Shown here one piece after another: positions 1 through 64,000 of a stretch of DNA of 64,000 nt. The translations under genes were made by a program, and so were the position numbers. Origin of the DNA: Gemmatimonadaceae bacterium (lineage in GTDB: Bacteria > Gemmatimonadota > Gemmatimonadetes > Gemmatimonadales > Gemmatimonadaceae); assembly GCA_035533755.1 (NCBI GenBank), contig DATLTC010000056.1, positions 1 to 64,000 on the forward strand. Reading direction: 5' to 3'. The notes beneath the pieces were generated by a model. That model was not told where the DNA came from. It saw nothing but the letters and a program-made list of their open reading frames with translations, and ran no database searches. The first letter of the stretch is position 1. Each line of letters opens with the position of its first letter.

Positions 1-1
1 T

Positions 2-1867
2 CTCCCGTCGGAGTACCTGTATGAATACGTGCCCGGCTACAGCAAGCGCACGTTGCTTGGCGGGTACCTGGCGGCGGCGGACATCGGCGTGTGGAATCCC
101 AAGTTCAAGGTAGGCTACGAAGTGATGGCGCTGCTCCCGCCGGGCGTGGACGCGACGCCGATGGGCCGCGTGCGCGCGTTGCTGCCGGAAGGAAGCGACG
201 ATCTCATTCCGGCGGGCGACACCAACGCCGGTCAGGCGTTGCCGGCCTCGCGGTGGGTGGACCGCTACTGGAACAGCTCCGCCGAGAGCTTCTTCACCGC
301 GCTCCATGGTCTGTGGACCCACTGGCAGCAGTTCTTCGAACGCCGCATGCGGGTGGACATCCCCGATCCGTGGCTCCTCGACGCGGCGCGCGCCGGCATC
401 GTGCTCTCGCGTTGCAGCTATCGCGGGCTTGAGCCCACGTATCAGATCGGCGAGGGCGCCTACACGAAGATCCCCGAGCGCAGCCACGCCCTGTTCCCGG
501 TGGCGCATTACGAGTTCGTGTGGGCGCAGCAGCTCTGGAACCTCACCGCCGAGGTGGAGCCGTACGGCGAGCACTATCTGAATACATATATACTTGCGGA
601 CGGCAACTTCACGTACAACACGCAGGACCAGGTGGAGGCGCCGCTCAACGCGGGCATCTTCCTGGAGAATTCGGCGCGCGCGTACGACTACGGCCGCGAC
701 CTGGACGCGCTCGAGCGCAGGCTGCCGGTGCTGCGGCGCATGATCGGCTTCGTGGTGGACCGCTACCGGTATTCGGTGGCCACGTATCCGGAGCGTGATC
801 CTCGCCACGGGCTCATCTGGGGCTCGCCGGAGGCGGACCTGGGCGACCCCAAGGATGACACGCCCGCGTCGCACCCCTGGTTCTACCAGAATGCCGTGTG
901 GACATGGCGTGGGCTGTATGAGCATGGCCGCGTGCTGGAGATCGCGGCGGCGGACGCCAAGGCGCAGGGCAAGGGGCAACTGGCGCGCGATCTCGCCAAC
1001 GACGGCGCCGACGCGAGCGCGCTCGCCGCCGAGATGCGCGGCAAGATCGAGCGGTCACTGCGCTCGGCGCTCGACGCGCGCAACGAGCCGATGAAGCAGG
1101 CCGGGATCACGCCCTTCCATCCGTTCGACACGACGCGAAAGCCGGAGGACCTGTCGAGCTACGAGAATCACCGTTTCATGATGGACTGGTGGACCGCCGA
1201 CTGGGGCGACGCCGAGCTGGATGCCGGGCACTTCAGGCATCGGGCGCTGGCCGGCGAGCAACTCGTGGGCATGAACATCGACGGGCACTATCCGCGCACG
1301 TCCAACTTCATGGAGCATGGTACGCTGGCCGGCCGCATCCGCGAGGACGACTACCGTCCGTTCCTGCTGGCCCTGTACGGCAACCTGTGCTACGCCATGG
1401 ATTCCGGCAGTCGGTACGCGCCGGAGGACGCGCTGCTCCCAGGCAACTTTCCCGGCGAAGGGAGCCCGTACGCCTGGTCGGCGGTGATCAACAGCGAACT
1501 GCAGCCGACGATGGCGCTGCGGTGGCTGCTCTGCTGGGAGGAGCACGACCGCCCCGGCGCCACGCCGGCGGTGCACCTGCAGAAGGCGGCGCCCAAGCAC
1601 TGGTTCGCGGCCGGGAATCGGATTGTCGTGGAGCGGTGCCCCACGCGCTTTGGTGAGCTCGCGTGGGTGACCGAGCCGTCCGGAAGCGGATGGCGCGTGT
1701 CGATCGAGCTGCCGGAGCGATACGCGGCGGATCTCGTGGTGCACGTGCATCCGCCGGACGGCCGCGCGCTCACCCGGGCCACGATCGGTTCCGTGCGGAG
1801 CGATCGGGTGCTGCTGAGCGGCGCCGACCTGCGGGGCAAGCGGAGCGTCGTGATCGACATCGCGTGA
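2..1867 (+). CDS. glycoside hydrolase-like (alpha/alpha)6-barrel protein, 5' end outside window
   Basis: The frame is open from base 2, so the N-terminus lies outside the window; 621 residues are visible. The protein is rich in Trp and Tyr, with segments such as PVAHYEFVWAQQLWNLT, HYLNTYILADGNF and WWTADWGD that recall six-hairpin glycosidases. No signal peptide can be judged. A beta-rich C-terminal part (about the last 100 residues) resembles the sandwich domain often found behind such barrels. The substrate cannot be read from the sequence. It converges on the next gene with only 29 bases between the stops. The fold-level call is inference; the open frame and amino-acid composition clearly show a real gene. 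Confidence 0.6.
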   Translation, partial: LPSEYLYEYVPGYSKRTLLGGYLAAADIGVWNPKFKVGYEVMALLPPGVDATPMGRVRALLPEGSDDLIPAGDTNAGQALPASRWVDRYWNSSAESFFTALHGLWTHWQQFFERRMRVDIPDPWLLDAARAGIVLSRCSYRGLEPTYQIGEGAYTKIPERSHALFPVAHYEFVWAQQLWNLTAEVEPYGEHYLNTYILADGNFTYNTQDQVEAPLNAGIFLENSARAYDYGRDLDALERRLPVLRRMIGFVVDRYRYSVATYPERDPRHGLIWGSPEADLGDPKDDTPASHPWFYQNAVWTWRGLYEHGRVLEIAAADAKAQGKGQLARDLANDGADASALAAEMRGKIERSLRSALDARNEPMKQAGITPFHPFDTTRKPEDLSSYENHRFMMDWWTADWGDAELDAGHFRHRALAGEQLVGMNIDGHYPRTSNFMEHGTLAGRIREDDYRPFLLALYGNLCYAMDSGSRYAPEDALLPGNFPGEGSPYAWSAVINSELQPTMALRWLLCWEEHDRPGATPAVHLQKAAPKHWFAAGNRIVVERCPTRFGELAWVTEPSGSGWRVSIELPERYAADLVVHVHPPDGRALTRATIGSVRSDRVLLSGADLRGKRSVVIDIA

Positions 1868-1896
1868 CGTTATGCCTGGCGGTCGGGAGGTTGGCC

Positions 1897-2925
1897 TCAG
1901 CAGGTCTGGCCGGTGCGCGCGCTCGCGATGGCCGTCTGTACGCCCGCGTCGGCGCTGATCAGGTCTGGTTGGTAGATCTCGAAATAGCGTGCGCCCGCGT
2001 TCCAGCCGCGACACACCGCGTCGGTCAGGGTCCCCTGCATGCGATTGGTGGGGTCGTTCGTGTACGACCAGATCGTCTGTAGGCCGATGGCGGTCTGTCC
2101 CGGCAGGGAGCCGGCCTGCTGGAGCCGCTGGCTGCCCAGCGCGGTGAGATCCGCGGCGAAGACGGCAGCGTTGCTCGTGAGCGACAGCGCGTAGCGCATC
2201 ACGTCGGCGTAGAACGCCTGGCCATCGTTGCCGTCGCCGAGGCAGATGAATCCGAGCGGCGCCGACACGAACAGGCGAATGCCCGGGAAGGCACTCGCAT
2301 ACGCGCTGATCGTGGTGTCCCAGGCCGCGAGATACTGGCTGCGATTGTAGGTGATGCCGCCGGTGAGTTGACCGTTCTGGCAGCCGACGATCGTCATCTC
2401 GGGCGCCGGCACCGGGTCGGACAGCGACTCGAGCAGGTCCACGTTGCCGGTGGCCTGAACGTGCGCGCCCAGGGCGGTCACGAAGGCGCGGTAGCGCGAG
2501 ACGTAGACCGCATCCCACGGCACGGGGGCGGTCTGTGATCCGTGTGGGTCGGTGTAGGTATAGGTCGCCACGCCCAGCGGCCCCAGCCATCCCGGCAATC
2601 CCAGGGCGTTCGGGTCGACGTGGAGCGTGAGCTTCTTGTTGCTCCGTCGGACGACGGCGAACGCCGAATCCAACGCTGCCCAGTTGTACGAGCCGGCCGT
2701 GGGCTCGAGGTTGCTCCACAAGACCCGGAATGCGACGCCGTCCACGTTAGGCAGCGACGCATACGTCTGCAAGGTGGTCGCAGATGCGCCAGGGTCCATG
2801 AGAGCGAAGACCTTGCCGGATGTGATCCGCGCAGCCGGCATCGTGGTGCCGCGGCACGCGGCGAGAGTGGCGAGCGCCAGTGTGAGTATGCGCGCCGCAG
2901 GTCGTTGGAACTCGGGCATCGGCAT
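1897..2925 (-). CDS. secreted TIM-barrel lipoprotein, GH42/GH5-like
   Basis: This encodes 342 residues. The N-terminus carries a lipoprotein signal (hydrophobic stretch ending LATLAAC), so the mature protein is probably membrane-anchored on the outer face. After it comes a (beta/alpha)8-like pattern: NVDGVAFRVLWSNLEP and NKKLTLHVDPN resemble the first strands of GH42/GH5 beta-glycanases. There is an Asp/Glu-rich stretch (DPVPAPEMTIVG) about halfway where a catalytic acid could sit, but I cannot assign the two catalytic Glu residues. I chose the ATG at 2925 because it precedes the signal peptide directly; 2919 is the alternative, and the frame upstream has no signal-like features. The gene is divergent from the surface lipoprotein gene at 3289. 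Confidence 0.6.
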   Translation of the reverse strand: MPMPEFQRPAARILTLALATLAACRGTTMPAARITSGKVFALMDPGASATTLQTYASLPNVDGVAFRVLWSNLEPTAGSYNWAALDSAFAVVRRSNKKLTLHVDPNALGLPGWLGPLGVATYTYTDPHGSQTAPVPWDAVYVSRYRAFVTALGAHVQATGNVDLLESLSDPVPAPEMTIVGCQNGQLTGGITYNRSQYLAAWDTTISAYASAFPGIRLFVSAPLGFICLGDGNDGQAFYADVMRYALSLTSNAAVFAADLTALGSQRLQQAGSLPGQTAIGLQTIWSYTNDPTNRMQGTLTDAVCRGWNAGARYFEIYQPDLISADAGVQTAIASARTGQTC

Positions 2926-2999
2926 TGGAGGGAGGGGGGAACCAGCCGGACTCGTACTGCGCGACCACAGAATCCGCGGCGCGTCGCGCCGGTTCCCGC

Positions 3000-3031
3000 C
3001 GCTCGCAGCGCGCCACCACGCGCTCGCAGCG
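3000..3031. repeat. 11-bp direct repeat with 21-bp period
   Basis: CGCTCGCAGCG occurs at 3000-3010 and again at 3021-3031. A period of 21 bp is two helical turns, so the copies lie on the same face of the DNA. It could be a tandem regulator site between the two divergent lipoprotein genes. Confidence 0.45.
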
Positions 3032-3066
3032 ACACGCCCGTTGCGGGAATCCGCGATGGGCGTGTC
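3031..3066. promoter_or_regulatory. 9-bp inverted repeat, possible operator or hairpin
   Basis: GACACGCCC at 3031-3039 is the exact reverse complement of GGGCGTGTC at 3058-3066, with 18 bases between. It starts at the last base of the second direct-repeat copy. It lies between divergent genes, so an operator is more likely than a terminator. Confidence 0.35.
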
Positions 3067-3288
3067 AGCATTCCCCCGCCGTCGTCGCGGCGATTCGCAC
3101 CCCCGTATCGCTGTGCCGAAAATGGAAGGGGGCGTTCTCCCCTTGTCGTGCGCCCGGTGCTTACGGGCAACGCCGCACCTTTTGACCCCCTTTCCACGAA
3201 TCGACGTGGCTGCCGAACCCAGCGACTCTTCAATCATTCCATGAAGATGAGTTGGTGTGCTACGAGTACCACACGAGAGGGAGGAGTT

Positions 3289-5724
3289 ATGAAGAACCTT
3301 CGCATCATGATCGTCGCGGCTGTCGCCGTCGGGTTGTGGGCGGTGGCGTGCCGCGACAATCCCGCGACGCCGCAGCACGTGCATACGACGGCGCTGGTGG
3401 CATTGAACCAGTCAGCGGTGACGCTGAAGGCCGGCGAGCACGTGAGTCTCACCGCGCAGACGAAGTGCAGTTGCGGGGAGACGACCTCATCCGTCGTGAC
3501 GTGGGCGTCGAACGACGCGTCCATCGCGACGGTGAGTCCGACGGGCGACGTGGTCGCGGTGGCCTTCGGTACCGCGACGATCACGGCGACTGCCGATGGC
3601 AAGAGCGCGGCCGCGACGGTGACGGTGCAGCCTTCGGGCACCGTGGTCGGGGCCCTGGGCGGCAGCGTGATATCCGCGGATGGCGGGCTCATCCTGGATG
3701 TGCCGGCGGGCGCTCTCGCAACGCCGATCGACATCACGATCACACGGGTGGACGACGTTCTGTTCGGCGGGGACCCGCAGTATCTGGCGGGCTCGGGCTA
3801 CCAGATCAGTCCGGCCGGGGTGACGCTGCAAACGGCGGCCCAGTTGCGCATTCGCTATGACTCGACGCATCTCCCCACCGGCGTGTTCCAGGAGCAGTTG
3901 CGCATTCGCGAGCGCGATCGGCTGCAGAACCAGTGGAGGGACTGCGATCAGCAGGGCCTCCAGGCGCAACATGTCGTGGCGTCGACCAACCGGTTCGGCA
4001 CGTTCGGCATCGTGGTACAGTTGCCCGCCGGCAAGCTGGTGGGTGCGCTGGGCGGCACGGTCGTCTCGGCGGACGGTAACGCGGAGCTGGTGATCCCTGC
4101 GGGCGCGTTGGACACCTTGACGGATATCGTCATCACGAAGGTCGCCGATTCCGCATTCGTCGGCGATCAGACGTACGTGAGCGGCACCGCGTACAAGGTC
4201 GAGCCGGCGGGTCAGCAGCTGAACAAGTCGGCGACGATGAATATCAAGTACGACCCGGCCAACGTGCCGAGCGGAATGGATACGACGCGGTTGCGCATCC
4301 AGCAGCGCGATCGGATCCAGGATCGCTGGCTGGACTGCGACAAGACGGGGATCCGGCTGCATACGGTCGGCGCAACGGTTGGCAGCTTCGGTACGTTCGG
4401 TGTGACCGGTGCCTCCTCCGGCGGCAATGGCGGTGGCGGCTCGTCGGCGAGCGTGGCGAGCGTCACGATCAGCCCGTCGAACATCGCTCTCGAGGTGGGC
4501 GACGTGATCCAGTTGACCGCGACCGTCCTCGACAGCGCGGGCAACACGCTGTCGAGGACGGTGACCTGGTCGACGGACAACAGCGCCGTTGCCACGGTCA
4601 CCGAGACGGGTCTGGTGACCGCCCTGGCCAGCGGATGGACGTTGGTGAGCGCGAGCGCCGGCGGCAGGCAGGGCGCTGGATCGTTGAGCGTGACGAATAA
4701 AGTGGCGACGATCAGCATCACCGGCAGCAGCAGCATCAACGTCGCCGGAACGTCCCAGCTCGTCGCGACGGCCTATACCGCCACGGGCATCGTCGTCTCG
4801 GTGACGTTCACGTGGGCGAGCAGCAACACCGCAGTGGCGACCGTCAGTTCCACCGGCCTCGTGACCGGCGTGGCGGAAGGGACCGCGAACATCACGGCCA
4901 TCGCCAAGGGCGTGACCGGTACGCTTCCGGTGACGGTCGCCACCACCGGTGGTGGCGGCGGCGGCGGTGGCGGGGCGGAAACGATCGGGAACAACCTGTC
5001 GTGGCCGGTGGTCTTTGCCGAAGGCACGGGCGTGACGGGGTTGGCGGTTGCCACGGATCCGGGCGTGCGGCCGACGACGGCGGAAGCGGCGGCGCTGGCT
5101 GAACTCGCGGCCATCCCCGCGTCCAGCCCGTCGGCGGCATTCTGGTGGACCGGAAACGCCGCGGATGCGACGACCTATTATCTCCAGGGCACGACGAACA
5201 CCTGGCGGCCGCGGATCATCGACGGCACGGGCCAGCCCAAGTACGATGCGTCGGCCTACTGGGGCGATAACCTCTCCGGCAGTGCCAGCCTGAAAGCGGG
5301 CCACCCGATCCGGCTCGAGGTTGCGCTCTCGGCCACGGGCGTGGGCACGCTGCAGGGCTACAATATGCCGTACGTGGTCAATGCCTCGTCGCCGGACGAG
5401 ATCCAGGGCACCGATGGTACGTTGGGTGACTTCGTACCGCTCCTGTACACGGTTGGCCCCACACTGACGATCGAGCAACTCAGTGGGCCGGGGGGCAGCG
5501 TGGTCGCCACGCTGTCGAGTGGCGCCATGGGCTCCGAGGTGAACGTGGCCGGCCGTCTCGTGTACGGCGGACAGTTCAATCCGACCGTGGCCGGCACCTA
5601 CCGGTTGCGCTTCATCCTCGCGGGCGGCAGCAATGCCGCGATCACGGCCGTCGGCAATGCCACCGGCACGGCAACGGTGGTGAGCTCGACGGAGACGGCG
5701 ATCGAGGTCCACGTGGTGCCGTAG
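3289..5724 (+). CDS. surface lipoprotein with Big_2 and ZU5-like domains
   Basis: This encodes 811 residues. The signal peptide ends in a lipobox (WAVAC, Cys 21). Visible modules in order are a Big_2-like Ig domain (about 31-113), two consecutive ZU5-like repeats (about 118-247 and 250-372, each opening with GALGG and SADG and containing PAGAL), a Gly/Ser linker near 375, two further Big_2 domains (about 385-550), a run of nine Gly at 554-562 and a C-terminal domain of about 250 residues I do not recognise. It is probably an outer-surface structural or adhesion protein. The start at 3289 has the RBS AGGGAGGAG and is the only start leading into a signal peptide; the longer open frame upstream is non-coding. 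Confidence 0.8.
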   Translation: MKNLRIMIVAAVAVGLWAVACRDNPATPQHVHTTALVALNQSAVTLKAGEHVSLTAQTKCSCGETTSSVVTWASNDASIATVSPTGDVVAVAFGTATITATADGKSAAATVTVQPSGTVVGALGGSVISADGGLILDVPAGALATPIDITITRVDDVLFGGDPQYLAGSGYQISPAGVTLQTAAQLRIRYDSTHLPTGVFQEQLRIRERDRLQNQWRDCDQQGLQAQHVVASTNRFGTFGIVVQLPAGKLVGALGGTVVSADGNAELVIPAGALDTLTDIVITKVADSAFVGDQTYVSGTAYKVEPAGQQLNKSATMNIKYDPANVPSGMDTTRLRIQQRDRIQDRWLDCDKTGIRLHTVGATVGSFGTFGVTGASSGGNGGGGSSASVASVTISPSNIALEVGDVIQLTATVLDSAGNTLSRTVTWSTDNSAVATVTETGLVTALASGWTLVSASAGGRQGAGSLSVTNKVATISITGSSSINVAGTSQLVATAYTATGIVVSVTFTWASSNTAVATVSSTGLVTGVAEGTANITAIAKGVTGTLPVTVATTGGGGGGGGGAETIGNNLSWPVVFAEGTGVTGLAVATDPGVRPTTAEAAALAELAAIPASSPSAAFWWTGNAADATTYYLQGTTNTWRPRIIDGTGQPKYDASAYWGDNLSGSASLKAGHPIRLEVALSATGVGTLQGYNMPYVVNASSPDEIQGTDGTLGDFVPLLYTVGPTLTIEQLSGPGGSVVATLSSGAMGSEVNVAGRLVYGGQFNPTVAGTYRLRFILAGGSNAAITAVGNATGTATVVSSTETAIEVHVVP

Positions 5725-5750
5725 CATAGGGCGCTCGCGCTACTCGATCA

Positions 5751-5790
5751 GACTGCCGGTCCGGGACGACGTGGTCCCGGACCGGCAGTC
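5751..5790. terminator. perfect 17-bp stem, bidirectional terminator
   Basis: The bases at 5751-5767 pair perfectly with 5774-5790 around a 6-base loop (GACGTG). The arms are GACTGCCGGTCCGGGAC and its complement. It lies between the convergent stops at 5724 and 5828. There is no strong T-run, so termination may rely on the very stable stem. Confidence 0.75.
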
Positions 5791-5796
5791 GCGTCT

Positions 5797-5825
5797 CCCC
5801 CCCGGCGCTCGCGACGCCTGGGGGG
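5797..5825. terminator. second G/C hairpin of the same termination region
   Basis: A C-run plus GGCG at 5798-5807 pairs with CGCC at 5815-5818 and a G-run at 5820-5825, with one bulged T. It directly follows the stop of the minus-strand peptidase gene and probably ends that transcript. Confidence 0.5.
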
Positions 5826-5827
5826 CA

Positions 5828-7327
5828 CTACTTCATGGTCACGATGGCCCGCATCGCGGTCATGGCATCGAAGAAGTTGCCGAGCCGCAGGTTCTCGTTG
5901 GGCGCGTGCTGGTCGTCGTCGAAGTTGACCACCGGCATGCCCACCGTGGCCGCGCCCAGATTATCAGAGAACAAATAGAATGGCGTGGAGCCGCCCAGCG
6001 ACGGCAGCCGCGCCGGCGTGGTGTGGGTGGCGGCGGCCACCGCCGCCACGGCCTGCCGCGCGATCGGACTGGTGAGCGGCGTGCGGCCGGCCGGATAGCC
6101 GCCCATCCGCGTGAGTTTGGCGAGCAGCGGATACGTGGTCCGCTCGCGGTCGGTGGGCGCGTTGCCGCTCACCAGATGAAAGCCCTGCGCCTGGATGTGG
6201 GCCGCGAGTCGCGCGAATTGCGCGTCGGGCGTGACGTTCTTCACGAACCGGAGATCGAGCCGCGCCACGGCCTGCGCCGGGATCACGGTGCGGCCCTGGC
6301 CGGCCACCGTGCCGGCGCCCAGCCCCGACACGTTGAGCGTGGGCAGGTTGTCCAGCGCGTCGAGACGCTGGCCGGGGAATTCGGAGCGCGCGAATCCGAA
6401 CCGGTGCATGAGCGTGGAGTCGCCGTCGGGAATCTCGGCGATCGCCTGCTGCTCGTCCGGCGTGAGCGGCACGACGTCGCGGTAGAACCCGGCGATGGTC
6501 ACGCGTCCGGTGCTGTCCTTCATCGACGAGAGGAGCCGCGCCAGCTCGAACGCGGGGTTCGGCGCCCAGTTCCCATAGTTGCCGCTGTGCAGGTCGTGCC
6601 GCGCGCCGAATACGGTCAACTCGGCGCTCATGATGCCGCGGGCGCCGAACACGAACGTCGGACGGCCGCTGGGGTGCTGCGGGCCGTCCACGAGGATGAC
6701 CAGATCGCTGCGGATCTGGGCGGCGTGCTCGGTGACGACCGTGGCCAATGAGGGCGAGCCTGCCTCCTCGTCGCCTTCCATGAGTACGCGGATGGTGGAC
6801 GTGATCGGCTGGCCGGCCGCCCGGGCCTGGTCCACGGCGGAGAGGAAGGCGACGATCGGTCCCTTGTCGTCGGCCGACGACCGGGCATACAGCCGCCAGT
6901 CGGGATCGATGGGTCCGCGGGACGGCAGGCTGACCACGCGGCCGCCGTTCTCGAGCGGCTTGTCGCGGTAGATCGGTTGGAACGGACCCGAGTCCTTCCA
7001 CTCCGACGGCGTGACCGGCTGGCCGTCATAATGGAAGTAGAACGTGAGCGTGCGCGCCGGCTTCGATCCGGCCGGCACGAGCTCGCCGAGGAGCACCGGC
7101 GAGCCCGGGGTCTCGACCACCGTCATGCGGAAGCCGCGCTGCTCGAACATCGCTTTGAGCCGCTCGGCGTTGCGCGCGATGTCCGGCTTGTCGGAGGCCA
7201 CGTTGGGAATGGACAGGAACGAGGCCAGTTCGGCCAGTTCCGATCGCTGCGTGGGCGGCTGCTGCGCGCCGGCCGGAGCCAGTGCGGTGCCGATCATGAG
7301 AGCGAAAGCGGCGGTCTGCTTGAGCAT
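5828..7327 (-). CDS. secreted M20-family metallopeptidase
   Basis: This encodes 499 residues with an N-terminal signal peptide ending near APAGAQQ, so it is exported. M20 zinc-peptidase motifs are visible in order: the first metal His and Asp in FYFHYDGQPV, the bridging Asp in SADDKGP, the catalytic Glu pair in MEGDEEAGSP, and a C-terminal metal His in DDQHAPNENLR. The dimerisation (lid) domain lies between, around GARHDLHSG. It probably hydrolyses dipeptides or N-acylated amino acids in the periplasm. I chose the start at 7327 because it opens the signal peptide; an upstream frame extension is rich in Pro and Arg and looks non-coding. Confidence 0.85.
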   Translation of the reverse strand: MLKQTAAFALMIGTALAPAGAQQPPTQRSELAELASFLSIPNVASDKPDIARNAERLKAMFEQRGFRMTVVETPGSPVLLGELVPAGSKPARTLTFYFHYDGQPVTPSEWKDSGPFQPIYRDKPLENGGRVVSLPSRGPIDPDWRLYARSSADDKGPIVAFLSAVDQARAAGQPITSTIRVLMEGDEEAGSPSLATVVTEHAAQIRSDLVILVDGPQHPSGRPTFVFGARGIMSAELTVFGARHDLHSGNYGNWAPNPAFELARLLSSMKDSTGRVTIAGFYRDVVPLTPDEQQAIAEIPDGDSTLMHRFGFARSEFPGQRLDALDNLPTLNVSGLGAGTVAGQGRTVIPAQAVARLDLRFVKNVTPDAQFARLAAHIQAQGFHLVSGNAPTDRERTTYPLLAKLTRMGGYPAGRTPLTSPIARQAVAAVAAATHTTPARLPSLGGSTPFYLFSDNLGAATVGMPVVNFDDDQHAPNENLRLGNFFDAMTAMRAIVTMK

Positions 7328-7425
7328 GGAGACCTCGGATTCCGGTTCGGTAGCGGGCGGGGAAGTATGCGGCCACCGGGGCGTCGTGCGCCAGACCGCC
7401 GGGCAGACTGTCGAATGCCCGGGCG

Positions 7426-7710
7426 TCAGCCCGCGCGCCAGAACCACACCGACCAGTCGTCGTCGTCGTGTGCTTCCATGTGATACACGAATCCACGCTC
7501 GGACAGCATCCCGATGAGCGGCACGGGCGCGAGCGTGGCTCGCAGGTGGAGCACGTCGGTGTTCGGCAACGCATCGACGGCGGCCATGATCTTCGAGAGC
7601 GGCTCGCGTCCCGATCGCAGGTCCTCGCGCACGTCCACCTCCGTCACCGGTGCGTTGGCCGGAAACTCGACGTACTCCCCGTTCGGCGTGACGGCGTATA
7701 TGCGACTCAT
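7426..7710 (-). CDS. DUF2249-domain protein
   Basis: This encodes 94 residues. The sequence has the DUF2249/TusA-like pattern: an acidic strand (VTEVDVREDLRSGREP), then DVLHLRATLAPVPLIGMLSERGFVYHMEA and a Trp-rich end (DDDDWSVWFWRAG). DUF2249 proteins occur next to nitric-oxide and denitrification genes and Fe-S repair genes, which fits this cluster; their exact reaction is not established. The start overlaps the stop of the upstream membrane-protein gene by four bases, so the two are translated together. Confidence 0.75.
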   Translation of the reverse strand: MSRIYAVTPNGEYVEFPANAPVTEVDVREDLRSGREPLSKIMAAVDALPNTDVLHLRATLAPVPLIGMLSERGFVYHMEAHDDDDWSVWFWRAG

Positions 7711-9041
7711 GGCAGCTGGGGCGACGATCCGGACACGGCGGGGGCTCCCCAGCGCATGCGCAGGATCTGGTAGACGAACAGGAGCGCGCCGAGCAGGAAG
7801 AGCAGGGCGCCGGCGCGCGCCACCACCGGCGCGGAGGCCGCGATCCCGGCCAGCAGGACCACCACGCCCGCTACATATAGTATCAGCTGCCATCGCGCGA
7901 GCGGTGCGGAGTAGAGATCGGTCACCTTGGGCATCCGGCCGCGGTTCAGACGGCCGCCGAACCGCACCCGCCACGTGAGGGCGGGCACGATTTCATACAG
8001 AATACCGGTGACGAAGGGCACCAGCCCGCCGAGGAGACCGGTGACCACATACGCCGTGGCGAGGCGGGTGTAAGTGTCGCCGCGCGCGAGCAGCACGGGA
8101 CCCAGCACGGCGGCGGCAGCCAGGAACACCAGGCCCGCGCGCGCGAAGCGCATTCCCACATTCAGGGATGGCCGCGTGCGCACGCGGTAGAACGTGAACG
8201 CCTGCCACTCGAACGCTCCGACGCCGGAGACGAGCAGCGCCGCGCCGGCCCACGTGGCCACCGGCCACTCGCCAACCAGGCCCAGCGCGAGCGTCGGGAC
8301 GCCCGACATGAGCAGGATGAGCGCCCGCCGGCTCCCGCGCCGATCGGCGCCGTGCGCGACCAGGAACATGGGTAGCGTGCGGTGCGCCACGCCGACGATC
8401 ATGATCAGCACCCAGCCGACGAGCGCCACGTGCAGGTGCGCCGTGAGCACGCGAACGCGCGCGGCGGCGATGAATCCGCTGTGGAGGTTGTGGGCCAGCA
8501 CGAGGCCGAACGCCAGGGTGGAGGTGAGAAACGCCGTGGCGACGACCATCGCGGCCCAGGTGACGTCGCGCGTGCGGCCGCGAGCGAGCGTTGCGGCCAC
8601 ATTGCTCACGGCCAACAGCGTGCCGGAGGCCACGAGCACCACGCCGGTCACCAGGAAGGGCGTCGCACCGGCCGCCACCCCATAGGCGAACACGCCGATG
8701 CCCGGCGCGAGCGCCCAGAACGCCGCGTGAGCCAGGCGCACCGAATAGATGGGGGCGCCCAGGGCCATGGGCAGCAGCTGATTCAGCGCGCCGAAGATCG
8801 TGAGCGTGAGCCAGCCGAGGGTGAACAGGTGCGTGACGCCCGCTACGTGAGGGGCCAGATACATGCCGGTGGCGAGGTCGGGCGCCACCCAGACGAGTCC
8901 GACGGCGCCGGCAAGGAGGTACAGGACGGCGGCGGCAATATGTTCGCCCACGAGGCGTGCCGACGCGCCAGGGGGAGCGGCCGGCGCAGTCTCCGCCGTC
9001 AACTCGCGTGGTGCGGTGCTGCGCGGCGCGCCGACTTGCAT
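7707..9041 (-). CDS. NnrS-like / heme-copper-type polytopic membrane protein
   Basis: This encodes 444 residues with about 12 predicted membrane helices. Conserved-looking His residues lie in helices: HVAGVTHLFTLGW, HNLHSGF and LTAHLHVALVGW followed by AHRTLPMF. This layout resembles NnrS and heme-copper oxidase subunit I relatives that accompany nitrite and NO metabolism. A role in NO tolerance is inferred from the neighbours. The start at 9041 follows a soluble Ala/Pro-rich leader of about 35 residues. A Crp/Fnr-type dyad lies 61-74 bases upstream. It is the first gene of a two-gene unit with the DUF2249 gene. Confidence 0.65.
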   Translation of the reverse strand: MQVGAPRSTAPRELTAETAPAAPPGASARLVGEHIAAAVLYLLAGAVGLVWVAPDLATGMYLAPHVAGVTHLFTLGWLTLTIFGALNQLLPMALGAPIYSVRLAHAAFWALAPGIGVFAYGVAAGATPFLVTGVVLVASGTLLAVSNVAATLARGRTRDVTWAAMVVATAFLTSTLAFGLVLAHNLHSGFIAAARVRVLTAHLHVALVGWVLIMIVGVAHRTLPMFLVAHGADRRGSRRALILLMSGVPTLALGLVGEWPVATWAGAALLVSGVGAFEWQAFTFYRVRTRPSLNVGMRFARAGLVFLAAAAVLGPVLLARGDTYTRLATAYVVTGLLGGLVPFVTGILYEIVPALTWRVRFGGRLNRGRMPKVTDLYSAPLARWQLILYVAGVVVLLAGIAASAPVVARAGALLFLLGALLFVYQILRMRWGAPAVSGSSPQLP

Positions 9042-9101
9042 AGGTCGTCCAGTCCCGGGTTCAGTCCGGACGAATGATGGACACGCCGGCGGCCGCCGGG
9101 C

Positions 9102-9115
9102 GTGACGGTTGTCGC
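9102..9115 (-). promoter_or_regulatory. Crp/Fnr-type dyad upstream of the NnrS-like gene
   Basis: Read on the minus strand the site is GCGACAACCGTCAC. It has the Crp/Fnr half-site order with a 4-base spacer, matches the dyad at 9892-9905 in 13 of 14 bases and shares the following GC as well. It sits 61-74 bases upstream of the start codon at 9041, a usual position for activation. Confidence 0.6.
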
Positions 9116-9123
9116 AAAGCCGG

Positions 9124-9852
9124 CTAGCCGAAGTGGGGGCGCTCGCCGGGCCGTCCCAGGGTTCGCAGCTGCGCCAGGTCGGGAATGCGGATCCGCTTGC
9201 GGGTGAGCAACTCGATGACGCCCTTCTGCGACAGCTGCTTGAACGCCCGCGACACCGATTCGCGCGCCGTGCCGAGTTCGAACGACAACTCTTCTTGCGT
9301 GCGGTCGAGCACGATCTCCAGGCCCTCGGGCGTCTGCTTGCCACGCAGCTCGGCGCATTCCACCAGGTAGTTGGCGAGGCGGGCGGCGACGTCGCGGAAG
9401 GCCAACGTCTCGGTGACGTGCACGAGATGCCGGAGCCGCTTGCCCAATTCGTGGATCACGGCGCGCGCAACGTCGGGATCCTCGCGGTACAGCGCCTCGA
9501 ATTCAGCGCGGGGCACGAAGATCAGGCGCGATTCCACTTCGGTCACCGCCGACGCCGGGTACGGCCCTTCATCGAACAGGGGCAGTTCCGCCACCGGACG
9601 TCCGGGCCCCTCGCTCTGCAGCACCTGCTCGCGGCCGGTGGGGCTGGTTCTATAAATCTTCACGCGCCCCGAGGCGACGACGTACAGACCGCGGCATGCC
9701 TCGCCGGTGGAGAACAGCACGTGGCCGGCGGCGTAGGTGCGGACCACGCAGCGCGAGGCCAGCCGCGCCAGGGCGCGGTCGCCGAACGTGGCGAAGAGTG
9801 GAATCTGTTCGAGCACCTGCCTGATGTCCGCTGCGGAATTGTCCATGGGCAC
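9124..9852 (-). CDS. Crp/Fnr-family transcriptional regulator
   Basis: This encodes 242 residues. The N-terminal cyclic-nucleotide-type sensor domain spans about 10-125 (YAAGHVLFSTGEACRGLYVV). The dimerisation helix follows, and a winged HTH lies near 175-220 (TQEELSFELGTARESVSRAF). The recognition helix carries E-x-x-S-R as in FNR/DNR rather than the CRP pattern, predicting TGA-N6-TCA sites. There is no FNR-type Cys cluster, so oxygen sensing by Fe-S is unlikely; a DNR/NnrR-like NO sensor is plausible from context. Its own upstream region and that of the NnrS-like gene carry matching dyads. The start could also be 9846. Confidence 0.85.
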   Translation of the reverse strand: MPMDNSAADIRQVLEQIPLFATFGDRALARLASRCVVRTYAAGHVLFSTGEACRGLYVVASGRVKIYRTSPTGREQVLQSEGPGRPVAELPLFDEGPYPASAVTEVESRLIFVPRAEFEALYREDPDVARAVIHELGKRLRHLVHVTETLAFRDVAARLANYLVECAELRGKQTPEGLEIVLDRTQEELSFELGTARESVSRAFKQLSQKGVIELLTRKRIRIPDLAQLRTLGRPGERPHFG

Positions 9853-9891
9853 GGAGAGGGGTCAGCGGTGCGGGTGGGTGATCCGCCGGGT

Positions 9892-9905
9892 GTGACAACC
9901 GTCAC
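9892..9905 (+). promoter_or_regulatory. perfect Crp/Fnr-type dyad between regulator and nir cluster
   Basis: GTGAC-AACC-GTCAC is a perfect inverted repeat with TGA-N6-TCA spacing. It lies 40-53 bases upstream of the regulator start (minus strand) and about 150 bases upstream of the DUF542 gene at 10058 (plus strand). It could control either or both. Confidence 0.6.
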
Positions 9906-10057
9906 GCGACCGGCGCATCGTCGCTGCCAGCTTGCACGGGCGCTCAATGCCGGGCATATCAGGAACCAAAGCTAAGCATGCCGGCGGTATCGAGCGCAAG
10001 CGCTCGCCGGAAGGGCGCGATGACCGCGAGCCCGAACCATTGCCTGAGGTGCACACG

Positions 10058-10261
10058 ATGCAAGCTGCTCCCGCGCTGGACCCGGGGCGGACCGTGAACG
10101 AGTTGATCGCGCGCGATCCGCGCACGATCGCGGTGTTCAATCGCTTCGGGCTGGACACCTGCTGTGGGGGCGGCGATGCGATCGCCGAAGCCGCGAGCCG
10201 CGAGGGCGTGGACCTCGATGCGTTGCTCGCCGCGCTCCGCTCGGCCATGGCGGCGCCGTGA
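10058..10261 (+). CDS. DUF542 (ScdA N-terminal) domain protein
   Basis: This encodes 67 residues and consists of the short DUF542 domain alone: TVNELIARDPRTIAVFNRFG followed by LDTCCGGG. The paired Cys are the hallmark of the N-terminus of ScdA/YtfE di-iron proteins that repair Fe-S clusters after NO damage. The hemerythrin-like iron domain is absent, so this is a stand-alone version. I chose the ATG at 10058 because the domain begins just after it; a longer frame upstream is low-quality. The stop overlaps the next start by four bases. Confidence 0.8.
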   Translation: MQAAPALDPGRTVNELIARDPRTIAVFNRFGLDTCCGGGDAIAEAASREGVDLDALLAALRSAMAAP

Positions 10262-10593
10262 ACATCTACGATCCGGCGGCCCTGGCGGCCGAAGCCGTGG
10301 CGTCGCGGGCCGACCGACCGGCAACGGCGATCGTGCATGACGCGCCGGGCGCGCGCCTCGTCGTGTTCCGCATCGAGCCCGGCCAATCGGTGGCGCCGCA
10401 CACGAGCACGTCGACGGTGATCCTGTCGGTGATCGCGGGAACCGGCCTGGTGTCGGGTCCCGACGGGGAGCGCTCGGTGCGCGCTGGCGACATCGTGGCG
10501 TATGCGCCTGATGAGCGGCACGGCATGCGGGCGCTCGCGCAGGCGCTCGTCGTGATCGCCACCATCGCGCCGCGGCCGGGCGGCGGCTCCTGA
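10258..10593 (+). CDS. cupin-domain protein
   Basis: This encodes 111 residues with a GTG start overlapping the previous stop (GTGA). It is a small single-cupin beta-barrel: RLVVFRIEPGQSVAPHTSTS gives the first cupin motif with one His, and ERHGMRALAQALVVIATI gives the second. The metal set is incomplete compared with classical cupins (the second His of motif 1 is Thr or Ser), so metal binding is uncertain. Similar cupins often sit beside nitrite and NO genes. The function is not assignable beyond co-expression with DUF542 and nirK. Confidence 0.65.
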   Translation: MNIYDPAALAAEAVASRADRPATAIVHDAPGARLVVFRIEPGQSVAPHTSTSTVILSVIAGTGLVSGPDGERSVRAGDIVAYAPDERHGMRALAQALVVIATIAPRPGGGS

Positions 10594-10624
10594 GAAGGGG
10601 CGCGTTTGCGCACGGAGTCTGGCA

Positions 10625-11812
10625 ATGATCGGCACCTCGGACCTTCAACCCGGATTACGCATGAACGAATCCAACGATCGTCCCACTCCCCTCCGGCCGG
10701 CGGGCGGCGATCGCTCCACCGCGGCCTCGTCGTTCGAGGCGTCGAGCACCCGGCGTGCCTTCCTGCAACGCGCGTCGGTGCTGTCGCTGGCCCTTCCGGG
10801 CCTCGGAGCCGCGCTGGCCGCGTGCGGGCCAAACGCCAAGTCGGGCGGCACCGAATCGGCGGCCGCGCCAGGCGGAACGGGCGCGCCGGCCAATCCCGAT
10901 AGCAAACTCGATACGGCGCTCCATACGGGAGCGGCGGCGACGACGGCGCCGGGCGCCGGGGCGGCGTCGGTGGCCTACAAGCGGTTCGACCCCACGCTGC
11001 CGCCGCTGTCGGGCGAGCGGACGCTGCGGCTGCACTGGACGGCCCGCGCGGCGCCGATCCGCGTGTCGGACGACACGGTCGTGGCGGCGTGGACGTTCGA
11101 GGGCGACACGCCGGGCCCCATCGTACACTGTCGCGTGGGCGACACGGTGGAGGTCACGCTGACCAACGAAGCCGACATGCCCCATTCGATGGATTTCCAC
11201 GCGGCGCAGATCAACCCCAAGGTCGCGTTCCGGTCGGTGGCCAAGGGACAGTCGGTGACGTTCAGCTTCAAGCCGCGCTACGCCGGGGCGTTCATGTACC
11301 ATTGCGGCACGGCGCCGGTGCTGATGCATATCGGATCCGGTATGTACGGGGCGATCATCGTATCGCCCGCCGTGCCGCTCCCGCCGGCCAGGGAGTTCGT
11401 GCTCGTCGAGGGCGAGATGTACCTGGGGGCCGCGGTCAATGGCGTGCGGCCGTTCGACTACACCAAGATGCTGTCCACGCTGCCCGATCTCGTGGCGTTC
11501 AACGGGCGTCCGGACCAGTATGCCCGCGATCCGATCCATGTGAAGGTGGGCGATCGCGTGCGGTTCTGGGTGGTGAATGCGGGGCCCACCCATGCCTGCG
11601 CATTCCACGTCGTGGGGGAGCAGTTCGACACCGTGTACCTCGGAGCGCCGCCGGACAACGCCATTCACGGAGTCCAGACGTTCGAGGTGGCCGCGGGCGG
11701 GGGCATGGGCTTCGAACTCGTGTGCGACGTGCCGGGTGAATTCCCATTCGTGAATCATGCGTTCGGCCATGGCCAGAAGGGGGCGGTCGGATTTCTGGTG
11801 GTGGACGCGTGA
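10625..11812 (+). CDS. nirK: copper-containing nitrite reductase NirK, Tat lipoprotein
   Basis: This encodes 395 residues and reduces nitrite to nitric oxide. Two cupredoxin domains are present. Copper ligands are visible: type 1 and type 2 His flanking the catalytic Asp in MPHSMDFHAA, then type 2 His, type 1 Cys, His and Met in MYHCGTAPVLMHIGSGM. The second domain carries the catalytic and type 2 His (GPTHACAFH and VNHAFGHGQ). The N-terminus has a twin-arginine motif (RRAFLQ) and a lipobox (LAAC), then a low-complexity Ala/Gly/Thr linker of about 50 residues, so it looks like a membrane-anchored NirK. The start at 10625 has GGAG eight bases upstream; 10661 is possible. Confidence 0.93.
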   Translation: MIGTSDLQPGLRMNESNDRPTPLRPAGGDRSTAASSFEASSTRRAFLQRASVLSLALPGLGAALAACGPNAKSGGTESAAAPGGTGAPANPDSKLDTALHTGAAATTAPGAGAASVAYKRFDPTLPPLSGERTLRLHWTARAAPIRVSDDTVVAAWTFEGDTPGPIVHCRVGDTVEVTLTNEADMPHSMDFHAAQINPKVAFRSVAKGQSVTFSFKPRYAGAFMYHCGTAPVLMHIGSGMYGAIIVSPAVPLPPAREFVLVEGEMYLGAAVNGVRPFDYTKMLSTLPDLVAFNGRPDQYARDPIHVKVGDRVRFWVVNAGPTHACAFHVVGEQFDTVYLGAPPDNAIHGVQTFEVAAGGGMGFELVCDVPGEFPFVNHAFGHGQKGAVGFLVVDA

Positions 11813-11830
11813 GCGCGCGCTGAGCGGCCG

Positions 11831-12286
11831 GTGCACTCCCTCGTACGGCGCTATATCAAGACCGCGATCGGCTTCCTGATGGCGGGGCTGGCCATCGGCG
11901 GCTGGATGATCGTCCAGCGCGAGATCTGGCAGCAGTACCCGGGCCCGTACGAGGTGAGCGCCCACACGCACGCCATCTTCGTCGGGTTCGTGATGATGAT
12001 GATCATGGGGGTGGCGCTCTGGCTCTTTCCCAGGCCGGAGCGCGCCGATGCGCGTTACCGGCCGGCGCTGGCCGGCGCGGCGTACTGGTGCGTCACCGTG
12101 GGCACCGGGGCCCGCGTGCTGGCGGAACTGCTGCGCACCGTCGCCGGCGGAGGCTGGCTGCGGTGGACCGTGGTGGGCAGTGGGTTCCTGCAGATTGCCG
12201 GGCTGGCGATCTTCTTCCATACGATGTGGTCGCGCATTCGCGCCGTGGGGAGCCAGGCGCGCGAAGCCGCCGGCGAGCGCTTCTGA
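11831..12286 (+). CDS. small heme-copper-oxidase-I-like membrane protein
   Basis: This encodes 151 residues, starting at GTG 18 bases after nirK. Four membrane helices are predicted. The second helix contains SAHTHAIFVGFVMMMIMG, which resembles the heme-ligand helix of cbb3 oxidase or NO reductase subunit I (His in an aromatic/Gly helix). The last helix has FFHTMW. It is far too short for a catalytic subunit (about 450 residues), so it may be a heme-binding electron-transfer or assembly partner of NirK. The adjacency to nirK is direct evidence of co-expression; the heme idea is inference. Confidence 0.6.
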   Translation: MHSLVRRYIKTAIGFLMAGLAIGGWMIVQREIWQQYPGPYEVSAHTHAIFVGFVMMMIMGVALWLFPRPERADARYRPALAGAAYWCVTVGTGARVLAELLRTVAGGGWLRWTVVGSGFLQIAGLAIFFHTMWSRIRAVGSQAREAAGERF

Positions 12287-12414
12287 CTGCGAGGTGCATG
12301 GGCACCGCGTCAGGTATTCCCGGACGAATTGGCGGCGTTGTCCTGATACCAGAACTACGGGCGCCCTTCTAACTCTTTCGACACCGCTCCGCGCGCATCA
12401 GATTCGCGTGTCGA

Positions 12415-14469
12415 ATGCGGCTCTCAATGCCCATTTTCCGCCGCCCGCCGCGATCCACCGAACCCCGTCCACGCCCTGCGCCCATAGTGCCGCGCCTCGG
12501 CCTCGGTGCATCGGTGGCGATCGCCTTTGGCGTGGTGCTGGTGCTGGTATCGGCCGCCGAGCTGGTGGAGCGGCGATGGCTGGCCGGCGCCACCACGACC
12601 GATATGGGCGCGTTCCATCACCTGGTGGGGCTGGCCACATCGCTCGTCGCGGCGACGGTCGCGGCCTGGCTGGTCCTCCGGGGCATGCCATCGCTCTTCT
12701 CGGCAGACCTCGGCGACGACGATGGGATGGAGGGGCATCCGCTCACCGATGAGGAGCGCGACGTCCGGTTCGCGGAGTGGTTCATCCGCATGCGCTGGGT
12801 GGCGGTGCTCACGGCCACGCTGCTGGTGTTCGTCTCCGTGGACGTGATGGGCTATCTCGCGCCGGCGCTCTGGCGTCCGTTGGCGCTGTCGATCGGGGCG
12901 CTGGTGGCGCTGAACGTCACCTACACGGCGCTGCTGCGTGCGCGCACGGCCCCGGGTCCGCTGCTCAAGGTCCAGGCGTACGGCGATCTGGTCATCCTCA
13001 CGGCGTTGCTCCACTTCTCGGGCGGCATCGAGAATCCGCTCACCACGGTGCTGTCGTTTCACGTGATCATTGCCGGCATGGTGTTCGAGCGCCGGCAGAG
13101 TTACTACGTGGCCGCCGCGGCGAGCGCGCTGTTCACGCTGCTGGCGCTGGGCGAGCTCTCCCGGGTGATCCCCCACTATTCGCTCGCCATCCTCCCGAAC
13201 CTGGTCACGGGCGGCGCCCCCACGCAGGCCGCGTACGACAGCCAGTTCGTGTTCAGCCGCATTGCCCTGCACGTGGGCATGCTCTTCCTCACGGCGTACT
13301 TTGCCAGCACCGTGGCCGATCAGCTGCGGCGCGGGCGGCGCGGGATCGAACGGCTCGCCGATCGCGCCCTGTCGCAGAGCCAGTTGCTGGAACGGGCGCT
13401 CGAGACCACGGGCACGGCGCTCTACGTGTGCGACCGCGATGCGCAGGGCATGTGGCACAATCCCCGCTGGGACGCGCTGTTCGGCAGCGCCTTCCTGGCG
13501 CCGAGCGGCGACGACTCGCCGGGTCCGGACGTTTCCGCATCCCAGCTCCTCGTCGACGGCATGCAGCGCATCCGGGAGGTGCGCGTGCCGGCGCGCGCCG
13601 GGGCGGGTGACGCGGTCACCGATCGGGGCGAACGTACCTTCCTGCTCACCACCGCGCCGCTGGTGGATGCGCGCGGCGCGATCACGCACGTGGTGCAGCT
13701 GGCGCGCGAGATCACGGAGCAGAAGCGCATCCAGGCGCGGGTAGCGCGCTCCGAGCGGCTCGTGGCGGTGGGCGAACTGGCCGGACGCGTGGCGCACGAG
13801 GTGAACAATCCGGTGGCCATCATCAGCGCCAAGACCCGGCTCCTGCTCTCGGACCATCGCGACGGACTGTCCGCTCATGCCGCCGATGAACTGGTCAAGA
13901 TCACGGACCTCGCCGACCGGATCGCGCGCATCACGCAGGGCCTGCTGTCGTACTGCCGGCCGTCGGTTGGTCCGGCCAAGCCGGTGGATGTGCGCACGGT
14001 GGTGCGCCGGTCGCTGGCGATGGTGGAGCCGAGCGCACGGGTGGCGGGGGTGACCGTGGAGGAAGATCTGTCGGGCAGTTTGCCGCTGGTGCTCGTGAAC
14101 CCCGGCGAGATGGAGCAGGTATTCCTGAATCTGTTCGTCAATGCGTTGGATGCCATGCCACGGGGAGGCCGTCTGTCGGTATCCGCGAACGATGGCGGGC
14201 CCGCGCACCAGAGCGGGTTGCTTCATCTGGTGGTGGCGGATACCGGAAGCGGGATCCCGGCCGACATTCGCGAGCGGATCTTCGAGCCGTTCCTCACCAC
14301 GAAACCCGAGGGGCAGGGCACGGGACTCGGCCTCTCCATCTGCCTGGGGTTGGTGCGGGGCAACAAGGGGACGATCGAGATCGAGAGCGAGCCGGACCGG
14401 GGCACGCGGGTGCTGCTCGGGTTCCCGCTGGCCGGGCCCGTGGACGAAGCCCGGGCAGGCGCCGCATGA
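12415..14469 (+). CDS. membrane sensor histidine kinase, RegB-like redox motif
   Basis: This encodes 684 residues. Two N-terminal helices (about 25-85) and a six-helix bundle (about 125-305) are predicted; the bundle includes GGIENPL at 203-209, which matches the GGxxNPF quinone-sensing motif of RegB/PrrB. A PAS-like domain follows (about 325-440), then HisKA with the phospho-accepting His 461 (GRVAHEVNNP) and HATPase with the N box (NLFVNALDAM) and G boxes (DTGSGIP, GTGLGLS). It probably senses the redox state of the quinone pool. The stop overlaps the response-regulator start by four bases. An alternative start is the in-frame ATG at 12427. Confidence 0.9.
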   Translation: MRLSMPIFRRPPRSTEPRPRPAPIVPRLGLGASVAIAFGVVLVLVSAAELVERRWLAGATTTDMGAFHHLVGLATSLVAATVAAWLVLRGMPSLFSADLGDDDGMEGHPLTDEERDVRFAEWFIRMRWVAVLTATLLVFVSVDVMGYLAPALWRPLALSIGALVALNVTYTALLRARTAPGPLLKVQAYGDLVILTALLHFSGGIENPLTTVLSFHVIIAGMVFERRQSYYVAAAASALFTLLALGELSRVIPHYSLAILPNLVTGGAPTQAAYDSQFVFSRIALHVGMLFLTAYFASTVADQLRRGRRGIERLADRALSQSQLLERALETTGTALYVCDRDAQGMWHNPRWDALFGSAFLAPSGDDSPGPDVSASQLLVDGMQRIREVRVPARAGAGDAVTDRGERTFLLTTAPLVDARGAITHVVQLAREITEQKRIQARVARSERLVAVGELAGRVAHEVNNPVAIISAKTRLLLSDHRDGLSAHAADELVKITDLADRIARITQGLLSYCRPSVGPAKPVDVRTVVRRSLAMVEPSARVAGVTVEEDLSGSLPLVLVNPGEMEQVFLNLFVNALDAMPRGGRLSVSANDGGPAHQSGLLHLVVADTGSGIPADIRERIFEPFLTTKPEGQGTGLGLSICLGLVRGNKGTIEIESEPDRGTRVLLGFPLAGPVDEARAGAA

Positions 14470-15890
14470 CGACCGCGGCCATGCGCGTGCTGGTGGTGGA
14501 CGACGAGATCGGGATGCTGGAGGTGTGCCGCGATACCCTGCGCACCCTGGACCGCGTCGATGTCGAGGTGGAGTCGCACAGCGACCGCGCGGCGGCCAAG
14601 GTGGCGGACCAGTCGTGGGACCTGCTGATCACCGATGTCCGGATGCCGGGCGTCAGCGGCATCGAGCTGTTGGCCACCGCCCGCATGCACGATCCGGACC
14701 TGCCGGTGCTGATGCTCACCGCGTATCCCACGGTGGAGACGGCGGTGGACAGCATGAAGCTGGGCGCCACCGATTACATCGTGAAGCCGTTCATGCCCGA
14801 CGACCTGCGCGCCACGGTGCGGCGCATCCTCGACGGCCGGCGGTTGCGCGACGAGAATCAACTGCTGCTCGACCAGGTGGAGCGTGGGCACGCCTTCGGG
14901 GACATCGTGGGCTCCAGCGCGGCGATGCGGGCCGTGTTCGAGACCATCGACCGCGTGGCGGCCACCGATGTGGACGTGTTGATCACGGGGGAGACGGGCA
15001 CCGGCAAGGAGCTCGTGGCGCGCAGCATCCACCAGCGCAGCCGGCGGTCGGCCGGACATCTGGTGCCGATCGACTGCGGCGCGATCCCCGAGGATCTGCT
15101 GGAGAGCGAGTTCTTCGGGCACGAGCGTGGGGCGTTCACCGGGGCCGTGGGCCGCCGGCTCGGCCTCGTGGAATTCGCCGCCGGCGGCACGCTGTTTCTC
15201 GACGAGATCGATCACCTGCCCGCCAAGCTTCAGGCCAAGTTGCTGCGGGTGCTCCAGGAACGCCGGATCCGCCGCGTGGGCGGCACGCAGGAACTGGATG
15301 TGGATGTCCGGGTGGTGGCCGCGAGTTCGGCCGATCTGGAGCAGGACGTCCAGCGCCAGGCCTTCCGGGCGGACCTCTACTACCGCATCAACGTGGCCCG
15401 CATCAACATCCCGCCGCTGCGCGAACGGCCGGACGACATCGCGCCGTTGGTCGCGCATTTCGTGAACCGATACGCGCGGGAAATCGGTCGCGAATCGCTG
15501 CCCGTGGAGCCGGAGGCGGTGGAGGTGCTCATGGGCTACCGCTGGCCGGGCAACGTGCGCGAGTTGCAGAATGTCATCAAGCGCGCGTTGGTGTTCTGCC
15601 GCCGCGAGGCGATCCGCGTGGAGGACCTCCCCGACGAGGTGGTGGGGGCCGCGAGCACGCCGCCGGCCCAGAACGGGCAGGGGTACTTCACGCTGCGCGA
15701 GCAGCACAGCGCGGTGTTCGAGCGCGACTATCTCAAGGACCTGCTGCGCGTGCAGGGCGGCGACGTGGCGGGCGCGGCGGAGCACGCGCGCCTGCCGCGC
15801 GGCACGCTGTACCGGCTGCTCAAGAAGCACGGCATCAATCCCTCCGATTTCCGGGCCTCGACCGATCGCGGGCCCGTCGCGCCGGCGTGA
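14466..15890 (+). CDS. sigma-54-dependent NtrC-family response regulator
   Basis: This encodes 474 residues. The receiver spans 1-125 with the phosphorylatable Asp 57 (ITDVRMPG) and Lys in VKPF. The AAA+ domain spans about 145-385 with Walker A GETGTGKE (175-182), the sigma-54-contacting GAFTGA (222-227) and Walker B FLDEID. The C-terminus is a Fis-type HTH (GAAEHARLPRGTLYRLLKK). It forms a pair with the preceding kinase. It should activate sigma-54 promoters from upstream dyads; matching dyads and a -24/-12 promoter follow directly downstream of this gene, in front of the alternative complex III operon. Confidence 0.95.
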   Translation: MTTAAMRVLVVDDEIGMLEVCRDTLRTLDRVDVEVESHSDRAAAKVADQSWDLLITDVRMPGVSGIELLATARMHDPDLPVLMLTAYPTVETAVDSMKLGATDYIVKPFMPDDLRATVRRILDGRRLRDENQLLLDQVERGHAFGDIVGSSAAMRAVFETIDRVAATDVDVLITGETGTGKELVARSIHQRSRRSAGHLVPIDCGAIPEDLLESEFFGHERGAFTGAVGRRLGLVEFAAGGTLFLDEIDHLPAKLQAKLLRVLQERRIRRVGGTQELDVDVRVVAASSADLEQDVQRQAFRADLYYRINVARINIPPLRERPDDIAPLVAHFVNRYAREIGRESLPVEPEAVEVLMGYRWPGNVRELQNVIKRALVFCRREAIRVEDLPDEVVGAASTPPAQNGQGYFTLREQHSAVFERDYLKDLLRVQGGDVAGAAEHARLPRGTLYRLLKKHGINPSDFRASTDRGPVAPA

Positions 15891-15907
15891 ATCGCGGGCG
15901 TCGGATA

Positions 15908-15923
15908 TTCACACGCGCGTGAA
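15908..15923. promoter_or_regulatory. upstream activating dyad 1 (candidate)
   Basis: TTCAC-ACGCGC-GTGAA is a dyad with perfect 5-base arms and 6-base spacer, 17 bases after the response-regulator stop. It is nested in a larger stem (GCGGGCGT 15894-15901 with ACGCCCGC 15924-15931), so it could also form an RNA hairpin. It lies about 240 bases upstream of the sigma-54 promoter, a normal enhancer distance. Confidence 0.5.
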
Positions 15924-16019
15924 ACGCCCGCGCCGCCGACCAAGTCCATCCAAGTCAAGCAGTTAGGTACAGGGCGCGCCGCGCGCCGCGCGACGCGTCG
16001 CGCCGTCGGGCCCGCGCCT

Positions 16020-16035
16020 GTCACGCGCGTGTGAA
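16020..16035. promoter_or_regulatory. upstream activating dyad 2 (candidate)
   Basis: GTCAC-GCGCGT-GTGAA is, on the minus strand, identical to dyad 1 except for one end base (15 of 16). It lies about 112 bases from dyad 1 in opposite orientation and about 125 bases upstream of the sigma-54 promoter. Two copies fit cooperative binding of an NtrC-type dimer pair. Confidence 0.5.
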
Positions 16036-16145
16036 TTGCCCCCTCGCGTGAGGCTCGGGGCCCGCCACGCGCCAGAGGGCGTAACGCGTTGCCGTCACGC
16101 GTGCTACGTGCCTTCGCCTTGCCGGTGATGCTGCGTCCCGGTCTG

Positions 16146-16161
16146 CGGCACGCATCCTGCT
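16146..16161 (+). promoter_or_regulatory. sigma-54 (-24/-12) promoter of the alternative complex III operon
   Basis: CGGCACGCATCCTGCT fits the sigma-54 pattern GG-N10-GC exactly (GG 16147-16148, GC 16159-16160), with GGCACG in the -24 box and CTGCT in the -12 box. It is about 70 bases before the first operon gene and directly downstream of a sigma-54-activator gene. Confidence 0.6.
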
Positions 16162-16228
16162 TAAGAGGACGTTGATCGCGCCCGTTGAATGCGCGATCGC
16201 GGCAACGGCAACGCGAGGGAAGGAAGCG

Positions 16229-16618
16229 ATGGACACCACAACCCTGTTGGTGATCAGTCCGTCGACTGACCTCGGCGCATCGCTCAGGCAGCTCCTTCCG
16301 CCAAGCCGGTTCGACGTGGTTCACATGTTGCCGGGGGCGGGTCTGCTGCAGGGATTGCGCCGCATCCGGCCGCGCATTGCGGTGGTCGATTGCATCGACC
16401 ACCGACCGGAAGCGGCGCAGTTGGAAATCGCGCTGATCAAGGAGATGTACCCGGAGGCGCAGATCATCGCGGTCAGCGCGAATTCGTCCGCGGCGGATGT
16501 GTTCGTGATCGAGCAGGGCCTGTTCTGTTACGTCGCGGCGCCGGAGGACGATGAACTGGTGCGGATCATCCACGCGGCGTTTCGGGTGGCCGATGCCGGG
16601 GCGGCGACGAAGCTGTGA
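16229..16618 (+). CDS. degenerate receiver-domain protein
   Basis: This encodes 129 residues and has the alternating beta/alpha pattern of a response-regulator receiver: LLVISPS (strand 1), IAVVDCID (strand 3, with Asp at the usual phosphorylation place), IIAVSAN (strand 4) and CYVAAPEDDEL (strand 5). The acidic pair after strand 1 and the conserved Lys before Pro in strand 5 are missing, so normal phosphorylation is doubtful. There is no output domain. It is the first gene after the sigma-54 promoter. The RBS GGGAAGGAAG precedes the ATG at 16229. A role as an adaptor or phosphate sink is inference. Confidence 0.65.
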   Translation: MDTTTLLVISPSTDLGASLRQLLPPSRFDVVHMLPGAGLLQGLRRIRPRIAVVDCIDHRPEAAQLEIALIKEMYPEAQIIAVSANSSAADVFVIEQGLFCYVAAPEDDELVRIIHAAFRVADAGAATKL

Positions 16619-16668
16619 GGATGGTCGGTTGGTGGAGCATGGCGTCACATCCAAGAGGAGGCATATCG

Positions 16669-17118
16669 ATGTCTGGCATTCGCAGGATGACGGCCCTCGC
16701 GGCGCGCGGCGTGGCCGCGTGCACGGTCCTCGCCGTGATCGGAGGGTTGGCGGCGTCGCCGGCGGCGGCGCAGGAATCGAGCAACGCGTCGGTGTGGGTG
16801 GCGCCGGAAGAGCCGGCGCATCAGCCGAATCCCGTTGCCGTAACCAATGACGCCGTGGCTCGGGGGCGCGGGTTGTTCCGCGCCAACTGTGAGATGTGCC
16901 ATGGGCAGCACGGGCGGGGCGACGGGCAGATCGCGGCGTCGCTACCCGTGCATCCGGCGGATCTCACGTCGGATCGCGTGCAGTCGCAGACGGACGGCGC
17001 GCTGTTCTGGAAGATCACCGAGGGCCGGGGCCCGATGCCGAGCGCGCGGTCCACGCTGACGCCGGCCGGCCGGTGGGCGGTGATCGACTACATCAGAAGT
17101 CTCAAGGCCAACAAGTAG
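16669..17118 (+). CDS. secreted monoheme cytochrome c
   Basis: This encodes 149 residues. The signal peptide ends in ASPAAAQ. One c-heme site, CEMCH, is followed by GQHGRGDG and a distal Met in GPMPSA, the pattern of class I cytochromes related to ActE and to the alternative complex III operon. The RBS AAGAGGAGG is 9 bases before the ATG at 16669. It probably accepts electrons from alternative complex III or links it to an oxidase. It is the second gene of the sigma-54-led operon. Confidence 0.85.
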   Translation: MSGIRRMTALAARGVAACTVLAVIGGLAASPAAAQESSNASVWVAPEEPAHQPNPVAVTNDAVARGRGLFRANCEMCHGQHGRGDGQIAASLPVHPADLTSDRVQSQTDGALFWKITEGRGPMPSARSTLTPAGRWAVIDYIRSLKANK

Positions 17119-17181
17119 GAACCGCGCTGCGCCGTGCGAACGACGCCGCAGCGCGCCACACCTGGCGGCAGGAGATCCAAC

Positions 17182-17385
17182 ATGGGAGCCGCAGCGCTGG
17201 TCATCATCTTGGCGGGCATGGTGGTACCGATCACGCTCGTGCTGGCGACGCTCGCGTTCGATCTCGGCGTCCTGGTCTGGGTGCTGCACCGGTGGTGGAA
17301 GGATCATGGGCGCACGTGGCTGCTCGGGCCGCATGGCCGGAGACGGGCCGGCGCCGGCGTTGTGCGAACGGTGGAACTGCGGTGA
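17182..17385 (+). CDS. small one-helix membrane protein of the ACIII operon
   Basis: This encodes 67 residues. One long hydrophobic segment (about residues 4-35, containing VIILAGMVVPITLVLATLAF) is followed by a basic tail rich in Arg and Trp (LHRWWKDHGRTW). An RBS (GGCAGGAG) precedes the ATG at 17182. It sits between the cytochrome gene and actA. I do not recognise a family. Its place and shape suggest a small structural subunit or assembly factor. Confidence 0.55.
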   Translation: MGAAALVIILAGMVVPITLVLATLAFDLGVLVWVLHRWWKDHGRTWLLGPHGRRRAGAGVVRTVELR

Positions 17386-17510
17386 GGATGCGTGAAATGG
17401 AACGTGTGAACAGGCGATGGTGCTCACCGATGGCGGCGCCGCGGGGACGGACATCCCACGGCGCGTGTTCAGCGACTTGTCCGTGGCGTTCTTGTCTGGG
17501 GGTCCGGTAA

Positions 17511-18080
17511 GTGCATCCGCGCGATCGATTCTGGCGTGTCGTCGTTCCGGCGGGCGTGGTCCTCGTCGTCAGCACCATGGTGACGGTGGGATGGATCACG
17601 CAGCCCGCGCGCTTCGTGCTCGGCTACGCGCCGGCGCAGCCCATCCCGTTCTCGCACAAGGTGCATGCCGGCACGAATCGCATTCCGTGCGAGTACTGCC
17701 ACACGAATGCCGATCGCAGCCGCGCCGCCACCGTGCCCGCGGTCCAGACGTGCATGAACTGCCACCGGTTCATCACGATGCCCGACAGCAACTACATCAC
17801 CAAGGATGTCGTGGCCCGACTGGCATCGGATCGTGCCATGCTGTGGAAGCGGGTCTATGACCTGCCGGACCATGCGTACTTCGACCACCGCGCGCACGTG
17901 AACGTGGGCGTCCAGTGCCAGACCTGCCACGGTGCCGTTCAGAACATGGACGTCGTGTCCCGCGTCATGAACATGCGGATGGGACAGTGCCTGGCCTGCC
18001 ATCGGGATCCGCGCCCGTACCTGCCGCCGACCTCTGCCATCAAGCAGGGACCGACGGATTGCACCGCTTGTCACCGATAA
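17511..18080 (+). CDS. actA: ActA-like pentaheme cytochrome c of alternative complex III
   Basis: This encodes 189 residues. An N-terminal membrane anchor or signal (about 10-30) is followed by five CxxCH sites: CEYCH at 60-64, then CMNCH, CQTCH, CLACH and CTACH. Five c-hemes in a short periplasmic protein upstream of a molybdopterin-like ActB is the signature of ActA. It passes electrons from the iron-sulfur subunit out to cytochrome c. The start is GTG at 17511; the Shine-Dalgarno sequence is weak. The protein lies within the alternative complex III operon. Confidence 0.9.
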   Translation: MHPRDRFWRVVVPAGVVLVVSTMVTVGWITQPARFVLGYAPAQPIPFSHKVHAGTNRIPCEYCHTNADRSRAATVPAVQTCMNCHRFITMPDSNYITKDVVARLASDRAMLWKRVYDLPDHAYFDHRAHVNVGVQCQTCHGAVQNMDVVSRVMNMRMGQCLACHRDPRPYLPPTSAIKQGPTDCTACHR

Positions 18081-18099
18081 TCGGATAGAGGAGCACGAT

Positions 18100-18303
18100 A
18101 TGATGGTGAGGAGTCGCCGCCAAGCTGTGGTCGAGATCGCCGCGACCGTTGGCGCTGTCCTGGTGAGTGCGTCCGTACTCGGCCGCCTGCTTCCGTGGAA
18201 GAACCGACCGGCCAAGCCGGGTCGTCTCCCGCGCGGGGGGACGTCCGCCGAGCGGGCCCGCCGAGTGCAACCGGACCCGTTCGCGGTGAAACGCCATGGA
18301 TAA
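18100..18303 (+). CDS. small basic one-helix protein between actA and actB
   Basis: This encodes 67 residues, starting at 18100 (or 18103) with AGAGGAG seven bases upstream. There is one short hydrophobic helix (about 9-30, VVEIAATVGAVLVSASVLG), then a basic Pro/Arg-rich tail ending QPDPFAVKRHG. Its stop overlaps the start of actB by eight bases, so it is translationally coupled. No standard alternative complex III subunit corresponds to it that I recognise. It may be a lineage-specific accessory subunit. Confidence 0.55.
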   Translation: MMVRSRRQAVVEIAATVGAVLVSASVLGRLLPWKNRPAKPGRLPRGGTSAERARRVQPDPFAVKRHG

Positions 18304-21259
18304 GCGGCCGGAGTTCGCGCCGGGCGCCCTCACGCCCGTCGAGCCGCCCTCCGAACGGGAGCCGCTGTCCCGTCGGCGCTTCCTGAGCCTGATCGGCGCC
18401 TCCGCGGCGCTGGCCGCCACGGTCGGATGCGAGCCGGCGGACAAGGACACGATCGTGCCGTACACCAGGAAGCCCGACGAGGTCATTCCCGGTGTTGCCA
18501 ACTATTACGCCAGCACGTATCAGGAAGGACTCATCGCGTACGGCGTGCTCGTGAAGGCGCGTGAAGGGCGGCCCATCCACATCCAGGGCAACGACGAGCA
18601 TCCCATCTTCAAGGGGAAGACGTCGCTCAGGGCGCAGGCGGAGATCATCGGCCTGTACAATCCCGGGCGCCTCCGCGAGCCCCGTGTGGCGGGCAAGGCG
18701 GCCAGCTGGAAGGACGCCGACGCCCGCGTCGTGCCGGCGCTCAAGAGCGCCGCGGCCTCGGGGAAGCCTGTGCTGCTCCTCACGCCGGCCGTGGTCTCGC
18801 CCACGCGCCGGGCCGTGCTCAACGACCTGCGGAAAGCGCTGCCCGGACTCCAGCACGTGGCGTGGGAGCCGGCCCTCGGCCTGGCCGACCTCACGGCGTC
18901 CGCGGCGCTGTACGGCGACGCCGTGGTGCCCCAGTATCGCATCGAGCGGGCCTCCGTGATCGCGGCGTTCGAGACGGATTTTCTCGGCACCGCCGGGAAC
19001 GCCGTTCCGGCCATCGCGGGGTTCACGGAACATCGGAAGCTGGCCAAGCCTGGCGACCCGATGAACCGGCTCTACGCGTTCGAGAGCTGCCTGAGCATCA
19101 CCGGCAGCAAGGCCGACGTACGCGTTCCGCTCCGGCCGTCCGGCGCGGCGCCGATCGCGTTCGCGATTGCGAAGGCCCTCCGCGACAGGCACGGCCTCAA
19201 GGTTCCCGCCGGGCTCGCGGGCGATACGCTCGCGCCGTTCAGCATCGAGGCCCTGGCCAAGGAGTACGGGGTCGATGCCGCGGCGCTCTCGTCGCTCGTC
19301 GATGACCTGGCAGCGGCGGGCGCCGGCAGCCTCGTCATGGCCGGCCCATCGCTGCCGATGGAAGCGCACGCGGCGGTGGCGCTGCTCAACACCATGCTCG
19401 GCGCGGAGGGCCATACCGTGGATACCACCTACTCCGCCGATGCGGCATCCGTGGCCACGCCGTTGGAGATGGCGCAGGTGACGCGGGACATGGCCTCGGG
19501 CCATTTCGCCGCCGCCGTTTTCTGGGATGTGAATCCCTCGCATGCCATGGCGGACGCCGACGCGTTCAACGCCGCCCTGGCCCACGTGCCGCTGAAGGTC
19601 CGCCTCGGTCTCGAGGAAGACGAGACCGCGGGGCGATGCGACGTGGTGCTCCCGATCAACCACTGGCTGGAGAGCTGGAACGACTTCGAACCGTCCACCG
19701 ACCTGCTGAGTCTGCAACAGCCGCTCATCCGGCCGCTCTACGACTCGCGGCAGGCCGAGGAGATTCTCCTCGGATGGGCGAACGCCCTGGGCGGGCCGGC
19801 GTCCACCGACTACCGCGCGTACCTGATGACGCGGTGGCAACACGAGGTCTACGCCAAGGGGACGCCCGCGAATTTCGAGCAGTATTGGGCGGCGGCCGTG
19901 CATGACGGGGTGCTGCAGCGCGGGGCCACGGCGCGCCCTCCGCGCACGCTTCGCGCGGCCGCGGTGACCGATGCGGCCAGGAAGGCGGCCGCCGCGACGC
20001 GCTCCGCCGGCATGGAGTTGATCATCGCGCCCGATGTCCGGATGTGGGACGGCCGATACGCCAACATCGGCTGGTTGCAGGAGCTGCCGGACCCCGTCTC
20101 GAAGGTCTGTTGGGGAAACTATCTGGCGGTATCCGGCGCCGATGCCAAGACGTTGAATGTCTCGGATGGCGACCTGGTGTCGGTCGAAGCCGGCGCGCGG
20201 AAGGTTCGTCTTCCCGTGCTGGTGCAGCCCGGGCAGGCCCAGGGCGCGGTGTTCGCGGTGCTCGGCCATGGCCGGGAGGGCGGCGTGGCGGGCGGGCGCG
20301 GGGCCAATGTCTTTCCCCTCGTGGCGGATGACGGGTCGACGCCCTTCTTCCGTCCGAACGCGCGGGTGACGCGGGTGGCCGGCCACGAGCCGCTGGTCCG
20401 CACGCAGCATCACTTTTCGTCGCACGACCGCGACATCGTGCGGATCTGGTCGCTCGATGAATACAAGAAGCAGGCCGCGCTGCCCGACGACGCGGGGGAG
20501 CTGGCGACCCTGAACAAGAATCAGGAGTGGCCGGATCACAAGTGGGGCATGACCATCGACCTGTCGGCGTGCGTGGGGTGCGGGGGATGCGAGATCGCCT
20601 GCCAGTCGGAGAACAACATTCCCGTGGTCGGCCCCGAGCAGGTGGCGCGCGGCCGGACCATGCACTGGATCCGGGGCGATGTGTACTACCTCGGCGCCGA
20701 CGAGAATCCGCAGGTGGGTCACGTGCCGATGCTGTGCCAGCAGTGCGACGACGCGCCGTGCGAGCCCGTCTGCCCCGTGTCCGCCACGGTGCACAGCGAC
20801 GACGGCTTGAACGAACAGGCGTACAACCGGTGCATCGGCGTCCGCTACTGCGCCGCCAACTGCCCGTACATGGTGCGGCGGTTCAATTTCTTCGATCTGA
20901 CCAGTTTCATCACGGATCCACTGGACCTCGCGTTCAATCCCGAGGTGACCGTCCGTCCGCGCGGCGTGATGGAGAAGTGCACGTTCTGCGTGCAGCGCAT
21001 CCGCAACGGCGTGCAGGTGGCCAAGGACGAAGGCCATCCGGTGCGCGACGGCGACATCGCGCCGGCGTGCGCGGTGGCGTGCCCGGCCAATGCGATCGTG
21101 TTCGGCGATCTGAAGGACGTGAACAGCCGCGTCTCGATGCTGTCCCGGAGCAACCGCGGGTTCAAGGTTCTCGAGCAATTGGGAACGCGGCCGGCGATCA
21201 CCTACCTGGCCGATCTGAAGAATCCGGCCCAACCGCAGAAGACGAATGACCATGTCTGA
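18296..21259 (+). CDS. actB: ActB, molybdopterin-like and iron-sulfur subunit of alternative complex III
   Basis: This encodes 987 residues. A Tat-type N-terminus (RRRFLSLIG) leads into a molybdopterin-oxidoreductase-like domain (about 60-740). A ferredoxin domain follows (from residue 759) with CVGCGGCEIAC, CQQCDDAPCEPVC, CIGVRYCAANCPY and CTFCVQRIRN clusters, enough for three [4Fe-4S] and one [3Fe-4S]-type cluster. In the family, the molybdopterin-like domain holds no Mo cofactor. It oxidises quinol together with ActC and sends electrons to ActA. The start overlaps the upstream small gene and its end overlaps actC by 14 bases. Confidence 0.95.
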   Translation: MDKRPEFAPGALTPVEPPSEREPLSRRRFLSLIGASAALAATVGCEPADKDTIVPYTRKPDEVIPGVANYYASTYQEGLIAYGVLVKAREGRPIHIQGNDEHPIFKGKTSLRAQAEIIGLYNPGRLREPRVAGKAASWKDADARVVPALKSAAASGKPVLLLTPAVVSPTRRAVLNDLRKALPGLQHVAWEPALGLADLTASAALYGDAVVPQYRIERASVIAAFETDFLGTAGNAVPAIAGFTEHRKLAKPGDPMNRLYAFESCLSITGSKADVRVPLRPSGAAPIAFAIAKALRDRHGLKVPAGLAGDTLAPFSIEALAKEYGVDAAALSSLVDDLAAAGAGSLVMAGPSLPMEAHAAVALLNTMLGAEGHTVDTTYSADAASVATPLEMAQVTRDMASGHFAAAVFWDVNPSHAMADADAFNAALAHVPLKVRLGLEEDETAGRCDVVLPINHWLESWNDFEPSTDLLSLQQPLIRPLYDSRQAEEILLGWANALGGPASTDYRAYLMTRWQHEVYAKGTPANFEQYWAAAVHDGVLQRGATARPPRTLRAAAVTDAARKAAAATRSAGMELIIAPDVRMWDGRYANIGWLQELPDPVSKVCWGNYLAVSGADAKTLNVSDGDLVSVEAGARKVRLPVLVQPGQAQGAVFAVLGHGREGGVAGGRGANVFPLVADDGSTPFFRPNARVTRVAGHEPLVRTQHHFSSHDRDIVRIWSLDEYKKQAALPDDAGELATLNKNQEWPDHKWGMTIDLSACVGCGGCEIACQSENNIPVVGPEQVARGRTMHWIRGDVYYLGADENPQVGHVPMLCQQCDDAPCEPVCPVSATVHSDDGLNEQAYNRCIGVRYCAANCPYMVRRFNFFDLTSFITDPLDLAFNPEVTVRPRGVMEKCTFCVQRIRNGVQVAKDEGHPVRDGDIAPACAVACPANAIVFGDLKDVNSRVSMLSRSNRGFKVLEQLGTRPAITYLADLKNPAQPQKTNDHV

Positions 21260-22637
21260 GGCCACCCTCCCGGTATCGCTGCGCATCGCACCCCTGGTCG
21301 AAGGCGACGTTTCGCTTGGCGGCCTCGACGACCACGTCCGGTACTGGAGCGAGGCGCCCCCGCCCAGATCCTGGTACATCGCCATCACGATCACCGGCCT
21401 GGTGGCGCTCATGGGCTTCGCCGCGATCGGCTACATGCTGTACACCGGCATTGGCGTGATCGGGAACAACGTGCCCGTGGTCTGGGGCTTCCTGATCATC
21501 AACTTCGTGTTCTGGGTGGGCATCGGCCACGCCGGCACGTTGATCTCGGTCATCCTCTATCTGTTCCGGCAGCGGTGGCGCAACGCGATCAGCCGCATCG
21601 CCGAGGCCACGACCGTGTTCGCGTTCGTCTGCGCGATGATCTTTCCGGCCATCCACATCGGCCGGCCCTGGTTGCCGTACTGGCTGCTGCCGTACCCCAA
21701 TCAGCGGGGGATGTGGGTGAACTTCCGATCGCCGCTGATCTGGGACGTGTTCGCGGTGATGACGTACTTCATCGTGTCGCTCATGTTCTGGTATCTGGGG
21801 CTGGTCCCCGATTTCGCCACGTTGCGCGGCACCGCCACGAGCAGGGTCAAGCGGGCGGTGTTCAGGCTGCTCAGCTGGGGGTGGGTGGGCAATGCCCGGC
21901 AGTGGGTCCACTACGAGAAGGGGTACCTCCTGCTGGCTGGCATGACCACGGTCCTGGCCCTGAGCGTGCACAGCATCGTGTCGATGGACTTCGCCGTGTC
22001 GATGGTGCCCGGCTGGCACATGACGATCTTCCCGCCGTACTTCGTGGTGGGAGCGGCCTTCTCCGGGTTCGCGGGGGTCGTGCTCGTGTTCGCGTTCGTG
22101 CGCACGGCCATGAAGTTGGAGAACTACGTCACCCCCCGGCACATGGACCTCCTGAACCGGATGGTCCTGTTCCTGTCCTGCGTCATGGCGTACGCGTACC
22201 TCATGGAGGGCTTCACGGCCTGGTACAGCTCCGACACCTTCGTCAGGTACGTCTTCGCCAACTACGTGTTCGGCAAGGGCTGGTGGGCGGGCTGGCTGAC
22301 GATCACGCTCAACTGCGTGCTGCCGCAGCTGCTCTGGTTCCCCAGATTCCGCCGGTCCGTGCCGGTCATGGTGTTGGTGTCGTCCGGGGTGACGCTCGGC
22401 ATGTGGATGGAGCGGTATACCATCGTCATCCTGTCGTTGCAGCGCGACTATCTGCCGTCTTCGTGGGGCAGCTATCTCCCGACGCGGTACGACTTCGCCA
22501 TTCTCTTCGGCTCGATCGGCCTGTTCCTGACGCTTCTGCTGCTGTTCCTGCGCAAGTTGCCGATCATCGCGGCGTGGGAAGTGAAGCCCGACATCGTGTA
22601 TTACCAGAAGCAGCGCGCGGGGGCCGAACATGTCTGA
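21246..22637 (+). CDS. actC: ActC, NrfD-like quinol-binding membrane subunit
   Basis: This encodes 463 residues with about ten membrane helices. Family features are visible: GHAGTLISVILYLFRQRWR near the quinol pocket, FPAIHIGRPW and GWHMTIFPPYFVVGAAFSG. Members of the NrfD/PsrC family bind quinol in the membrane and carry no cofactor. The start at 21246 overlaps the actB stop by 14 bases; the ATG at 21252 is an equally good start. The stop overlaps the next gene by eight bases. Confidence 0.95.
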   Translation: MTMSEATLPVSLRIAPLVEGDVSLGGLDDHVRYWSEAPPPRSWYIAITITGLVALMGFAAIGYMLYTGIGVIGNNVPVVWGFLIINFVFWVGIGHAGTLISVILYLFRQRWRNAISRIAEATTVFAFVCAMIFPAIHIGRPWLPYWLLPYPNQRGMWVNFRSPLIWDVFAVMTYFIVSLMFWYLGLVPDFATLRGTATSRVKRAVFRLLSWGWVGNARQWVHYEKGYLLLAGMTTVLALSVHSIVSMDFAVSMVPGWHMTIFPPYFVVGAAFSGFAGVVLVFAFVRTAMKLENYVTPRHMDLLNRMVLFLSCVMAYAYLMEGFTAWYSSDTFVRYVFANYVFGKGWWAGWLTITLNCVLPQLLWFPRFRRSVPVMVLVSSGVTLGMWMERYTIVILSLQRDYLPSSWGSYLPTRYDFAILFGSIGLFLTLLLLFLRKLPIIAAWEVKPDIVYYQKQRAGAEHV

Positions 22638-23760
22638 TTCCGTATTCGGCGTGCTGGGGCTGTTCGGCAGCGCGGACGAACTGCTGGCGGCGATCCCGAA
22701 GATCAAGGCCAAGGGCTTCGCCAAGCTGGAGGCGTACACCCCCTATCCGGTGCACGGGATCGACGAGGCGCTGGACCTGCCCAAGTCGAAGCTGGGCGTC
22801 CTGGTGTTCCTGATCGGGAGCCTGGCGTGCATCTCGGCATTCACGTTCGAGTGGTGGACCAGCACCAGAGGGTATCCGCTGCGCACCGGCGGGAAGCCGT
22901 TCAACGGGTGGCAGGGCTGGGTGCTGGTGATGGTGGAAGCGACCATCCTGCTGTCGACGTTCACCGCCGGCATCGGGATGCTGTTCGCCTTCAACAAGCT
23001 GCCGTTCTTCGGCAACCCGATGCTGGAGAGCAAGGCCATCACGAGCATCACGCGCGACCGGTTCGCGCTGGTGCTGGTTCCGGTGGGCGGCACGCTGGAT
23101 GTGGAAGGGGCCGCCGGCGCGCTGCGCGCGGCGGGCGCCGAGTCCATCGAAGTGGTTCGCGTCCCCGAAGAGACGAAGCCTGGGTTGGCGTGGTGGGCGA
23201 GGACCGGCGTCGCGATCGCCGCCGCGTGTGCGGTGGCCGGCGTGGGCACGGCGTGGGTGATCCGTGCCTTTCCCACGATCAAGCCGATGGTCAACATGCA
23301 GGTGCAGCCCAAGCTCAACGCGCAGTCGGCGGACGCGTTCTTCGCCAACGGGCGCGGCATGCAACTGCCTCCGATCGGGACCGTGGCGCGCGGGTACATG
23401 CCGGTGGTCGATACGACGCCCGACGCGGCGGGAACGAATCTTTTCAACCCGTTGCCGGTCACGGCGCAGGTGCTGACGCGCGGACGCGAGATGTTCAATC
23501 TGCACTGCGCCGTCTGCCACGATCGCCTCGGAACGGGCAAGCCGTGGCTCGACAGCACGTACCATGCGATGCCGGTGGATCTGCAGTCGGCGCCGATGCG
23601 CGCCGCGCCCGACGGCTTCCTGTACTGGGTGATCTCGCAGGGCATCCGCACCATGCCGGGCTACGCGGCCGACATCTCGCAGGACGACCGGTGGGCCGTG
23701 GTGCGCTACATCCGGGCGCTCCAACGCTCGCAGGACGCGACGAAGGGGGATCTGAAATGA
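22630..23760 (+). CDS. actDE: ActD-ActE fusion: DUF3341 plus monoheme cytochrome c
   Basis: This encodes 376 residues. The N-terminal part (about 1-170, FGSADELLAAIPKIKAKGF and two membrane helices) is the DUF3341 subunit ActD. A further helix (about 195-215) leads into a cytochrome c domain with the heme site CAVCH at 293-297 and distal Met in TMPGYA, equivalent to ActE. In many organisms these are two genes. Here one frame covers both without a break. The start overlaps actC, the stop overlaps actF by four bases. Confidence 0.9.
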   Translation: MSDSVFGVLGLFGSADELLAAIPKIKAKGFAKLEAYTPYPVHGIDEALDLPKSKLGVLVFLIGSLACISAFTFEWWTSTRGYPLRTGGKPFNGWQGWVLVMVEATILLSTFTAGIGMLFAFNKLPFFGNPMLESKAITSITRDRFALVLVPVGGTLDVEGAAGALRAAGAESIEVVRVPEETKPGLAWWARTGVAIAAACAVAGVGTAWVIRAFPTIKPMVNMQVQPKLNAQSADAFFANGRGMQLPPIGTVARGYMPVVDTTPDAAGTNLFNPLPVTAQVLTRGREMFNLHCAVCHDRLGTGKPWLDSTYHAMPVDLQSAPMRAAPDGFLYWVISQGIRTMPGYAADISQDDRWAVVRYIRALQRSQDATKGDLK

Positions 23761-24944
23761 ACACCATGTCCGCGTCCGTGGCATCCACCTCAGGATCGAC
23801 GATGAATCGAGCACCCGCCGCCCTGTGGGCATTGCTGGCCGTCGGCGGCGCCGGCGTCGTGAGCACCTACGTGCTGGACGGGGCGCAGCGCTTCTGGGCC
23901 AACTGGCTCCTGTGGTTCGTGTTCATGGTGTGCATCGCGTTGGGCGCCCTGTTCATCGTGGCGCTGCAGCACGTGACGGGCGCCACCTGGAGCGTGCCTC
24001 TGCGGCGAGCGCCCGAACGCGTGGCCGCGCTCACGCCCTGGCTGGTGCCCGTGGCCCTGATCGCGCTGTTCTCCTTGCCCGTGCTGTTCTCGTGGACGCA
24101 GCCGGGCGCCGCATCCGATCCGGCGATCGCGATGAAGACGTCGTGGCTGAATGTCCCGTTCTTCATCACGCGGCTGGTGATCTGCGTGGCGCTGTGGGTC
24201 GTGTCGTATCGCATTCTCGTCCTGGGGTCGGTGCGCCAGGACGCGACCAGGGACCCCCAGGCCACGGTCCGGCTGCGGCGGTTCGCGCCGATCTTCATGA
24301 TCATCCTCGCGCTGACGCTCACCGCGTTCGCGTTCGACTGGGTGTCGAGTCTGGAGGCCGGCTGGTACAGCGACATCTTCGGCGTCTATCTGTTCGCGGG
24401 CGCCGTCACGTCCGGGCTCGCGGTGACGTCGCTGATGGTGATCTATCTGTATCGCCGCGGCCGGCTGCCCGGGATCACCGAGGATCATCTCTACAACCTC
24501 GGCGGATTGTTGTTCGGATTCACCATCTTCTGGGGGTACATCGCGTTCTCGCAGTACCTCCTCCAGTGGTACGCGGACCTTCCGATAGAAGTGTTCTGGT
24601 TCCGGGAGCGCACCACGGGGACCATGGAGAGCGTCTTCATCCTCCTCGGCGTCGGACGCTTCTTCGTGCCGTTTCTCGCCCTCATCACGAGGAGGGACAA
24701 GAAGAACTGGAAGCGGCTCCGGTGGGTGTCGATCTGGGTGATCTTCATGGAAGCGGTCGACGTGTTCTGGCTGGTGTCCCCGATCCAGGGAAAGGGCCTC
24801 CATCTCGGGTGGCCCGAGGCGGCATTCGCCGTCTTCTTCCTCTCGGCGGGGCTCCTCGTTGTCATCCGGGCCATGGGCATGGGCGAGGATACGCCGGTGG
24901 GCGATCCATTCCTGCCTGACGGACGCAACTTCCATCTCCGCTGA
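23757..24944 (+). CDS. actF: ActF, NrfD-like membrane subunit of alternative complex III
   Basis: This encodes 395 residues with about ten helices. Matches to the ActF type include LEAGWYSDIFGVYLFAGA and GFTIFWGYIAFSQYLLQWY, with a charged ERTTGTMES loop. ActF is the second NrfD-like subunit and may form a proton path in the complex. I chose the ATG at 23757 because it overlaps the actDE stop (ATGA); other Met codons within the first 15 residues (23766, 23802) are possible. Confidence 0.92.
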   Translation: MNTMSASVASTSGSTMNRAPAALWALLAVGGAGVVSTYVLDGAQRFWANWLLWFVFMVCIALGALFIVALQHVTGATWSVPLRRAPERVAALTPWLVPVALIALFSLPVLFSWTQPGAASDPAIAMKTSWLNVPFFITRLVICVALWVVSYRILVLGSVRQDATRDPQATVRLRRFAPIFMIILALTLTAFAFDWVSSLEAGWYSDIFGVYLFAGAVTSGLAVTSLMVIYLYRRGRLPGITEDHLYNLGGLLFGFTIFWGYIAFSQYLLQWYADLPIEVFWFRERTTGTMESVFILLGVGRFFVPFLALITRRDKKNWKRLRWVSIWVIFMEAVDVFWLVSPIQGKGLHLGWPEAAFAVFFLSAGLLVVIRAMGMGEDTPVGDPFLPDGRNFHLR

Positions 24945-24955
24945 AGGAATAGCGA

Positions 24956-25870
24956 ATGCCGCAACAATCAAAGGGAATTGCCATTGCCGTGGTGTCCGTC
25001 GTCGGCGCGATCGGGCTGCTGGTGGTCGTGGGACGGGCGCTGATCTATGCGGGCGGCGCGCACACGCTGCCGTACCCGGCGGTCACCGACAAGCATCCGG
25101 ATCCCACGATCTTCGCCACCGTGGTGGGCAAGCCGACGGCCGGCCTCGACCTTGGCGCGATGCTCACGGCGAGTCCGCAAGCGCTGGCCCACGGGAAGCA
25201 GCTGTTCGACGTGAGCTGCGTGATGTGCCACGGCGCGATGGGCAAGGGCGACGGCGCCGCCGCCGTGGCGCTGACGCCTCGTCCACGGGACTTCAGCAAG
25301 GCGCAGGGCTGGACGGTGGGGTATACCATGGCCGCCATCTACACCACGTTGAGCGATGGCGTCAAAGGCACGGGCATGCCGGCGTTCGACGCGCTCACGC
25401 CCCCCGACCGCTTCGCCGTGGCCCACTACGTGCAATCGCTCGGCGCGTTCGACCACCACGACAACCAGGCCGAGGACATCAAGCAGATCGACGCGCGCTA
25501 CCATCTGGGCGAGGGCCCGCTCGCGCCCAGCAAGGTGGCCGTGCCCACGGTCATGACCCACATGGAAGCCGAGTATACGGCGCCCCCCGCGGTCACGATG
25601 CCCCCCGCGTCGGATCGCAGCATGCCCGCCGAGCTCCGGCGGGGGCTGATCGCGGATTCGGTGCGGGCCGCGGAAGTGCTGTCGGAGGCTCCCGACTGGC
25701 GCGCCAACATGGCGGTCTTCACCCGCGTGGCCATGTCCGGCGCCCCGAGCAACGGCTTCCGGCCGGCCGTGGCCGCGTTGAACGCCGCGCAGTGGAAGGC
25801 GTTCCACGATGAACTCGTCAGGCTCACGCCCGTTCCCGGAACCGGCGGCGCAGACACCGCGACACACTGA
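24956..25870 (+). CDS. membrane-anchored cytochrome c, last ACIII operon gene
   Basis: This encodes 304 residues. A single N-terminal helix (about 7-32) anchors it. One heme site, CVMCH, lies at 88-92 with downstream GTGMPAF giving a likely axial Met. The C-terminal 130 residues carry no second heme and look like a separate domain of unknown role. It follows actF by 11 bases with AAGGAAT upstream. It could be the electron acceptor of the complex or an ActE-like extra subunit. Confidence 0.85.
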   Translation: MPQQSKGIAIAVVSVVGAIGLLVVVGRALIYAGGAHTLPYPAVTDKHPDPTIFATVVGKPTAGLDLGAMLTASPQALAHGKQLFDVSCVMCHGAMGKGDGAAAVALTPRPRDFSKAQGWTVGYTMAAIYTTLSDGVKGTGMPAFDALTPPDRFAVAHYVQSLGAFDHHDNQAEDIKQIDARYHLGEGPLAPSKVAVPTVMTHMEAEYTAPPAVTMPPASDRSMPAELRRGLIADSVRAAEVLSEAPDWRANMAVFTRVAMSGAPSNGFRPAVAALNAAQWKAFHDELVRLTPVPGTGGADTATH

Positions 25871-25991
25871 GGCATCCGAGTCTCCCCGCTCCGTTCGATC
25901 GCTCCTCGCGGCCCGGCCTGTTAGTTTTGAGGAGGCCTGACGCATCGACTGCGCGGTGCGTCTCGATCGGCACCCGACCCGTGGAGGGGAC

Positions 25992-26582
25992 GTGACCGCG
26001 TTGGATACCAACCCCGCCCCGGGACGGGCGACATGGCGGCGGGCCGTGAAGGGCCTGGCGATCGTCGCCGCCGTCGTGGTCCTTTCACTGGGCGGCTACC
26101 TGGGCGCGCTCCAGCTCACCGGCAACATCCACGTGGTGGAGCAGGGCCAGTTGTATCGGTCGGCCCAGCTCAACCAGGGCGAGTTCGAGCACGTGATCGG
26201 GGAGTACGGCATCAAGTCGATCGTGAACCTGCGGGGCGCCCACCCCACCGACACCTGGTATGTGGACGAGATCGGCGTGTCCAGGGCCCGCGGCGTCATG
26301 CATTACGATATCGGTATATCGGCGGAGCGGGTCGTCACGCCGGCGCAGATCGAGAGCATCCTGGCCGTCCTCCGCGCGGCGCCCAAGCCGATCCTGATCC
26401 ACTGCCAGGGCGGCGCCGACCGGTCGGGGTTGGTGGCGGCGCTCTACGAGGCGGTGATCGAGGGCAAGAGCGTCGACGAGGCCGACGGCCAGCTGTCGCT
26501 CCGCTACGGCCATTTCCCGTATCTCGGGAGCAAGACCGGGGCGATGGATCAGAGCTACTGGGCGTACGTGGACGCGCGCTGA
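25992..26582 (+). CDS. membrane-anchored dual-specificity/tyrosine phosphatase-like protein
   Basis: This encodes 196 residues. One helix at about 20-40 anchors it, and the rest is a DSP/PTP fold: LYRSAQLNQGEFEHVIGEYG, KSIVNLRG, then the signature loop HCQGGADRSG with catalytic Cys and Arg. A general-acid Asp may be in HYDIGIS. The GTG start at 25992 has TGGAGGGG upstream. It faces the periplasm or cytoplasm depending on topology; with a short N-terminus inside, the catalytic domain would be outside. The substrate is unknown. Confidence 0.8.
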   Translation: MTALDTNPAPGRATWRRAVKGLAIVAAVVVLSLGGYLGALQLTGNIHVVEQGQLYRSAQLNQGEFEHVIGEYGIKSIVNLRGAHPTDTWYVDEIGVSRARGVMHYDIGISAERVVTPAQIESILAVLRAAPKPILIHCQGGADRSGLVAALYEAVIEGKSVDEADGQLSLRYGHFPYLGSKTGAMDQSYWAYVDAR

Positions 26583-26595
26583 TCGCCGCATCCCC

Positions 26596-26609
26596 GCCCG
26601 GCGCCGGGC
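26596..26609. terminator. GC dyad between convergent genes
   Basis: GCCCGGCGCCGGGC is self-complementary and lies between the convergent stops at 26582 and 26616. There is no loop sequence or T-run, so a terminator role is tentative. Confidence 0.3.
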
Positions 26610-26615
26610 CGCGCG

Positions 26616-27884
26616 CTACCCGCGCGCAGCGCGCTCCGCGAAAATCTGCACCAGGTGCACCAGCGTCTCGGCGGTCTTCTCGAGTCCGCGCCGCGAATTG
26701 AATTCCTGCTTCCCGTGGAAGTTGTGCCCGCCGGTGAAGATGTTGGGGCAGGGCAGTCCGCGGAACGTGAGCTTGGATCCGTCCGTGCCGCCGCGAATGG
26801 GCATCATGAACGGCTCGAGTCCCGCGCGCCGCGCCGCCTCGAGGGCGTTCTCGGTGAGCTGCGGATGGTCCTTGAGCACTTCCTTCATGTTCCGATAGTT
26901 GTCCTTCACGTCCACCTGCACGGTGACTCCGGCGAAGGCGACCTCGGTGGCGGCGGCGAGTTCGCGGAGCAGCCGCTCCTTGGACTCCAGGCCCTGCCGC
27001 TCGAAGTCGCGCAGCAGGATCTTCACGCTCGACGTCTCCACGTCGGCCACGCCCGCGTACGGGTGCACGAACCCCACCCGTCCCTCGGTGGTCTCCGGCA
27101 GCATGTCGCGCGGCATCCGCGACAGGTAATGGGCCATGGCGTACACCGAATTCACCATCACGCCCTTGGCCGTGCCGGGGTGCACGCTCTTGCCGTGGAA
27201 GGTCACGGTGGCCAGCTGCGCGCTCCAGGTCTCGTCGCTGATCTCGCCCAGCGTTCCGCCGTCCACGGTGTAGGCGAACTGCGCGCCGAATCCGGGCACG
27301 TCGAACAGCTCGATGCCGCTGCCGATCTCCTCGTCGGGGGTGAACGCCACGGAGAGTGGACCATGCGTGATGCCGGGATTCCGGATCAGCAGGTCCACGA
27401 GGGTCATGATCGCGGCCACGCCCGCCTTGTCGTCGGAGCCGAGGAGCGTGGTGCCGTCGGTGGTGATGATGTCGTCGCCGATCATCGTCGCCAGCACGGG
27501 ATTCTGCGCCACGGTGATGACCTGCGTGGGGTCGTTGGGCAGCACGATGTCGCCGCCGCGGTAGTTGGCGTGGATCACCGGCGACACGTTGGCGCCGCTC
27601 ACCGCCGGCGACGTGTCGACGTGCGCGATGAGACCCAGCACCGGCACCCGCGCCGACTCCGGGGCGTTGCCCGGAATCGACGCGTACACCATGCCGTGCT
27701 CGTCCACCCGAACGTTCGTCGCGCCGAGCTGCCTGAGCTCATCGGCCAGGAGATTGATCAGCGTCCACTGCGTCTGCGTGCTCGGCGTGGCCGATTGGCC
27801 TTCCTGCGACTGCGTGTCGATGCGCGCATAGCGGATGAACCGATCGACGACCGGCTCGGCGGGCGGTTGGAGCGTGGAGTTCAT
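26616..27884 (-). CDS. pepT: peptidase T (tripeptide aminopeptidase)
   Basis: This encodes 422 residues. M20 peptidase T motifs are visible: first metal His and Asp in LIAHVDTSP, bridging Asp in GSDDKAG, catalytic Glu pair in TPDEEIGSG, Asp in TVDGG and the C-terminal His in GGHNFHGKQE. It removes the N-terminal residue from tripeptides in the cytosol; no signal peptide is present. The start at 27884 overlaps the stop of the upstream sortilin-like gene by four bases, so the two form one unit. Confidence 0.95.
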   Translation of the reverse strand: MNSTLQPPAEPVVDRFIRYARIDTQSQEGQSATPSTQTQWTLINLLADELRQLGATNVRVDEHGMVYASIPGNAPESARVPVLGLIAHVDTSPAVSGANVSPVIHANYRGGDIVLPNDPTQVITVAQNPVLATMIGDDIITTDGTTLLGSDDKAGVAAIMTLVDLLIRNPGITHGPLSVAFTPDEEIGSGIELFDVPGFGAQFAYTVDGGTLGEISDETWSAQLATVTFHGKSVHPGTAKGVMVNSVYAMAHYLSRMPRDMLPETTEGRVGFVHPYAGVADVETSSVKILLRDFERQGLESKERLLRELAAATEVAFAGVTVQVDVKDNYRNMKEVLKDHPQLTENALEAARRAGLEPFMMPIRGGTDGSKLTFRGLPCPNIFTGGHNFHGKQEFNSRRGLEKTAETLVHLVQIFAERAARG

Positions 27885-30800
27885 TTGCCGGAGAGCATGA
27901 TCGGGGGTTGGCCGGCGGCCTTGCGCTTGGCATTGAGCGCCGCGAGGCCGGCGGTTCGGAGGGTGTTCCACTTGGCGGTCACGTCGCGAGACTCGCTCCG
28001 CGCGAGCGAACACGCGGCGACGTCGTTGGCCGTGGGGGCGACGTCGGCGCCCTGCATGGCCATGGCCGCGCCGAGCATCGCCGTGCTCACGCTCTCGAGC
28101 GTGGGCGGGCCGGTGGGGCCGCGGCCGCGGCCGAAGCCACCGAACCCGCGGCCGCGACCGCCGCGCGCGGGCGCGGGCGCGAGCGCTTCCACCTGCGCCT
28201 TGAAGGCGTCGACGCCGGCGCCTTGCTGGCCGTCCAGCGCCGCCACCAGGGCGCGTGCCTGCGTGTACGCGGCATGGGCCGCCACGGCGCCGTCGTACAT
28301 CTCGCGCGACAGCGAGGCGAGCTGCGCGAGCGCCGCCGGGGATGTCTTGACGCGCGGATCCAGACGCAGCGTGAGCGGCTGCGTGTAGCGCCTGCCGTCC
28401 ACCGTGAGGCGCACGGTGTAACGGCCCGCCGGTGCCCACGGCGAATTCACCGACGGGTAGGTCCGGTGCGGGACGGCGCCGGTGGCGCCACCCTCACCGC
28501 CGGGGCCCGCGGGCTCGCCCACCGGGTTGTAGTGCAGGTCCCACGTGAAGCGGTGCATGCCGGTGCCGGACGAGAGCGCCATCTGCGGCGCCGGCCAGTA
28601 GAGCGGCAATCCGCAGTCCGGGGCCCCGGGGTTCTCCTGGCAGACCTTGTTGTACGCCTCGGGATCCACCGCCGGATCGGGGTGGAGCACCGGATCGGTG
28701 CTCGCGTAGGAGCGGACCACCTTGCCGGCGCGGTCGAGGATGTCGAGCGTGACCGGGCCCGAGGCATCGGCCGCGAGATAGTAATCGATGATGGCGCCCG
28801 GGGGCGGGTTCTGTCCCGCCAGCACTTCCGGCGGCCACGGGGTGGGGTCGTTGGTGCCGAAGCGCACGCGCACCGCGGTGGCGGGCTTGAACAGGAATGC
28901 GGTGCTCGCCGCCCGCGCCTGGGCGGCCTGACGCAGCGGCGTCACGTCGTCCAGGATCCAGAATCCGCGCCCGTGCGTGCCGGCGATGAGATCGGAGCAG
29001 AGGCAGGTGCTGTCGTCCTTCACCTGGAGGTCGCGCACCGAGATCGCGGGCATGTTGAGGCGCAGCGACTGCCAGTGATCGCCGTCGTCGTACGACACCC
29101 ACACCTGCGTGTCGGTGGACGCGTACAGCAGGCCGGGCGTGCGCGGGTCCTCGCGAATGGAGTTGGCCACGGCGCCCGGCGCGATGCCGTTGTCGATCTC
29201 GGTCCACGTCTTGCCGCCGTCGTGCGTGCGCCAGAAGTGCGGATTCATGTCGTCCAGGCGCATCGTATTCGCGGCCGCGTACGCCGTCTTGGTATCGAAG
29301 TGGCCGGCGTCGATGTTGAAGATGCGCGTCCACGCCGCGATGGCGCTCGGCGTGACGTTGGTCCACTTGGCGCCGCCGTCGGTGGTCACCTGGATGTTGC
29401 CGTCGTCGGTGCCGGCCCAGATCACCCCCTCGTCGCGCGGCGAGGGGGAGAGGGCGGTGATCGTCCCCTGCGGGCCCGGCGTGACTTCGCTCGCGTACTT
29501 GCCCACGCTCGGCGGCACGGTCCACGTCTGGCGGGCCAGGTCGGGGCTGATGCGCGTCCATGCGTGGCCGCCGTCGCGGGTCTTCCAGACCACGTTGGAC
29601 ACGTAGTACAGCGTGCGGTGATCGATCGGCGACCAGATGATCGGCATCGTGCGCACGTTGCGATTGTACGTGTCGCCGCCGGGGCCGCGGGCGCTCATGT
29701 CGGGCCCGACGTTCGTGGTCTGCCCGGTGGCGCGGTTGTACAGCGACACGTTGCTGCGGCTGCTGCCGTACACGAGGTCGGGATTCTTGGGGTCCGGCGC
29801 GGCGATGCCGTACTCCTGGATGTTCACCGGGTGCCAGTCGTGGAAGGTGATCTCGCCGTCCATCGAGCGGCTGTCCACGCACGCCGAGCCGGAGTCCTGC
29901 TGCCCGCCGCACACGCGGTACGGGAACGCATCGTCGGTGGACACGTGGTACATGGCGGCCGTGGGCTGCGTATACCAGTTGCTCCACGACTTGCCGCGAT
30001 TGGCGGACACGACGCCGCCCTGATCCGACACCTGGACGATGATGTTCGGGTTGATGGGGTTGATCCACGTCTTCTGGTAGTCGTCGCCGCCCGGGGCGCC
30101 GCGCACGGCGGACCAGGTGAGGCCGCCGTCCTCGGTGCGCCAGAGCACGGTGGACGAGCTGTACACCGCCTGATCGTTCTTGGGATCGACGGCGATCGTG
30201 GGCAGGTCGCCGCCGCCGATGCGCACGAGCGGGCGCGGATCCGCGGCGCGGGGCCGTTGGGCGGCTGGCAGGGCGGGATCGTCGATCGCGAGCACCCAGT
30301 GCTCGCCGGCGTCGGTGGACTTGTAGAACCCCACCACGCCGGTGGTGCTGCCCCGTCCGCCGCGGCCTCCGGCGCCGGCCGGCAGCGAGCCGGCCACCAT
30401 CGCGTAGACCAGATTGTGGTTGCTGGGTGCGATGGCGAGGTTGGCCTGGATCACGGCCGGGAGCCCGGTGCCGATCTCATGCCACGTGGTGCCGCCGTCC
30501 ACCGACTTGTAGATGCCGCCGGTGGTGCCGCCGAACGCCGTGTTCTCCGAGTAGCCCTGCTGCTGCGGCCAGAGGGTGCCGTACACGATGTTCGGGTCCA
30601 CGGGATCGATGCGCACGTCGGCGCTGCTCGTGTACTCATCCTTGTACAGCACCTTCTGGAAGGTCTTGCCTCCGTCGGTGGACCGGAAGATCCCGCGCTC
30701 GGCGTTGGGTCCGTAGGGGTGGCCGAGCACGGCCACGAACAGGCGGTCCGGGTTCTTGGGGTCGACGTCGATGTTCGCGATCATCTGGCTGTTCCGCAGC

Positions 30801-31210
30801 CCGAGGTGCGTCCAGGTGCGGCCGGCGTCGGTGGACTTGTACACGCCGTCGCCGGTGGCGAGGTCGGGCCGGATGATGCCGGCCCCGGTGCCCACGTAGA
30901 TCACGTTGGGGTCGGACGGGGCGACGGCGATGGCGCCGATGGACCCGGTGGATTCCTGATCGAAGATCGGTTCCCAGGTCGAGCCGTAGTCGGTGGAGCG
31001 CCAGACGCCGCCGTTGTCGAACCCGATGTAGGCCACATTGGGCTCGCTGGCCACGCCGGCCACCGCGCGGGCGCGGCCGGCGCGCGAAGGCCCGATCTGG
31101 CGCCAGCGCATGGCCGAGGAGACGTCCGGGGTCTGCGCCGTGGCGACGGCAGGGGCGGCCAGGGCCGCGAGGCAGGCAACGAGAGTGAAACGCGAGATGA
31201 AAGTGCGCAC
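27881..31210 (-). CDS. secreted sortilin-like beta-propeller (VPS10/BNR) protein
   Basis: This encodes 1109 residues. The GTG start at 31210 opens a signal peptide ending VATAQ. BNR/Asp-box repeats follow throughout: STDYGSTW, STDAGRTW, STDGGKTF, SVDGGTTW, TEDGGLTW, TRDGGHAW, TTDGGAKW and THDGGKTW, giving one large beta-propeller (about 30-740). The C-terminal third includes a beta domain and a Gly/Arg-rich stretch (GRGRGFGGFGRGRG, near 1040). Such proteins are common in Gemmatimonadota and Acidobacteriota; function is unknown, perhaps peptide binding or hydrolysis, which would match the coupled peptidase T. Confidence 0.85.
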   Translation of the reverse strand: MRTFISRFTLVACLAALAAPAVATAQTPDVSSAMRWRQIGPSRAGRARAVAGVASEPNVAYIGFDNGGVWRSTDYGSTWEPIFDQESTGSIGAIAVAPSDPNVIYVGTGAGIIRPDLATGDGVYKSTDAGRTWTHLGLRNSQMIANIDVDPKNPDRLFVAVLGHPYGPNAERGIFRSTDGGKTFQKVLYKDEYTSSADVRIDPVDPNIVYGTLWPQQQGYSENTAFGGTTGGIYKSVDGGTTWHEIGTGLPAVIQANLAIAPSNHNLVYAMVAGSLPAGAGGRGGRGSTTGVVGFYKSTDAGEHWVLAIDDPALPAAQRPRAADPRPLVRIGGGDLPTIAVDPKNDQAVYSSSTVLWRTEDGGLTWSAVRGAPGGDDYQKTWINPINPNIIVQVSDQGGVVSANRGKSWSNWYTQPTAAMYHVSTDDAFPYRVCGGQQDSGSACVDSRSMDGEITFHDWHPVNIQEYGIAAPDPKNPDLVYGSSRSNVSLYNRATGQTTNVGPDMSARGPGGDTYNRNVRTMPIIWSPIDHRTLYYVSNVVWKTRDGGHAWTRISPDLARQTWTVPPSVGKYASEVTPGPQGTITALSPSPRDEGVIWAGTDDGNIQVTTDGGAKWTNVTPSAIAAWTRIFNIDAGHFDTKTAYAAANTMRLDDMNPHFWRTHDGGKTWTEIDNGIAPGAVANSIREDPRTPGLLYASTDTQVWVSYDDGDHWQSLRLNMPAISVRDLQVKDDSTCLCSDLIAGTHGRGFWILDDVTPLRQAAQARAASTAFLFKPATAVRVRFGTNDPTPWPPEVLAGQNPPPGAIIDYYLAADASGPVTLDILDRAGKVVRSYASTDPVLHPDPAVDPEAYNKVCQENPGAPDCGLPLYWPAPQMALSSGTGMHRFTWDLHYNPVGEPAGPGGEGGATGAVPHRTYPSVNSPWAPAGRYTVRLTVDGRRYTQPLTLRLDPRVKTSPAALAQLASLSREMYDGAVAAHAAYTQARALVAALDGQQGAGVDAFKAQVEALAPAPARGGRGRGFGGFGRGRGPTGPPTLESVSTAMLGAAMAMQGADVAPTANDVAACSLARSESRDVTAKWNTLRTAGLAALNAKRKAAGQPPIMLSGK

Positions 31211-31449
31211 GGAAACCGCCCTCTTGGGATGACACGGAGCACGCGGGAGAACAACCAGCGATTACGCTGCCCGGAATGTGGGGGGCGGGCGCGGCGGCTG
31301 CCAGATGACGGGCGCGCATAAAGCTTTCAAATAGACGTGGGCGGACGCCGGGGGCCCCGGGCGGCCCCGCCCATCCATCCCGGCCGGGATTGCGCTATGC
31401 TTTATGGCGCGCCGGCGGTCTCGCCGGGCGCCGAACCACCACTCCCTGC

Positions 31450-33384
31450 ATGGCCAACGCAATTCTCGGGGCCAAACGGCTGCTCGTCGGCCGGCCCCTT
31501 TCATCGGATCGGCTCGAGCACGAGCGGTTGAACAAGAAGACCGCGCTCGCCGTCCTCTCGTCCGACGCGATCTCCTCGGTGGCCTACGCCACGGAGCAGA
31601 TCCTGATCGTGCTCGCCGTGCTCGGCACGATGGCGCTGCGCTACGTGCTGCCCATCTCGGCCGTGATCGTCGGGCTGCTGATGCTGGTGGCGCTCTCGTA
31701 CCGGCAGACCATCTTCGCCTACCCCAACGGGGGCGGATCGTACACGGTGGCCAAGGACAACCTGGGCGTGGGACCCGGGCTGGTGGCGGCCGCGGCCCTG
31801 CTCACGGACTACATCCTCACCGTGGCCGTGTCCATCTCCAGCGGCGTCGCGGCCATCACGTCCGCGTATCCGGCGCTGGCGCCGTGGACGGTGACGCTAT
31901 GCGTGCTGGCCATCGCGCTGCTCGCCGTGGTGAATCTGCGCGGCGTGCGCGAGTCGGGGGCGGCGTTCAGCGTCCCGACGTACATCTTCATCGTCTCGAT
32001 GCTCGCCCTGCTCGCGGTGGGGATGATCCGGCTGGCCTACGGTCATGCGCCGGCGCCGGCCGCGGGGCCGGTGCGGGTGGACATCGTGTCGCAGGGGCAC
32101 GGCACGGCGCTCGGCGGCGGCTTCACCGGATTCGCGCTCGTGTTCCTGATGCTGCGGGCGTTTGCCGAAGGGTGCGTGGCCATGACGGGCACCGAGGCGA
32201 TCTCGAACGGCGTCACGGCGTTCCGCGCCCCGGCGTCGAAGAACGCCGCGACCACGCTCGGCTGGATGGCGGCGATCCTCGGCGTGTTCTTCATCGGCAC
32301 GAGCTACCTGGCGCACCGCTACGGCGTGATGCCGAGCGCCAACGAGACCGTGCTGTCGCAGCTGGGCCGGCACGTGTTCGGCGGCGGGTGGGCGTATTAC
32401 ATGCTCCAGTATTCGACGTTCGCGGTGCTGGTGCTGGCCGCGAACACGGCATTCGCGGATTTCCCGCGGCTGTCGAGCCTGCTGGCCGAGGATCGCTACA
32501 TGCCGCACCAGCTGGCGGCGCGCGGCGACCGGCTGGCGTTCTCCAACGGCATCGTCGCGCTGTCGCTGGTGGCGATCGTGCTGGTGTGGTTGTTCCACGG
32601 CGACACGTCGGCGCTCATCCCCCTGTATGCCATCGGTGTGTTCCTGTGCTTCACGCTGTCGCAGGCGGGCATGGTGAAGCACTGGTTCAAGGTGCGGAGC
32701 AAGGGATGGGGGTGGCGGGCCACGCTCAACGGGCTCGGCGCGCTCGCCACGGCGCTGGTGTTCGTGGTGCAGATCGCCACCAAGTTCGTGCACGGCGCGT
32801 GGATCGTGGTGCTGATCATCCCGCTCATCATCTGGATGCTGGTGGCCATCCATGGCCACTACGTGCGGTTCGCCGAGGAGATCAAGTACACCGGGCAGGC
32901 CCCGCTCATGTTCATGCACCACACCGTCGTCATCCCGGTGAGCAGCATCACCAAGGCCACGGCGGGCGCGCTGGTGTACGCCACCACCATCTCGGAAGAT
33001 GTGCGCGCCGTGACCGTGGGGGTGGACCCCGCCGGCACCGAAGCGCTCCGCAAGCAGTGGGAAGCGTGGGACATCGACGTGCCGCTGGTGGTGCTCGACT
33101 CGCCGTACCGGTCGGTGATCCGCCCGATCGTGGATTACGTGAAGGGGCTGGAGGCCCGCGACGAGGCCGATCTGGTGACCGTAATCGTGCCCGAGATCGT
33201 GCCGCATCATTGGTGGGAACACCTGCTGCACAACAAGACGGCGCTGTATATCCGCACCGCGCTGATGTTCCGGCCCAAGGTCGTGGTGACGTCGGTGCCG
33301 TACCTGCTGGGGCACGCGGTGCGGCTTCAGGATCTGGCGCTTCGCGAGGAGCCCGTCCCGGCGCCGGCGGACGGCACACCGTAG
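31450..33384 (+). CDS. APC-superfamily permease
   Basis: This encodes 644 residues with about 12 membrane helices and a cytoplasmic tail of about 170 residues. The first-helix motif SSDAISSVAYATEQ is typical of APC permeases related to KUP and amino-acid transporters. The tail (VVIPVSSITKATAGALVYA) resembles a Usp-like domain. The substrate (amino acid or K+) cannot be told. I chose the ATG at 31450 rather than 31390 because the earlier 20 residues are poor and the family begins near LGAKRLLVGRPL. Confidence 0.85.
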   Translation: MANAILGAKRLLVGRPLSSDRLEHERLNKKTALAVLSSDAISSVAYATEQILIVLAVLGTMALRYVLPISAVIVGLLMLVALSYRQTIFAYPNGGGSYTVAKDNLGVGPGLVAAAALLTDYILTVAVSISSGVAAITSAYPALAPWTVTLCVLAIALLAVVNLRGVRESGAAFSVPTYIFIVSMLALLAVGMIRLAYGHAPAPAAGPVRVDIVSQGHGTALGGGFTGFALVFLMLRAFAEGCVAMTGTEAISNGVTAFRAPASKNAATTLGWMAAILGVFFIGTSYLAHRYGVMPSANETVLSQLGRHVFGGGWAYYMLQYSTFAVLVLAANTAFADFPRLSSLLAEDRYMPHQLAARGDRLAFSNGIVALSLVAIVLVWLFHGDTSALIPLYAIGVFLCFTLSQAGMVKHWFKVRSKGWGWRATLNGLGALATALVFVVQIATKFVHGAWIVVLIIPLIIWMLVAIHGHYVRFAEEIKYTGQAPLMFMHHTVVIPVSSITKATAGALVYATTISEDVRAVTVGVDPAGTEALRKQWEAWDIDVPLVVLDSPYRSVIRPIVDYVKGLEARDEADLVTVIVPEIVPHHWWEHLLHNKTALYIRTALMFRPKVVVTSVPYLLGHAVRLQDLALREEPVPAPADGTP

Positions 33385-33391
33385 CGGGGCG

Positions 33392-34831
33392 TCAGAGATA
33401 CGGCTGGGCCAGCCACATCACGCCGTCGCGCAATTTGACGGGCAGCGGCCGCATCCGGAGATCGGCGCGCGTGAGTTCGCGCGCGCCGGCGCGTTTGGCG
33501 TCGATCATGGCGTCCAGCTGCGCCGCCAGCGCCGTGCTGTAGCACTCCACCACGTACTCGAAGTTGAGCCGCAGGCTGCGCGGATCCCAGTTGGCCGACC
33601 CCACCAGCGACCACGCGCCGTCGACGACGAACATCTTGGAGTGGTCGAACGGCTCGCGGGTGAGGTACACGTGGCATCCGCTGTGGATGATCGGACCGAG
33701 CTGCGCCGTCTGGGCCCACTGCACGGTGCGCAGATTGCCGCGCGCCGGGAGGATGATCTGCACCTCCACGCCGCGGAGCGCCGCCACCTTCAGCGCGTCG
33801 ATGAGCGCCGGATCGGGCAGGAAGTACGGCGTGACGATGCGCACGGTGCGCCGCGCCTGGGCCAGGGCGCCGAGGAAGGTGAACAGCAGCGCCTCGAAGT
33901 CCTCGTCGGGGCCGTCGGGGATGCCGCGGGCGATCACCGAGCCCGCGGCGTCGATCGGCGGGAACCACTCGTCGCCCTGCAGCTCCTCGCCGGTGGTGAA
34001 CGTCCAGTCAAAGGCGAGCACGCTCATCATCTGCCGCACCACGGGCCCCCGGAACCGGAAGTGGATGTCCTGCGTGGGGCCGCGGGGGACGAGCGAGAGC
34101 ATGTGCCCGTCGCGGATGTTCATCCCGCCGCAGAAGCCCACGGCGCCGTCCACGACGAGCAGCTTGCGGTGATTGCGCAGGTTGAAATACGGGTGCGGCA
34201 GCGGAAAGCTGGACGGCAGGAAGCGCGCCACCGGAATGCCGTTGGTGCGCAGCGTGGCGATGATCGGCGGGCGGCTGTACCGCGCGCCCACGCCGTCGAT
34301 GAGCACGCGCACCTGAACGCCGCGCGACACGGCGCGGGCCAGGGCGAGGATGAACTGGTCGGCGACGGCGCCGCGGTCGAAGATGTACGTGGCGAGCGCG
34401 ATGCTGCGCTGCGCGCCGTCGATGGCCGCGAGCATGGCCGGATAGGCGGCGTCGCCGTTCACCAGCGGCTCCACGTCGTTGCCCCCGACCAGCGGGGCGC
34501 CGGTGACGCGCGACGTGAGCGTGGCCATGGGCCGCAGGGCCTCAGGCACCTCGGAGAGCGCGAGCCCGCGCTGCGGCACGAGATGCGATCCCGTACGCGT
34601 GGTGCCGGCGGCCGTGCGATCGCGGCGCAACTCGCCGGCCCGGCGGCGAATCCGGTTCACGCCCAGGAACACGTACATCGCCGAGCCCACCACGGGCGTG
34701 AGCCACACGAGCCCGATCCACCCGATGGCGGCGCGCGGGTCGTGCTTGGTGAGGACGATGTGCGCCGAAACGCCAATCGCCAGCACGACGTGCACGACGG
34801 CAATCAGGAGCTGGAGGGATTCTGGGGTCAT
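33392..34831 (-). CDS. cls: cardiolipin synthase, phospholipase D family
   Basis: This encodes 479 residues. Two N-terminal helices (about 5-65) anchor it to the inner membrane. Two PLD motifs are visible: NHRKLLVVDG and FDHSKMFVVDG, each with the HxKxxxxD core. It condenses two phosphatidylglycerol molecules to cardiolipin. Length is usual for ClsA. It converges with the permease gene with a gap of seven bases. Confidence 0.95.
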   Translation of the reverse strand: MTPESLQLLIAVVHVVLAIGVSAHIVLTKHDPRAAIGWIGLVWLTPVVGSAMYVFLGVNRIRRRAGELRRDRTAAGTTRTGSHLVPQRGLALSEVPEALRPMATLTSRVTGAPLVGGNDVEPLVNGDAAYPAMLAAIDGAQRSIALATYIFDRGAVADQFILALARAVSRGVQVRVLIDGVGARYSRPPIIATLRTNGIPVARFLPSSFPLPHPYFNLRNHRKLLVVDGAVGFCGGMNIRDGHMLSLVPRGPTQDIHFRFRGPVVRQMMSVLAFDWTFTTGEELQGDEWFPPIDAAGSVIARGIPDGPDEDFEALLFTFLGALAQARRTVRIVTPYFLPDPALIDALKVAALRGVEVQIILPARGNLRTVQWAQTAQLGPIIHSGCHVYLTREPFDHSKMFVVDGAWSLVGSANWDPRSLRLNFEYVVECYSTALAAQLDAMIDAKRAGARELTRADLRMRPLPVKLRDGVMWLAQPYL

Positions 34832-34952
34832 GTCGGGCGTTCGGGTGGCGCCGGGCTCCGTCCATGATAGCCACGTCCCTCAACGCGCGCGATATCTTGC
34901 GTGCAGTCCCGCCGCCGCGCACGCCCCGGCGGCCGCGTCCCGCGTTCACGCC

Positions 34953-35357
34953 ATGACCATGCCCCAACCGCATCCCGATCGCCGAGTGTCCGCCGCGTTC
35001 GCCCGCGCGCTCGCGCTCCGCTGCCCGCGCTGCGGCGGCCGCGGGATATTCGAGTCGTGGTTCCGCATGCGTCCGGCGTGCCCCACCTGCGGCCTGGCGC
35101 TGGAGCGCGGCGAGGACGAGGACTACTGGTACGGCGGCTACATGTTCAATCTGATCGCCGCCGAACTGCTCACCATCGGAGCGACGGCGGCGTTCGTCGT
35201 CTGGACGTTTCCCGCGGTGCCGTGGACCGCCGTGGAGATCGCCGGTCCCGCGCTCGCCGTGCTGTCGCCGCTGCTGGCGTTTCCGTTCACGCGCGGCGTG
35301 TGGCTGGCCTGGGACCTCGCGTTCCGGCCCACCGAACCAGGGGACGCCGACCGGTAG
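34953..35357 (+). CDS. DUF983 membrane protein with zinc-ribbon-like motif
   Basis: This encodes 134 residues. An N-terminal zinc-ribbon-like part holds two CxxC pairs (CPRCGGRG and CPTCGLAL), followed by two membrane helices. This is the DUF983 layout. The function is unknown; family members are common near oxidase genes. I chose the ATG at 34953 at the ribbon; the frame is open much further upstream but antisense to cls. Confidence 0.8.
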   Translation: MTMPQPHPDRRVSAAFARALALRCPRCGGRGIFESWFRMRPACPTCGLALERGEDEDYWYGGYMFNLIAAELLTIGATAAFVVWTFPAVPWTAVEIAGPALAVLSPLLAFPFTRGVWLAWDLAFRPTEPGDADR

Positions 35358-35505
35358 GGAAAACCCCGGAGTCGGCGGTCGCTCCCCTTACAACTTTTCC
35401 GGCACGCGCCGACAGATCGACACCCGCGCCGCCGGCAACTTGCATGCGACGTGGCGACCATCGCGGTTCGCCTCCCCGTCACCCCCCGCGGGCAGGAGGT
35501 GTTCC

Positions 35506-36117
35506 ATGCTGAAACTCCGCAACATCATGACGGCCGACGTCGTCTCGGTGACTCCCATGACGACGCTCCGCGACACGATGGAGTTGCTGGCCAAGCACCA
35601 CGTGAGCGGCGCGCCGGTTCTGGCCGGCGGACGCGTGGTGGGCGTGATATCGACCGGCGATCTGATCGACTTCGCCGCGTTCGAGCCCGGCGTGCCCACG
35701 GAGAGCGAGGAGGACACCGAGTGGCGCGATTGGAGCGAGCTGCCGCTCCCGGATGGCGGGGACCTCGAGAACGAACCGTCGGCGGAGTTCTTCACCGATC
35801 TCTGGGACGATGCCGGCGCCGACGTGACCGGACGCATGGAGAGCGCCGGCGGTCCCGAGTGGAACGTGCTCGAGCAGCACGAGGTGCGCGAGGCGATGAC
35901 GCGCCAACTCTGGGCGCTGGGGCCCGATGATTCGGTGGAGAAGGCCGCGGAGTTGATGAGCCGCGCCGGCATCCATCGCGTGCTGGTGGTGGAGAACGAG
36001 GCGTTGGTGGGTATCGTCACGGTGACCGACATCGCGCGCGCCGTGGCCGACCACAAGCTGGCGGGACGTACGTACGTATTCAACCGCGACCGGGAGTTCC
36101 GCGAGCCCTGGTCCTGA
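35506..36117 (+). CDS. CBS-domain protein with acidic insertion
   Basis: This encodes 203 residues with a strong RBS (CAGGAGGTG). A CBS domain (about 1-60, VSVTPMTTLRDTMELL) is separated from the second (about 120-185, LWALGPDDSVEKAAEL) by about 60 residues rich in Asp and Glu (ESEEDTEWRDWSELPLP). CBS pairs bind adenosyl nucleotides and sense energy state. It is 32 bases upstream of a Usp gene, and the two probably act together. Confidence 0.85.
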   Translation: MLKLRNIMTADVVSVTPMTTLRDTMELLAKHHVSGAPVLAGGRVVGVISTGDLIDFAAFEPGVPTESEEDTEWRDWSELPLPDGGDLENEPSAEFFTDLWDDAGADVTGRMESAGGPEWNVLEQHEVREAMTRQLWALGPDDSVEKAAELMSRAGIHRVLVVENEALVGIVTVTDIARAVADHKLAGRTYVFNRDREFREPWS

Positions 36118-36149
36118 GGCGCGGCCGCCTGCGGGCGGAGGAGGCATCC

Positions 36150-37073
36150 ATGTTTCGCACCATCGTAGTGCCACTCGATGGCTCACCCCTGGCCGAGCAC
36201 GCCCTGGCCACAGCCACGATGCTGGCGGAGCGCGCCAAGGCGGAGGTGCACCTCGTGCGCGCGTACCAACTGTTCCTGCACGACCTCGGCGATGAGTGGC
36301 CGCTGGACCAGGCGATGCGCGACGAGACCCAGGAATATCTGGACCGCGCGGCGCAGGGCATTCAGCGCGAGACGGGGATCCGGCCCACCACCGCGCTGCT
36401 CGCGGGCCAGCCGGCGCAGTCGATCTGCGAGTACGTGCGCGGCGTCAAGGATCCGTTGCTCGTCATGTCCACCCACGGCCGCACGGGATTCAGCCGCGCG
36501 TGGATGGGCAGCGTGGCCGACGGCGTCGTGCGCACGGCCACCAATCCGGTGCTGTTGCTGCGGCCCGACGAGGCGCCGGACGGCCTGCTCGAGCCGATCG
36601 GGGTGTTCGAGCGCATGCTCGTGCCGGTGGATGGATCGAGCTATTCGGAGCAGATCGTGGCGCCGGCCATGGAGCTGGCCGAGCTCACCGCGGCCCGCGT
36701 CCTATTGCTCGAGGTGGTGAAGCCCGTGTACGTCCCGGCCTACGCGTCCATGATGGAGTATCCGGCCAGCTACGCGCCCGCCGAGGACTACGCCACCGAG
36801 ACCACGCACGTGCTGGTGCAGCGCGCCGCCGAGTACATCTCCAATCTGGCCATCCGCCTGCGCCGCCAGTACGCGGTGCTCGACATCCAGACCGAGGTGC
36901 GCACCGACAACTCGCCGGCAACGACCATCCTCGACACGGCTCGCGCGCAGGGCGCCGACCTCGTGGCGCTGGCCACGCACGGCCGGGGGATGTCACGGTT
37001 GATGGTGGGCAGCGTGGCCGACAAGGTGCTCCGCGGCGGACCGCGGGCCCTGCTCGTGGTCCGGCCTCAGTAG
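36150..37073 (+). CDS. tandem universal stress protein (UspA x2)
   Basis: This encodes 307 residues with two Usp domains (about 1-150 and 155-307). Each ends in the ATP-binding pattern: THGRTGFSRAWMGSVADGVV and THGRGMSRLMVGSVADKVL. It probably binds ATP. An RBS (GGAGGAGG) precedes the ATG. The stop overlaps the stop of the minus-strand FeoB-associated gene by seven bases. Confidence 0.93.
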   Translation: MFRTIVVPLDGSPLAEHALATATMLAERAKAEVHLVRAYQLFLHDLGDEWPLDQAMRDETQEYLDRAAQGIQRETGIRPTTALLAGQPAQSICEYVRGVKDPLLVMSTHGRTGFSRAWMGSVADGVVRTATNPVLLLRPDEAPDGLLEPIGVFERMLVPVDGSSYSEQIVAPAMELAELTAARVLLLEVVKPVYVPAYASMMEYPASYAPAEDYATETTHVLVQRAAEYISNLAIRLRRQYAVLDIQTEVRTDNSPATTILDTARAQGADLVALATHGRGMSRLMVGSVADKVLRGGPRALLVVRPQ

Positions 37074-37225
37074 TCGGAGTCGCCGCAGCCGCAGTCCGGA
37101 CCGCATGGCCCGGACTGCGGCTTTCTCGCGTTCGCGATCCGGCGCCACATCCGCCGCGCGAGGTACAACGCCGCGCCGGCAAGGATCGTCGCCACGATCG
37201 CCGTCTGCACCCAGGCCTGGCTCAC
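37067..37225 (-). CDS. FeoB-associated Cys-rich membrane protein
   Basis: This encodes 52 residues. The GTG start overlaps the feoB stop (GTGA). One helix (VQTAIVATILAGAALYLARR) is followed by a Cys-rich tail, CGPDCGCGDSDY. This is the FeoB-associated Cys-rich membrane protein type, which functionally may replace FeoC in the ferrous iron importer. It is the last gene of the feo operon. Confidence 0.85.
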   Translation of the reverse strand: MSQAWVQTAIVATILAGAALYLARRMWRRIANARKPQSGPCGPDCGCGDSDY

Positions 37226-39216
37226 GCCGCGCCCCGCAATCCGAGGGCGAGACCGCCGTGGTAGATCACGAACGCCGCGCCGTACGCCAGCACGAGCATA
37301 TAGGCAAACTGCAGCGCGGCCCACCGCGCGCCGCGCCATCCGCCGCCCGTCTCCTTCACCGTCATCGTCACGGTGCTCGTACACATCAGCGCGAACACGT
37401 AGAACGCCATCAGGCCCAGGGCGATCAGCGGCGAGTAGGCCAACCGGCCGCTGGCCGGATCGCGCTCCTCGCGCAGCCGCTGCGCCAGCGCGTGCGTGTC
37501 GTCGCCTTCCCGCGACACGCCGTAGATGGTGCCCATGGTCGACACGAACACCTCGCGCGCCGCGAACGACGCCATCATCGAGACGCCGATCTTCCAGTCG
37601 TAGCCCAGCGGGTGCACGGCCGGTTCGATGGCGTGGCCCAGTCGGCCGAGCGCCGACTGCGACAGTTGCTGCTCCTGGGTGATCACCTGTCCGGGCTGCG
37701 CGTTGGCGCGCGGATAGCTGGCCAGCGCCCAGAGCAGCAGCGAGATGGCGAAGATTACGGTGCCGGCGCGGCGCAGGAACAGCCGCACCCGCTGCCACAC
37801 CGAGTTGCCGAGCACCCGCCAACTGGGCAGCGAGTAGGACGGCAGTTCGATGATCAGGGCCCGGGTCTCGGAGCGCAGCAGCGTGCGGCGGAACACCGCC
37901 GCCGCGACGAGCGCGGCCGCGGTGCCGAGCAGGTACATGCCGAGCATCGTGAGGCCCTGCAGGCTGAACAGGCCGCCCACCGTGATCGCGGGCACGAACG
38001 CCGCCACCAGCAGCGTGTACACCGGCAGCCGCGCCGAGCAGCTCATGAGCGGCACGACCATGATCGTCGCCATCCGCTCCTTGGGGTGCTGGATGGTGCG
38101 CGTGGCCATGATCGCCGGCACCGCGCACGCATAGCCCGAGATGAGTGGGATGAAGCTCTTGCCGTGCAGCCCGAGCGGGCGCATGTAGCGGTCCATGACG
38201 AACGCCGCCCGCGCCATGTAGCCCGAGTCTTCCAGGATGCCGATGAACAGGAAGAGGATGGCGATCTGCGGGAGGAACACCAGCACGCTGCCCACGCCGG
38301 CCAGCGCGCCGTCCAGGAGGAGGCCGCGCAACTGCCCGGGCGGCACCGCCAGCCGCACGCCTTCGCCGGCCAGACCGACCAGCGCCTGGATCCCATCGGC
38401 CAGCGGACGCGCCCAGCTGAACATCGCCTGGAACACCACGAGCATCAGGGCGAGAAAGATCACGGGCCCCCACACGCGGTGCAGCGCCACCGCATCCACG
38501 CGATCGCTCACCGACCGCGTGGCGCGGGCGCGGCGCACCACCGTGCGATCCACGACCCGCGAGATCCAGCGGTAGCGGCGATCGGCCTCGCCGACGGCAG
38601 CGGCGTCGGTCTCCGCCGCGCCGTGCTCGGCCACCAACTGCAGCGCCGGGCGGGGCAGTTCCGCCGCGCGCGTGATGGCGTGGCGCAGCCGGTCCACGCC
38701 CTCGCCGCGCGTGGCCACCACGGGCACCACCACCGCGCCCAGGTCGTGGATGAGCTCCACGACGTCGATCTCCATGCCGGCGCGCTCGAGACGGTCCACG
38801 CGATTGAGCGCGATGACCGTGGGGCGCCCCAACTCCAGGATCTCGGTGGCCAGGTACAGATTGCGCTCCAGATTCTCGGCGTCCACCACGACGACGATCA
38901 CGTCCATCGGGGCCACGCCCTGGGCGCGGCCGAGGATGACGTCCAACGCGATCGCCTCGTCGGGCGATTCGGGCGCGAGACTGTACGTGCCGGGCAGGTC
39001 CACCACCGTCACGCGGGCGCCCCCGTGCACGTACTCCCCCTCGGCACGTTCCACCGTGACGCCGGGAAAGTTGGCCACGCGCTGGCGGCGGCCGGTGAGC
39101 GCGTTGAACAGCGTGCTCTTGCCGCAGTTGGGGTTGCCGACGAGGGCGATGCGGAGGGGCGCGGCGTCGCGCTCGTCGCTGGACATCACGCGGGCGAGGG
39201 CGCCGCCGTGGCTCAT
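37222..39216 (-). CDS. feoB: ferrous iron transporter FeoB
   Basis: This encodes 664 residues. The N-terminal G domain shows GNPNCGKST (G1), DLPG (G3) and NRVD (G4). The C-terminal transmembrane domain has the Gate motif region with CAVPAIMATRTI and a helical core with CSARLPVY. FeoB imports Fe(II) using GTP-linked gating. It is slightly shorter than E. coli FeoB. The start overlaps the feoA stop by four bases. Confidence 0.95.
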   Translation of the reverse strand: MSHGGALARVMSSDERDAAPLRIALVGNPNCGKSTLFNALTGRRQRVANFPGVTVERAEGEYVHGGARVTVVDLPGTYSLAPESPDEAIALDVILGRAQGVAPMDVIVVVVDAENLERNLYLATEILELGRPTVIALNRVDRLERAGMEIDVVELIHDLGAVVVPVVATRGEGVDRLRHAITRAAELPRPALQLVAEHGAAETDAAAVGEADRRYRWISRVVDRTVVRRARATRSVSDRVDAVALHRVWGPVIFLALMLVVFQAMFSWARPLADGIQALVGLAGEGVRLAVPPGQLRGLLLDGALAGVGSVLVFLPQIAILFLFIGILEDSGYMARAAFVMDRYMRPLGLHGKSFIPLISGYACAVPAIMATRTIQHPKERMATIMVVPLMSCSARLPVYTLLVAAFVPAITVGGLFSLQGLTMLGMYLLGTAAALVAAAVFRRTLLRSETRALIIELPSYSLPSWRVLGNSVWQRVRLFLRRAGTVIFAISLLLWALASYPRANAQPGQVITQEQQLSQSALGRLGHAIEPAVHPLGYDWKIGVSMMASFAAREVFVSTMGTIYGVSREGDDTHALAQRLREERDPASGRLAYSPLIALGLMAFYVFALMCTSTVTMTVKETGGGWRGARWAALQFAYMLVLAYGAAFVIYHGGLALGLRGAA

Positions 39217-39506
39217 GCCGCCGCGCGACGGACGAGGATCGTCTTCGCCACGGCGACGTCCAAGGCCAGGCGCGACCCGCGCACATCGAGCAGGATGCCG
39301 CTGCGCGTGTCTATGATGCCCACGCGGGCGCCCTCGAACACGCCCAGTGTGCGGAGACGCCGGGCTTCGGGGGCGGGGCAGGAGAGGCCGATCACGAGGG
39401 CGCAGAACCCGATCGGACACGCGGCCAGCGGACAGGTCTCCGGACACGCCAGGCGCGGCGTCGAGACGGTCCGTCGGGGAGTGGCCCTCTTCCAGAATTT
39501 GAGCAC
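39213..39506 (-). CDS. feoA: FeoA with Cys-rich N-terminal extension
   Basis: This encodes 97 residues with a GTG start. The C-terminal SH3-like FeoA domain (about 45-92, LGVFEGARVGIID, SRLALDVAVAKTILV) is preceded by an unusual N-terminal segment with Cys 21, 25, 30, 35 and 43 (CPETCPLAACPIGFC). Five Cys in 23 residues could bind a metal or Fe-S cluster; ordinary FeoA lacks this. It is the first gene of the feo operon. The Cys function is inference. Confidence 0.85.
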   Translation of the reverse strand: MLKFWKRATPRRTVSTPRLACPETCPLAACPIGFCALVIGLSCPAPEARRLRTLGVFEGARVGIIDTRSGILLDVRGSRLALDVAVAKTILVRRAAA

Positions 39507-39615
39507 GAGGTGTCGCGGGCGGTCGGCAGCAGTCGATGTCCAAACACATGGCGAACGCGGGGCGTCCGCCGCTGATCGAACCCTAACCAGTCACGGGGAC
39601 GGAGCAATCGGCACT

Positions 39616-39647
39616 TTTGCGGCAAACTTGCCGGGGAATCCCCGACA
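39616..39647. promoter_or_regulatory. two adjacent dyads upstream of the feo operon
   Basis: TTTGC-G-GCAAA at 39616-39626 is perfect. TGcCGGGGA-A-TCCCCGaCA at 39629-39647 is a 19-base dyad with one mismatched pair. They lie about 110-140 bases upstream of the feoA start (39506). An iron-responsive operator is possible but neither matches a Fur or DtxR box I know. Confidence 0.4.
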
Positions 39648-39679
39648 CCCCAAAGATACCCGCTTACCGGCGCCCGGCG

Positions 39680-39715
39680 GGGGCCGCCCAAGGGTCCGGG
39701 TGGGCGCCAGGCCCC
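39680..39715 (-). terminator. hairpin right after the sigma factor stop
   Basis: GGGGCC-GCCCA at 39680-39690 pairs with TGGGC and GGCCCC at 39701-39715 with an internal bulge. It begins at the base after the sigma-factor stop codon on the minus strand. There is no T-run. Confidence 0.4.
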
Positions 39716-40603
39716 TCAGCCGACGTACGTAGCCAGGGTGCGGCTGGAGCGGCCCTCGTGCAGGTGTTTCAGGGCCCGATCCCGGAGCTGCCTGATGCGC
39801 TCGCGGGTGACGCCGAACAGCACGCCGATCTCCTCCAGGGTGCGCTCGTGCCCGTCGTCGAATCCGAAGTACAGCCTGAGCACGCGGGCGTGGCGCGGCG
39901 AGAGGGTCTGGAGCGCCGCTTCGAGGTCGTTGCGGAGCAACCGGCGCATCGTCTCCTGCTCCACGTCGGGGGCCTCCTCCTGGAGGAACTGCTCCATCAC
40001 GGAGCGGTCGCCGTTGGAGGTCATCGGCGCATCCAGGCGGAGTTCGTTGGTGTTCACGCCGACGAGCGATCGGACCACCTGCGTGGACAGGCCCGTGACC
40101 TGCGCCAACTCCTCCTCGGTGGGTTCACGGTCGAGTTCCTGGCGCAGCGCGGCCGTGGACTTGACCACCCGGGACAGATCGCCCGTCCGGTTGAGCGGCA
40201 GCCGCACCGTGCGACTCTGGCGGGCGAGCGCGGCGAGGATCGCTTGCCGGATCCACCACACGGCGTACGAGATGAACTTCACGCCCCGGTTGGGGTCGAA
40301 GCGCTGCGCGGCGGTGAGGAGGCCCACGTTCCCCTCTTCGATGAGATCGAGCAGCGACAGGCCGCGGTTGCGGTATTTCTTGGCGACCGATATCACGAAA
40401 CGCAGATTGCGCTGCACCAGTTCGTTGAGCGCGGCGGCGTCGCCCGCCTGCACGCGTCGCGCGAGCGACATCTCGTCGGCGAGCGTGAGCAGCGGGAACC
40501 GGTTCACCTCGAGCAGATACTGGTCGAGGATGTCGAGATGGATGGGCCGTTGCTCGATGGACTCAAACGCGGGATGCGCGGCTCGATGGCTGACTTGCTT
40601 CAT
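39716..40603 (-). CDS. sigma-70-family RNA polymerase sigma factor (group 2/3)
   Basis: This encodes 295 residues. Region 1.2 (LDQYLLEVNRFPLLTLADEM), region 2 (RNLRFVISVAKKYRNRGLSLLDL, KFISYAVWWIRQAI), region 3 and region 4 (LEEIGVLFGVTRERIRQLRD) are all present. It lacks the long N-terminal region 1.1 of RpoD, so it is an alternative sigma factor of the RpoD/RpoS type. It lies alone between the cco and feo clusters. Its target genes cannot be predicted here. Confidence 0.92.
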   Translation of the reverse strand: MKQVSHRAAHPAFESIEQRPIHLDILDQYLLEVNRFPLLTLADEMSLARRVQAGDAAALNELVQRNLRFVISVAKKYRNRGLSLLDLIEEGNVGLLTAAQRFDPNRGVKFISYAVWWIRQAILAALARQSRTVRLPLNRTGDLSRVVKSTAALRQELDREPTEEELAQVTGLSTQVVRSLVGVNTNELRLDAPMTSNGDRSVMEQFLQEEAPDVEQETMRRLLRNDLEAALQTLSPRHARVLRLYFGFDDGHERTLEEIGVLFGVTRERIRQLRDRALKHLHEGRSSRTLATYVG

Positions 40604-40714
40604 GACTTCGCCTCGGGGGCAGACGGTGGTATCAGTGCAATGTTCATTCCCACCCCGGCCTGCCGCATCGGAGGTTGCCTGATGTTTCGTGGGGAGTCTG
40701 CCCCGCGTGGGTCA

Positions 40715-40748
40715 GGGCGGACGCGGACCGCTCGTCGGCGTCCCGCCC
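40715..40748 (-). terminator. hairpin after the cco operon
   Basis: GGGCGGACGC at 40715-40724 pairs with GCGTCCCGCCC at 40738-40748 (10 bp, one bulged C). It follows the ccoS stop by one base on the minus strand and is followed by the sigma-factor promoter region. A Rho-independent U-run is lacking. Confidence 0.45.
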
Positions 40749-40749
40749 A

Positions 40750-40917
40750 CTAGCGCGCGTCGGATGGCGGCTTGTGCTCCTCGTCGTCGTGGAGCATGCG
40801 CACGGCGGGCGTATCGAGATCGTCGAATTGCCCGCGGTTGGCGGCCCACACAAACGCGCCGACGGCGGCCCCGACCACGAGCAGCGCCAATGGGACCACG
40901 ATATAGATGACACTCAT
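40750..40917 (-). CDS. ccoS: CcoS, cbb3 oxidase assembly protein
   Basis: This encodes 55 residues. One helix (VIYIVVPLALLVVGAAVGAF) is followed by WAANRGQFDDLDTPAVRML, the conserved CcoS motif. It is needed for cofactor insertion into cbb3 oxidase. The start overlaps the ccoI stop by four bases; it ends the cco operon. Confidence 0.93.
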   Translation of the reverse strand: MSVIYIVVPLALLVVGAAVGAFVWAANRGQFDDLDTPAVRMLHDDEEHKPPSDAR

Positions 40918-43382
40918 GACACCCGGCCCTCGAACGTTCGGGATCGCCACGAGCTGACCACCACCGTGAGCGAGCTGGCCGGCATGAGCAGCGCGGCGAT
41001 CAGCGGGTTGAGCAGGCCGGCCATGGCGAGGCCGGCGCCCACCACGTTGTAGACGAGCGAGAACGCCAGATTGCGCCGGATCACCCGCATCGTGCGCTCG
41101 GCGCCGCGCACCAGCTGGACCAGCGGCGCCAGCCCGGGCTGCGTGAGGTAGATGTCCGCGGTGGCCAGGCACGCCTCGGCGCCTCCGTGAACGCCGATGC
41201 CCACCGTCGCCGCGGCGATGGCCGCCGCGTCGTTCACGCCGTCGCCCACCATCACCACCGGTCGCTCGCCCCGGGCCGACTCCACGGCCCGCAGCTTGTC
41301 TTCGGGCGACGCGCCGCCCACGCAGTCGGAGGCAGACAGGTGGAGCACACGGCCCACCGCCTGCACCACCGGCGGGGCGTCGCCGGAGAGCACGCGCACC
41401 GTCCACCCGCGGTCGCGCAGCGCGGCCACCGAGGCGGCCGCGTCGGCGCGAATCGGATCACCCAGCCCGGCGGCGGCCACGACGCGGCCGTCCACGGCCA
41501 CCAACACCGGGGTGAGCGTGGCGTCGATCGTGCCTTCGAGCCCGGGGCCAGCGAGCGTGTCGCGGGCGCGCTGGCGCACGAACGGCGGCGAACCCACGAG
41601 CACGAGGCGGCCATCCACGGTGCCCGAGAGGCCGCCGCCGATCACGTGCGCGGCATCGCGCGCCGCGGGCGCGGCGAGCTCCGGCCACGCGGCGCGGAAT
41701 CCGGCGGCCAGCGGGTGCGAGGAATCGGCTTCGAGCGCCAGCACGAGCGGCTTGACCCAGTCCGGGCCCTGCCACTGCACGAGCGCGGTGCGCGCCTCGG
41801 TGATCGTGCCGGTCTTGTCGAGCAGCAGTTGCCCGGGGCGCGCCAGCGCCTCCAGCGCGTCGCCGCCCTTGATGAAGATGCCGGCCCGCGCGGCGCGCCC
41901 GATGGCCATCGACACGGCGAGCGGCGTGGAGAGCGCCAGCGCGCAGGGACAGGTGACGATGAGCAGCGAGATGGCGTTGTCCACCGCCCGCCCCGGGTCG
42001 AGAACTTCCCATATCACAAATGTGATGCCGGCGAGCACGAGCACCGCGGCCACGAAGTAGCCGGCCACGCGGTTGGCCGCCTCCACCACGGGGGCCCGCC
42101 GGCGTCCGCTCTCCTCCACCTGTTTGAGGATCCGGGCCACGCGGCTCGATTCGCCCGCCTGTTGCACGCGCACGCGCACGGGGGACGAGAGGTTCACGGT
42201 GCCGGCGAACACCGGCGCGCCGGCGCTCACCGACACGGGACGCGACTCGCCGGTGAGCAGCGCCATGTCGAACTGCGAGCGACCGTCGGCCACGACGCCG
42301 TCGGCGGCCAGCGTCTCGCCGGGGCGCACGTCGAGGAGCATGTCGGGGAGCAACGCGTCGGCCGGCATCTCGTGGACGCCGGCCTCGTCCACCACGCGCG
42401 CCGTGGACGGCGTGAGCGAGTAGAGCAGCTCGGCGCCGTCGGCCGCGGCGCGCTGGCCGCGCTGCTGCAGGTAGCGGCCCACGAGCAGCAGGAAGATGAG
42501 CAGCGCGAGACCGTCGAAGTAGATCGGCCCCGCGTCGCGGATGGTGTTGGCCGCGCCCTGGACGTAGCCCACCGCCAGCCCGAGCGCGATCGGGACGTCC
42601 ATGTGCAGGGTGCGCGTGCGGAATGCGGACCAGGCGCCGGCAAAGAACACGCGGCCCGGCCAGAACATGGCCGGCGTGACGAGCACGAAGCTCACCCACC
42701 GGAAGAACTGCTGCCACTCGTGCTCCATCCCGCCCAGCCATCCGGCGTAGAGCGCGAACGCGGCGAGCATGATGTTGCCGGCGATCGCGCCGGCCACGCC
42801 GATGCGCACCAGCATCGCGCGGTCCTCGCGGCGGCGCACGGCCTCGCGCTGCACGCCGCGGAACGGATGCGGCGGGTAGCCCAGCGAGTCGAGCATCCGC
42901 GCCACGCGCGAGAGCGGCACCCGCGTGGGGTCCCAGATCACGCGGGCCAGCGACCGCCGGAATTCCAGCTCGGCGCCGGCCACGCCGGGCAGCAGGAGCG
43001 GCACGCGCTCCACCAGCCACACGCACGACGCGCAGTGCACGCCTTCGAGGTACAGATCCACCTGGGCCAGCCCGCCGGTGAGCGGGCGCACGTACAACTG
43101 GTGGAACGACGCGTGGTCGAACTCCTCGTACGTGCGCCCCGTGGGCGTGACGGGTTGCTCGCGCAGTTCGCCCAGCCGGTAGTACTGGTCCAGCCCGTGG
43201 TCGTGCAGTATCTCGTACGCGGCGCGGCAACCCGTGCAGCAGAACTGGCGCTGGGCGTCCGGCTCGACGAGGCCGGACGGTACATCGAGCCCGCAGTGCG
43301 TGCAGCGCACGTCGACGCGCGCCGCGGCGGCAGCTCCTGTGGCGGCGTTGGGCGCGAGCGCCGTGGGGTCAGCGGCCGGCAT
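40914..43382 (-). CDS. ccoI: CcoI-type copper-translocating P-type ATPase
   Basis: This encodes 822 residues. The N-terminus has a Cys cluster (CTHCGLDVP, CCTGCRAAY) and a heavy-metal domain with GVHCASCVWL. Membrane helices carry CPC in TCPCALALS, followed by DKTGTIT (phosphorylated Asp) and GDGVNDAAA. It supplies copper for cbb3 oxidase assembly. The start at 43382 overlaps the upstream gene by 14 bases; a longer frame upstream is possible but less likely. Confidence 0.95.
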   Translation of the reverse strand: MPAADPTALAPNAATGAAAAARVDVRCTHCGLDVPSGLVEPDAQRQFCCTGCRAAYEILHDHGLDQYYRLGELREQPVTPTGRTYEEFDHASFHQLYVRPLTGGLAQVDLYLEGVHCASCVWLVERVPLLLPGVAGAELEFRRSLARVIWDPTRVPLSRVARMLDSLGYPPHPFRGVQREAVRRREDRAMLVRIGVAGAIAGNIMLAAFALYAGWLGGMEHEWQQFFRWVSFVLVTPAMFWPGRVFFAGAWSAFRTRTLHMDVPIALGLAVGYVQGAANTIRDAGPIYFDGLALLIFLLLVGRYLQQRGQRAAADGAELLYSLTPSTARVVDEAGVHEMPADALLPDMLLDVRPGETLAADGVVADGRSQFDMALLTGESRPVSVSAGAPVFAGTVNLSSPVRVRVQQAGESSRVARILKQVEESGRRRAPVVEAANRVAGYFVAAVLVLAGITFVIWEVLDPGRAVDNAISLLIVTCPCALALSTPLAVSMAIGRAARAGIFIKGGDALEALARPGQLLLDKTGTITEARTALVQWQGPDWVKPLVLALEADSSHPLAAGFRAAWPELAAPAARDAAHVIGGGLSGTVDGRLVLVGSPPFVRQRARDTLAGPGLEGTIDATLTPVLVAVDGRVVAAAGLGDPIRADAAASVAALRDRGWTVRVLSGDAPPVVQAVGRVLHLSASDCVGGASPEDKLRAVESARGERPVVMVGDGVNDAAAIAAATVGIGVHGGAEACLATADIYLTQPGLAPLVQLVRGAERTMRVIRRNLAFSLVYNVVGAGLAMAGLLNPLIAALLMPASSLTVVVSSWRSRTFEGRVS

Positions 43383-44106
43383 GGGCGGGGTCCATCGCCA
43401 TCGGCATGCCGCTCGCCCCGCCAACGCGCATGTGCATGGCGGGTGGGTGAACGCGTCCGGCAATGGAGAGCAGCCCGAGCACGAGCACGAGCGCGGCGCT
43501 GGCCAACGGCAGGCGGCGCGCCACCGGGCCGAGCAGCCTCTGCGCGCCCAGCCCGAGGCTGAGGAGCACGGGTACCGTGCCGAGCCAGAATGCGAACATC
43601 ACGCCGGCGCCGGCGAGCGGGCTGCCGGTGCCGCCCGCCGTGACGACGAACGTGTAGAGCCATCCGCACGGCAGGAGCGTGGTGAGCAGCCCGGTGACGG
43701 CGGCGCGGGCCACCGGCGGGCGTTCGCGCATGGCGATGAGCGCCGCGCCGAGGCGCTGCTTGGCCCAGGCGGGCGCGAGCGTGCCGGGCACGCGCACGCC
43801 GAACGACGCGGCGATGATGCCCAGCGCCCACGCGACCATGAGCGTCCCGGCGAGCACGGCGGCGCCGCGGCCGAATCCGGCGAACCGGCCCAGATCATCC
43901 ACCCGCGCGCCGATGGCGCCGGCCACGACGCCGAGCGAGACGTACGAGACCAGCCGTCCGCCGTTGTACGCGACGTGCGCGGGCAGGTTGTGGCGGCCAC
44001 GCGGGGTAGAAGCTCCGGCGTAGACGCACACGAAGCCGCCGCACATGGCCGCGCAGTGGATGCTTCCCACCAGGCTGGCGGCCAGCACGCCCAGGAGGAG
44101 GGTCAC
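43369..44106 (-). CDS. SafE/UreH-type membrane protein of the cco cluster
   Basis: This encodes 245 residues with about six helices. LVGSIHCAAMCGGFV and LLTTLLPCGWLYTFV are the two CxxC-like helices of the DsbD/SafE (UreH, TauE-like) family that often sits beside ccoI. It may handle copper or thiols during oxidase assembly. The GTG start overlaps the fixH stop. The C-terminus is Met/His-rich (HMRVGGASGMPMAMDPAH), which could bind copper. Confidence 0.85.
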   Translation of the reverse strand: MTLLLGVLAASLVGSIHCAAMCGGFVCVYAGASTPRGRHNLPAHVAYNGGRLVSYVSLGVVAGAIGARVDDLGRFAGFGRGAAVLAGTLMVAWALGIIAASFGVRVPGTLAPAWAKQRLGAALIAMRERPPVARAAVTGLLTTLLPCGWLYTFVVTAGGTGSPLAGAGVMFAFWLGTVPVLLSLGLGAQRLLGPVARRLPLASAALVLVLGLLSIAGRVHPPAMHMRVGGASGMPMAMDPAHAGR

Positions 44107-44591
44107 GTGCCGGCGCGCGCCGGCACGGCCTCGACGCGCGAGATGGCGGTGAACCGCTGGCGGCCGCGCTGCACGTCGAACTGCAGCTCCCACACGCCTC
44201 CGCGCGTCACGGGCAGGGTGACGGCGTAGCCGGTGGAGTCGCGGGCCAGCGTGGTGTCGATGACGTCGTTGGCGCGGGCGTTGAAGAACGCCGCCACCTT
44301 CACCGTGGCGTCGGGGATCGCGGTGCCCGACGAATCGGTGAGCGTCACCTGCAGCACGGCTCCGTCGTGTTCGGTGAACGCGGCCAGCGTGGGCGACAGC
44401 CGCCAGCCGAGCGCGACGTTCTCCCGGGCCTGGGCCATGGTGCTGTCCCAGGCCATCGCCTTCTGATAGTAGTCGGGCTCGATGGCGAACGAGGGATCGT
44501 CGTTCGCCACGCGATAGACCCAGATGTTGAGGGCCACGGTCGCCGCCAGCACGACGGCGACTCCGATGGGCCAACTGCTGCCGCGCTTCAT
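44103..44591 (-). CDS. fixH: FixH family protein (CcoH)
   Basis: This encodes 162 residues. One N-terminal helix (about 8-27) is followed by a periplasmic Ig-like domain with PSFAIEPDYYQKAMAWD, a recognisable FixH segment. FixH proteins aid cbb3 maturation. It sits between ccoG and the SafE gene with four-base overlaps on both sides. Confidence 0.9.
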   Translation of the reverse strand: MKRGSSWPIGVAVVLAATVALNIWVYRVANDDPSFAIEPDYYQKAMAWDSTMAQARENVALGWRLSPTLAAFTEHDGAVLQVTLTDSSGTAIPDATVKVAAFFNARANDVIDTTLARDSTGYAVTLPVTRGGVWELQFDVQRGRQRFTAISRVEAVPARAGT

Positions 44592-46012
44592 GGGTGTCTG
44601 TCCTCGGGTGTGACGTCGTCGTGCGCTTCGTGCTCGGGCCCCACCAGGCGATACGGCACGCGGTCGGTGTAGCCGGCGCCGTCGGTGACGCTCACCGTGA
44701 TGCGGCGCTCGCCGTCGTGAAATGCCGACGGGGGGAGCATGATGAACACTCCCATCATCTCGGTGTGTCCCGGGGCCACGGGAAGCGGGTTCTCGGGCGC
44801 GATGAGCGTGCCCTCGTCGGCGCCCTGGACGCTCACCGTGTACCGGTGATCGGCGGGCGACCGATTGGTGATCTTCACGCGCAACTGGTTGGCCACGCGG
44901 CCGTCGGCTTCGGTCACGTAGGGCTCTCCCATGCCGCGCAGCACCGTGATGTCGGCGGGCGCCCTGGTGTTGAGCGCGAACAGGAAGCCGCCGAACGTGA
45001 CGGCGAGCGCGGCGGGGTAGAGCACGACGCGCGGACGGAGCTTCTTCACGCGCGCGCCTTCGAGCGCGGCGCGCGAGCTGTAGCGGATGAGTCCCGGGGG
45101 CTTGCCGATCCTGGCCATGATCGCGTCGCAGGCATCGGCGCACTGCGTGCAGTGGATGCACTCCATCTGCAGCCCGTCGCGGATGTCGATGCCGGTGGGG
45201 CAGGTGATCACGCACGCGCCGCAGTCGATGCAGTCGCCGGCGCCCGCGGCGCGCTCCTTGCCCTTGGCGCGGGGCTCGCCGCGGGCGCGGTCGTACGCCA
45301 CGATGAGCGACTGGCGGTCGAGCAGCACCGACTGCCAGCGGCCGTACGGGCAGGCCACGAGGCAGGTCTGCTCGCGGAACCAGGTGAAGTCGAGCATGAT
45401 GGCGCCGGTGGTGATCGCCATGATGAAGAACGACGTGGGGTGGTCGAACGGCGACCGCTGCACCCAGGCCACCAGCCGGTCGATGCCCACGAAGTACGCG
45501 AGGAAGGTGTGGGCGAGGAAGAGCGACAGCACCAGATACACGGCGTACTTGGCGAGTCGCCGCGGGTGAAGCTGCCCGCGCAGGCCCTCGCGGTCGAGTT
45601 GCATGGAGCCGCTGCGCCCGCGTTCGAACAGCCGTTCGATGGGGCGGAACAGGAACTCCATGTACACCGTCTGTGGACACGACCAGCCGCACCACACGCG
45701 TCCGGCCAGGGCCGTCATCAGGAAGATGCCGATGAGGATGCTGGCCATGAGCAGCATCAGCAGCAGCGTGTCGGTGGGCAGGAAGGTGGCGCCGAAGAAC
45801 GTGAACTGCCGGTCGGGCAGGTCGAGCAAGACGAGCGGCTTGCCGCCCATCCGGAGGTACGGGATGATGAAGAAGACCACCATCAGCACGTACGCCACGA
45901 CGCGGCGGCGCGTGAGGAACTTGCCGGGCGACGGCCGGGGGCGGATCCAGCGCCGCGATCCGTCCTCATTGAGCGTCGGCAGCACGCGCCCCGCCGCCAT
46001 GGGCACGGTCAT
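44588..46012 (-). CDS. ccoG: CcoG, cbb3 oxidase accessory iron-sulfur protein
   Basis: This encodes 474 residues. Five or six helices include GRVWCGWSCPQTVYMEFLF. Two [4Fe-4S] clusters are shown by CIDCGACVITCPTG and CIHCTQCADACD. The C-terminus is a periplasmic Ig-like domain (about 370-474). CcoG (RdxA/FixG) reduces cupric copper for cbb3 assembly. The stop and start overlap the neighbours by four bases each. Confidence 0.96.
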   Translation of the reverse strand: MTVPMAAGRVLPTLNEDGSRRWIRPRPSPGKFLTRRRVVAYVLMVVFFIIPYLRMGGKPLVLLDLPDRQFTFFGATFLPTDTLLLMLLMASILIGIFLMTALAGRVWCGWSCPQTVYMEFLFRPIERLFERGRSGSMQLDREGLRGQLHPRRLAKYAVYLVLSLFLAHTFLAYFVGIDRLVAWVQRSPFDHPTSFFIMAITTGAIMLDFTWFREQTCLVACPYGRWQSVLLDRQSLIVAYDRARGEPRAKGKERAAGAGDCIDCGACVITCPTGIDIRDGLQMECIHCTQCADACDAIMARIGKPPGLIRYSSRAALEGARVKKLRPRVVLYPAALAVTFGGFLFALNTRAPADITVLRGMGEPYVTEADGRVANQLRVKITNRSPADHRYTVSVQGADEGTLIAPENPLPVAPGHTEMMGVFIMLPPSAFHDGERRITVSVTDGAGYTDRVPYRLVGPEHEAHDDVTPEDRHP

Positions 46013-46584
46013 TCGGACCGCTCCACCTTCACGCCCTGCGCGGCCTTCGGGTTGGGCGGGTGGGAGTCGTGCAGCGAGTAATACACGTACCCTGCGACGT
46101 CGTTGATCTGCTCGGGCGTGAGGAACTTGCCCCAGTTGGGCATGCCCTTCTCGAGCACGCCGTTGGTGATCGTGTTGTGTACGTCGACGACCGTCCCGCC
46201 ATGCAGCCAGTAGTCGTCGGTGAGGTTGGGGCCGATGAGGCCGCCGCCGTCCGGCCGGTGGCAGGGCGCGCATGTGGTGACGAACACCTTCTTGCCGGCG
46301 GCCAGGGCCTGCGGATTCCTCCCCAGCGCGGCGAGCGTCGCCGCGTCGGCGGCGCCCGACGGTTGTGGCCAGCGCTTGGCGGCGTCGGCCACCGACGCCT
46401 GGTACTCGGCAATGCGCCCCGGGCCGCGCAGCACGTGCCACGGATCGAGGCCGTAGACGATCGCGAACACGATCGTGGCCCAGAAGACCCAGACCCACCA
46501 GCGCGGCATCGGATTGTCGAATTCCTGGATGCCGTCGTAGTCGTGCTGGAGCAGCCGGTCCTGATCGGGGTTATTGGTCGGCAT
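46009..46584 (-). CDS. ccoP: CcoP, monoheme form
   Basis: This encodes 191 residues. One helix (WWVWVFWATIVFAIVYGLDP) follows an N-terminal segment with the typical DGIQEFDNPMPRWW motif. Only one heme site, CAPCH, is present with distal Met in KGMPNW. Usual CcoP has two hemes and about 300 residues, so this is a short form. It accepts electrons from cytochrome c and passes them to CcoNO. Confidence 0.92.
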   Translation of the reverse strand: MPTNNPDQDRLLQHDYDGIQEFDNPMPRWWVWVFWATIVFAIVYGLDPWHVLRGPGRIAEYQASVADAAKRWPQPSGAADAATLAALGRNPQALAAGKKVFVTTCAPCHRPDGGGLIGPNLTDDYWLHGGTVVDVHNTITNGVLEKGMPNWGKFLTPEQINDVAGYVYYSLHDSHPPNPKAAQGVKVERSE

Positions 46585-46786
46585 GGCGGGTTCCCTGGTC
46601 CGGGGACGGGTGGGGGGGCGCGTCATCGTCTTCGAGCGGCAGGTTGGCCTCATGCTCCCAGGTGGAGCGCTTGGCGATCAGCACGCGAAGGACGATCGCG
46701 ATGAACACCGCGAAGAAGATGACCAGCGCGACTTCGGCGTAGATGTGGAGGCCGGCTCCGCTGACGACGTCGGACAGCGACTTCAC
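46571..46786 (-). CDS. ccoQ: CcoQ-like small subunit of cbb3 oxidase
   Basis: This encodes 71 residues. One helix (LVIFFAVFIAIVLRVLI) is followed by a soluble tail with EANLPLEDDD. The GTG start overlaps the ccoNO stop by four bases; its end overlaps ccoP by 14 bases. This is the place and shape of CcoQ. Confidence 0.85.
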   Translation of the reverse strand: MKSLSDVVSGAGLHIYAEVALVIFFAVFIAIVLRVLIAKRSTWEHEANLPLEDDDAPPHPSPDQGTRHADQ

Positions 46787-49056
46787 GGCGCCCCCTTGCC
46801 GCCGGCGGCGGGCGCGGACAGGTGCGTGGCGTCCCATCCCAGCCGTTGCAGGTACGCCACGACGGCCACGATCTCCTTGTTCTGGAGCCCCGCGGGTCCG
46901 CCCTGTTGGGCGATGGTGTCGGCGATGAGCGCGGCCTGCGCGTGGGCCAGCACGGGCGCGTGGCCGGCGAGCACGGCGTCGCCGTACGGCACGCCGAGCA
47001 TCGCCATCGCGTCCACCTTGCGCTGGATGGCGTTGAAGTCGAGGTCGTTGGTGAGCAACTGCGGGAACGCCGGCATGATGGACTTGGCGGTGATCGACCG
47101 CGGATCCTGCATGTGCCGCACGTGCCAGAGGTCCGGGTACTTGCCGCCTTCGCGCGCCAGATCGGGCCCGATGCGCCGCGACCCCCACAGGAACGGATGG
47201 TCGTACACGAACTCGCCGGCCTTGGAGTATTCGCCGAACCGTTCCGTCTCATATCGGAACGGGCGGATCATCTGCGAGTGGCAGTTGAAGCATCCCTCGC
47301 GGATGTAGATGTCCCGGCCGGCGAGCTCGAGCGGCGTGTACGGCTTGACGGCGGCGATCGTGGGCACGTTGGAGCGGATGAGGAACGTGGGGATGATCTC
47401 GAACAGCGAGGCCACCGCCACGGCCACGATCACCATCACGGTGAACAGCAGCCAGCGGCCCTCCCACATCCGATGCCAGCCCAGGTTCGCGAACCGCGCC
47501 CAGGCGCCGGCCGGCGGCGCGCCGCGCGGCGCTTCGGCGTACTGCCTGGCGAGCGGCGGGGCCTGGATCACCGGCACGTCGTATACCGCCGGGCGGTTGC
47601 GCCACGTCATCAGGATGTTCCAGCCGAACAGCAGCATGCCCACGATGTAGAAGCCGCCGCCGATGGCGCGCATCCACCACATCGGGAAGAGCTTGACCAC
47701 CGTCTCGATGAAGTCGGGGTAGGCGAGCCGGCCGGTCTGATCGAACGCGCGCCACATCAGCCCCTGCGTGACGCCGGCGCTGTAGATGGCCACGACGTAG
47801 AGCAGGATACCGAAGCTTCCGATCCAGAAGTGCAGCTCGGCGAGCTTCTTGCTGTAGAGCTTGGTCTGGAACAGGCGCGGCAGCAGCCAGTAGATCATGC
47901 CGAACGTCATGAACCCGTTCCACCCCAGCGTGCCGGTGTGCACGTGGGCGATGATCCAATCGGTGTAGTGGGCGAGGGCGTTGACGCTCTTCACCGAGAG
48001 CATCGGGCCTTCGAACGTGGCCATGCCGTACGCGGTGACCGCGACGACGAAGAACTTGAGGACCGGGTCGTCCACCACCTTGTGCCAGGCCCCGCGCAGC
48101 GTGAGCAGCCCGTTGATCATGCCGCCCCACGACGGCATCCACAGCATCACCGAGAACGCCATGCCGAGCGTGGACGCCCATTCGGGGAGGGCCGTGTAGT
48201 GCAGGTGGTGCGGGCCGGCCCAGATATAGATGAAGACCAGCGACCAGAAATGGAGGATCGACAGCTTGTACGAATAGACGGGCCGCTCGGCCGCCTTGGG
48301 CATGAAGTAGTACATCAGCCCCAGAAACGGCGTGGTGAGGAAGAACGCGACGGCGTTGTGGCCGTACCACCACTGCATGAACGCGTCCTGCACGCCGGCG
48401 TAGATCGAATAGCTCTTGAACCACCCCGCGGGCACGGAGAGGTTGTTGAAGATGTGCAGGATGGCGACGGTGATGATGCTGGCGATGTAGAACCAGATCG
48501 CGACGTATAGATGGCGCTCACGCCGCTGCTTGAGCGTGCCGAAGAAGTTCACGGCGAACACCACCCAGACCACCGCGATCGCGATGTCGATGGGCCATTC
48601 CAGCTCGGCGTACTCCTTGGCCTGCGTGAACCCCAATGGCAGGGTGACCGCGGCGGCGACGATGATCGCCTGCCAGCCCCAGAAGTGGAAGCGGCCCAGG
48701 CGGTCGGAGAACATCCGCGTCTTGCACAGCCGCTGCGTGGAGTAGTAGGCGCCGGTGAAGAAGGCGTTGCCCGCGAAGGCGAAGATGACGGCGTTGGTGT
48801 GCAGCGGGCGCAGCCGGCCGAACGAGAACCAGGGCGCGAAATTCAGTGCCGGCACCACGAGCTGGAGGGCGATGATGAGCCCCACGAGCATGCCCACCAG
48901 GCCCCACACGAAGGTGGCCACCATGAACTTGCGAACGATGTCGTCGTCGTACGAGAAGGAGTCGAGGCCAGACGACGGAACGCGGGGCATGGCCGGGGCG
49001 CCCGGGGCGCCGGATTCGGCGGCCACGGTGCCCGGTGCGCCATCGAAGAGCATCAT
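46783..49056 (-). CDS. ccoNO: fused CcoN-CcoO, catalytic subunit of cbb3 oxidase
   Basis: This encodes 757 residues. The CcoN part (about 1-480, 12 helices) has heme and CuB ligands: RPLHTNAVIF, WWYGHNAVAFF, AGPHHLHYTAL and IIAHVHTGTLG. The CcoO part (about 530-757) has an anchor helix and heme c site CFNCHSQMIRP near 588 with a distal Met in SIMPAFP. It reduces O2 to water with high affinity. Many species have two genes; here one frame spans both. The ATG at 49056 (or 49053) is chosen; upstream sequence is Pro/Arg-rich and non-coding. Confidence 0.95.
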   Translation of the reverse strand: MMLFDGAPGTVAAESGAPGAPAMPRVPSSGLDSFSYDDDIVRKFMVATFVWGLVGMLVGLIIALQLVVPALNFAPWFSFGRLRPLHTNAVIFAFAGNAFFTGAYYSTQRLCKTRMFSDRLGRFHFWGWQAIIVAAAVTLPLGFTQAKEYAELEWPIDIAIAVVWVVFAVNFFGTLKQRRERHLYVAIWFYIASIITVAILHIFNNLSVPAGWFKSYSIYAGVQDAFMQWWYGHNAVAFFLTTPFLGLMYYFMPKAAERPVYSYKLSILHFWSLVFIYIWAGPHHLHYTALPEWASTLGMAFSVMLWMPSWGGMINGLLTLRGAWHKVVDDPVLKFFVVAVTAYGMATFEGPMLSVKSVNALAHYTDWIIAHVHTGTLGWNGFMTFGMIYWLLPRLFQTKLYSKKLAELHFWIGSFGILLYVVAIYSAGVTQGLMWRAFDQTGRLAYPDFIETVVKLFPMWWMRAIGGGFYIVGMLLFGWNILMTWRNRPAVYDVPVIQAPPLARQYAEAPRGAPPAGAWARFANLGWHRMWEGRWLLFTVMVIVAVAVASLFEIIPTFLIRSNVPTIAAVKPYTPLELAGRDIYIREGCFNCHSQMIRPFRYETERFGEYSKAGEFVYDHPFLWGSRRIGPDLAREGGKYPDLWHVRHMQDPRSITAKSIMPAFPQLLTNDLDFNAIQRKVDAMAMLGVPYGDAVLAGHAPVLAHAQAALIADTIAQQGGPAGLQNKEIVAVVAYLQRLGWDATHLSAPAAGGKGAP

Positions 49057-49243
49057 CGAAGGGGGGTCCGGTGAGAGGCGTGATGGATCGTGCGACACTC
49101 GTCTGCGCGTAGGCGGCCGGCGTGGCCGGCAACCCGCCGCGGATCGCGCGGCGCTCGGCCTGCAGTCGGCCGGCCTCAAGCTCACAGCGCCCGGGGAAGT
49201 GCGCATCGGGCGGTTTCCCGCAAGATCCGACCGGCAATCCCTT

Positions 49244-49292
49244 ACATTTGGGGTCTCCTGGGACATTTGTGACGCGAAATGGTCCCGAATGT
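49244..49292. promoter_or_regulatory. repeat cluster between cco operon and nitronate monooxygenase
   Basis: ACATTTG is repeated at 49244-49250 and 49263-49269, and its near reverse complement CGAATGT lies at 49286-49292. Across the second copy, GGGACATTT at 49260-49268 pairs with AAATgGTCCC at 49277-49286. This divergent region probably holds an operator and the promoter for the gene at 49309. Confidence 0.35.
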
Positions 49293-49308
49293 GGTAACTT
49301 GAGGTCCC

Positions 49309-50775
49309 ATGACCATCAATGACGGCACTTTTACGGCCGAGACCCCCCTCATCATCCAGGGTGGGATGGGCGCCGGTGTATCCAACTGGATGCTCGCGCG
49401 CGCGGTATCCCTGCGTGGCCAGCTGGGCGTCGTGTCCGGTACGGTGATCGACACGATCTTCGTGCGGCGTCTGCAGGACGGCGACCCGGGCGGCCATCTG
49501 CGCCGCGCGATGGCGCACTTTCCCTGCCCGGCCATCGCCGAGTCGGCGCTCCACCGGTACTTCCATCCGGAGGGCCGCCCGGCCGGCACGCCCTACAAGG
49601 CCCTGCCCACCTACAAGCAGGTGGTGAGTGCCGCGCGCCAGCAGATCACGATGCTGGCCAGCTTCGTGGAAGTGTGGCTGGCCAAGGAAGGCCACGACAA
49701 TCCGGTGGGGATCAATCTCCTCACCAAGGTGCAGATGCCCAATCTGCCCACGCTGTACGGGGCGATGCTGGCCGGCGTGGACGTGGTGCTCATGGGCGCG
49801 GGCATCCCGCGCGAGATTCCCGGCGCGCTCGACGCCCTGGCCATCCACCAGCCGGCCGTCATCCGGTTCGACATCGAAGGGGTAGGCGGCGACGCCGAGT
49901 ACCTCACGTTCGACCCGGGCGAGCACGGCGCGATGCTGGCCACGCTCAAGCGCCCCAAGTTCTACCCCATCGTCGCCGCCACTTCACTCGCCACCACGCT
50001 GGCCCGCAAGGCCAACGGCCGGGTGGACGGCTTCGTGATCGAGGGCCCCACGGCGGGCGGCCACAACGCGCCGCCGCGCGGCGATCTCAAGCTGTCGGAC
50101 AAGGGCGAGCCGGTGTACGGCGAGCGCGACGTGGTGGATCTCGCCAAGATTCGCGAACTCGGCCTTCCGTTCTGGCTGGCCGGAGGCCAGGGGTCGCCGG
50201 CCGGCCTGCGGGCCGCGCTCGACGCCGGCGCCGCGGGGATCCAGGTGGGAACGTTGTTCGCGTTCTCCGATGAGTCGGGGGTGATTCCCGGGCTCAAGGA
50301 AGAGGTGCTGGCGGGGGTGAACCGGGGCGAGGTCAACGTGCGCACCGATCCGCGCGCGTCGCCCACCGGATATCCGTTCAAACTCGTGGAGATGGCGGCC
50401 GGCGACTACCAGCGTCCCACGCGCGAGCGGATCTGTGACCTCGGGTATCTGCGCGTGGCGTACCGCAAGGACGCCGGGGGGCTCGGATATCGCTGCCCCG
50501 CCGAGCCGGTGGATGCCTACGTGGCCAAGGGCGGGACGGTGGCCGAGACCGAGGGACGGCGGTGCCTGTGCAACGCGCTGCTGGCGAACATCGGGCACGG
50601 GCAGGTGCGCCCGCATTGGGACGACGAGCTGCCGTTGCTCACGAGCGGCGACGATCTCATGGCGATGGCGCCCTTCCTGCGGGGGCGCACCAGCTACTCG
50701 GCGGTCGAGGTGCTGGACTATCTGCTCTCGGGCGTCACCGCGCTCGCCGCTTCGCCGCCAGTCGCTGCAGTCTGA
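49309..50775 (+). CDS. nitronate monooxygenase (2-nitropropane dioxygenase family)
   Basis: This encodes 488 residues. It is an FMN-dependent TIM barrel: PLIIQGGMGAGVSNWMLARA at the start, IEGPTAGGHNAPPRG with the catalytic-region His, and the FMN phosphate segment AGGQGSPAGLRAALDAGAAG. It oxidises nitronates or a related acidic C-H substrate. The length is longer than the 330-residue short type. Its last 41 bases overlap the minus-strand V/A-ATPase subunit D gene. Confidence 0.9.
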   Translation: MTINDGTFTAETPLIIQGGMGAGVSNWMLARAVSLRGQLGVVSGTVIDTIFVRRLQDGDPGGHLRRAMAHFPCPAIAESALHRYFHPEGRPAGTPYKALPTYKQVVSAARQQITMLASFVEVWLAKEGHDNPVGINLLTKVQMPNLPTLYGAMLAGVDVVLMGAGIPREIPGALDALAIHQPAVIRFDIEGVGGDAEYLTFDPGEHGAMLATLKRPKFYPIVAATSLATTLARKANGRVDGFVIEGPTAGGHNAPPRGDLKLSDKGEPVYGERDVVDLAKIRELGLPFWLAGGQGSPAGLRAALDAGAAGIQVGTLFAFSDESGVIPGLKEEVLAGVNRGEVNVRTDPRASPTGYPFKLVEMAAGDYQRPTRERICDLGYLRVAYRKDAGGLGYRCPAEPVDAYVAKGGTVAETEGRRCLCNALLANIGHGQVRPHWDDELPLLTSGDDLMAMAPFLRGRTSYSAVEVLDYLLSGVTALAASPPVAAV

Positions 50776-51370
50776 GCCGTTCCTCGCGTTCGCGTTCGTC
50801 GAGGTCGCGCCGCACCGAGACGATCTGGGTCTGGAGGGCGGGCGCCACGCGCTGCTCCAGAGTGCGCAGCCGCCGCGAGGTGGTGGCCACGGCGTCGCTC
50901 AACCGCCGCACCCGTTGCTCGCGCGGCGCCGCCTCGATCAACAGTTCGGCGAAGATCTCGTAGCGCCGCGCGGCCTCCTCGACCGCCATCCCCACGTCGC
51001 CCGGCGCCAGTCCGCGGGCGTCAAGCGTGCGCTGCAGGGCCGGCCGCTGGATCACGTCGCTCACCGCCAGTCCCCAGATCTGTGCCGGCCGCACCTCCAC
51101 CCGCGGATCGCCGGTGGGCCATGCCATCGCGGTGAGCCCCGAGATCCCGTGCGCCGCGAGCGCGCCGGCCAGCGCTTCGGCGGCGGCATTCGCGCTGTCG
51201 GCCAGTTGTTGGCGCACGTCCACCGCCGGCCGGGCGAGCTTGAACAGCTCCGCCACCAACGCCTCGCGCTTGCGCCGGGTGAGCGATGCGCCCTTGAGCA
51301 CGCGGGCGAGGCGCCGGCGCGCGCCGAGCAGGCTGGCCCGCGTGGGGGCGATGCGATCGCGCGCGCTCAT
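50735..51370 (-). CDS. atpD: V/A-type ATPase subunit D
   Basis: This encodes 211 residues: long coiled-coil helices rich in Arg, Ala and Glu with APTRASLLGARRRLARVLKG at the N-terminus, typical of the central-stalk subunit D. It turns inside the A/B ring. It is the last gene of the operon; its 3' end overlaps the convergent nitronate monooxygenase gene. The start overlaps the subunit B stop by four bases. Confidence 0.92.
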   Translation of the reverse strand: MSARDRIAPTRASLLGARRRLARVLKGASLTRRKREALVAELFKLARPAVDVRQQLADSANAAAEALAGALAAHGISGLTAMAWPTGDPRVEVRPAQIWGLAVSDVIQRPALQRTLDARGLAPGDVGMAVEEAARRYEIFAELLIEAAPREQRVRRLSDAVATTSRRLRTLEQRVAPALQTQIVSVRRDLDEREREERLRLQRLAAKRRAR

Positions 51371-52764
51371 GGCGCCTCGCGCCGGGCCACATCCTCGCGG
51401 CGCGCCTCGAGCGTGGCGTCGCTCAGGCGCGCGAGGTCGTCGCGGGGCAGCGTCTCCAGCAGCTTCCACCCGACCTCGAAGGTGTCGTCGATGGTGCGGC
51501 GTCCCTCCGGCTGATTCACGAACTCGCGCTCGAACCGGTCGGCCAGCGCGAATGCGCGGCGGTCGGCGTCCGGCAGTCCCGATTCGCCGACGATCGCGGC
51601 CATCGTGCGCGCCTCGCGTCCGCGGGCGTACGTGGCGTAGAGTTGGTCGCTCCACTCGCGGTGCTCCCTGCGCGTGCGCTCGGCGCCGATGCCGGCGTTC
51701 ATGAGTCGGGACAGCGACGGCAACACGTCGATGGGGGGGGCGATGCCGCTGCGGTGCAGGTCGCGGGAGAGCACGAGCTGGCCTTCGGTGATGTAGCCGG
51801 TGAGGTCGGGGATGGGGTGCGTGAGGTCGTCGTCGGGCATCGTGACGATCGGGATCTGCGTGATCGAGCCCGGCTTGCCGGCGATGATCCCGGCGCGCTC
51901 GTAGATCGTGGCGAGATCGGTGTACATGTATCCGGGATATCCCCGGCGTCCCGGGATCTCCTCGCGAGCGGTGGCGATCTCGCGCAGCGCCTCGCAGTAG
52001 TGCGTCATGTCGGCGATCACGACCAGCACGTGGATGCCGCAGTCGAAGGCCAGGTACTCGGCCGCGGTGAGGGCGAGCCGCGGGGACAGGAGGCGCTCCA
52101 CGGCCGGATGCGCGGCCTCGTTGAGATACAGCACGGTGCGCGGCATCGCGCCGCTGGCCCGCACGCGGTCCATGAACTCGCGCGTCTCGCGCGCCGTGAT
52201 GCCGACGCCGGCGAAGACGACCGCGAACGGCTCGCCGCGGGGCGCCCGCGCCCACTCCACGATGCGCCCCGCGAGATCCAGCGCCGGCAGTCCCGGCCCG
52301 CCGAACACCGGCAGCTTCTGGCCGCGCACCAGCGTATTCATCGCGTCGATGGCGCTGATGCCGGTCTCGATGAAATCCCGCGGCCGCGCGCGCCGCATGG
52401 GGTTGATGGGCGCCCCGTTGATCGGCCGTACGGCGTCGCCGATCGGCGCCGGGAGTCCATCCACCGGAGCGCCGTGTCCATCGAACGCGCGGCCCAGGAG
52501 CTCGCGTCCCACCACGGTCGTGGCCACGTCGCCCGTGAGGACCACGTCGGCGCGGTCGGGCGCGAGGCCCACCGTGCTGTCGAGCAGCTGGATGGTCGTG
52601 AGGCGCTCGCCGGCATCGATCACCTGGCCGCGGCGGTCGGGCTGGCCGGGCAGCTCCACGCGCACCCACTCGCCGAGGGCCACGTGGCGCGTGTGCTCCA
52701 CGAACAGCAGCGGGCCGGCCGCCGACGCGGCGCCGTGGTAGGTGCGTTCGGGCGCGGTGCTCAC
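51367..52764 (-). CDS. atpB: V/A-type ATPase subunit B
   Basis: This encodes 465 residues with a GTG start overlapping the subunit A stop. It is the non-catalytic nucleotide-binding-like subunit: LLGRAFDGHGAPVDGLPAP, FGGPGLPALDLAG in place of a P-loop, and VVIADMTHYCEALREI. It alternates with A in the hexamer. Confidence 0.96.
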   Translation of the reverse strand: MSTAPERTYHGAASAAGPLLFVEHTRHVALGEWVRVELPGQPDRRGQVIDAGERLTTIQLLDSTVGLAPDRADVVLTGDVATTVVGRELLGRAFDGHGAPVDGLPAPIGDAVRPINGAPINPMRRARPRDFIETGISAIDAMNTLVRGQKLPVFGGPGLPALDLAGRIVEWARAPRGEPFAVVFAGVGITARETREFMDRVRASGAMPRTVLYLNEAAHPAVERLLSPRLALTAAEYLAFDCGIHVLVVIADMTHYCEALREIATAREEIPGRRGYPGYMYTDLATIYERAGIIAGKPGSITQIPIVTMPDDDLTHPIPDLTGYITEGQLVLSRDLHRSGIAPPIDVLPSLSRLMNAGIGAERTRREHREWSDQLYATYARGREARTMAAIVGESGLPDADRRAFALADRFEREFVNQPEGRRTIDDTFEVGWKLLETLPRDDLARLSDATLEARREDVARREAP

Positions 52765-54512
52765 GGGTGGGATCCTCCGGGGGGGCGTGGGGCCAGCGCC
52801 TGCACCGCCTCCCGCGCCTCGCGCGCGCGCGGCTCCAGTTCGTGCTCGGGCGCGTCACGCAGGGCGGCGAGGGCGCGCCACACCGGCGACAGGTCGAGCC
52901 GGGCAAATGCGATCCCGGCTCCGAGCGCCGCCTCGCCGGCGCGATGCGCGTCGAGCGCGCACGCCGCCATCGCGTACGTCTTGGCCACCGAGGAGGCCGC
53001 GTCGTGCGGGTGGTACGCGTTCTGCCGCAGCACGATCTCGCGCACCATCGCTGCGCAGTCCATGGTGAGGCGATCCGTGTCTTCCAACGCGTCGGGGCCC
53101 ACCAGACTCGCGATGTCGCGCAGTTCGCGTTCGTGCTGCATGAGGTTCATGAGGCCCACGCGCACCTCCGACCAGCGCTCGCCGCCGTGCTCGGCAAACC
53201 ACGACGCGATGCGCTCGACGTACAGCGAGTAGCTCGTCTCCCAATCCACGGCCGGGAAGTGGCGCTGGTGGGCGAGCGACGGATCGAGCGCCCACATGGC
53301 GCCGGCCACGCGCAGCGACGCCTGGGTGACCGGCTCGGAGAAATCACCGCCGGGCGGCGACACCGCGCCGATGATCGTCACGGCGCCGCGGCGCTCGGGC
53401 GCGCCCAGCGCGCGCGCGCGGCCGGCCCGTTCGAAGAACTGCCCCAGCCGGCTGGCCAGGTACGTGGGATAGCCCTCCTCGCCCGGCATCTCCTGCAGGC
53501 GCGCGGCCATCTCGCGCAGCGCTTCCGCCCAGCGCGACGCGCTGTCGATCATCAGCGCCACGCGGTGTCCCTGATCACGGAAGTACTCGGCGATCGTGAC
53601 GCCGAAGTAGATGCTCGCCTCGCGCGCCGCCACCGGCATGTTGGACGTGTTCGCCACCAGCACGGCGCGCTCCATGAGCGCGCGTCCGGTGCGGGGGTCC
53701 ACGAGCGCGGGGAATTCGGTGAGCACGTCGGTCATCTCGTTGCCGCGCTCGCCGCAGCCCACGTACACGATGATGTCCGCGTCGGCGTGTCGGGCCAGCG
53801 ACTGCTCGATGATCGTCTTGCCGGTGCCGAATCCGCCGGGGACGATGGCGTTGCCGCCTTCGGCCACCGGGAAAAACAGGTCGAATACGCGCTGTCCGGT
53901 GACGAACGGCCGCTCGTAGCCCAGCCGCTCGGCCAGGGGCCGCGCGATGCGCACCGGCCAGCGGTGCGCCAGATGCAGCGGCGTGCCGTCATCCAGCGCG
54001 CCGATGGGATCGTCCACGTGATACGAACCGGTGGCGAGATGCGCCACGCGGCCGCGCACATGGGGTGGCACGAGAATCTGGTGCGAGAACCCCTGGCTCT
54101 CCGGCACGGCGCCGAGCACGTCGCCGGGTGCGACGTCGGCGCCCGCGGGAACGGCCGCGGTGAAGCTCCAGAGACTCCCGGCGTCGAGCGTATCGGCGGC
54201 CGTGCCCGGGGCGATGAAATCACCCGTCGCTTCGGCCACGCGGGCCAGCGGGCGTCCCACGCCGTCCAGCACCGAGCCCAGGAGGCCGGGCCCGAGTTGC
54301 GCGGTGAGCGTGGTCCCCGAAAACTCCACTGGTGCGCCCAGGCGCAGGCCGGTGGTGTCCTCGTACACCTGCAACGTGGCCACGTCGCGTTCCTGCCGCA
54401 CGACCTCGGCCAACAGACGCCGCTCGCCCACGTACGCCAGCTCATAGAGCGCGGCGGCGCAGGGGCCGGCTTCGACCAGGGCGCCGGCGATGCGCGTGAT
54501 CGCGGCGTTCAT
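52761..54512 (-). CDS. atpA: V/A-type ATPase catalytic subunit A
   Basis: This encodes 583 residues. The P-loop GGFGTGKT lies at about 225-232, with CGERGNEMTDVL and SRWAEALREM downstream. It hydrolyses or makes ATP. The length and the insert (about 115-190) are those of V/A-type A subunits rather than F-type beta. The start at 54512 overlaps subunit F. Confidence 0.97.
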   Translation of the reverse strand: MNAAITRIAGALVEAGPCAAALYELAYVGERRLLAEVVRQERDVATLQVYEDTTGLRLGAPVEFSGTTLTAQLGPGLLGSVLDGVGRPLARVAEATGDFIAPGTAADTLDAGSLWSFTAAVPAGADVAPGDVLGAVPESQGFSHQILVPPHVRGRVAHLATGSYHVDDPIGALDDGTPLHLAHRWPVRIARPLAERLGYERPFVTGQRVFDLFFPVAEGGNAIVPGGFGTGKTIIEQSLARHADADIIVYVGCGERGNEMTDVLTEFPALVDPRTGRALMERAVLVANTSNMPVAAREASIYFGVTIAEYFRDQGHRVALMIDSASRWAEALREMAARLQEMPGEEGYPTYLASRLGQFFERAGRARALGAPERRGAVTIIGAVSPPGGDFSEPVTQASLRVAGAMWALDPSLAHQRHFPAVDWETSYSLYVERIASWFAEHGGERWSEVRVGLMNLMQHERELRDIASLVGPDALEDTDRLTMDCAAMVREIVLRQNAYHPHDAASSVAKTYAMAACALDAHRAGEAALGAGIAFARLDLSPVWRALAALRDAPEHELEPRAREAREAVQALAPRPPGGSHP

Positions 54513-54838
54513 TGCAGCCTCACGCGATAGCCGATCGCTCGCCGCAACAACTCCAGGATGTACGCCTCGGCATGCTCGGTCGCGGCGCCCCACTCGGCGC
54601 GCGGGACGGGAACGACGATCGGCAGCGCCCGATTCTCCAGGTCGCGGCGCAGCGTGGCGGGAAAGGCGTCGAACAGCGGCTGCTCGATGAGCAGAATCCC
54701 GAGGTCCGATGACTCCACCAATCGCATCACGCGCTCGGCGGCGAGCGTGGGCGTTACGGCGTCCTCGGCGGGAAGCCCGGCCAGGCGGAGGCCCGCGGCC
54801 AGCGCCGGCGATGCCACGGCTCGCACGCGGAAGCTCAC
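54509..54838 (-). CDS. atpF: V/A-type ATPase subunit F
   Basis: This encodes 109 residues with a GTG start. It has a small Rossmann-like fold with the segment SDLGILLIEQPLFDAFP near the middle, as in Thermus subunit F. It is a regulatory central-stalk subunit. It overlaps both neighbours by four bases. Confidence 0.9.
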   Translation of the reverse strand: MSFRVRAVASPALAAGLRLAGLPAEDAVTPTLAAERVMRLVESSDLGILLIEQPLFDAFPATLRRDLENRALPIVVPVPRAEWGAATEHAEAYILELLRRAIGYRVRLQ

Positions 54839-55848
54839 GCGGCCTCCTCGAGATCACCCACCCGCAGCGCCGCCGGAACGCCCAGCGATATCTGCCACAG
54901 GATGCGGAGCAGGGCGCGATGCTCCACGCGCAAGCGCAACACGTAGCAGATGACCGGAGCCATCCCGAGCGGCTCCCGGCGCGACCGGCGGAGGAATTCG
55001 GCGAGTAGCGCCGTGAGGGCGGCGTCGTCCGCGGTCTGCGTCGTGGCCAGGAGCGCCACGTGGAGCGGCGTGTGGGCCACGCGCGCCTGCATGCGTCTGA
55101 CGAGGGTCTCGGGGCGGTGCGATTCGGCCGCCTGTTGCAGATCCTCCAGGTGCACCAGCGCGCCGCCGCTCACGAACAGGGCGTGGGGCGTGGCATCGGA
55201 CCGCTGCTCGGCGAGGAGGCGGGCGGCCCAGAGGTTCTGGAGGTCGATGCTGCGCTGCACGTACAGGCGGAGCGCGGCGTCCCCGTGGCGCGCGGCGCTC
55301 AGCGCGCGCGCCGCCCAGGCGCGCATGACCGCCTGGTCGATGGAGAACAGGTCGGGGCGGTCGAGATGCGCTTCCGCGGCCAGCGCGCGCGCGAATGGAT
55401 GCCGCAGCGCGAGCAGGGCGGCGGCGATCGAGGAGATGTCGCCCAGCAGGGCCAGCTCGCCGAGGGCACGGGCGGGCAGGGCCGGGGTGGGCACGAGGCC
55501 GGCCGTGCGCAATTCCGGCGCCACGCCGGCCACGGCGCCGCGCACGAGCGCACGGATCGAGCGGCGGTCCTCGTCTTCGAGCAACGGTACGAGCAGGTCG
55601 TCGTCGTCGCGGCTCCAGCGCGCGAGCGTGGCCAGGCGCCGCGACGCCACGCCCCGAACGGCCGCTTCGACGGCGCGCTCGTCCGGCGGCGGCGCGTTGG
55701 GCGCGAACGCCAGGTACGCCATGCGCTCGAGCGCATCGCTGAACGCGCGGCGGTCGGCGGATAGCGCGAGCGCGTGCAACGTGGCCGGCGTGAGCAGGCG
55801 GCTGGAGAGCCCGCGGGCGCGCGTGACGAGGGGTCCCCAGGTGGTCAT
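54835..55848 (-). CDS. atpC: V/A-type ATPase subunit C (AC39/d type)
   Basis: This encodes 337 residues, almost all helix, with repeated Arg/Ala/Leu-rich helical segments and LRRSRREPLGMAPVICYVLR near the end, a family-typical stretch. It links the central stalk to the c ring. The start is the ATG at 55848; it overlaps subunit E by four bases. Confidence 0.88.
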   Translation of the reverse strand: MTTWGPLVTRARGLSSRLLTPATLHALALSADRRAFSDALERMAYLAFAPNAPPPDERAVEAAVRGVASRRLATLARWSRDDDDLLVPLLEDEDRRSIRALVRGAVAGVAPELRTAGLVPTPALPARALGELALLGDISSIAAALLALRHPFARALAAEAHLDRPDLFSIDQAVMRAWAARALSAARHGDAALRLYVQRSIDLQNLWAARLLAEQRSDATPHALFVSGGALVHLEDLQQAAESHRPETLVRRMQARVAHTPLHVALLATTQTADDAALTALLAEFLRRSRREPLGMAPVICYVLRLRVEHRALLRILWQISLGVPAALRVGDLEEAA

Positions 55849-56462
55849 GGCGCGGGCTCCCCGTGGGCAGGCCCGGTCTCGATCGCGTGCACCGCTTGGA
55901 TCGACAGCGCCTGCGCCATGCGGCGCAGGCGGGCCACGAAGGTGGCGTCCACGCGCACCGTGCCGTCCACGTGTTCGAGCATCGCGCCCAGCGGCACGGA
56001 CTCATCGATCACGACCGGCGCGGGGGCGAGTCCGAGCGCGGCCATCGCCGCCTGCACCGCCGCCGCCGCCGCGGTGGAGCAGCGCACGCGGATCTCGCCG
56101 GCGGGCAGATAGGGCACTGCTTCGCCGACGATCGGAGTCAACCGCCGAGCCAGGTCGGGGTCGGCGGCGAGACCGGCAAGCTGCCGCTCCGCGGCGGCGA
56201 ACACCCGCGCGACAAAGGCCTCGCGCGACTCGAGGGGCGCGCGCATCGTCTCCTGGGCAATCTGGGCCCGCGCGGCGTCGCGTTCGAGCCCGAGCGCGCG
56301 CTCCCGTTCGCCCACCGCCGCGGCGCGTCGGCGCTCCCGCTGGGCCGCCGCGGCCTGCAGCACGCGGTCCGCCTCGGCCCTCGCCGTTGCGGAACGCTCG
56401 GCGATCGCATGGTCCGCGTCGCGCCGCAGCTGCTCGAGTAGCGGGCCGGCCTCGACCGGCAT
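55845..56462 (-). CDS. atpE: V/A-type ATPase subunit E
   Basis: This encodes 205 residues. A long N-terminal coiled coil (about 5-90) rich in Ala, Arg and Glu is followed by a globular C-terminal domain, as in the peripheral-stalk subunit E. The start is three bases after the subunit K stop. Confidence 0.88.
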   Translation of the reverse strand: MPVEAGPLLEQLRRDADHAIAERSATARAEADRVLQAAAAQRERRRAAAVGERERALGLERDAARAQIAQETMRAPLESREAFVARVFAAAERQLAGLAADPDLARRLTPIVGEAVPYLPAGEIRVRCSTAAAAAVQAAMAALGLAPAPVVIDESVPLGAMLEHVDGTVRVDATFVARLRRMAQALSIQAVHAIETGPAHGEPAP

Positions 56463-56465
56463 CGG

Positions 56466-56693
56466 TCAGGCTCCGCCGCCGGCTCGGAGGAGGATCAGCA
56501 CGGCCACGATGAATCCGAGGATCACCATGGTCTCGGGAATGGCGACGAGCACGATGATCGTCCCCGCGAGCTCGGGCTTCTCCGCCAGCGCGGCGGCGCC
56601 GGCGCTGCCGATCTTGGATTGGGCCCACGCGGTGGCGAGGGCGGCCACGCTCATCACGCCGGCGGCACTGAGTACGATCCACATCATGTTCAT
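56466..56693 (-). CDS. atpK: V/A-type ATPase proteolipid subunit K (c ring)
   Basis: This encodes 75 residues: one hairpin of two helices with the ion-binding Glu in VAIPETMVILG. Short, single-hairpin K as in Thermus. I see no obvious set of Na+ ligands, so proton use is more likely (inference). It overlaps subunit I by four bases. Confidence 0.92.
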   Translation of the reverse strand: MNMMWIVLSAAGVMSVAALATAWAQSKIGSAGAAALAEKPELAGTIIVLVAIPETMVILGFIVAVLILLRAGGGA

Positions 56694-58594
56694 GACGATG
56701 TCCTCGACGTCTCGGGTGCGGGCGGCGCGAAGCGATGACCGAAAGGCGTGTACGGTTGCCCGCCCGGGCTGTAGAACTTTCCAAAGAACTCCACATAGTG
56801 GAGGCGGAACGCGTGAATCGCCGGGCTGAACACGCCGATAGCGAAGTTCACGAGATGGAACAGCAGCGCGAACACCAGGCCCACCACGGTGCTGCCCACG
56901 GCGCCGGCCATCTGATTGGCGACGACGGCCAGCATCACCGACGCGGTGCCGATGGCCATGATGCGCGCGTAGGACAGCACGTTGCCGAGCGTGGCCAGCA
57001 GCTCCACCGGCGCGATGAGCCCCTCGGCGAACACGAGCACCGGAAAGGCAATCAGGAGCACGACCACCGCCGGCGTGAACAGCCGGGAGGGGAGCACCTC
57101 GAACGCGGCGAGCAGCGCGGCCACGACCAACAGCACCATCAACGCCGACACGCCGCTGCCCAGCGCGTGCTTGGGCTCCTTGCGGTACGACGTGATGGCG
57201 CCGAGCACGAGACCGAGCACCACGTGCACCACGCCGAGTCCGACGGCCGCGGCGAGCGCGGCGAACACCGCGCGTTCGCGATCGAAGATGATCGGGTGGA
57301 GGCCGAACAGCCGGAGGCCGAGGTCTCCGAAGTACTCGCCGTACAGTACGCCGAAGATGATCGTGAACGCGGCGCACGGTCCGGCGATCCGGGCCGCGGT
57401 CTGGAGGAGTGAACCCGGCCGGGCGCGCGCGTGCACCAGCAGGGCCAGGCCGGCGAGCAGCACACCGTACCCCGCGTCGCCGAGCATCATGCCGAACATC
57501 AGCGGAAAGAACACGGCCACGAACGGTGTGGGATCGATCGTGCCGTAGCGTGGCAGCGGGAGCAGACCGATCACGGCCTCGAATGGGCGGAACAGCCTGG
57601 GATTCGACAGGACCACCGGCGCGTCTTGCGCTCCCCAGTCCTCGCGCGCCACGGTCTCGACCACCACCGTGGGGCCGACGGCGGCGGAGATGCGGCGCGT
57701 CAATCCGGGCACGCTCCGCTCGGGCAGCCACCCCTCGATGGCGAACGCGTGCGGCGTGACCGCCGTGTGCTCGTGGGCGCTGGCGGCGGCCAGCCAATCC
57801 TCGATCGCGGCGCGAGCCGCGCGCAGTTCGGGGCCGCGGGCGCGGGCCATCTCCCGGCGCTCGGCGCGGCAGGCCTCGACCTCCGCCGGAATGTCGACCA
57901 GGCGCGCGAGCATCCTGGGCACCGCCTGCTCGAGGGGCATGTCGCGGTACGCCGCGGGCAGCGGAACCTCGGGCACTCGCGCCTCGGCTAGCCGCGCGTC
58001 GAGCTTGGCGCTGAATTCGCGGGGCAGGACGAGGAGGATGGCCAGGTCGCCGCCCGCGAGCTCGCGCGTGGTCATCGAGAACTCCGCGCCCAATTGGTCG
58101 CGGAGCGCCTTGGCAAGGGTATCGACCGTGGCCCGCCCCGACTCGGGTACGACCACGGCGTGGCTGGTGAGGCGGGGCGTGTCCGCCACCCGACGCACCG
58201 CCGGCAGCACCGCGGAGAGGAAATCGCGGTAGCGGGTGACGAGCGCCCGTTCCTCGTCCAGCGCGGTCTCGCGGCTTCGCAGCGCGCGGGCCTCGCGCGC
58301 CGTGTGATTGGCCAGGCGCGCCCAGCGCGCGAAGTCCTGCACGGTGGCGTTGCGTTGCGCCGGCCCGGTGCCGGCGACGGCGAGGGCGCGCAGCGCCTCG
58401 TCGGTCTCGTCGAGCGCGCGCATCAGTTGCGCGCGGCGCCGCTCGGCGCGCGGGTCGAGGTGCGCCGACTGCACGCCGGCGCGGCTCCGCGCCTCGGCCA
58501 GTTGGAGCTGCCCGAAGTCCTGCACGGCTTGGAGCGCGTCGTCGAACCGGTCTCTGGGTCCGAGCACGCGCACCCGCGCCATGGGGATGATCAT
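56690..58594 (-). CDS. atpI: V/A-type ATPase subunit I (a type)
   Basis: This encodes 634 residues. A cytosolic N-terminal half with coiled coils (about 1-330) precedes seven or eight helices (about 340-610) with GVLYGEYFGDLGLRLFG and FAEGLIAPVELLATLGN. It forms the ion path with the c ring. It is the second gene of the operon. Confidence 0.95.
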   Translation of the reverse strand: MIIPMARVRVLGPRDRFDDALQAVQDFGQLQLAEARSRAGVQSAHLDPRAERRRAQLMRALDETDEALRALAVAGTGPAQRNATVQDFARWARLANHTAREARALRSRETALDEERALVTRYRDFLSAVLPAVRRVADTPRLTSHAVVVPESGRATVDTLAKALRDQLGAEFSMTTRELAGGDLAILLVLPREFSAKLDARLAEARVPEVPLPAAYRDMPLEQAVPRMLARLVDIPAEVEACRAERREMARARGPELRAARAAIEDWLAAASAHEHTAVTPHAFAIEGWLPERSVPGLTRRISAAVGPTVVVETVAREDWGAQDAPVVLSNPRLFRPFEAVIGLLPLPRYGTIDPTPFVAVFFPLMFGMMLGDAGYGVLLAGLALLVHARARPGSLLQTAARIAGPCAAFTIIFGVLYGEYFGDLGLRLFGLHPIIFDRERAVFAALAAAVGLGVVHVVLGLVLGAITSYRKEPKHALGSGVSALMVLLVVAALLAAFEVLPSRLFTPAVVVLLIAFPVLVFAEGLIAPVELLATLGNVLSYARIMAIGTASVMLAVVANQMAGAVGSTVVGLVFALLFHLVNFAIGVFSPAIHAFRLHYVEFFGKFYSPGGQPYTPFGHRFAPPAPETSRTSS

Positions 58595-58953
58595 GACACG
58601 GGGGTTGCCGGCGCGACGACGGTGAGCAGCCGTTCGGCGATCGCGGCGATCGTCACGTCGTCGGCCTCGGCGAACAGCCGCGCGCGGCGATCGGCCTCGG
58701 CGCGAACCGCATTGGCGTCCGTCACGCGCTGCGTGGCGGCCTGCTCGTCGAGCAGCTGCAGGATGTGGCGCAACTCGCGCTCCGCCTGTTCGTCGGCAGC
58801 GGCCGCCGCGGCGCGCGCTTCAACCATCAGGCGCTCGGCCTCGCGCTCGGCACGCTGCAGGTCCAGCCCGACCTCCCGCTCTGCCTCGAGGAGCGCATCG
58901 AGCGCGGACGGATCGCCGTGCGCAGCCGGCGCATGCGGTGTGGCGTTGAACAT
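58591..58953 (-). CDS. atpG: V/A-type ATPase subunit G (peripheral stalk), first gene of operon
   Basis: This encodes 120 residues, mostly one coiled coil rich in Glu, Ala and Arg (EAEREVGLDLQRAEREAERL). In Thermus the operon runs G-I-L-E-C-F-A-B-D and this gene has the G position and form. The RBS AGGGGGAGGGG precedes the ATG at 58953. The assignment rests on place and coiled-coil form. Confidence 0.8.
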   Translation of the reverse strand: MFNATPHAPAAHGDPSALDALLEAEREVGLDLQRAEREAERLMVEARAAAAAADEQAERELRHILQLLDEQAATQRVTDANAVRAEADRRARLFAEADDVTIAAIAERLLTVVAPATPVS

Positions 58954-59140
58954 GATCCCCTCCCCCTTGTGGGTCGGGTGCGGGTGCAGGCCCACGTTCC
59001 TAGATTCGAATTCGGCCCTGCCCCTTGGCATCGGGGGTGTGCCCCGGACACTGTGAGGAATTCACCGACCGTAGCAGCGCTGAGGCGGTTACCTCGTGCC
59101 GGACGCGCTGTCGTCCACGCGAGCGGCGACCAGCCGGCCG
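58954..59140. other. upstream region of the V/A-ATPase operon
   Basis: This region must hold the operon promoter on the minus strand. I see no firm -35/-10 boxes. It borders the MenA-like relic on the plus strand; nothing else is recognisable. Confidence 0.4.
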
Positions 59141-59305
59141 GCGGCGGCGCTGACTGCCAGTATCCTCATCATCGACAGGATCCGAGCTCGTGAAGACAGC
59201 CGCGCCAAGGGCGGCCGCACGCTGGCCGTGGTAGTGGGCGGCCGGTGGACCAGCGTGGAGTACATCGCGGCGCTTCTGGTGGCCTTCGCGGTGGCGGCGT
59301 GGCGC
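59141..59305 (+). pseudogene. decayed MenA-like (UbiA family) prenyltransferase fragment
   Basis: About 55 codons (inside an open frame at 59096-59515) read LTASILIIDRIRAREDSRAK then GGRTLAVVVGGRWTSVEYIA. This aligns with the end of the MenA second Asp-rich motif (NNLRD-xx-xDR-xAGKRTLAVRLG-x-RxxRxxY), including the hydrophobic helix that follows. The catalytic Asn/Asp are changed and no intact domain surrounds it, so it is a relic of a menaquinone prenyltransferase gene. It lies next to a crotonase gene on the other strand. Confidence 0.5.
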
Positions 59306-59465
59306 TCCGGGCGCGGGGGATCCGGAATCCAGGTGACATGGCCCGCGGGGTTGCGGGCGCTGGCCGTGAGCGTGATCGGCGAGTTGCACGGCGGCCACAC
59401 GCACGTGGCAATCACCCCGAAGGCGCCTCGCGCCGGGCCGGAGGTGCTGTTGGCCCCGTGGCGTC

Positions 59466-60308
59466 TCATCCCTCGCCCTCGAACACGGCGGCACGCTTGT
59501 CGAAGAACGCGTTGAGGCCATCCGAGAAATCCGGACCGTCAGCGGAGCGGACGAGGTGTTGCAGCTCCTCGTCCAGATGGTAGTCGAGCTGGTCGACGCC
59601 GGCCGCCTGGTTGATGAGGCTCTTGGCCACCGCGTAGGCCTTGGTGGGACCGGCGGCGATGCGCTGGGCGATCGCCATCACGTCGGCGTCGAACTGCTGG
59701 CGCGGGAAGACGTCGTTGATGAGGCGAAGGTCCTTGGCCTCCGCGGCGCCGAGCCGCGGGTTGAGCAGGACGAGCCCCATGGCCATGCGCAGTCCGATCA
59801 GCCGCGGGAGGAAGAAGGTGGAGCTCTCGGCGCCGGTGAGTCCCGTCTTGTGGTATGCCCACTCGAAGGTGGCGCGGTCCGACGCGAACACCAGGTCGCA
59901 GGCCATGGCGATGCCGAAGCCGCCGGCCGCCGCCACGCCGTCCACCGCGGCGATGAACGGCTTGGGGGCGCGCTTGATCTCCGAGATCGTGCTGTGGATG
60001 TACTCGAGGATCTCCTTGAAGCTGTCGCCGAATCCCGGGGGGGCGGCGGTGCCGTCGGGGCGGAGGTAGCCGAAGTCCTGCGGCGAGCCCTGGGCGCGGA
60101 TGTATTTGAGGTCTGCGCCGCTGCAGAAGATGCCGTTGGTGCCGCGCACGATCACGCAGCGCACGTCCGCGGCGCGCGCCAGCTGCAATCCGGCTTTCCG
60201 GAAATCGCGCGCCGTCTCCACGTCCATGGAGTTGAACCGATCGGGCCGATCGATGACGAGGGTGCCCACCGGGCCGTCGCGTTCTATATGGATGTGTTCC
60301 ATGGCCAT
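59466..60308 (-). CDS. enoyl-CoA hydratase/isomerase (crotonase family)
   Basis: This encodes 280 residues. Oxyanion-hole segments are visible: GIFCSGADLKYIRAQ and DGVAAAGGFGIAMACDL, then TGLTGAESSTFFLPRLIG; one Glu (AESS) is in a catalytic position. It acts on an acyl-CoA; the substrate is not clear. The ATG at 60308 has GGGAG eight bases upstream; 60302 is possible. It is downstream of the hyp genes with a gap of 13 bases and may share their transcript. Confidence 0.9.
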   Translation of the reverse strand: MAMEHIHIERDGPVGTLVIDRPDRFNSMDVETARDFRKAGLQLARAADVRCVIVRGTNGIFCSGADLKYIRAQGSPQDFGYLRPDGTAAPPGFGDSFKEILEYIHSTISEIKRAPKPFIAAVDGVAAAGGFGIAMACDLVFASDRATFEWAYHKTGLTGAESSTFFLPRLIGLRMAMGLVLLNPRLGAAEAKDLRLINDVFPRQQFDADVMAIAQRIAAGPTKAYAVAKSLINQAAGVDQLDYHLDEELQHLVRSADGPDFSDGLNAFFDKRAAVFEGEG

Positions 60309-60321
60309 GGCGGCGCTCCCG

Positions 60322-61395
60322 TCAGCAGATGCGCGGCAGCAACTCACCCTCGTACTCCGAGAGCAGGCGCTTGCCGAGCCCGGTGTCCAGCACCACGTCG
60401 CCGACGCGTGTGCTCACGCATTCGCCGATCACGGCGGCATTCACGCCGGAGGCGTGCCCGCGCAACGCGTCGAGCACCGCGGCGACCGTCGCGTCGTCGC
60501 CGCGCACGCCGAGCACCGCCTTGCCCTCGTTGGCCACGTGCAGCGGGTCGAGGCCAAGCATCTCGGCCACGGCGCGGACCACCGGGTTCACCGGCACGTC
60601 CGCCTCGCGGATGTAAATGCCCACGCCGCCCTTCTCGGCCATCTCGTGCAGGGCGCTGGACAGGCCGCCGCGCGTCGGGTCCTTCATCGCCGACACGGCG
60701 CCGCGGCCGGCAGCGAGGGCGCTGCGGATCATCCCGTTGATCGGCGCGACGTCCGACGACAGCTCGGCGTCGATGGCCAGGTGGTGGCGATGCGCCATCA
60801 ACGCCATGCCGTGATCGCCCACATTGCCGGTGACGATGATCCGGTCGCCCACCTGCAATCCGGAGTCGCGCACGATGTGGTCGGCCACGGCCACGCCGGT
60901 GGTGTTGATCACCACGCCATCGAGTTCGCCGCGTCCCATCACCTTGGTGTCGCCGGTGACGACGGTGGTGCCGGCCTCGCGGCAGGTGTCGACCATGGAC
61001 TGCTGCACGCGCTCGAGATCGGCGAAGGTGAACCCCTCCTCGACGATGAGCGCGCAGGTGAGGCCCAGGGGTTCGGTGGCGCCCATCATCGCCAGATCGT
61101 TGACCGTGCCGGCCACGGCGAGGCGTCCGATGTCGCCGCCCGGGAAGAACACCGGCTGCACGACGTGCGAATCGGTGGTCACGACCAGCCATCGGTCGCC
61201 CAGGCGGAGCGCGGCGCCGTCGTCCATGGCGGCGATGCCGAAGCCGTCCACGGCGATGTCAATGAATCCGCGGGTGAGGGTCTCCTGGATCAACCGGCGC
61301 ATGGCGCGGCCGCCGGCGCCGTGCTTCATGACGATCGTCGGGTCGCGACGGCCGGAGTGGGCGCGGACCGCGTCGTCGTTGATGGCGGTGCTCAT
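60322..61395 (-). CDS. hypE: hydrogenase maturation protein HypE
   Basis: This encodes 357 residues. The PurM-like fold is visible (MKHGAGGRAMRRLI, DDGAALRL, TGDTKVMGRGELDG, DPTRGGL) and the chain ends PRIC, the C-terminal Cys that carries the carbamoyl/cyano group. It makes the CN ligands of [NiFe]-hydrogenase with HypF. The start overlaps the hypD stop by four bases. Confidence 0.97.
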   Translation of the reverse strand: MSTAINDDAVRAHSGRRDPTIVMKHGAGGRAMRRLIQETLTRGFIDIAVDGFGIAAMDDGAALRLGDRWLVVTTDSHVVQPVFFPGGDIGRLAVAGTVNDLAMMGATEPLGLTCALIVEEGFTFADLERVQQSMVDTCREAGTTVVTGDTKVMGRGELDGVVINTTGVAVADHIVRDSGLQVGDRIIVTGNVGDHGMALMAHRHHLAIDAELSSDVAPINGMIRSALAAGRGAVSAMKDPTRGGLSSALHEMAEKGGVGIYIREADVPVNPVVRAVAEMLGLDPLHVANEGKAVLGVRGDDATVAAVLDALRGHASGVNAAVIGECVSTRVGDVVLDTGLGKRLLSEYEGELLPRIC

Positions 61396-62537
61396 AGCCT
61401 GGGGTGCCCTCCGTACTGGTGCCAGATGCGGCAGGTTCCTTCGCTGCTCACCATGCAGGCGCCCACCGGCGCGTCGGGCACGCACTCCTTGCCGAACAGC
61501 GCGCACTTCTCGGGCGACGAGATGCCGGCCATGATGTCGCCGCAGACGCACAGTTGCGTGAGGGCGGGCGGTGCCTGCGTCCAGAGCCGCTTGAGGTCGA
61601 TCTTGAACTGGCGGCGCGCGTCGAGGCGCGCATACTCGTCGCGCAGGCGGAGATTGCCGTTGGGTACGTGGGCGATGCCGCGCCAGTTGCCGCCGGTGGT
61701 GCGGAACACGCGCCAGAGTTGCTGCTGCGCCACGCGATTGCCGTCGCGCGTCACGCAGCGAGGGAAGGCATTCACCACGCGGTGATCCTTGTCGCGGATC
61801 AACTCCACGAGTTGCGCGAGTCCGGCCAGAATGTCGAGCGGCTCGAAGCCCGCGACGACCACGGGGATGCCGTGCCGCTCCACGAACCGTTCAAAGATGC
61901 CCCAGCCGGTGATCGTCGCCGCGTGTCCGGCGGCGAGGAAGCCCTCGATGCGCGTGTCGGGCATCTCGGCCACGATCTCCATGACCGGCGGGATGTACTT
62001 GTGCGCCGAGAGCACGTAGAAGTTGGGCGGCGGGTCGTTGACGATGATCGCCGCCGTGGCCACGGCGGTGGTCTCGAATCCGCTGGCAAAGAAGACCACG
62101 GGCTCGTTGGACTCGCGCGCGATGTCCACCGCCTGCGCGGCGCTGTACACCACGTCCACGTGCCCGCCCATCGACTGGACCTCGGCCAGCGACCGCACCG
62201 TGCCCGGCACGCGCAGCATGTCGCCGTAGGTGACCACGCGCACACCGTCCTCGGCGAGCACCACGGCCTCGTCCACCTCGGGCAGATCGGTGACGCACAC
62301 CGGGCATCCCGGGCCCATGATCACATCGAGCGCGTCGGGGAAGGTGGCGCGCAGCCCGAACTTGGCGATCGACTGCTCGTGGCTGCCGCAGACGTGCATC
62401 ACCGTGACCGGGGTGCGGCCGATCTGCGCGCAGGTGTGGCCGATGGCGTCGGCGAGCGCGCGGGCGCGGGCCGGATCGCGGAACTTGAGTTCTTCGGCGC
62501 CCTTGGGGCGCGTGGCTGCGCCGGCGGCGTCAGGCAC
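61392..62537 (-). CDS. hypD: hydrogenase maturation protein HypD
   Basis: This encodes 381 residues. HypD motifs are visible: MHVCGSHEQSI (CGSHE), GPGCPVCVTD, SGFETTAVATA and the [4Fe-4S] Cys region near the C-terminus (QLCVCGDIMAG, CALFGKECVPDAPVGACMVS). It is the scaffold for Fe(CN)2CO assembly with HypC and HypE. The ATG at 62537 overlaps the hypC stop. Confidence 0.97.
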   Translation of the reverse strand: MPDAAGAATRPKGAEELKFRDPARARALADAIGHTCAQIGRTPVTVMHVCGSHEQSIAKFGLRATFPDALDVIMGPGCPVCVTDLPEVDEAVVLAEDGVRVVTYGDMLRVPGTVRSLAEVQSMGGHVDVVYSAAQAVDIARESNEPVVFFASGFETTAVATAAIIVNDPPPNFYVLSAHKYIPPVMEIVAEMPDTRIEGFLAAGHAATITGWGIFERFVERHGIPVVVAGFEPLDILAGLAQLVELIRDKDHRVVNAFPRCVTRDGNRVAQQQLWRVFRTTGGNWRGIAHVPNGNLRLRDEYARLDARRQFKIDLKRLWTQAPPALTQLCVCGDIMAGISSPEKCALFGKECVPDAPVGACMVSSEGTCRIWHQYGGHPRL

Positions 62538-62844
62538 CGGGGGAACCCGCGGACGGGTTGCGCGCCGTGGCGGGTGCGCTGGCGTGGATCTCGCCGCGCA
62601 CGTCGGCCGCCATCATGTCGCTCTCGGCCTCGCGGAGCAGCAACTCGTAGAGCGCCAGCGTCTCGCCGATCTCGTCGTCAGGAATGCGGCGAATGGCGAA
62701 CCCGACGTGGTTGAGGATGTAATCGCCGGGGGCGACGGGCTCGTCGATGACGTCGAGGCGCGTCTCGCGCTTCACGCCGAAGAAGTCCACCTGCGCGATC
62801 TGGCCGTTCACCGCGAGCACGCGGCCTGGCACACCAAGGCACAT
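62530..62844 (-). CDS. hypC: hydrogenase maturation protein HypC with long C-terminal tail
   Basis: This encodes 104 residues. The N-terminal MCLGVPGRVL with Cys 2 is essential in HypC. The rest of the small OB-like domain is present (LDVIDEPVAPGDYILNHVGFA). A tail of about 25 residues (HASAPATARNPSAGSPGA) makes it a little longer than usual. RBS GGGAGGATCG before the ATG at 62844. It is the first gene of hypCDE; its stop overlaps hypD. Confidence 0.95.
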   Translation of the reverse strand: MCLGVPGRVLAVNGQIAQVDFFGVKRETRLDVIDEPVAPGDYILNHVGFAIRRIPDDEIGETLALYELLLREAESDMMAADVRGEIHASAPATARNPSAGSPGA

Positions 62845-63095
62845 CGATCCTCCCACGTTCGTAGCGGCGGTGGACACCGCCGCATGGAGGCCAAGCTGGG
62901 AAAGCCGGCGCGGCGCGTCAGTCAGGCGAGTCGCTCGTGTTGTGTCGGGCAAATGCGCACAGCGTGGGGCGCGCGCGAGCCCGCGGGCAAACCCACGACA
63001 TACGGGTCGGTGGAACCCGCACAAATCTCCGGCATCCTCCGACGGTTGCGCTGGACGTGGCACGGCACATTGCACCTCGCCTAGGAAGGCAATCC
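62845..63095. other. divergent region between hypC and the small ORF/cytochrome
   Basis: Holds the hypC promoter (minus strand) and the promoter of the + strand cytochrome unit. Apart from the dyad at 62864-62883 and a near-sigma-54 pattern (TGGCACGGCACATTGC at 63058-63073, spacer 11 instead of 10) I see nothing clear. Confidence 0.4.
62864..62883. promoter_or_regulatory. 20-base dyad upstream of hypC
   Basis: GCGGCGGTG-GA-CACCGCCGC has perfect 9-base arms and a 2-base centre, 20 bases upstream of the hypC start. The tight centre is more like a DNA operator than an RNA stem. Confidence 0.35.
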
Positions 63096-63185
63096 ATGGC
63101 AATACACATGAAAATACGCGAGCAGCATCATCTCAAAACGTCACGAGTCCACGCGCCCCACGGAGTGCGGAGAACATGCGAATGA
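63096..63185 (+). CDS. 29-codon small ORF coupled to the cytochrome gene
   Basis: This encodes 29 residues starting MAIHMKIREQHH. AGGAAGG is 7 bases before the ATG. It is His/Arg-rich and ends RRTCE. Its TGA overlaps the ATG at 63182 (ATGA), so the next gene could be translationally coupled. No family is recognised; leader peptide or chance. Confidence 0.4.
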   Translation: MAIHMKIREQHHLKTSRVHAPHGVRRTCE

Positions 63186-64000
63186 GAGCCTCAATTGGTC
63201 CGGTTGCGGGGCGGCTGGCTGTGCTGTTGGTGGGCGCAGTGGTCGCTTCGTCGTGTACCAGCGAAAAGATCACGTATCGGAGTGAACCAAGCTTCACCAC
63301 GCCCCCGGCTGCGGCCGGAAACTACGTCGGCTACGCGGACACCCTCACCAAGCAGACGGTGTGCGGAACGTGTCACGTGGATCAGCAGGCCAAATGGGTG
63401 ACCACCAAGCACGCAAACGCATGGGCGGACCTGCAGGCCAGCGGGCACGCCGGCGCGTCCTGCGTGCCGTGCCACACGGTCGGCCCGAATGGGAACGCCG
63501 CGAGCGACACAATGGTTGGCTATGTCGCCACCAAGGACGCGCGGTACGAGGACGTCCAGTGCGAGAGCTGTCACGGCGCCGGTCTCACGCACGTCACGGC
63601 CCCGGGACTCGGCAACCGTCCGCTGGCGTCGATCGCGGTTGACACCGGCACGGCATTCGGCAACGGATGCGGCGAGTGCCACACGGGCAGTCACGACCCG
63701 TTCGTGGATGAATGGGTGAAGACGGCCGACGCCGGCCATGCCCACCCCGAGGCGCATGCCTTGGGTAACGCCTCGTGCACGTATTGCCACGTTGGCCAGG
63801 ACGCGCTCACCAAATGGGGCGTGAACACCAACTATGTGGAAGCGGGCCAGTCGGCCACGAACCCGATGACGATCACCTGCGCGGTCTGCCATGACCCGCA
63901 CGGCGGTCCGAATACGGCGCAACTGCGCTACCCAATCAACGTGGCCGACACCGCCGGCAACCTCTGCATGCGGTGCCACCAGCGCAATGGCAAGCCGGCC
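63182..64000 (+). CDS. multiheme cytochrome c lipoprotein, 3' end outside window
   Basis: At least 273 residues are visible and the frame is still open at the window edge. A signal peptide ends in VVASSC (lipobox), so it is anchored outside the membrane. Seven c-heme sites are visible: CGTCH, CVPCH, CESCH, CGECH, CTYCH, CAVCH and CMRCH. The spacing and the HANAW, SHDPF segments resemble cytochrome c554-type multiheme proteins. It probably carries electrons beyond the membrane; a link to the adjacent hyp genes is inference. Start 63176 or 63182. Confidence 0.88.
   Translation, partial: MRASIGPVAGRLAVLLVGAVVASSCTSEKITYRSEPSFTTPPAAAGNYVGYADTLTKQTVCGTCHVDQQAKWVTTKHANAWADLQASGHAGASCVPCHTVGPNGNAASDTMVGYVATKDARYEDVQCESCHGAGLTHVTAPGLGNRPLASIAVDTGTAFGNGCGECHTGSHDPFVDEWVKTADAGHAHPEAHALGNASCTYCHVGQDALTKWGVNTNYVEAGQSATNPMTITCAVCHDPHGGPNTAQLRYPINVADTAGNLCMRCHQRNGKPA

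Follow-up and report, generated by a model that had tools for sequence, protein, structure and literature searches.

A predicted sigma-54 promoter and two-component system upstream of a second alternative complex III operon in a Gemmatimonadaceae bacterium

Alternative complex III (ACIII) is generally regarded as a permanent part of the respiratory chain. Sigma-54 control of a respiratory enzyme is familiar from the NiFe hydrogenases, where it is exerted through HupR/HoxA. A limited literature search returned no paper linking ACIII to sigma-54 control, and the nearest precedents are the Ohc electron-transfer complex of Desulfovibrio, which is under the control of DVU3142 (PMC4641369), and the hydrogenase genes, which belong to the sigma-54 regulon (PMC12316311). 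The locus described here lies in the window, by which we mean the whole 64,000-nucleotide (64-kb) stretch of Gemmatimonadaceae DNA analysed. As in the Ohc case, a predicted sigma-54 activator adjoins a membrane cytochrome complex and both promoter and operator are conserved; DVU3142, however, is a one-component activator with a divergent gene and no sensor kinase, and its complex is other than ACIII. As with the hydrogenases, an activator would regulate a respiratory oxidoreductase, and at locus L041 an ortholog of the window's activator stands, together with operators and promoter, before a NiFe hydrogenase, whereas the orthologous activator here also serves non-hydrogenase modules. Like described Act operons, the window operon contains ActA, ActB, ActC, ActD/E and ActF, but it is a second copy, preceded by a receiver gene, a cytochrome gene and a regulatory cassette. 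The best explanation of the locus as a whole, to which we give a probability of roughly 0.75, is that a self-contained sigma-54 cassette has been installed before a second, accessory ACIII operon.

The first gene of the regulatory pair (12415-14469; all genes of the locus, and the promoter, are on the forward strand) encodes a membrane histidine kinase with a 6-TM PilS/RegB-like sensor, the sequence FSGGIENPL, and PAS, HisKA and HATPase domains (Pfam PF25323, PF08448, PF00512, PF02518), the HisKA score of 25.8 bits being slightly below the cut-off of 26.9. The pair resembles the RegB/RegA systems (PrrBA, ActSR, RoxSR) in having a sensor with a GGxxNP element and in its respiratory targets. It differs in that its output is an NtrC/sigma-54 activator, not RegA, in its AtoS-like transmitter, and in its fit to the NCBIfam ActS/PrrB/RegB model NF033792, which aligns to kinase residues 114-268 with 84.8 bits against a curated cut-off of 350. 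With a score so far under the cut-off the kinase is, by sequence, not a member of the RegB/PrrB/ActS family, and it matches a PilS-like 6-TM model too. The GGXXNPF heptapeptide of RegB binds coenzyme Q1, as cited in PMC10525716. The kinase's GGIENPL agrees with it at 4/5 fixed positions, the last being L instead of F; GGxxNP is present in seven of the nine aligned kinase orthologs, and the remaining two have GSxxNP and GGxxNL. At the position taken by eye as equivalent to the RegB redox cysteine, in an alignment that contains no RegB sequence, the kinase has no cysteine, and a later one (LLSYCRP) is not common to all aligned orthologs.

The second gene (14466-15890) encodes an NtrC-type response regulator and sigma-54 activator, assigned from Pfam matches, alignment and tree, with a REC domain, an AAA+ domain (Sigma54_activat) and a Fis-type helix-turn-helix (HTH_8, 21.0 bits, a little under the cut-off of 22). 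In the ortholog alignment the GAFTGA loop is intact and the helix-turn-helix conserved; the recognition-helix region PRGT(L/F/M)YRL is common to the regulators of the clade and differs in the outlier L048. Both flanking genes thus carry the features that an earlier note on this DNA had read from the sequence, a kinase with GGIENPL and an activator with intact GAFTGA. In its binding sites the locus resembles QseF/GlrR, the two-component sigma-54 activator that controls glmY in enterobacteria. GlrR sites are TGTC-N10-GACA (PMC4987338), a pattern contained in the palindrome TGTCAC-N6-GTGACA found at this locus; the window regulator nevertheless scores far under the curated NCBIfam cut-off for the GlrR/QseF family (326 vs 763 bits), and the target here is a respiratory operon.

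Between the regulator gene and the next gene lies the GG-N10-GC element that the earlier note had proposed, CGGCACGCATCCTGCT at 16146-16161, with a gene start 68 nt downstream of the element and a predicted transcription start near 16172. It matches 10/12 informative positions of the -24/-12 consensus TGGCACG-N4-TTGCW. On a 12-position score whose weights are our approximation of the consensus, it shares the top rank among the window's 1672 GG-N10-GC matches, both strands counted. Its p value is 0.004 when the interval from regulator to gene is shuffled on its own, and 0.002 with random same-strand windows as control. Because a loose search is not enriched over shuffles (44 GG-N10-GC patterns with ≤2 mismatches seen vs 57 expected), the motif is weak on its own; we therefore used position and conservation instead, and these two bear the case. 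The genome also encodes sigma-54 itself (rpoN, G000:C9:268948-270402, 427 bits). Directly after the predicted start, at 16174-16198, is a perfect 8-bp inverted repeat, GATCGCGC...GCGCGATC, which is not conserved in most relatives. A 5' leader hairpin in the window and in G349 was considered as an element and rejected, being unconserved and no more stable than shuffles.

The same interval holds two palindromes that are absent from the earlier note and that we predict to be upstream activator sites: ATTCACACGCGCGTGAAA at 15907-15924, a TCAC-N6-GTGA palindrome matching 9/12 positions of the consensus TGTCAC-N6-GTGACA, and TGTCACGCGCGTGTGAAT at 16019-16036, which matches 10/12 and is the top match of the whole window. 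Behind orthologous regulators in Verrucomicrobiota and gammaproteobacterial loci the palindrome takes the form TGTCAC-N6-GTGA(C/A), in 2-3 copies per locus. It is found in 5/5 Gemmatimonadota loci, each at the lowest p value that 1000 shuffles can give (0.001); these p values depend on a consensus drawn by inspecting the loci. The cleanest statement of the sequence comparison is that the non-Gemmatimonadota loci display the consensus and the Gemmatimonadota loci satisfy it. The strict form TCAC-N6-GTGA occurs 20 times in the bacterium's own genome and, among the sites examined, only the window's two lie between annotated-type genes upstream of a 10/12 sigma-54 site. Neither the strict sites examined, which were those with loci out of the 20, nor a genome-wide count of the relaxed palindrome, which stayed at background (21 vs 22 in the control), turned up a wider regulon. 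Since the strict sites examined single out the window pair and the relaxed form does not exceed background, the comparison suggests that the regulator has one target in this genome.

Conservation of these elements follows the regulator. Regulator orthologs form a supported clade (100/99), monophyletic across Gemmatimonadota, Verrucomicrobiota, Planctomycetota, Pseudomonadota and Nitrospinota, in which the window regulator is sister to that of G349 (100/99); in a sample of 395 genomes of the phylum, only four others encode the regulator at E ≤ 1e-125. Where orthologous regulators occur in Gemmatimonadota, Verrucomicrobiota and Proteobacteria, the 2-3 palindromes behind them are nearly always followed by a -24/-12 element, and operators and promoter recur together in five Gemmatimonadota loci. 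At L041 the palindromes precede TGGCAAGGCGATTGCT (11/12), about 150 bp upstream of the NiFe hydrogenase small subunit gene. The Nitrospinota locus L036 has a perfect -24/-12 promoter behind its ortholog, but without a palindrome. In L035, also Gemmatimonadota, an unrelated divergent gene lies behind the regulator, and three palindromes with a candidate promoter stand instead before the receiver gene; taken singly, the promoter scores of L035 and L116 are weak (p about 0.1). Fisher combination over 13 loci treated as independent, two distant relatives (L048 and L050) included, gives p = 3e-12 for the promoter and 3e-19 for the palindromes, which by the shuffle test on these 13 loci were not found in L036 and L050. 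The promoter value is conservative, because only 400 bp were covered in L041 and the TGGCAAGGCGATTGCT site found afterwards lay outside them.

We weighed whether 16146-16161 is a chance GG-N10-GC in GC-rich DNA, with the regulator working elsewhere. The loose pattern, no commoner than in shuffles, fits such a reading; the interval-specific p value, the conserved position in orthologous loci, the operator palindromes in the same interval and above all the conservation across phyla, which argues strongly against it, make it highly improbable. The element is very probably a sigma-54 promoter with a dedicated activator, as the retention of motif and operators behind orthologous regulators in several phyla indicates, and the earlier note's proposal that the adjoining two-component system runs it gains support.

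That note had also suggested looking for the motif before actA operons of related genomes, where it does not generally recur: 15 other ACIII operons (14 in the phylum and the genome's own second) are without it, G331 being a weak exception. The motif as a general feature upstream of ACIII operons was therefore rejected; its conservation follows the regulator cassette. What stands downstream varies: receiver, FeS protein, NrfD-like protein and cytochrome c in G349; FeS and NrfD in G040; receiver, multiheme cytochromes and molybdopterin oxidoreductase in G355; NiFe hydrogenase in L041; and a porin-like protein with cytochromes c in L039. Outside the window, modules were named from heme motifs, from reading the sequences and from likeness to window proteins, not from family searches. 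From these comparisons the regulatory unit is a cassette (kinase, activator, operators, promoter and usually a degenerate receiver), not an ACIII-specific regulator. More tentatively, at just under an even chance, it may be a transferable "respiratory module switch", comprising a kinase with a quinone-type motif, an NtrC-type activator, operators, a sigma-54 promoter and, in most Gemmatimonadota loci, the receiver as first product, that has crossed between phyla and come to stand upstream of unrelated quinone-linked modules; here the FeS/NrfD pair of the sister cassette is absent and the second ACIII lies downstream, and the receiver would feed back on kinase or activator. In L036 a different, short receiver-like protein occupies the receiver position, and downstream of its gene (L036:6647-7421) is a second kinase fragment, with segments 62% and 50% identical, that looks like a partial duplication.

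The first operon gene in the window (16229-16618) encodes a stand-alone, degenerate receiver-like protein with orthologs in G349, G355 and L035 and with no Pfam or NCBIfam match. Its AlphaFold model (pLDDT 78, residues 86-105 of low confidence) has response-regulator receivers as best PDB matches (2qxy, E = 4e-4, probability 1.0); the N-terminal acidic pair is missing, and the aspartate D54 is invariant in four orthologs. A monoheme cytochrome c follows (16669-17118; PF13442/PF00034), which is 53% identical to the cytochrome ending the G349 cassette and for that reason is part of the cassette, not of ACIII. The gap to actA is filled by a small hydrophobic open frame of 67 aa (17182-17385), a predicted membrane protein with no Pfam match. 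Then come the ACIII genes in order: pentaheme cytochrome c ActA (17511-18080; five CxxCH, PF14522), ActB with molybdopterin-oxidoreductase-like and FeS domains fused (18296-21259; Pfam, NCBIfam QrcB/QrcC regions), NrfD-like ActC (21246-22637; PF03916), an ActD-ActE fusion (22630-23760; PF11821 ActD plus a cytochrome c domain) and ActF (23757-24944), the last assigned by position and by similarity only, at 26-83% identity to ActF of other ACIII operons. A further cytochrome c gene behind them (24956-25870; Pfam) is kept in orthologous operons. By its gene content this is an alternative complex III operon, with predicted quinol:cytochrome c (or oxidase) oxidoreductase activity. The earlier note's placement of the motif just before ActA-F needs correcting: the first three open frames just described lie between the promoter and actA.

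Whether the promoter reads through into ACIII turns on the DNA around actA. From 16229 to 25870 every gene is co-directional and gaps are short; no sigma-70-like promoter or terminator was recognised in 15880-18300, and no good sigma-54 site directly before actA (p = 0.22). We infer that read-through from the sigma-54 promoter is likely. It could instead be that a genuine sigma-54 promoter, under a genuine two-component system, serves only the receiver, the cytochrome c and the small membrane protein, with ACIII having its own promoter near 17386-17510. The 125 bp between the small open frame and actA leave room for an unrecognised promoter, the cytochrome belongs with the cassette rather than with ACIII, and the orthologous operons of G001, G002 and G331 begin with actA, which there has an upstream region of its own. 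Such a separate promoter is nonetheless unlikely, given the continuous co-directional genes and the lack of a recognisable site or terminator, and given that the window's actA shows no detectable similarity to G002 or G001 until its start codon is reached.

This boundary also bears on how the arrangement arose. Orthologs of the window's ACIII occur in G002 (78%), G001 (72%) and G331 (69%), with no regulatory cassette and no receiver or cytochrome gene in front. In G002, of the same genus, only 246 bp separate actA from a gene matching window 1-1869 at 93%; the window has 15.6 kb (1870-17510) between the counterparts of this pair, and similarity resumes exactly at the actA start (17511). Because the abutting gene sits at window 1-1869 and similarity starts exactly at actA, the native actA promoter has been replaced or lost. 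Insertion in the window lineage and deletion in G002 both fit the difference; insertion is the simpler reading in view of the G331 and G001 arrangements (the G001 contig begins just upstream). The GC content of the 15.6-kb segment is not foreign. The genome's other ACIII is on contig C100 (G000:C100:120274-123381, L138) and has diverged, with 34-51% identity in matched ActB stretches; since it lacks the regulatory unit, the regulated window ACIII is an accessory copy.

We propose that a redox or respiratory signal is sensed by the kinase, whose RegB-like GGIENPL may read the state of the quinone pool, and that the kinase then phosphorylates the NtrC-type regulator. The phosphorylated regulator would bind the two palindromes, which lie some 135-265 bp before the predicted start, and remodel the sigma-54 polymerase waiting at 16146-16161. 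Transcription from near 16172 would then pass through the receiver-like gene, the cytochrome c gene and the small membrane protein gene into ACIII genes that have lost their native upstream region, and the receiver-like first product may feed back on kinase or activator. Sequence comparison shows the domains, the operators, the promoter and their conservation, the relatives' arrangement without a cassette and the extra ACIII copy; phosphorylation, binding, read-through and the signal are deduced from these. The stretch directly before the kinase gene (window 7707-12286) may be a cluster for nitrite/NO respiration: it encodes a Crp/Fnr regulator and, beside two COX1-like proteins, a Cu protein resembling NirK.

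Quinone sensing is plausible: GGxxNP is kept in most kinase orthologs although these are attached to unrelated redox modules, which argues for a general membrane redox signal. An account that departs from ours in the signal alone has an appreciable chance, somewhat below even: the kinase would sense something else (candidates being NO, nitrite, oxygen and periplasmic redox), and this ACIII copy would serve nitrite/NO respiration with the neighbouring NirK-like protein. The upstream cluster, the PAS domain and the missed RegB family cut-off speak for it; retention of GGxxNP does not, and the Cu protein falls under the nitrite reductase cut-off (161 vs 296 bits). With this sensor, the idea that a quinone signal may act through a sigma-54 activator in place of RegA can be put to the test. 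Because a possibly transferable regulatory unit stands before a second ACIII copy, the cell probably makes part of its respiratory chain when needed rather than constantly. If so, these bacteria would select complex III function in response to a signal, as happens with hydrogenases and nitrogenase. The operator consensus also lets targets of the regulator clade be predicted across phyla.

Other ACIII operons show upstream elements of their own. The C100 copy, the housekeeping ACIII, lacks a sigma-54 element, and directly before its actA is a Crp-like site, TGTGAATTCGTTCACA; a TCAC-N6-GTGA there (G000:C100:124228) was rejected as an operator, having no sigma-54 site behind it and overlapping the Crp-like TGTGA-N6-TCACA. 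In G331 a sigma-54-like site, TGGTATGGCGATTGCT (L172:11209-11224; p = 0.008 in about 16 tests), lies 61 bp before the orthologous, cassette-free actA and would suggest independent sigma-54 control of that ACIII. The actA upstream regions of G001 and G002 have in common the imperfect palindromes TTGCGTAACACGTCAA and TTACGTGACATGTAA (L171:594-660, L170:1950-2010), perhaps a Crp/Fnr-type site.
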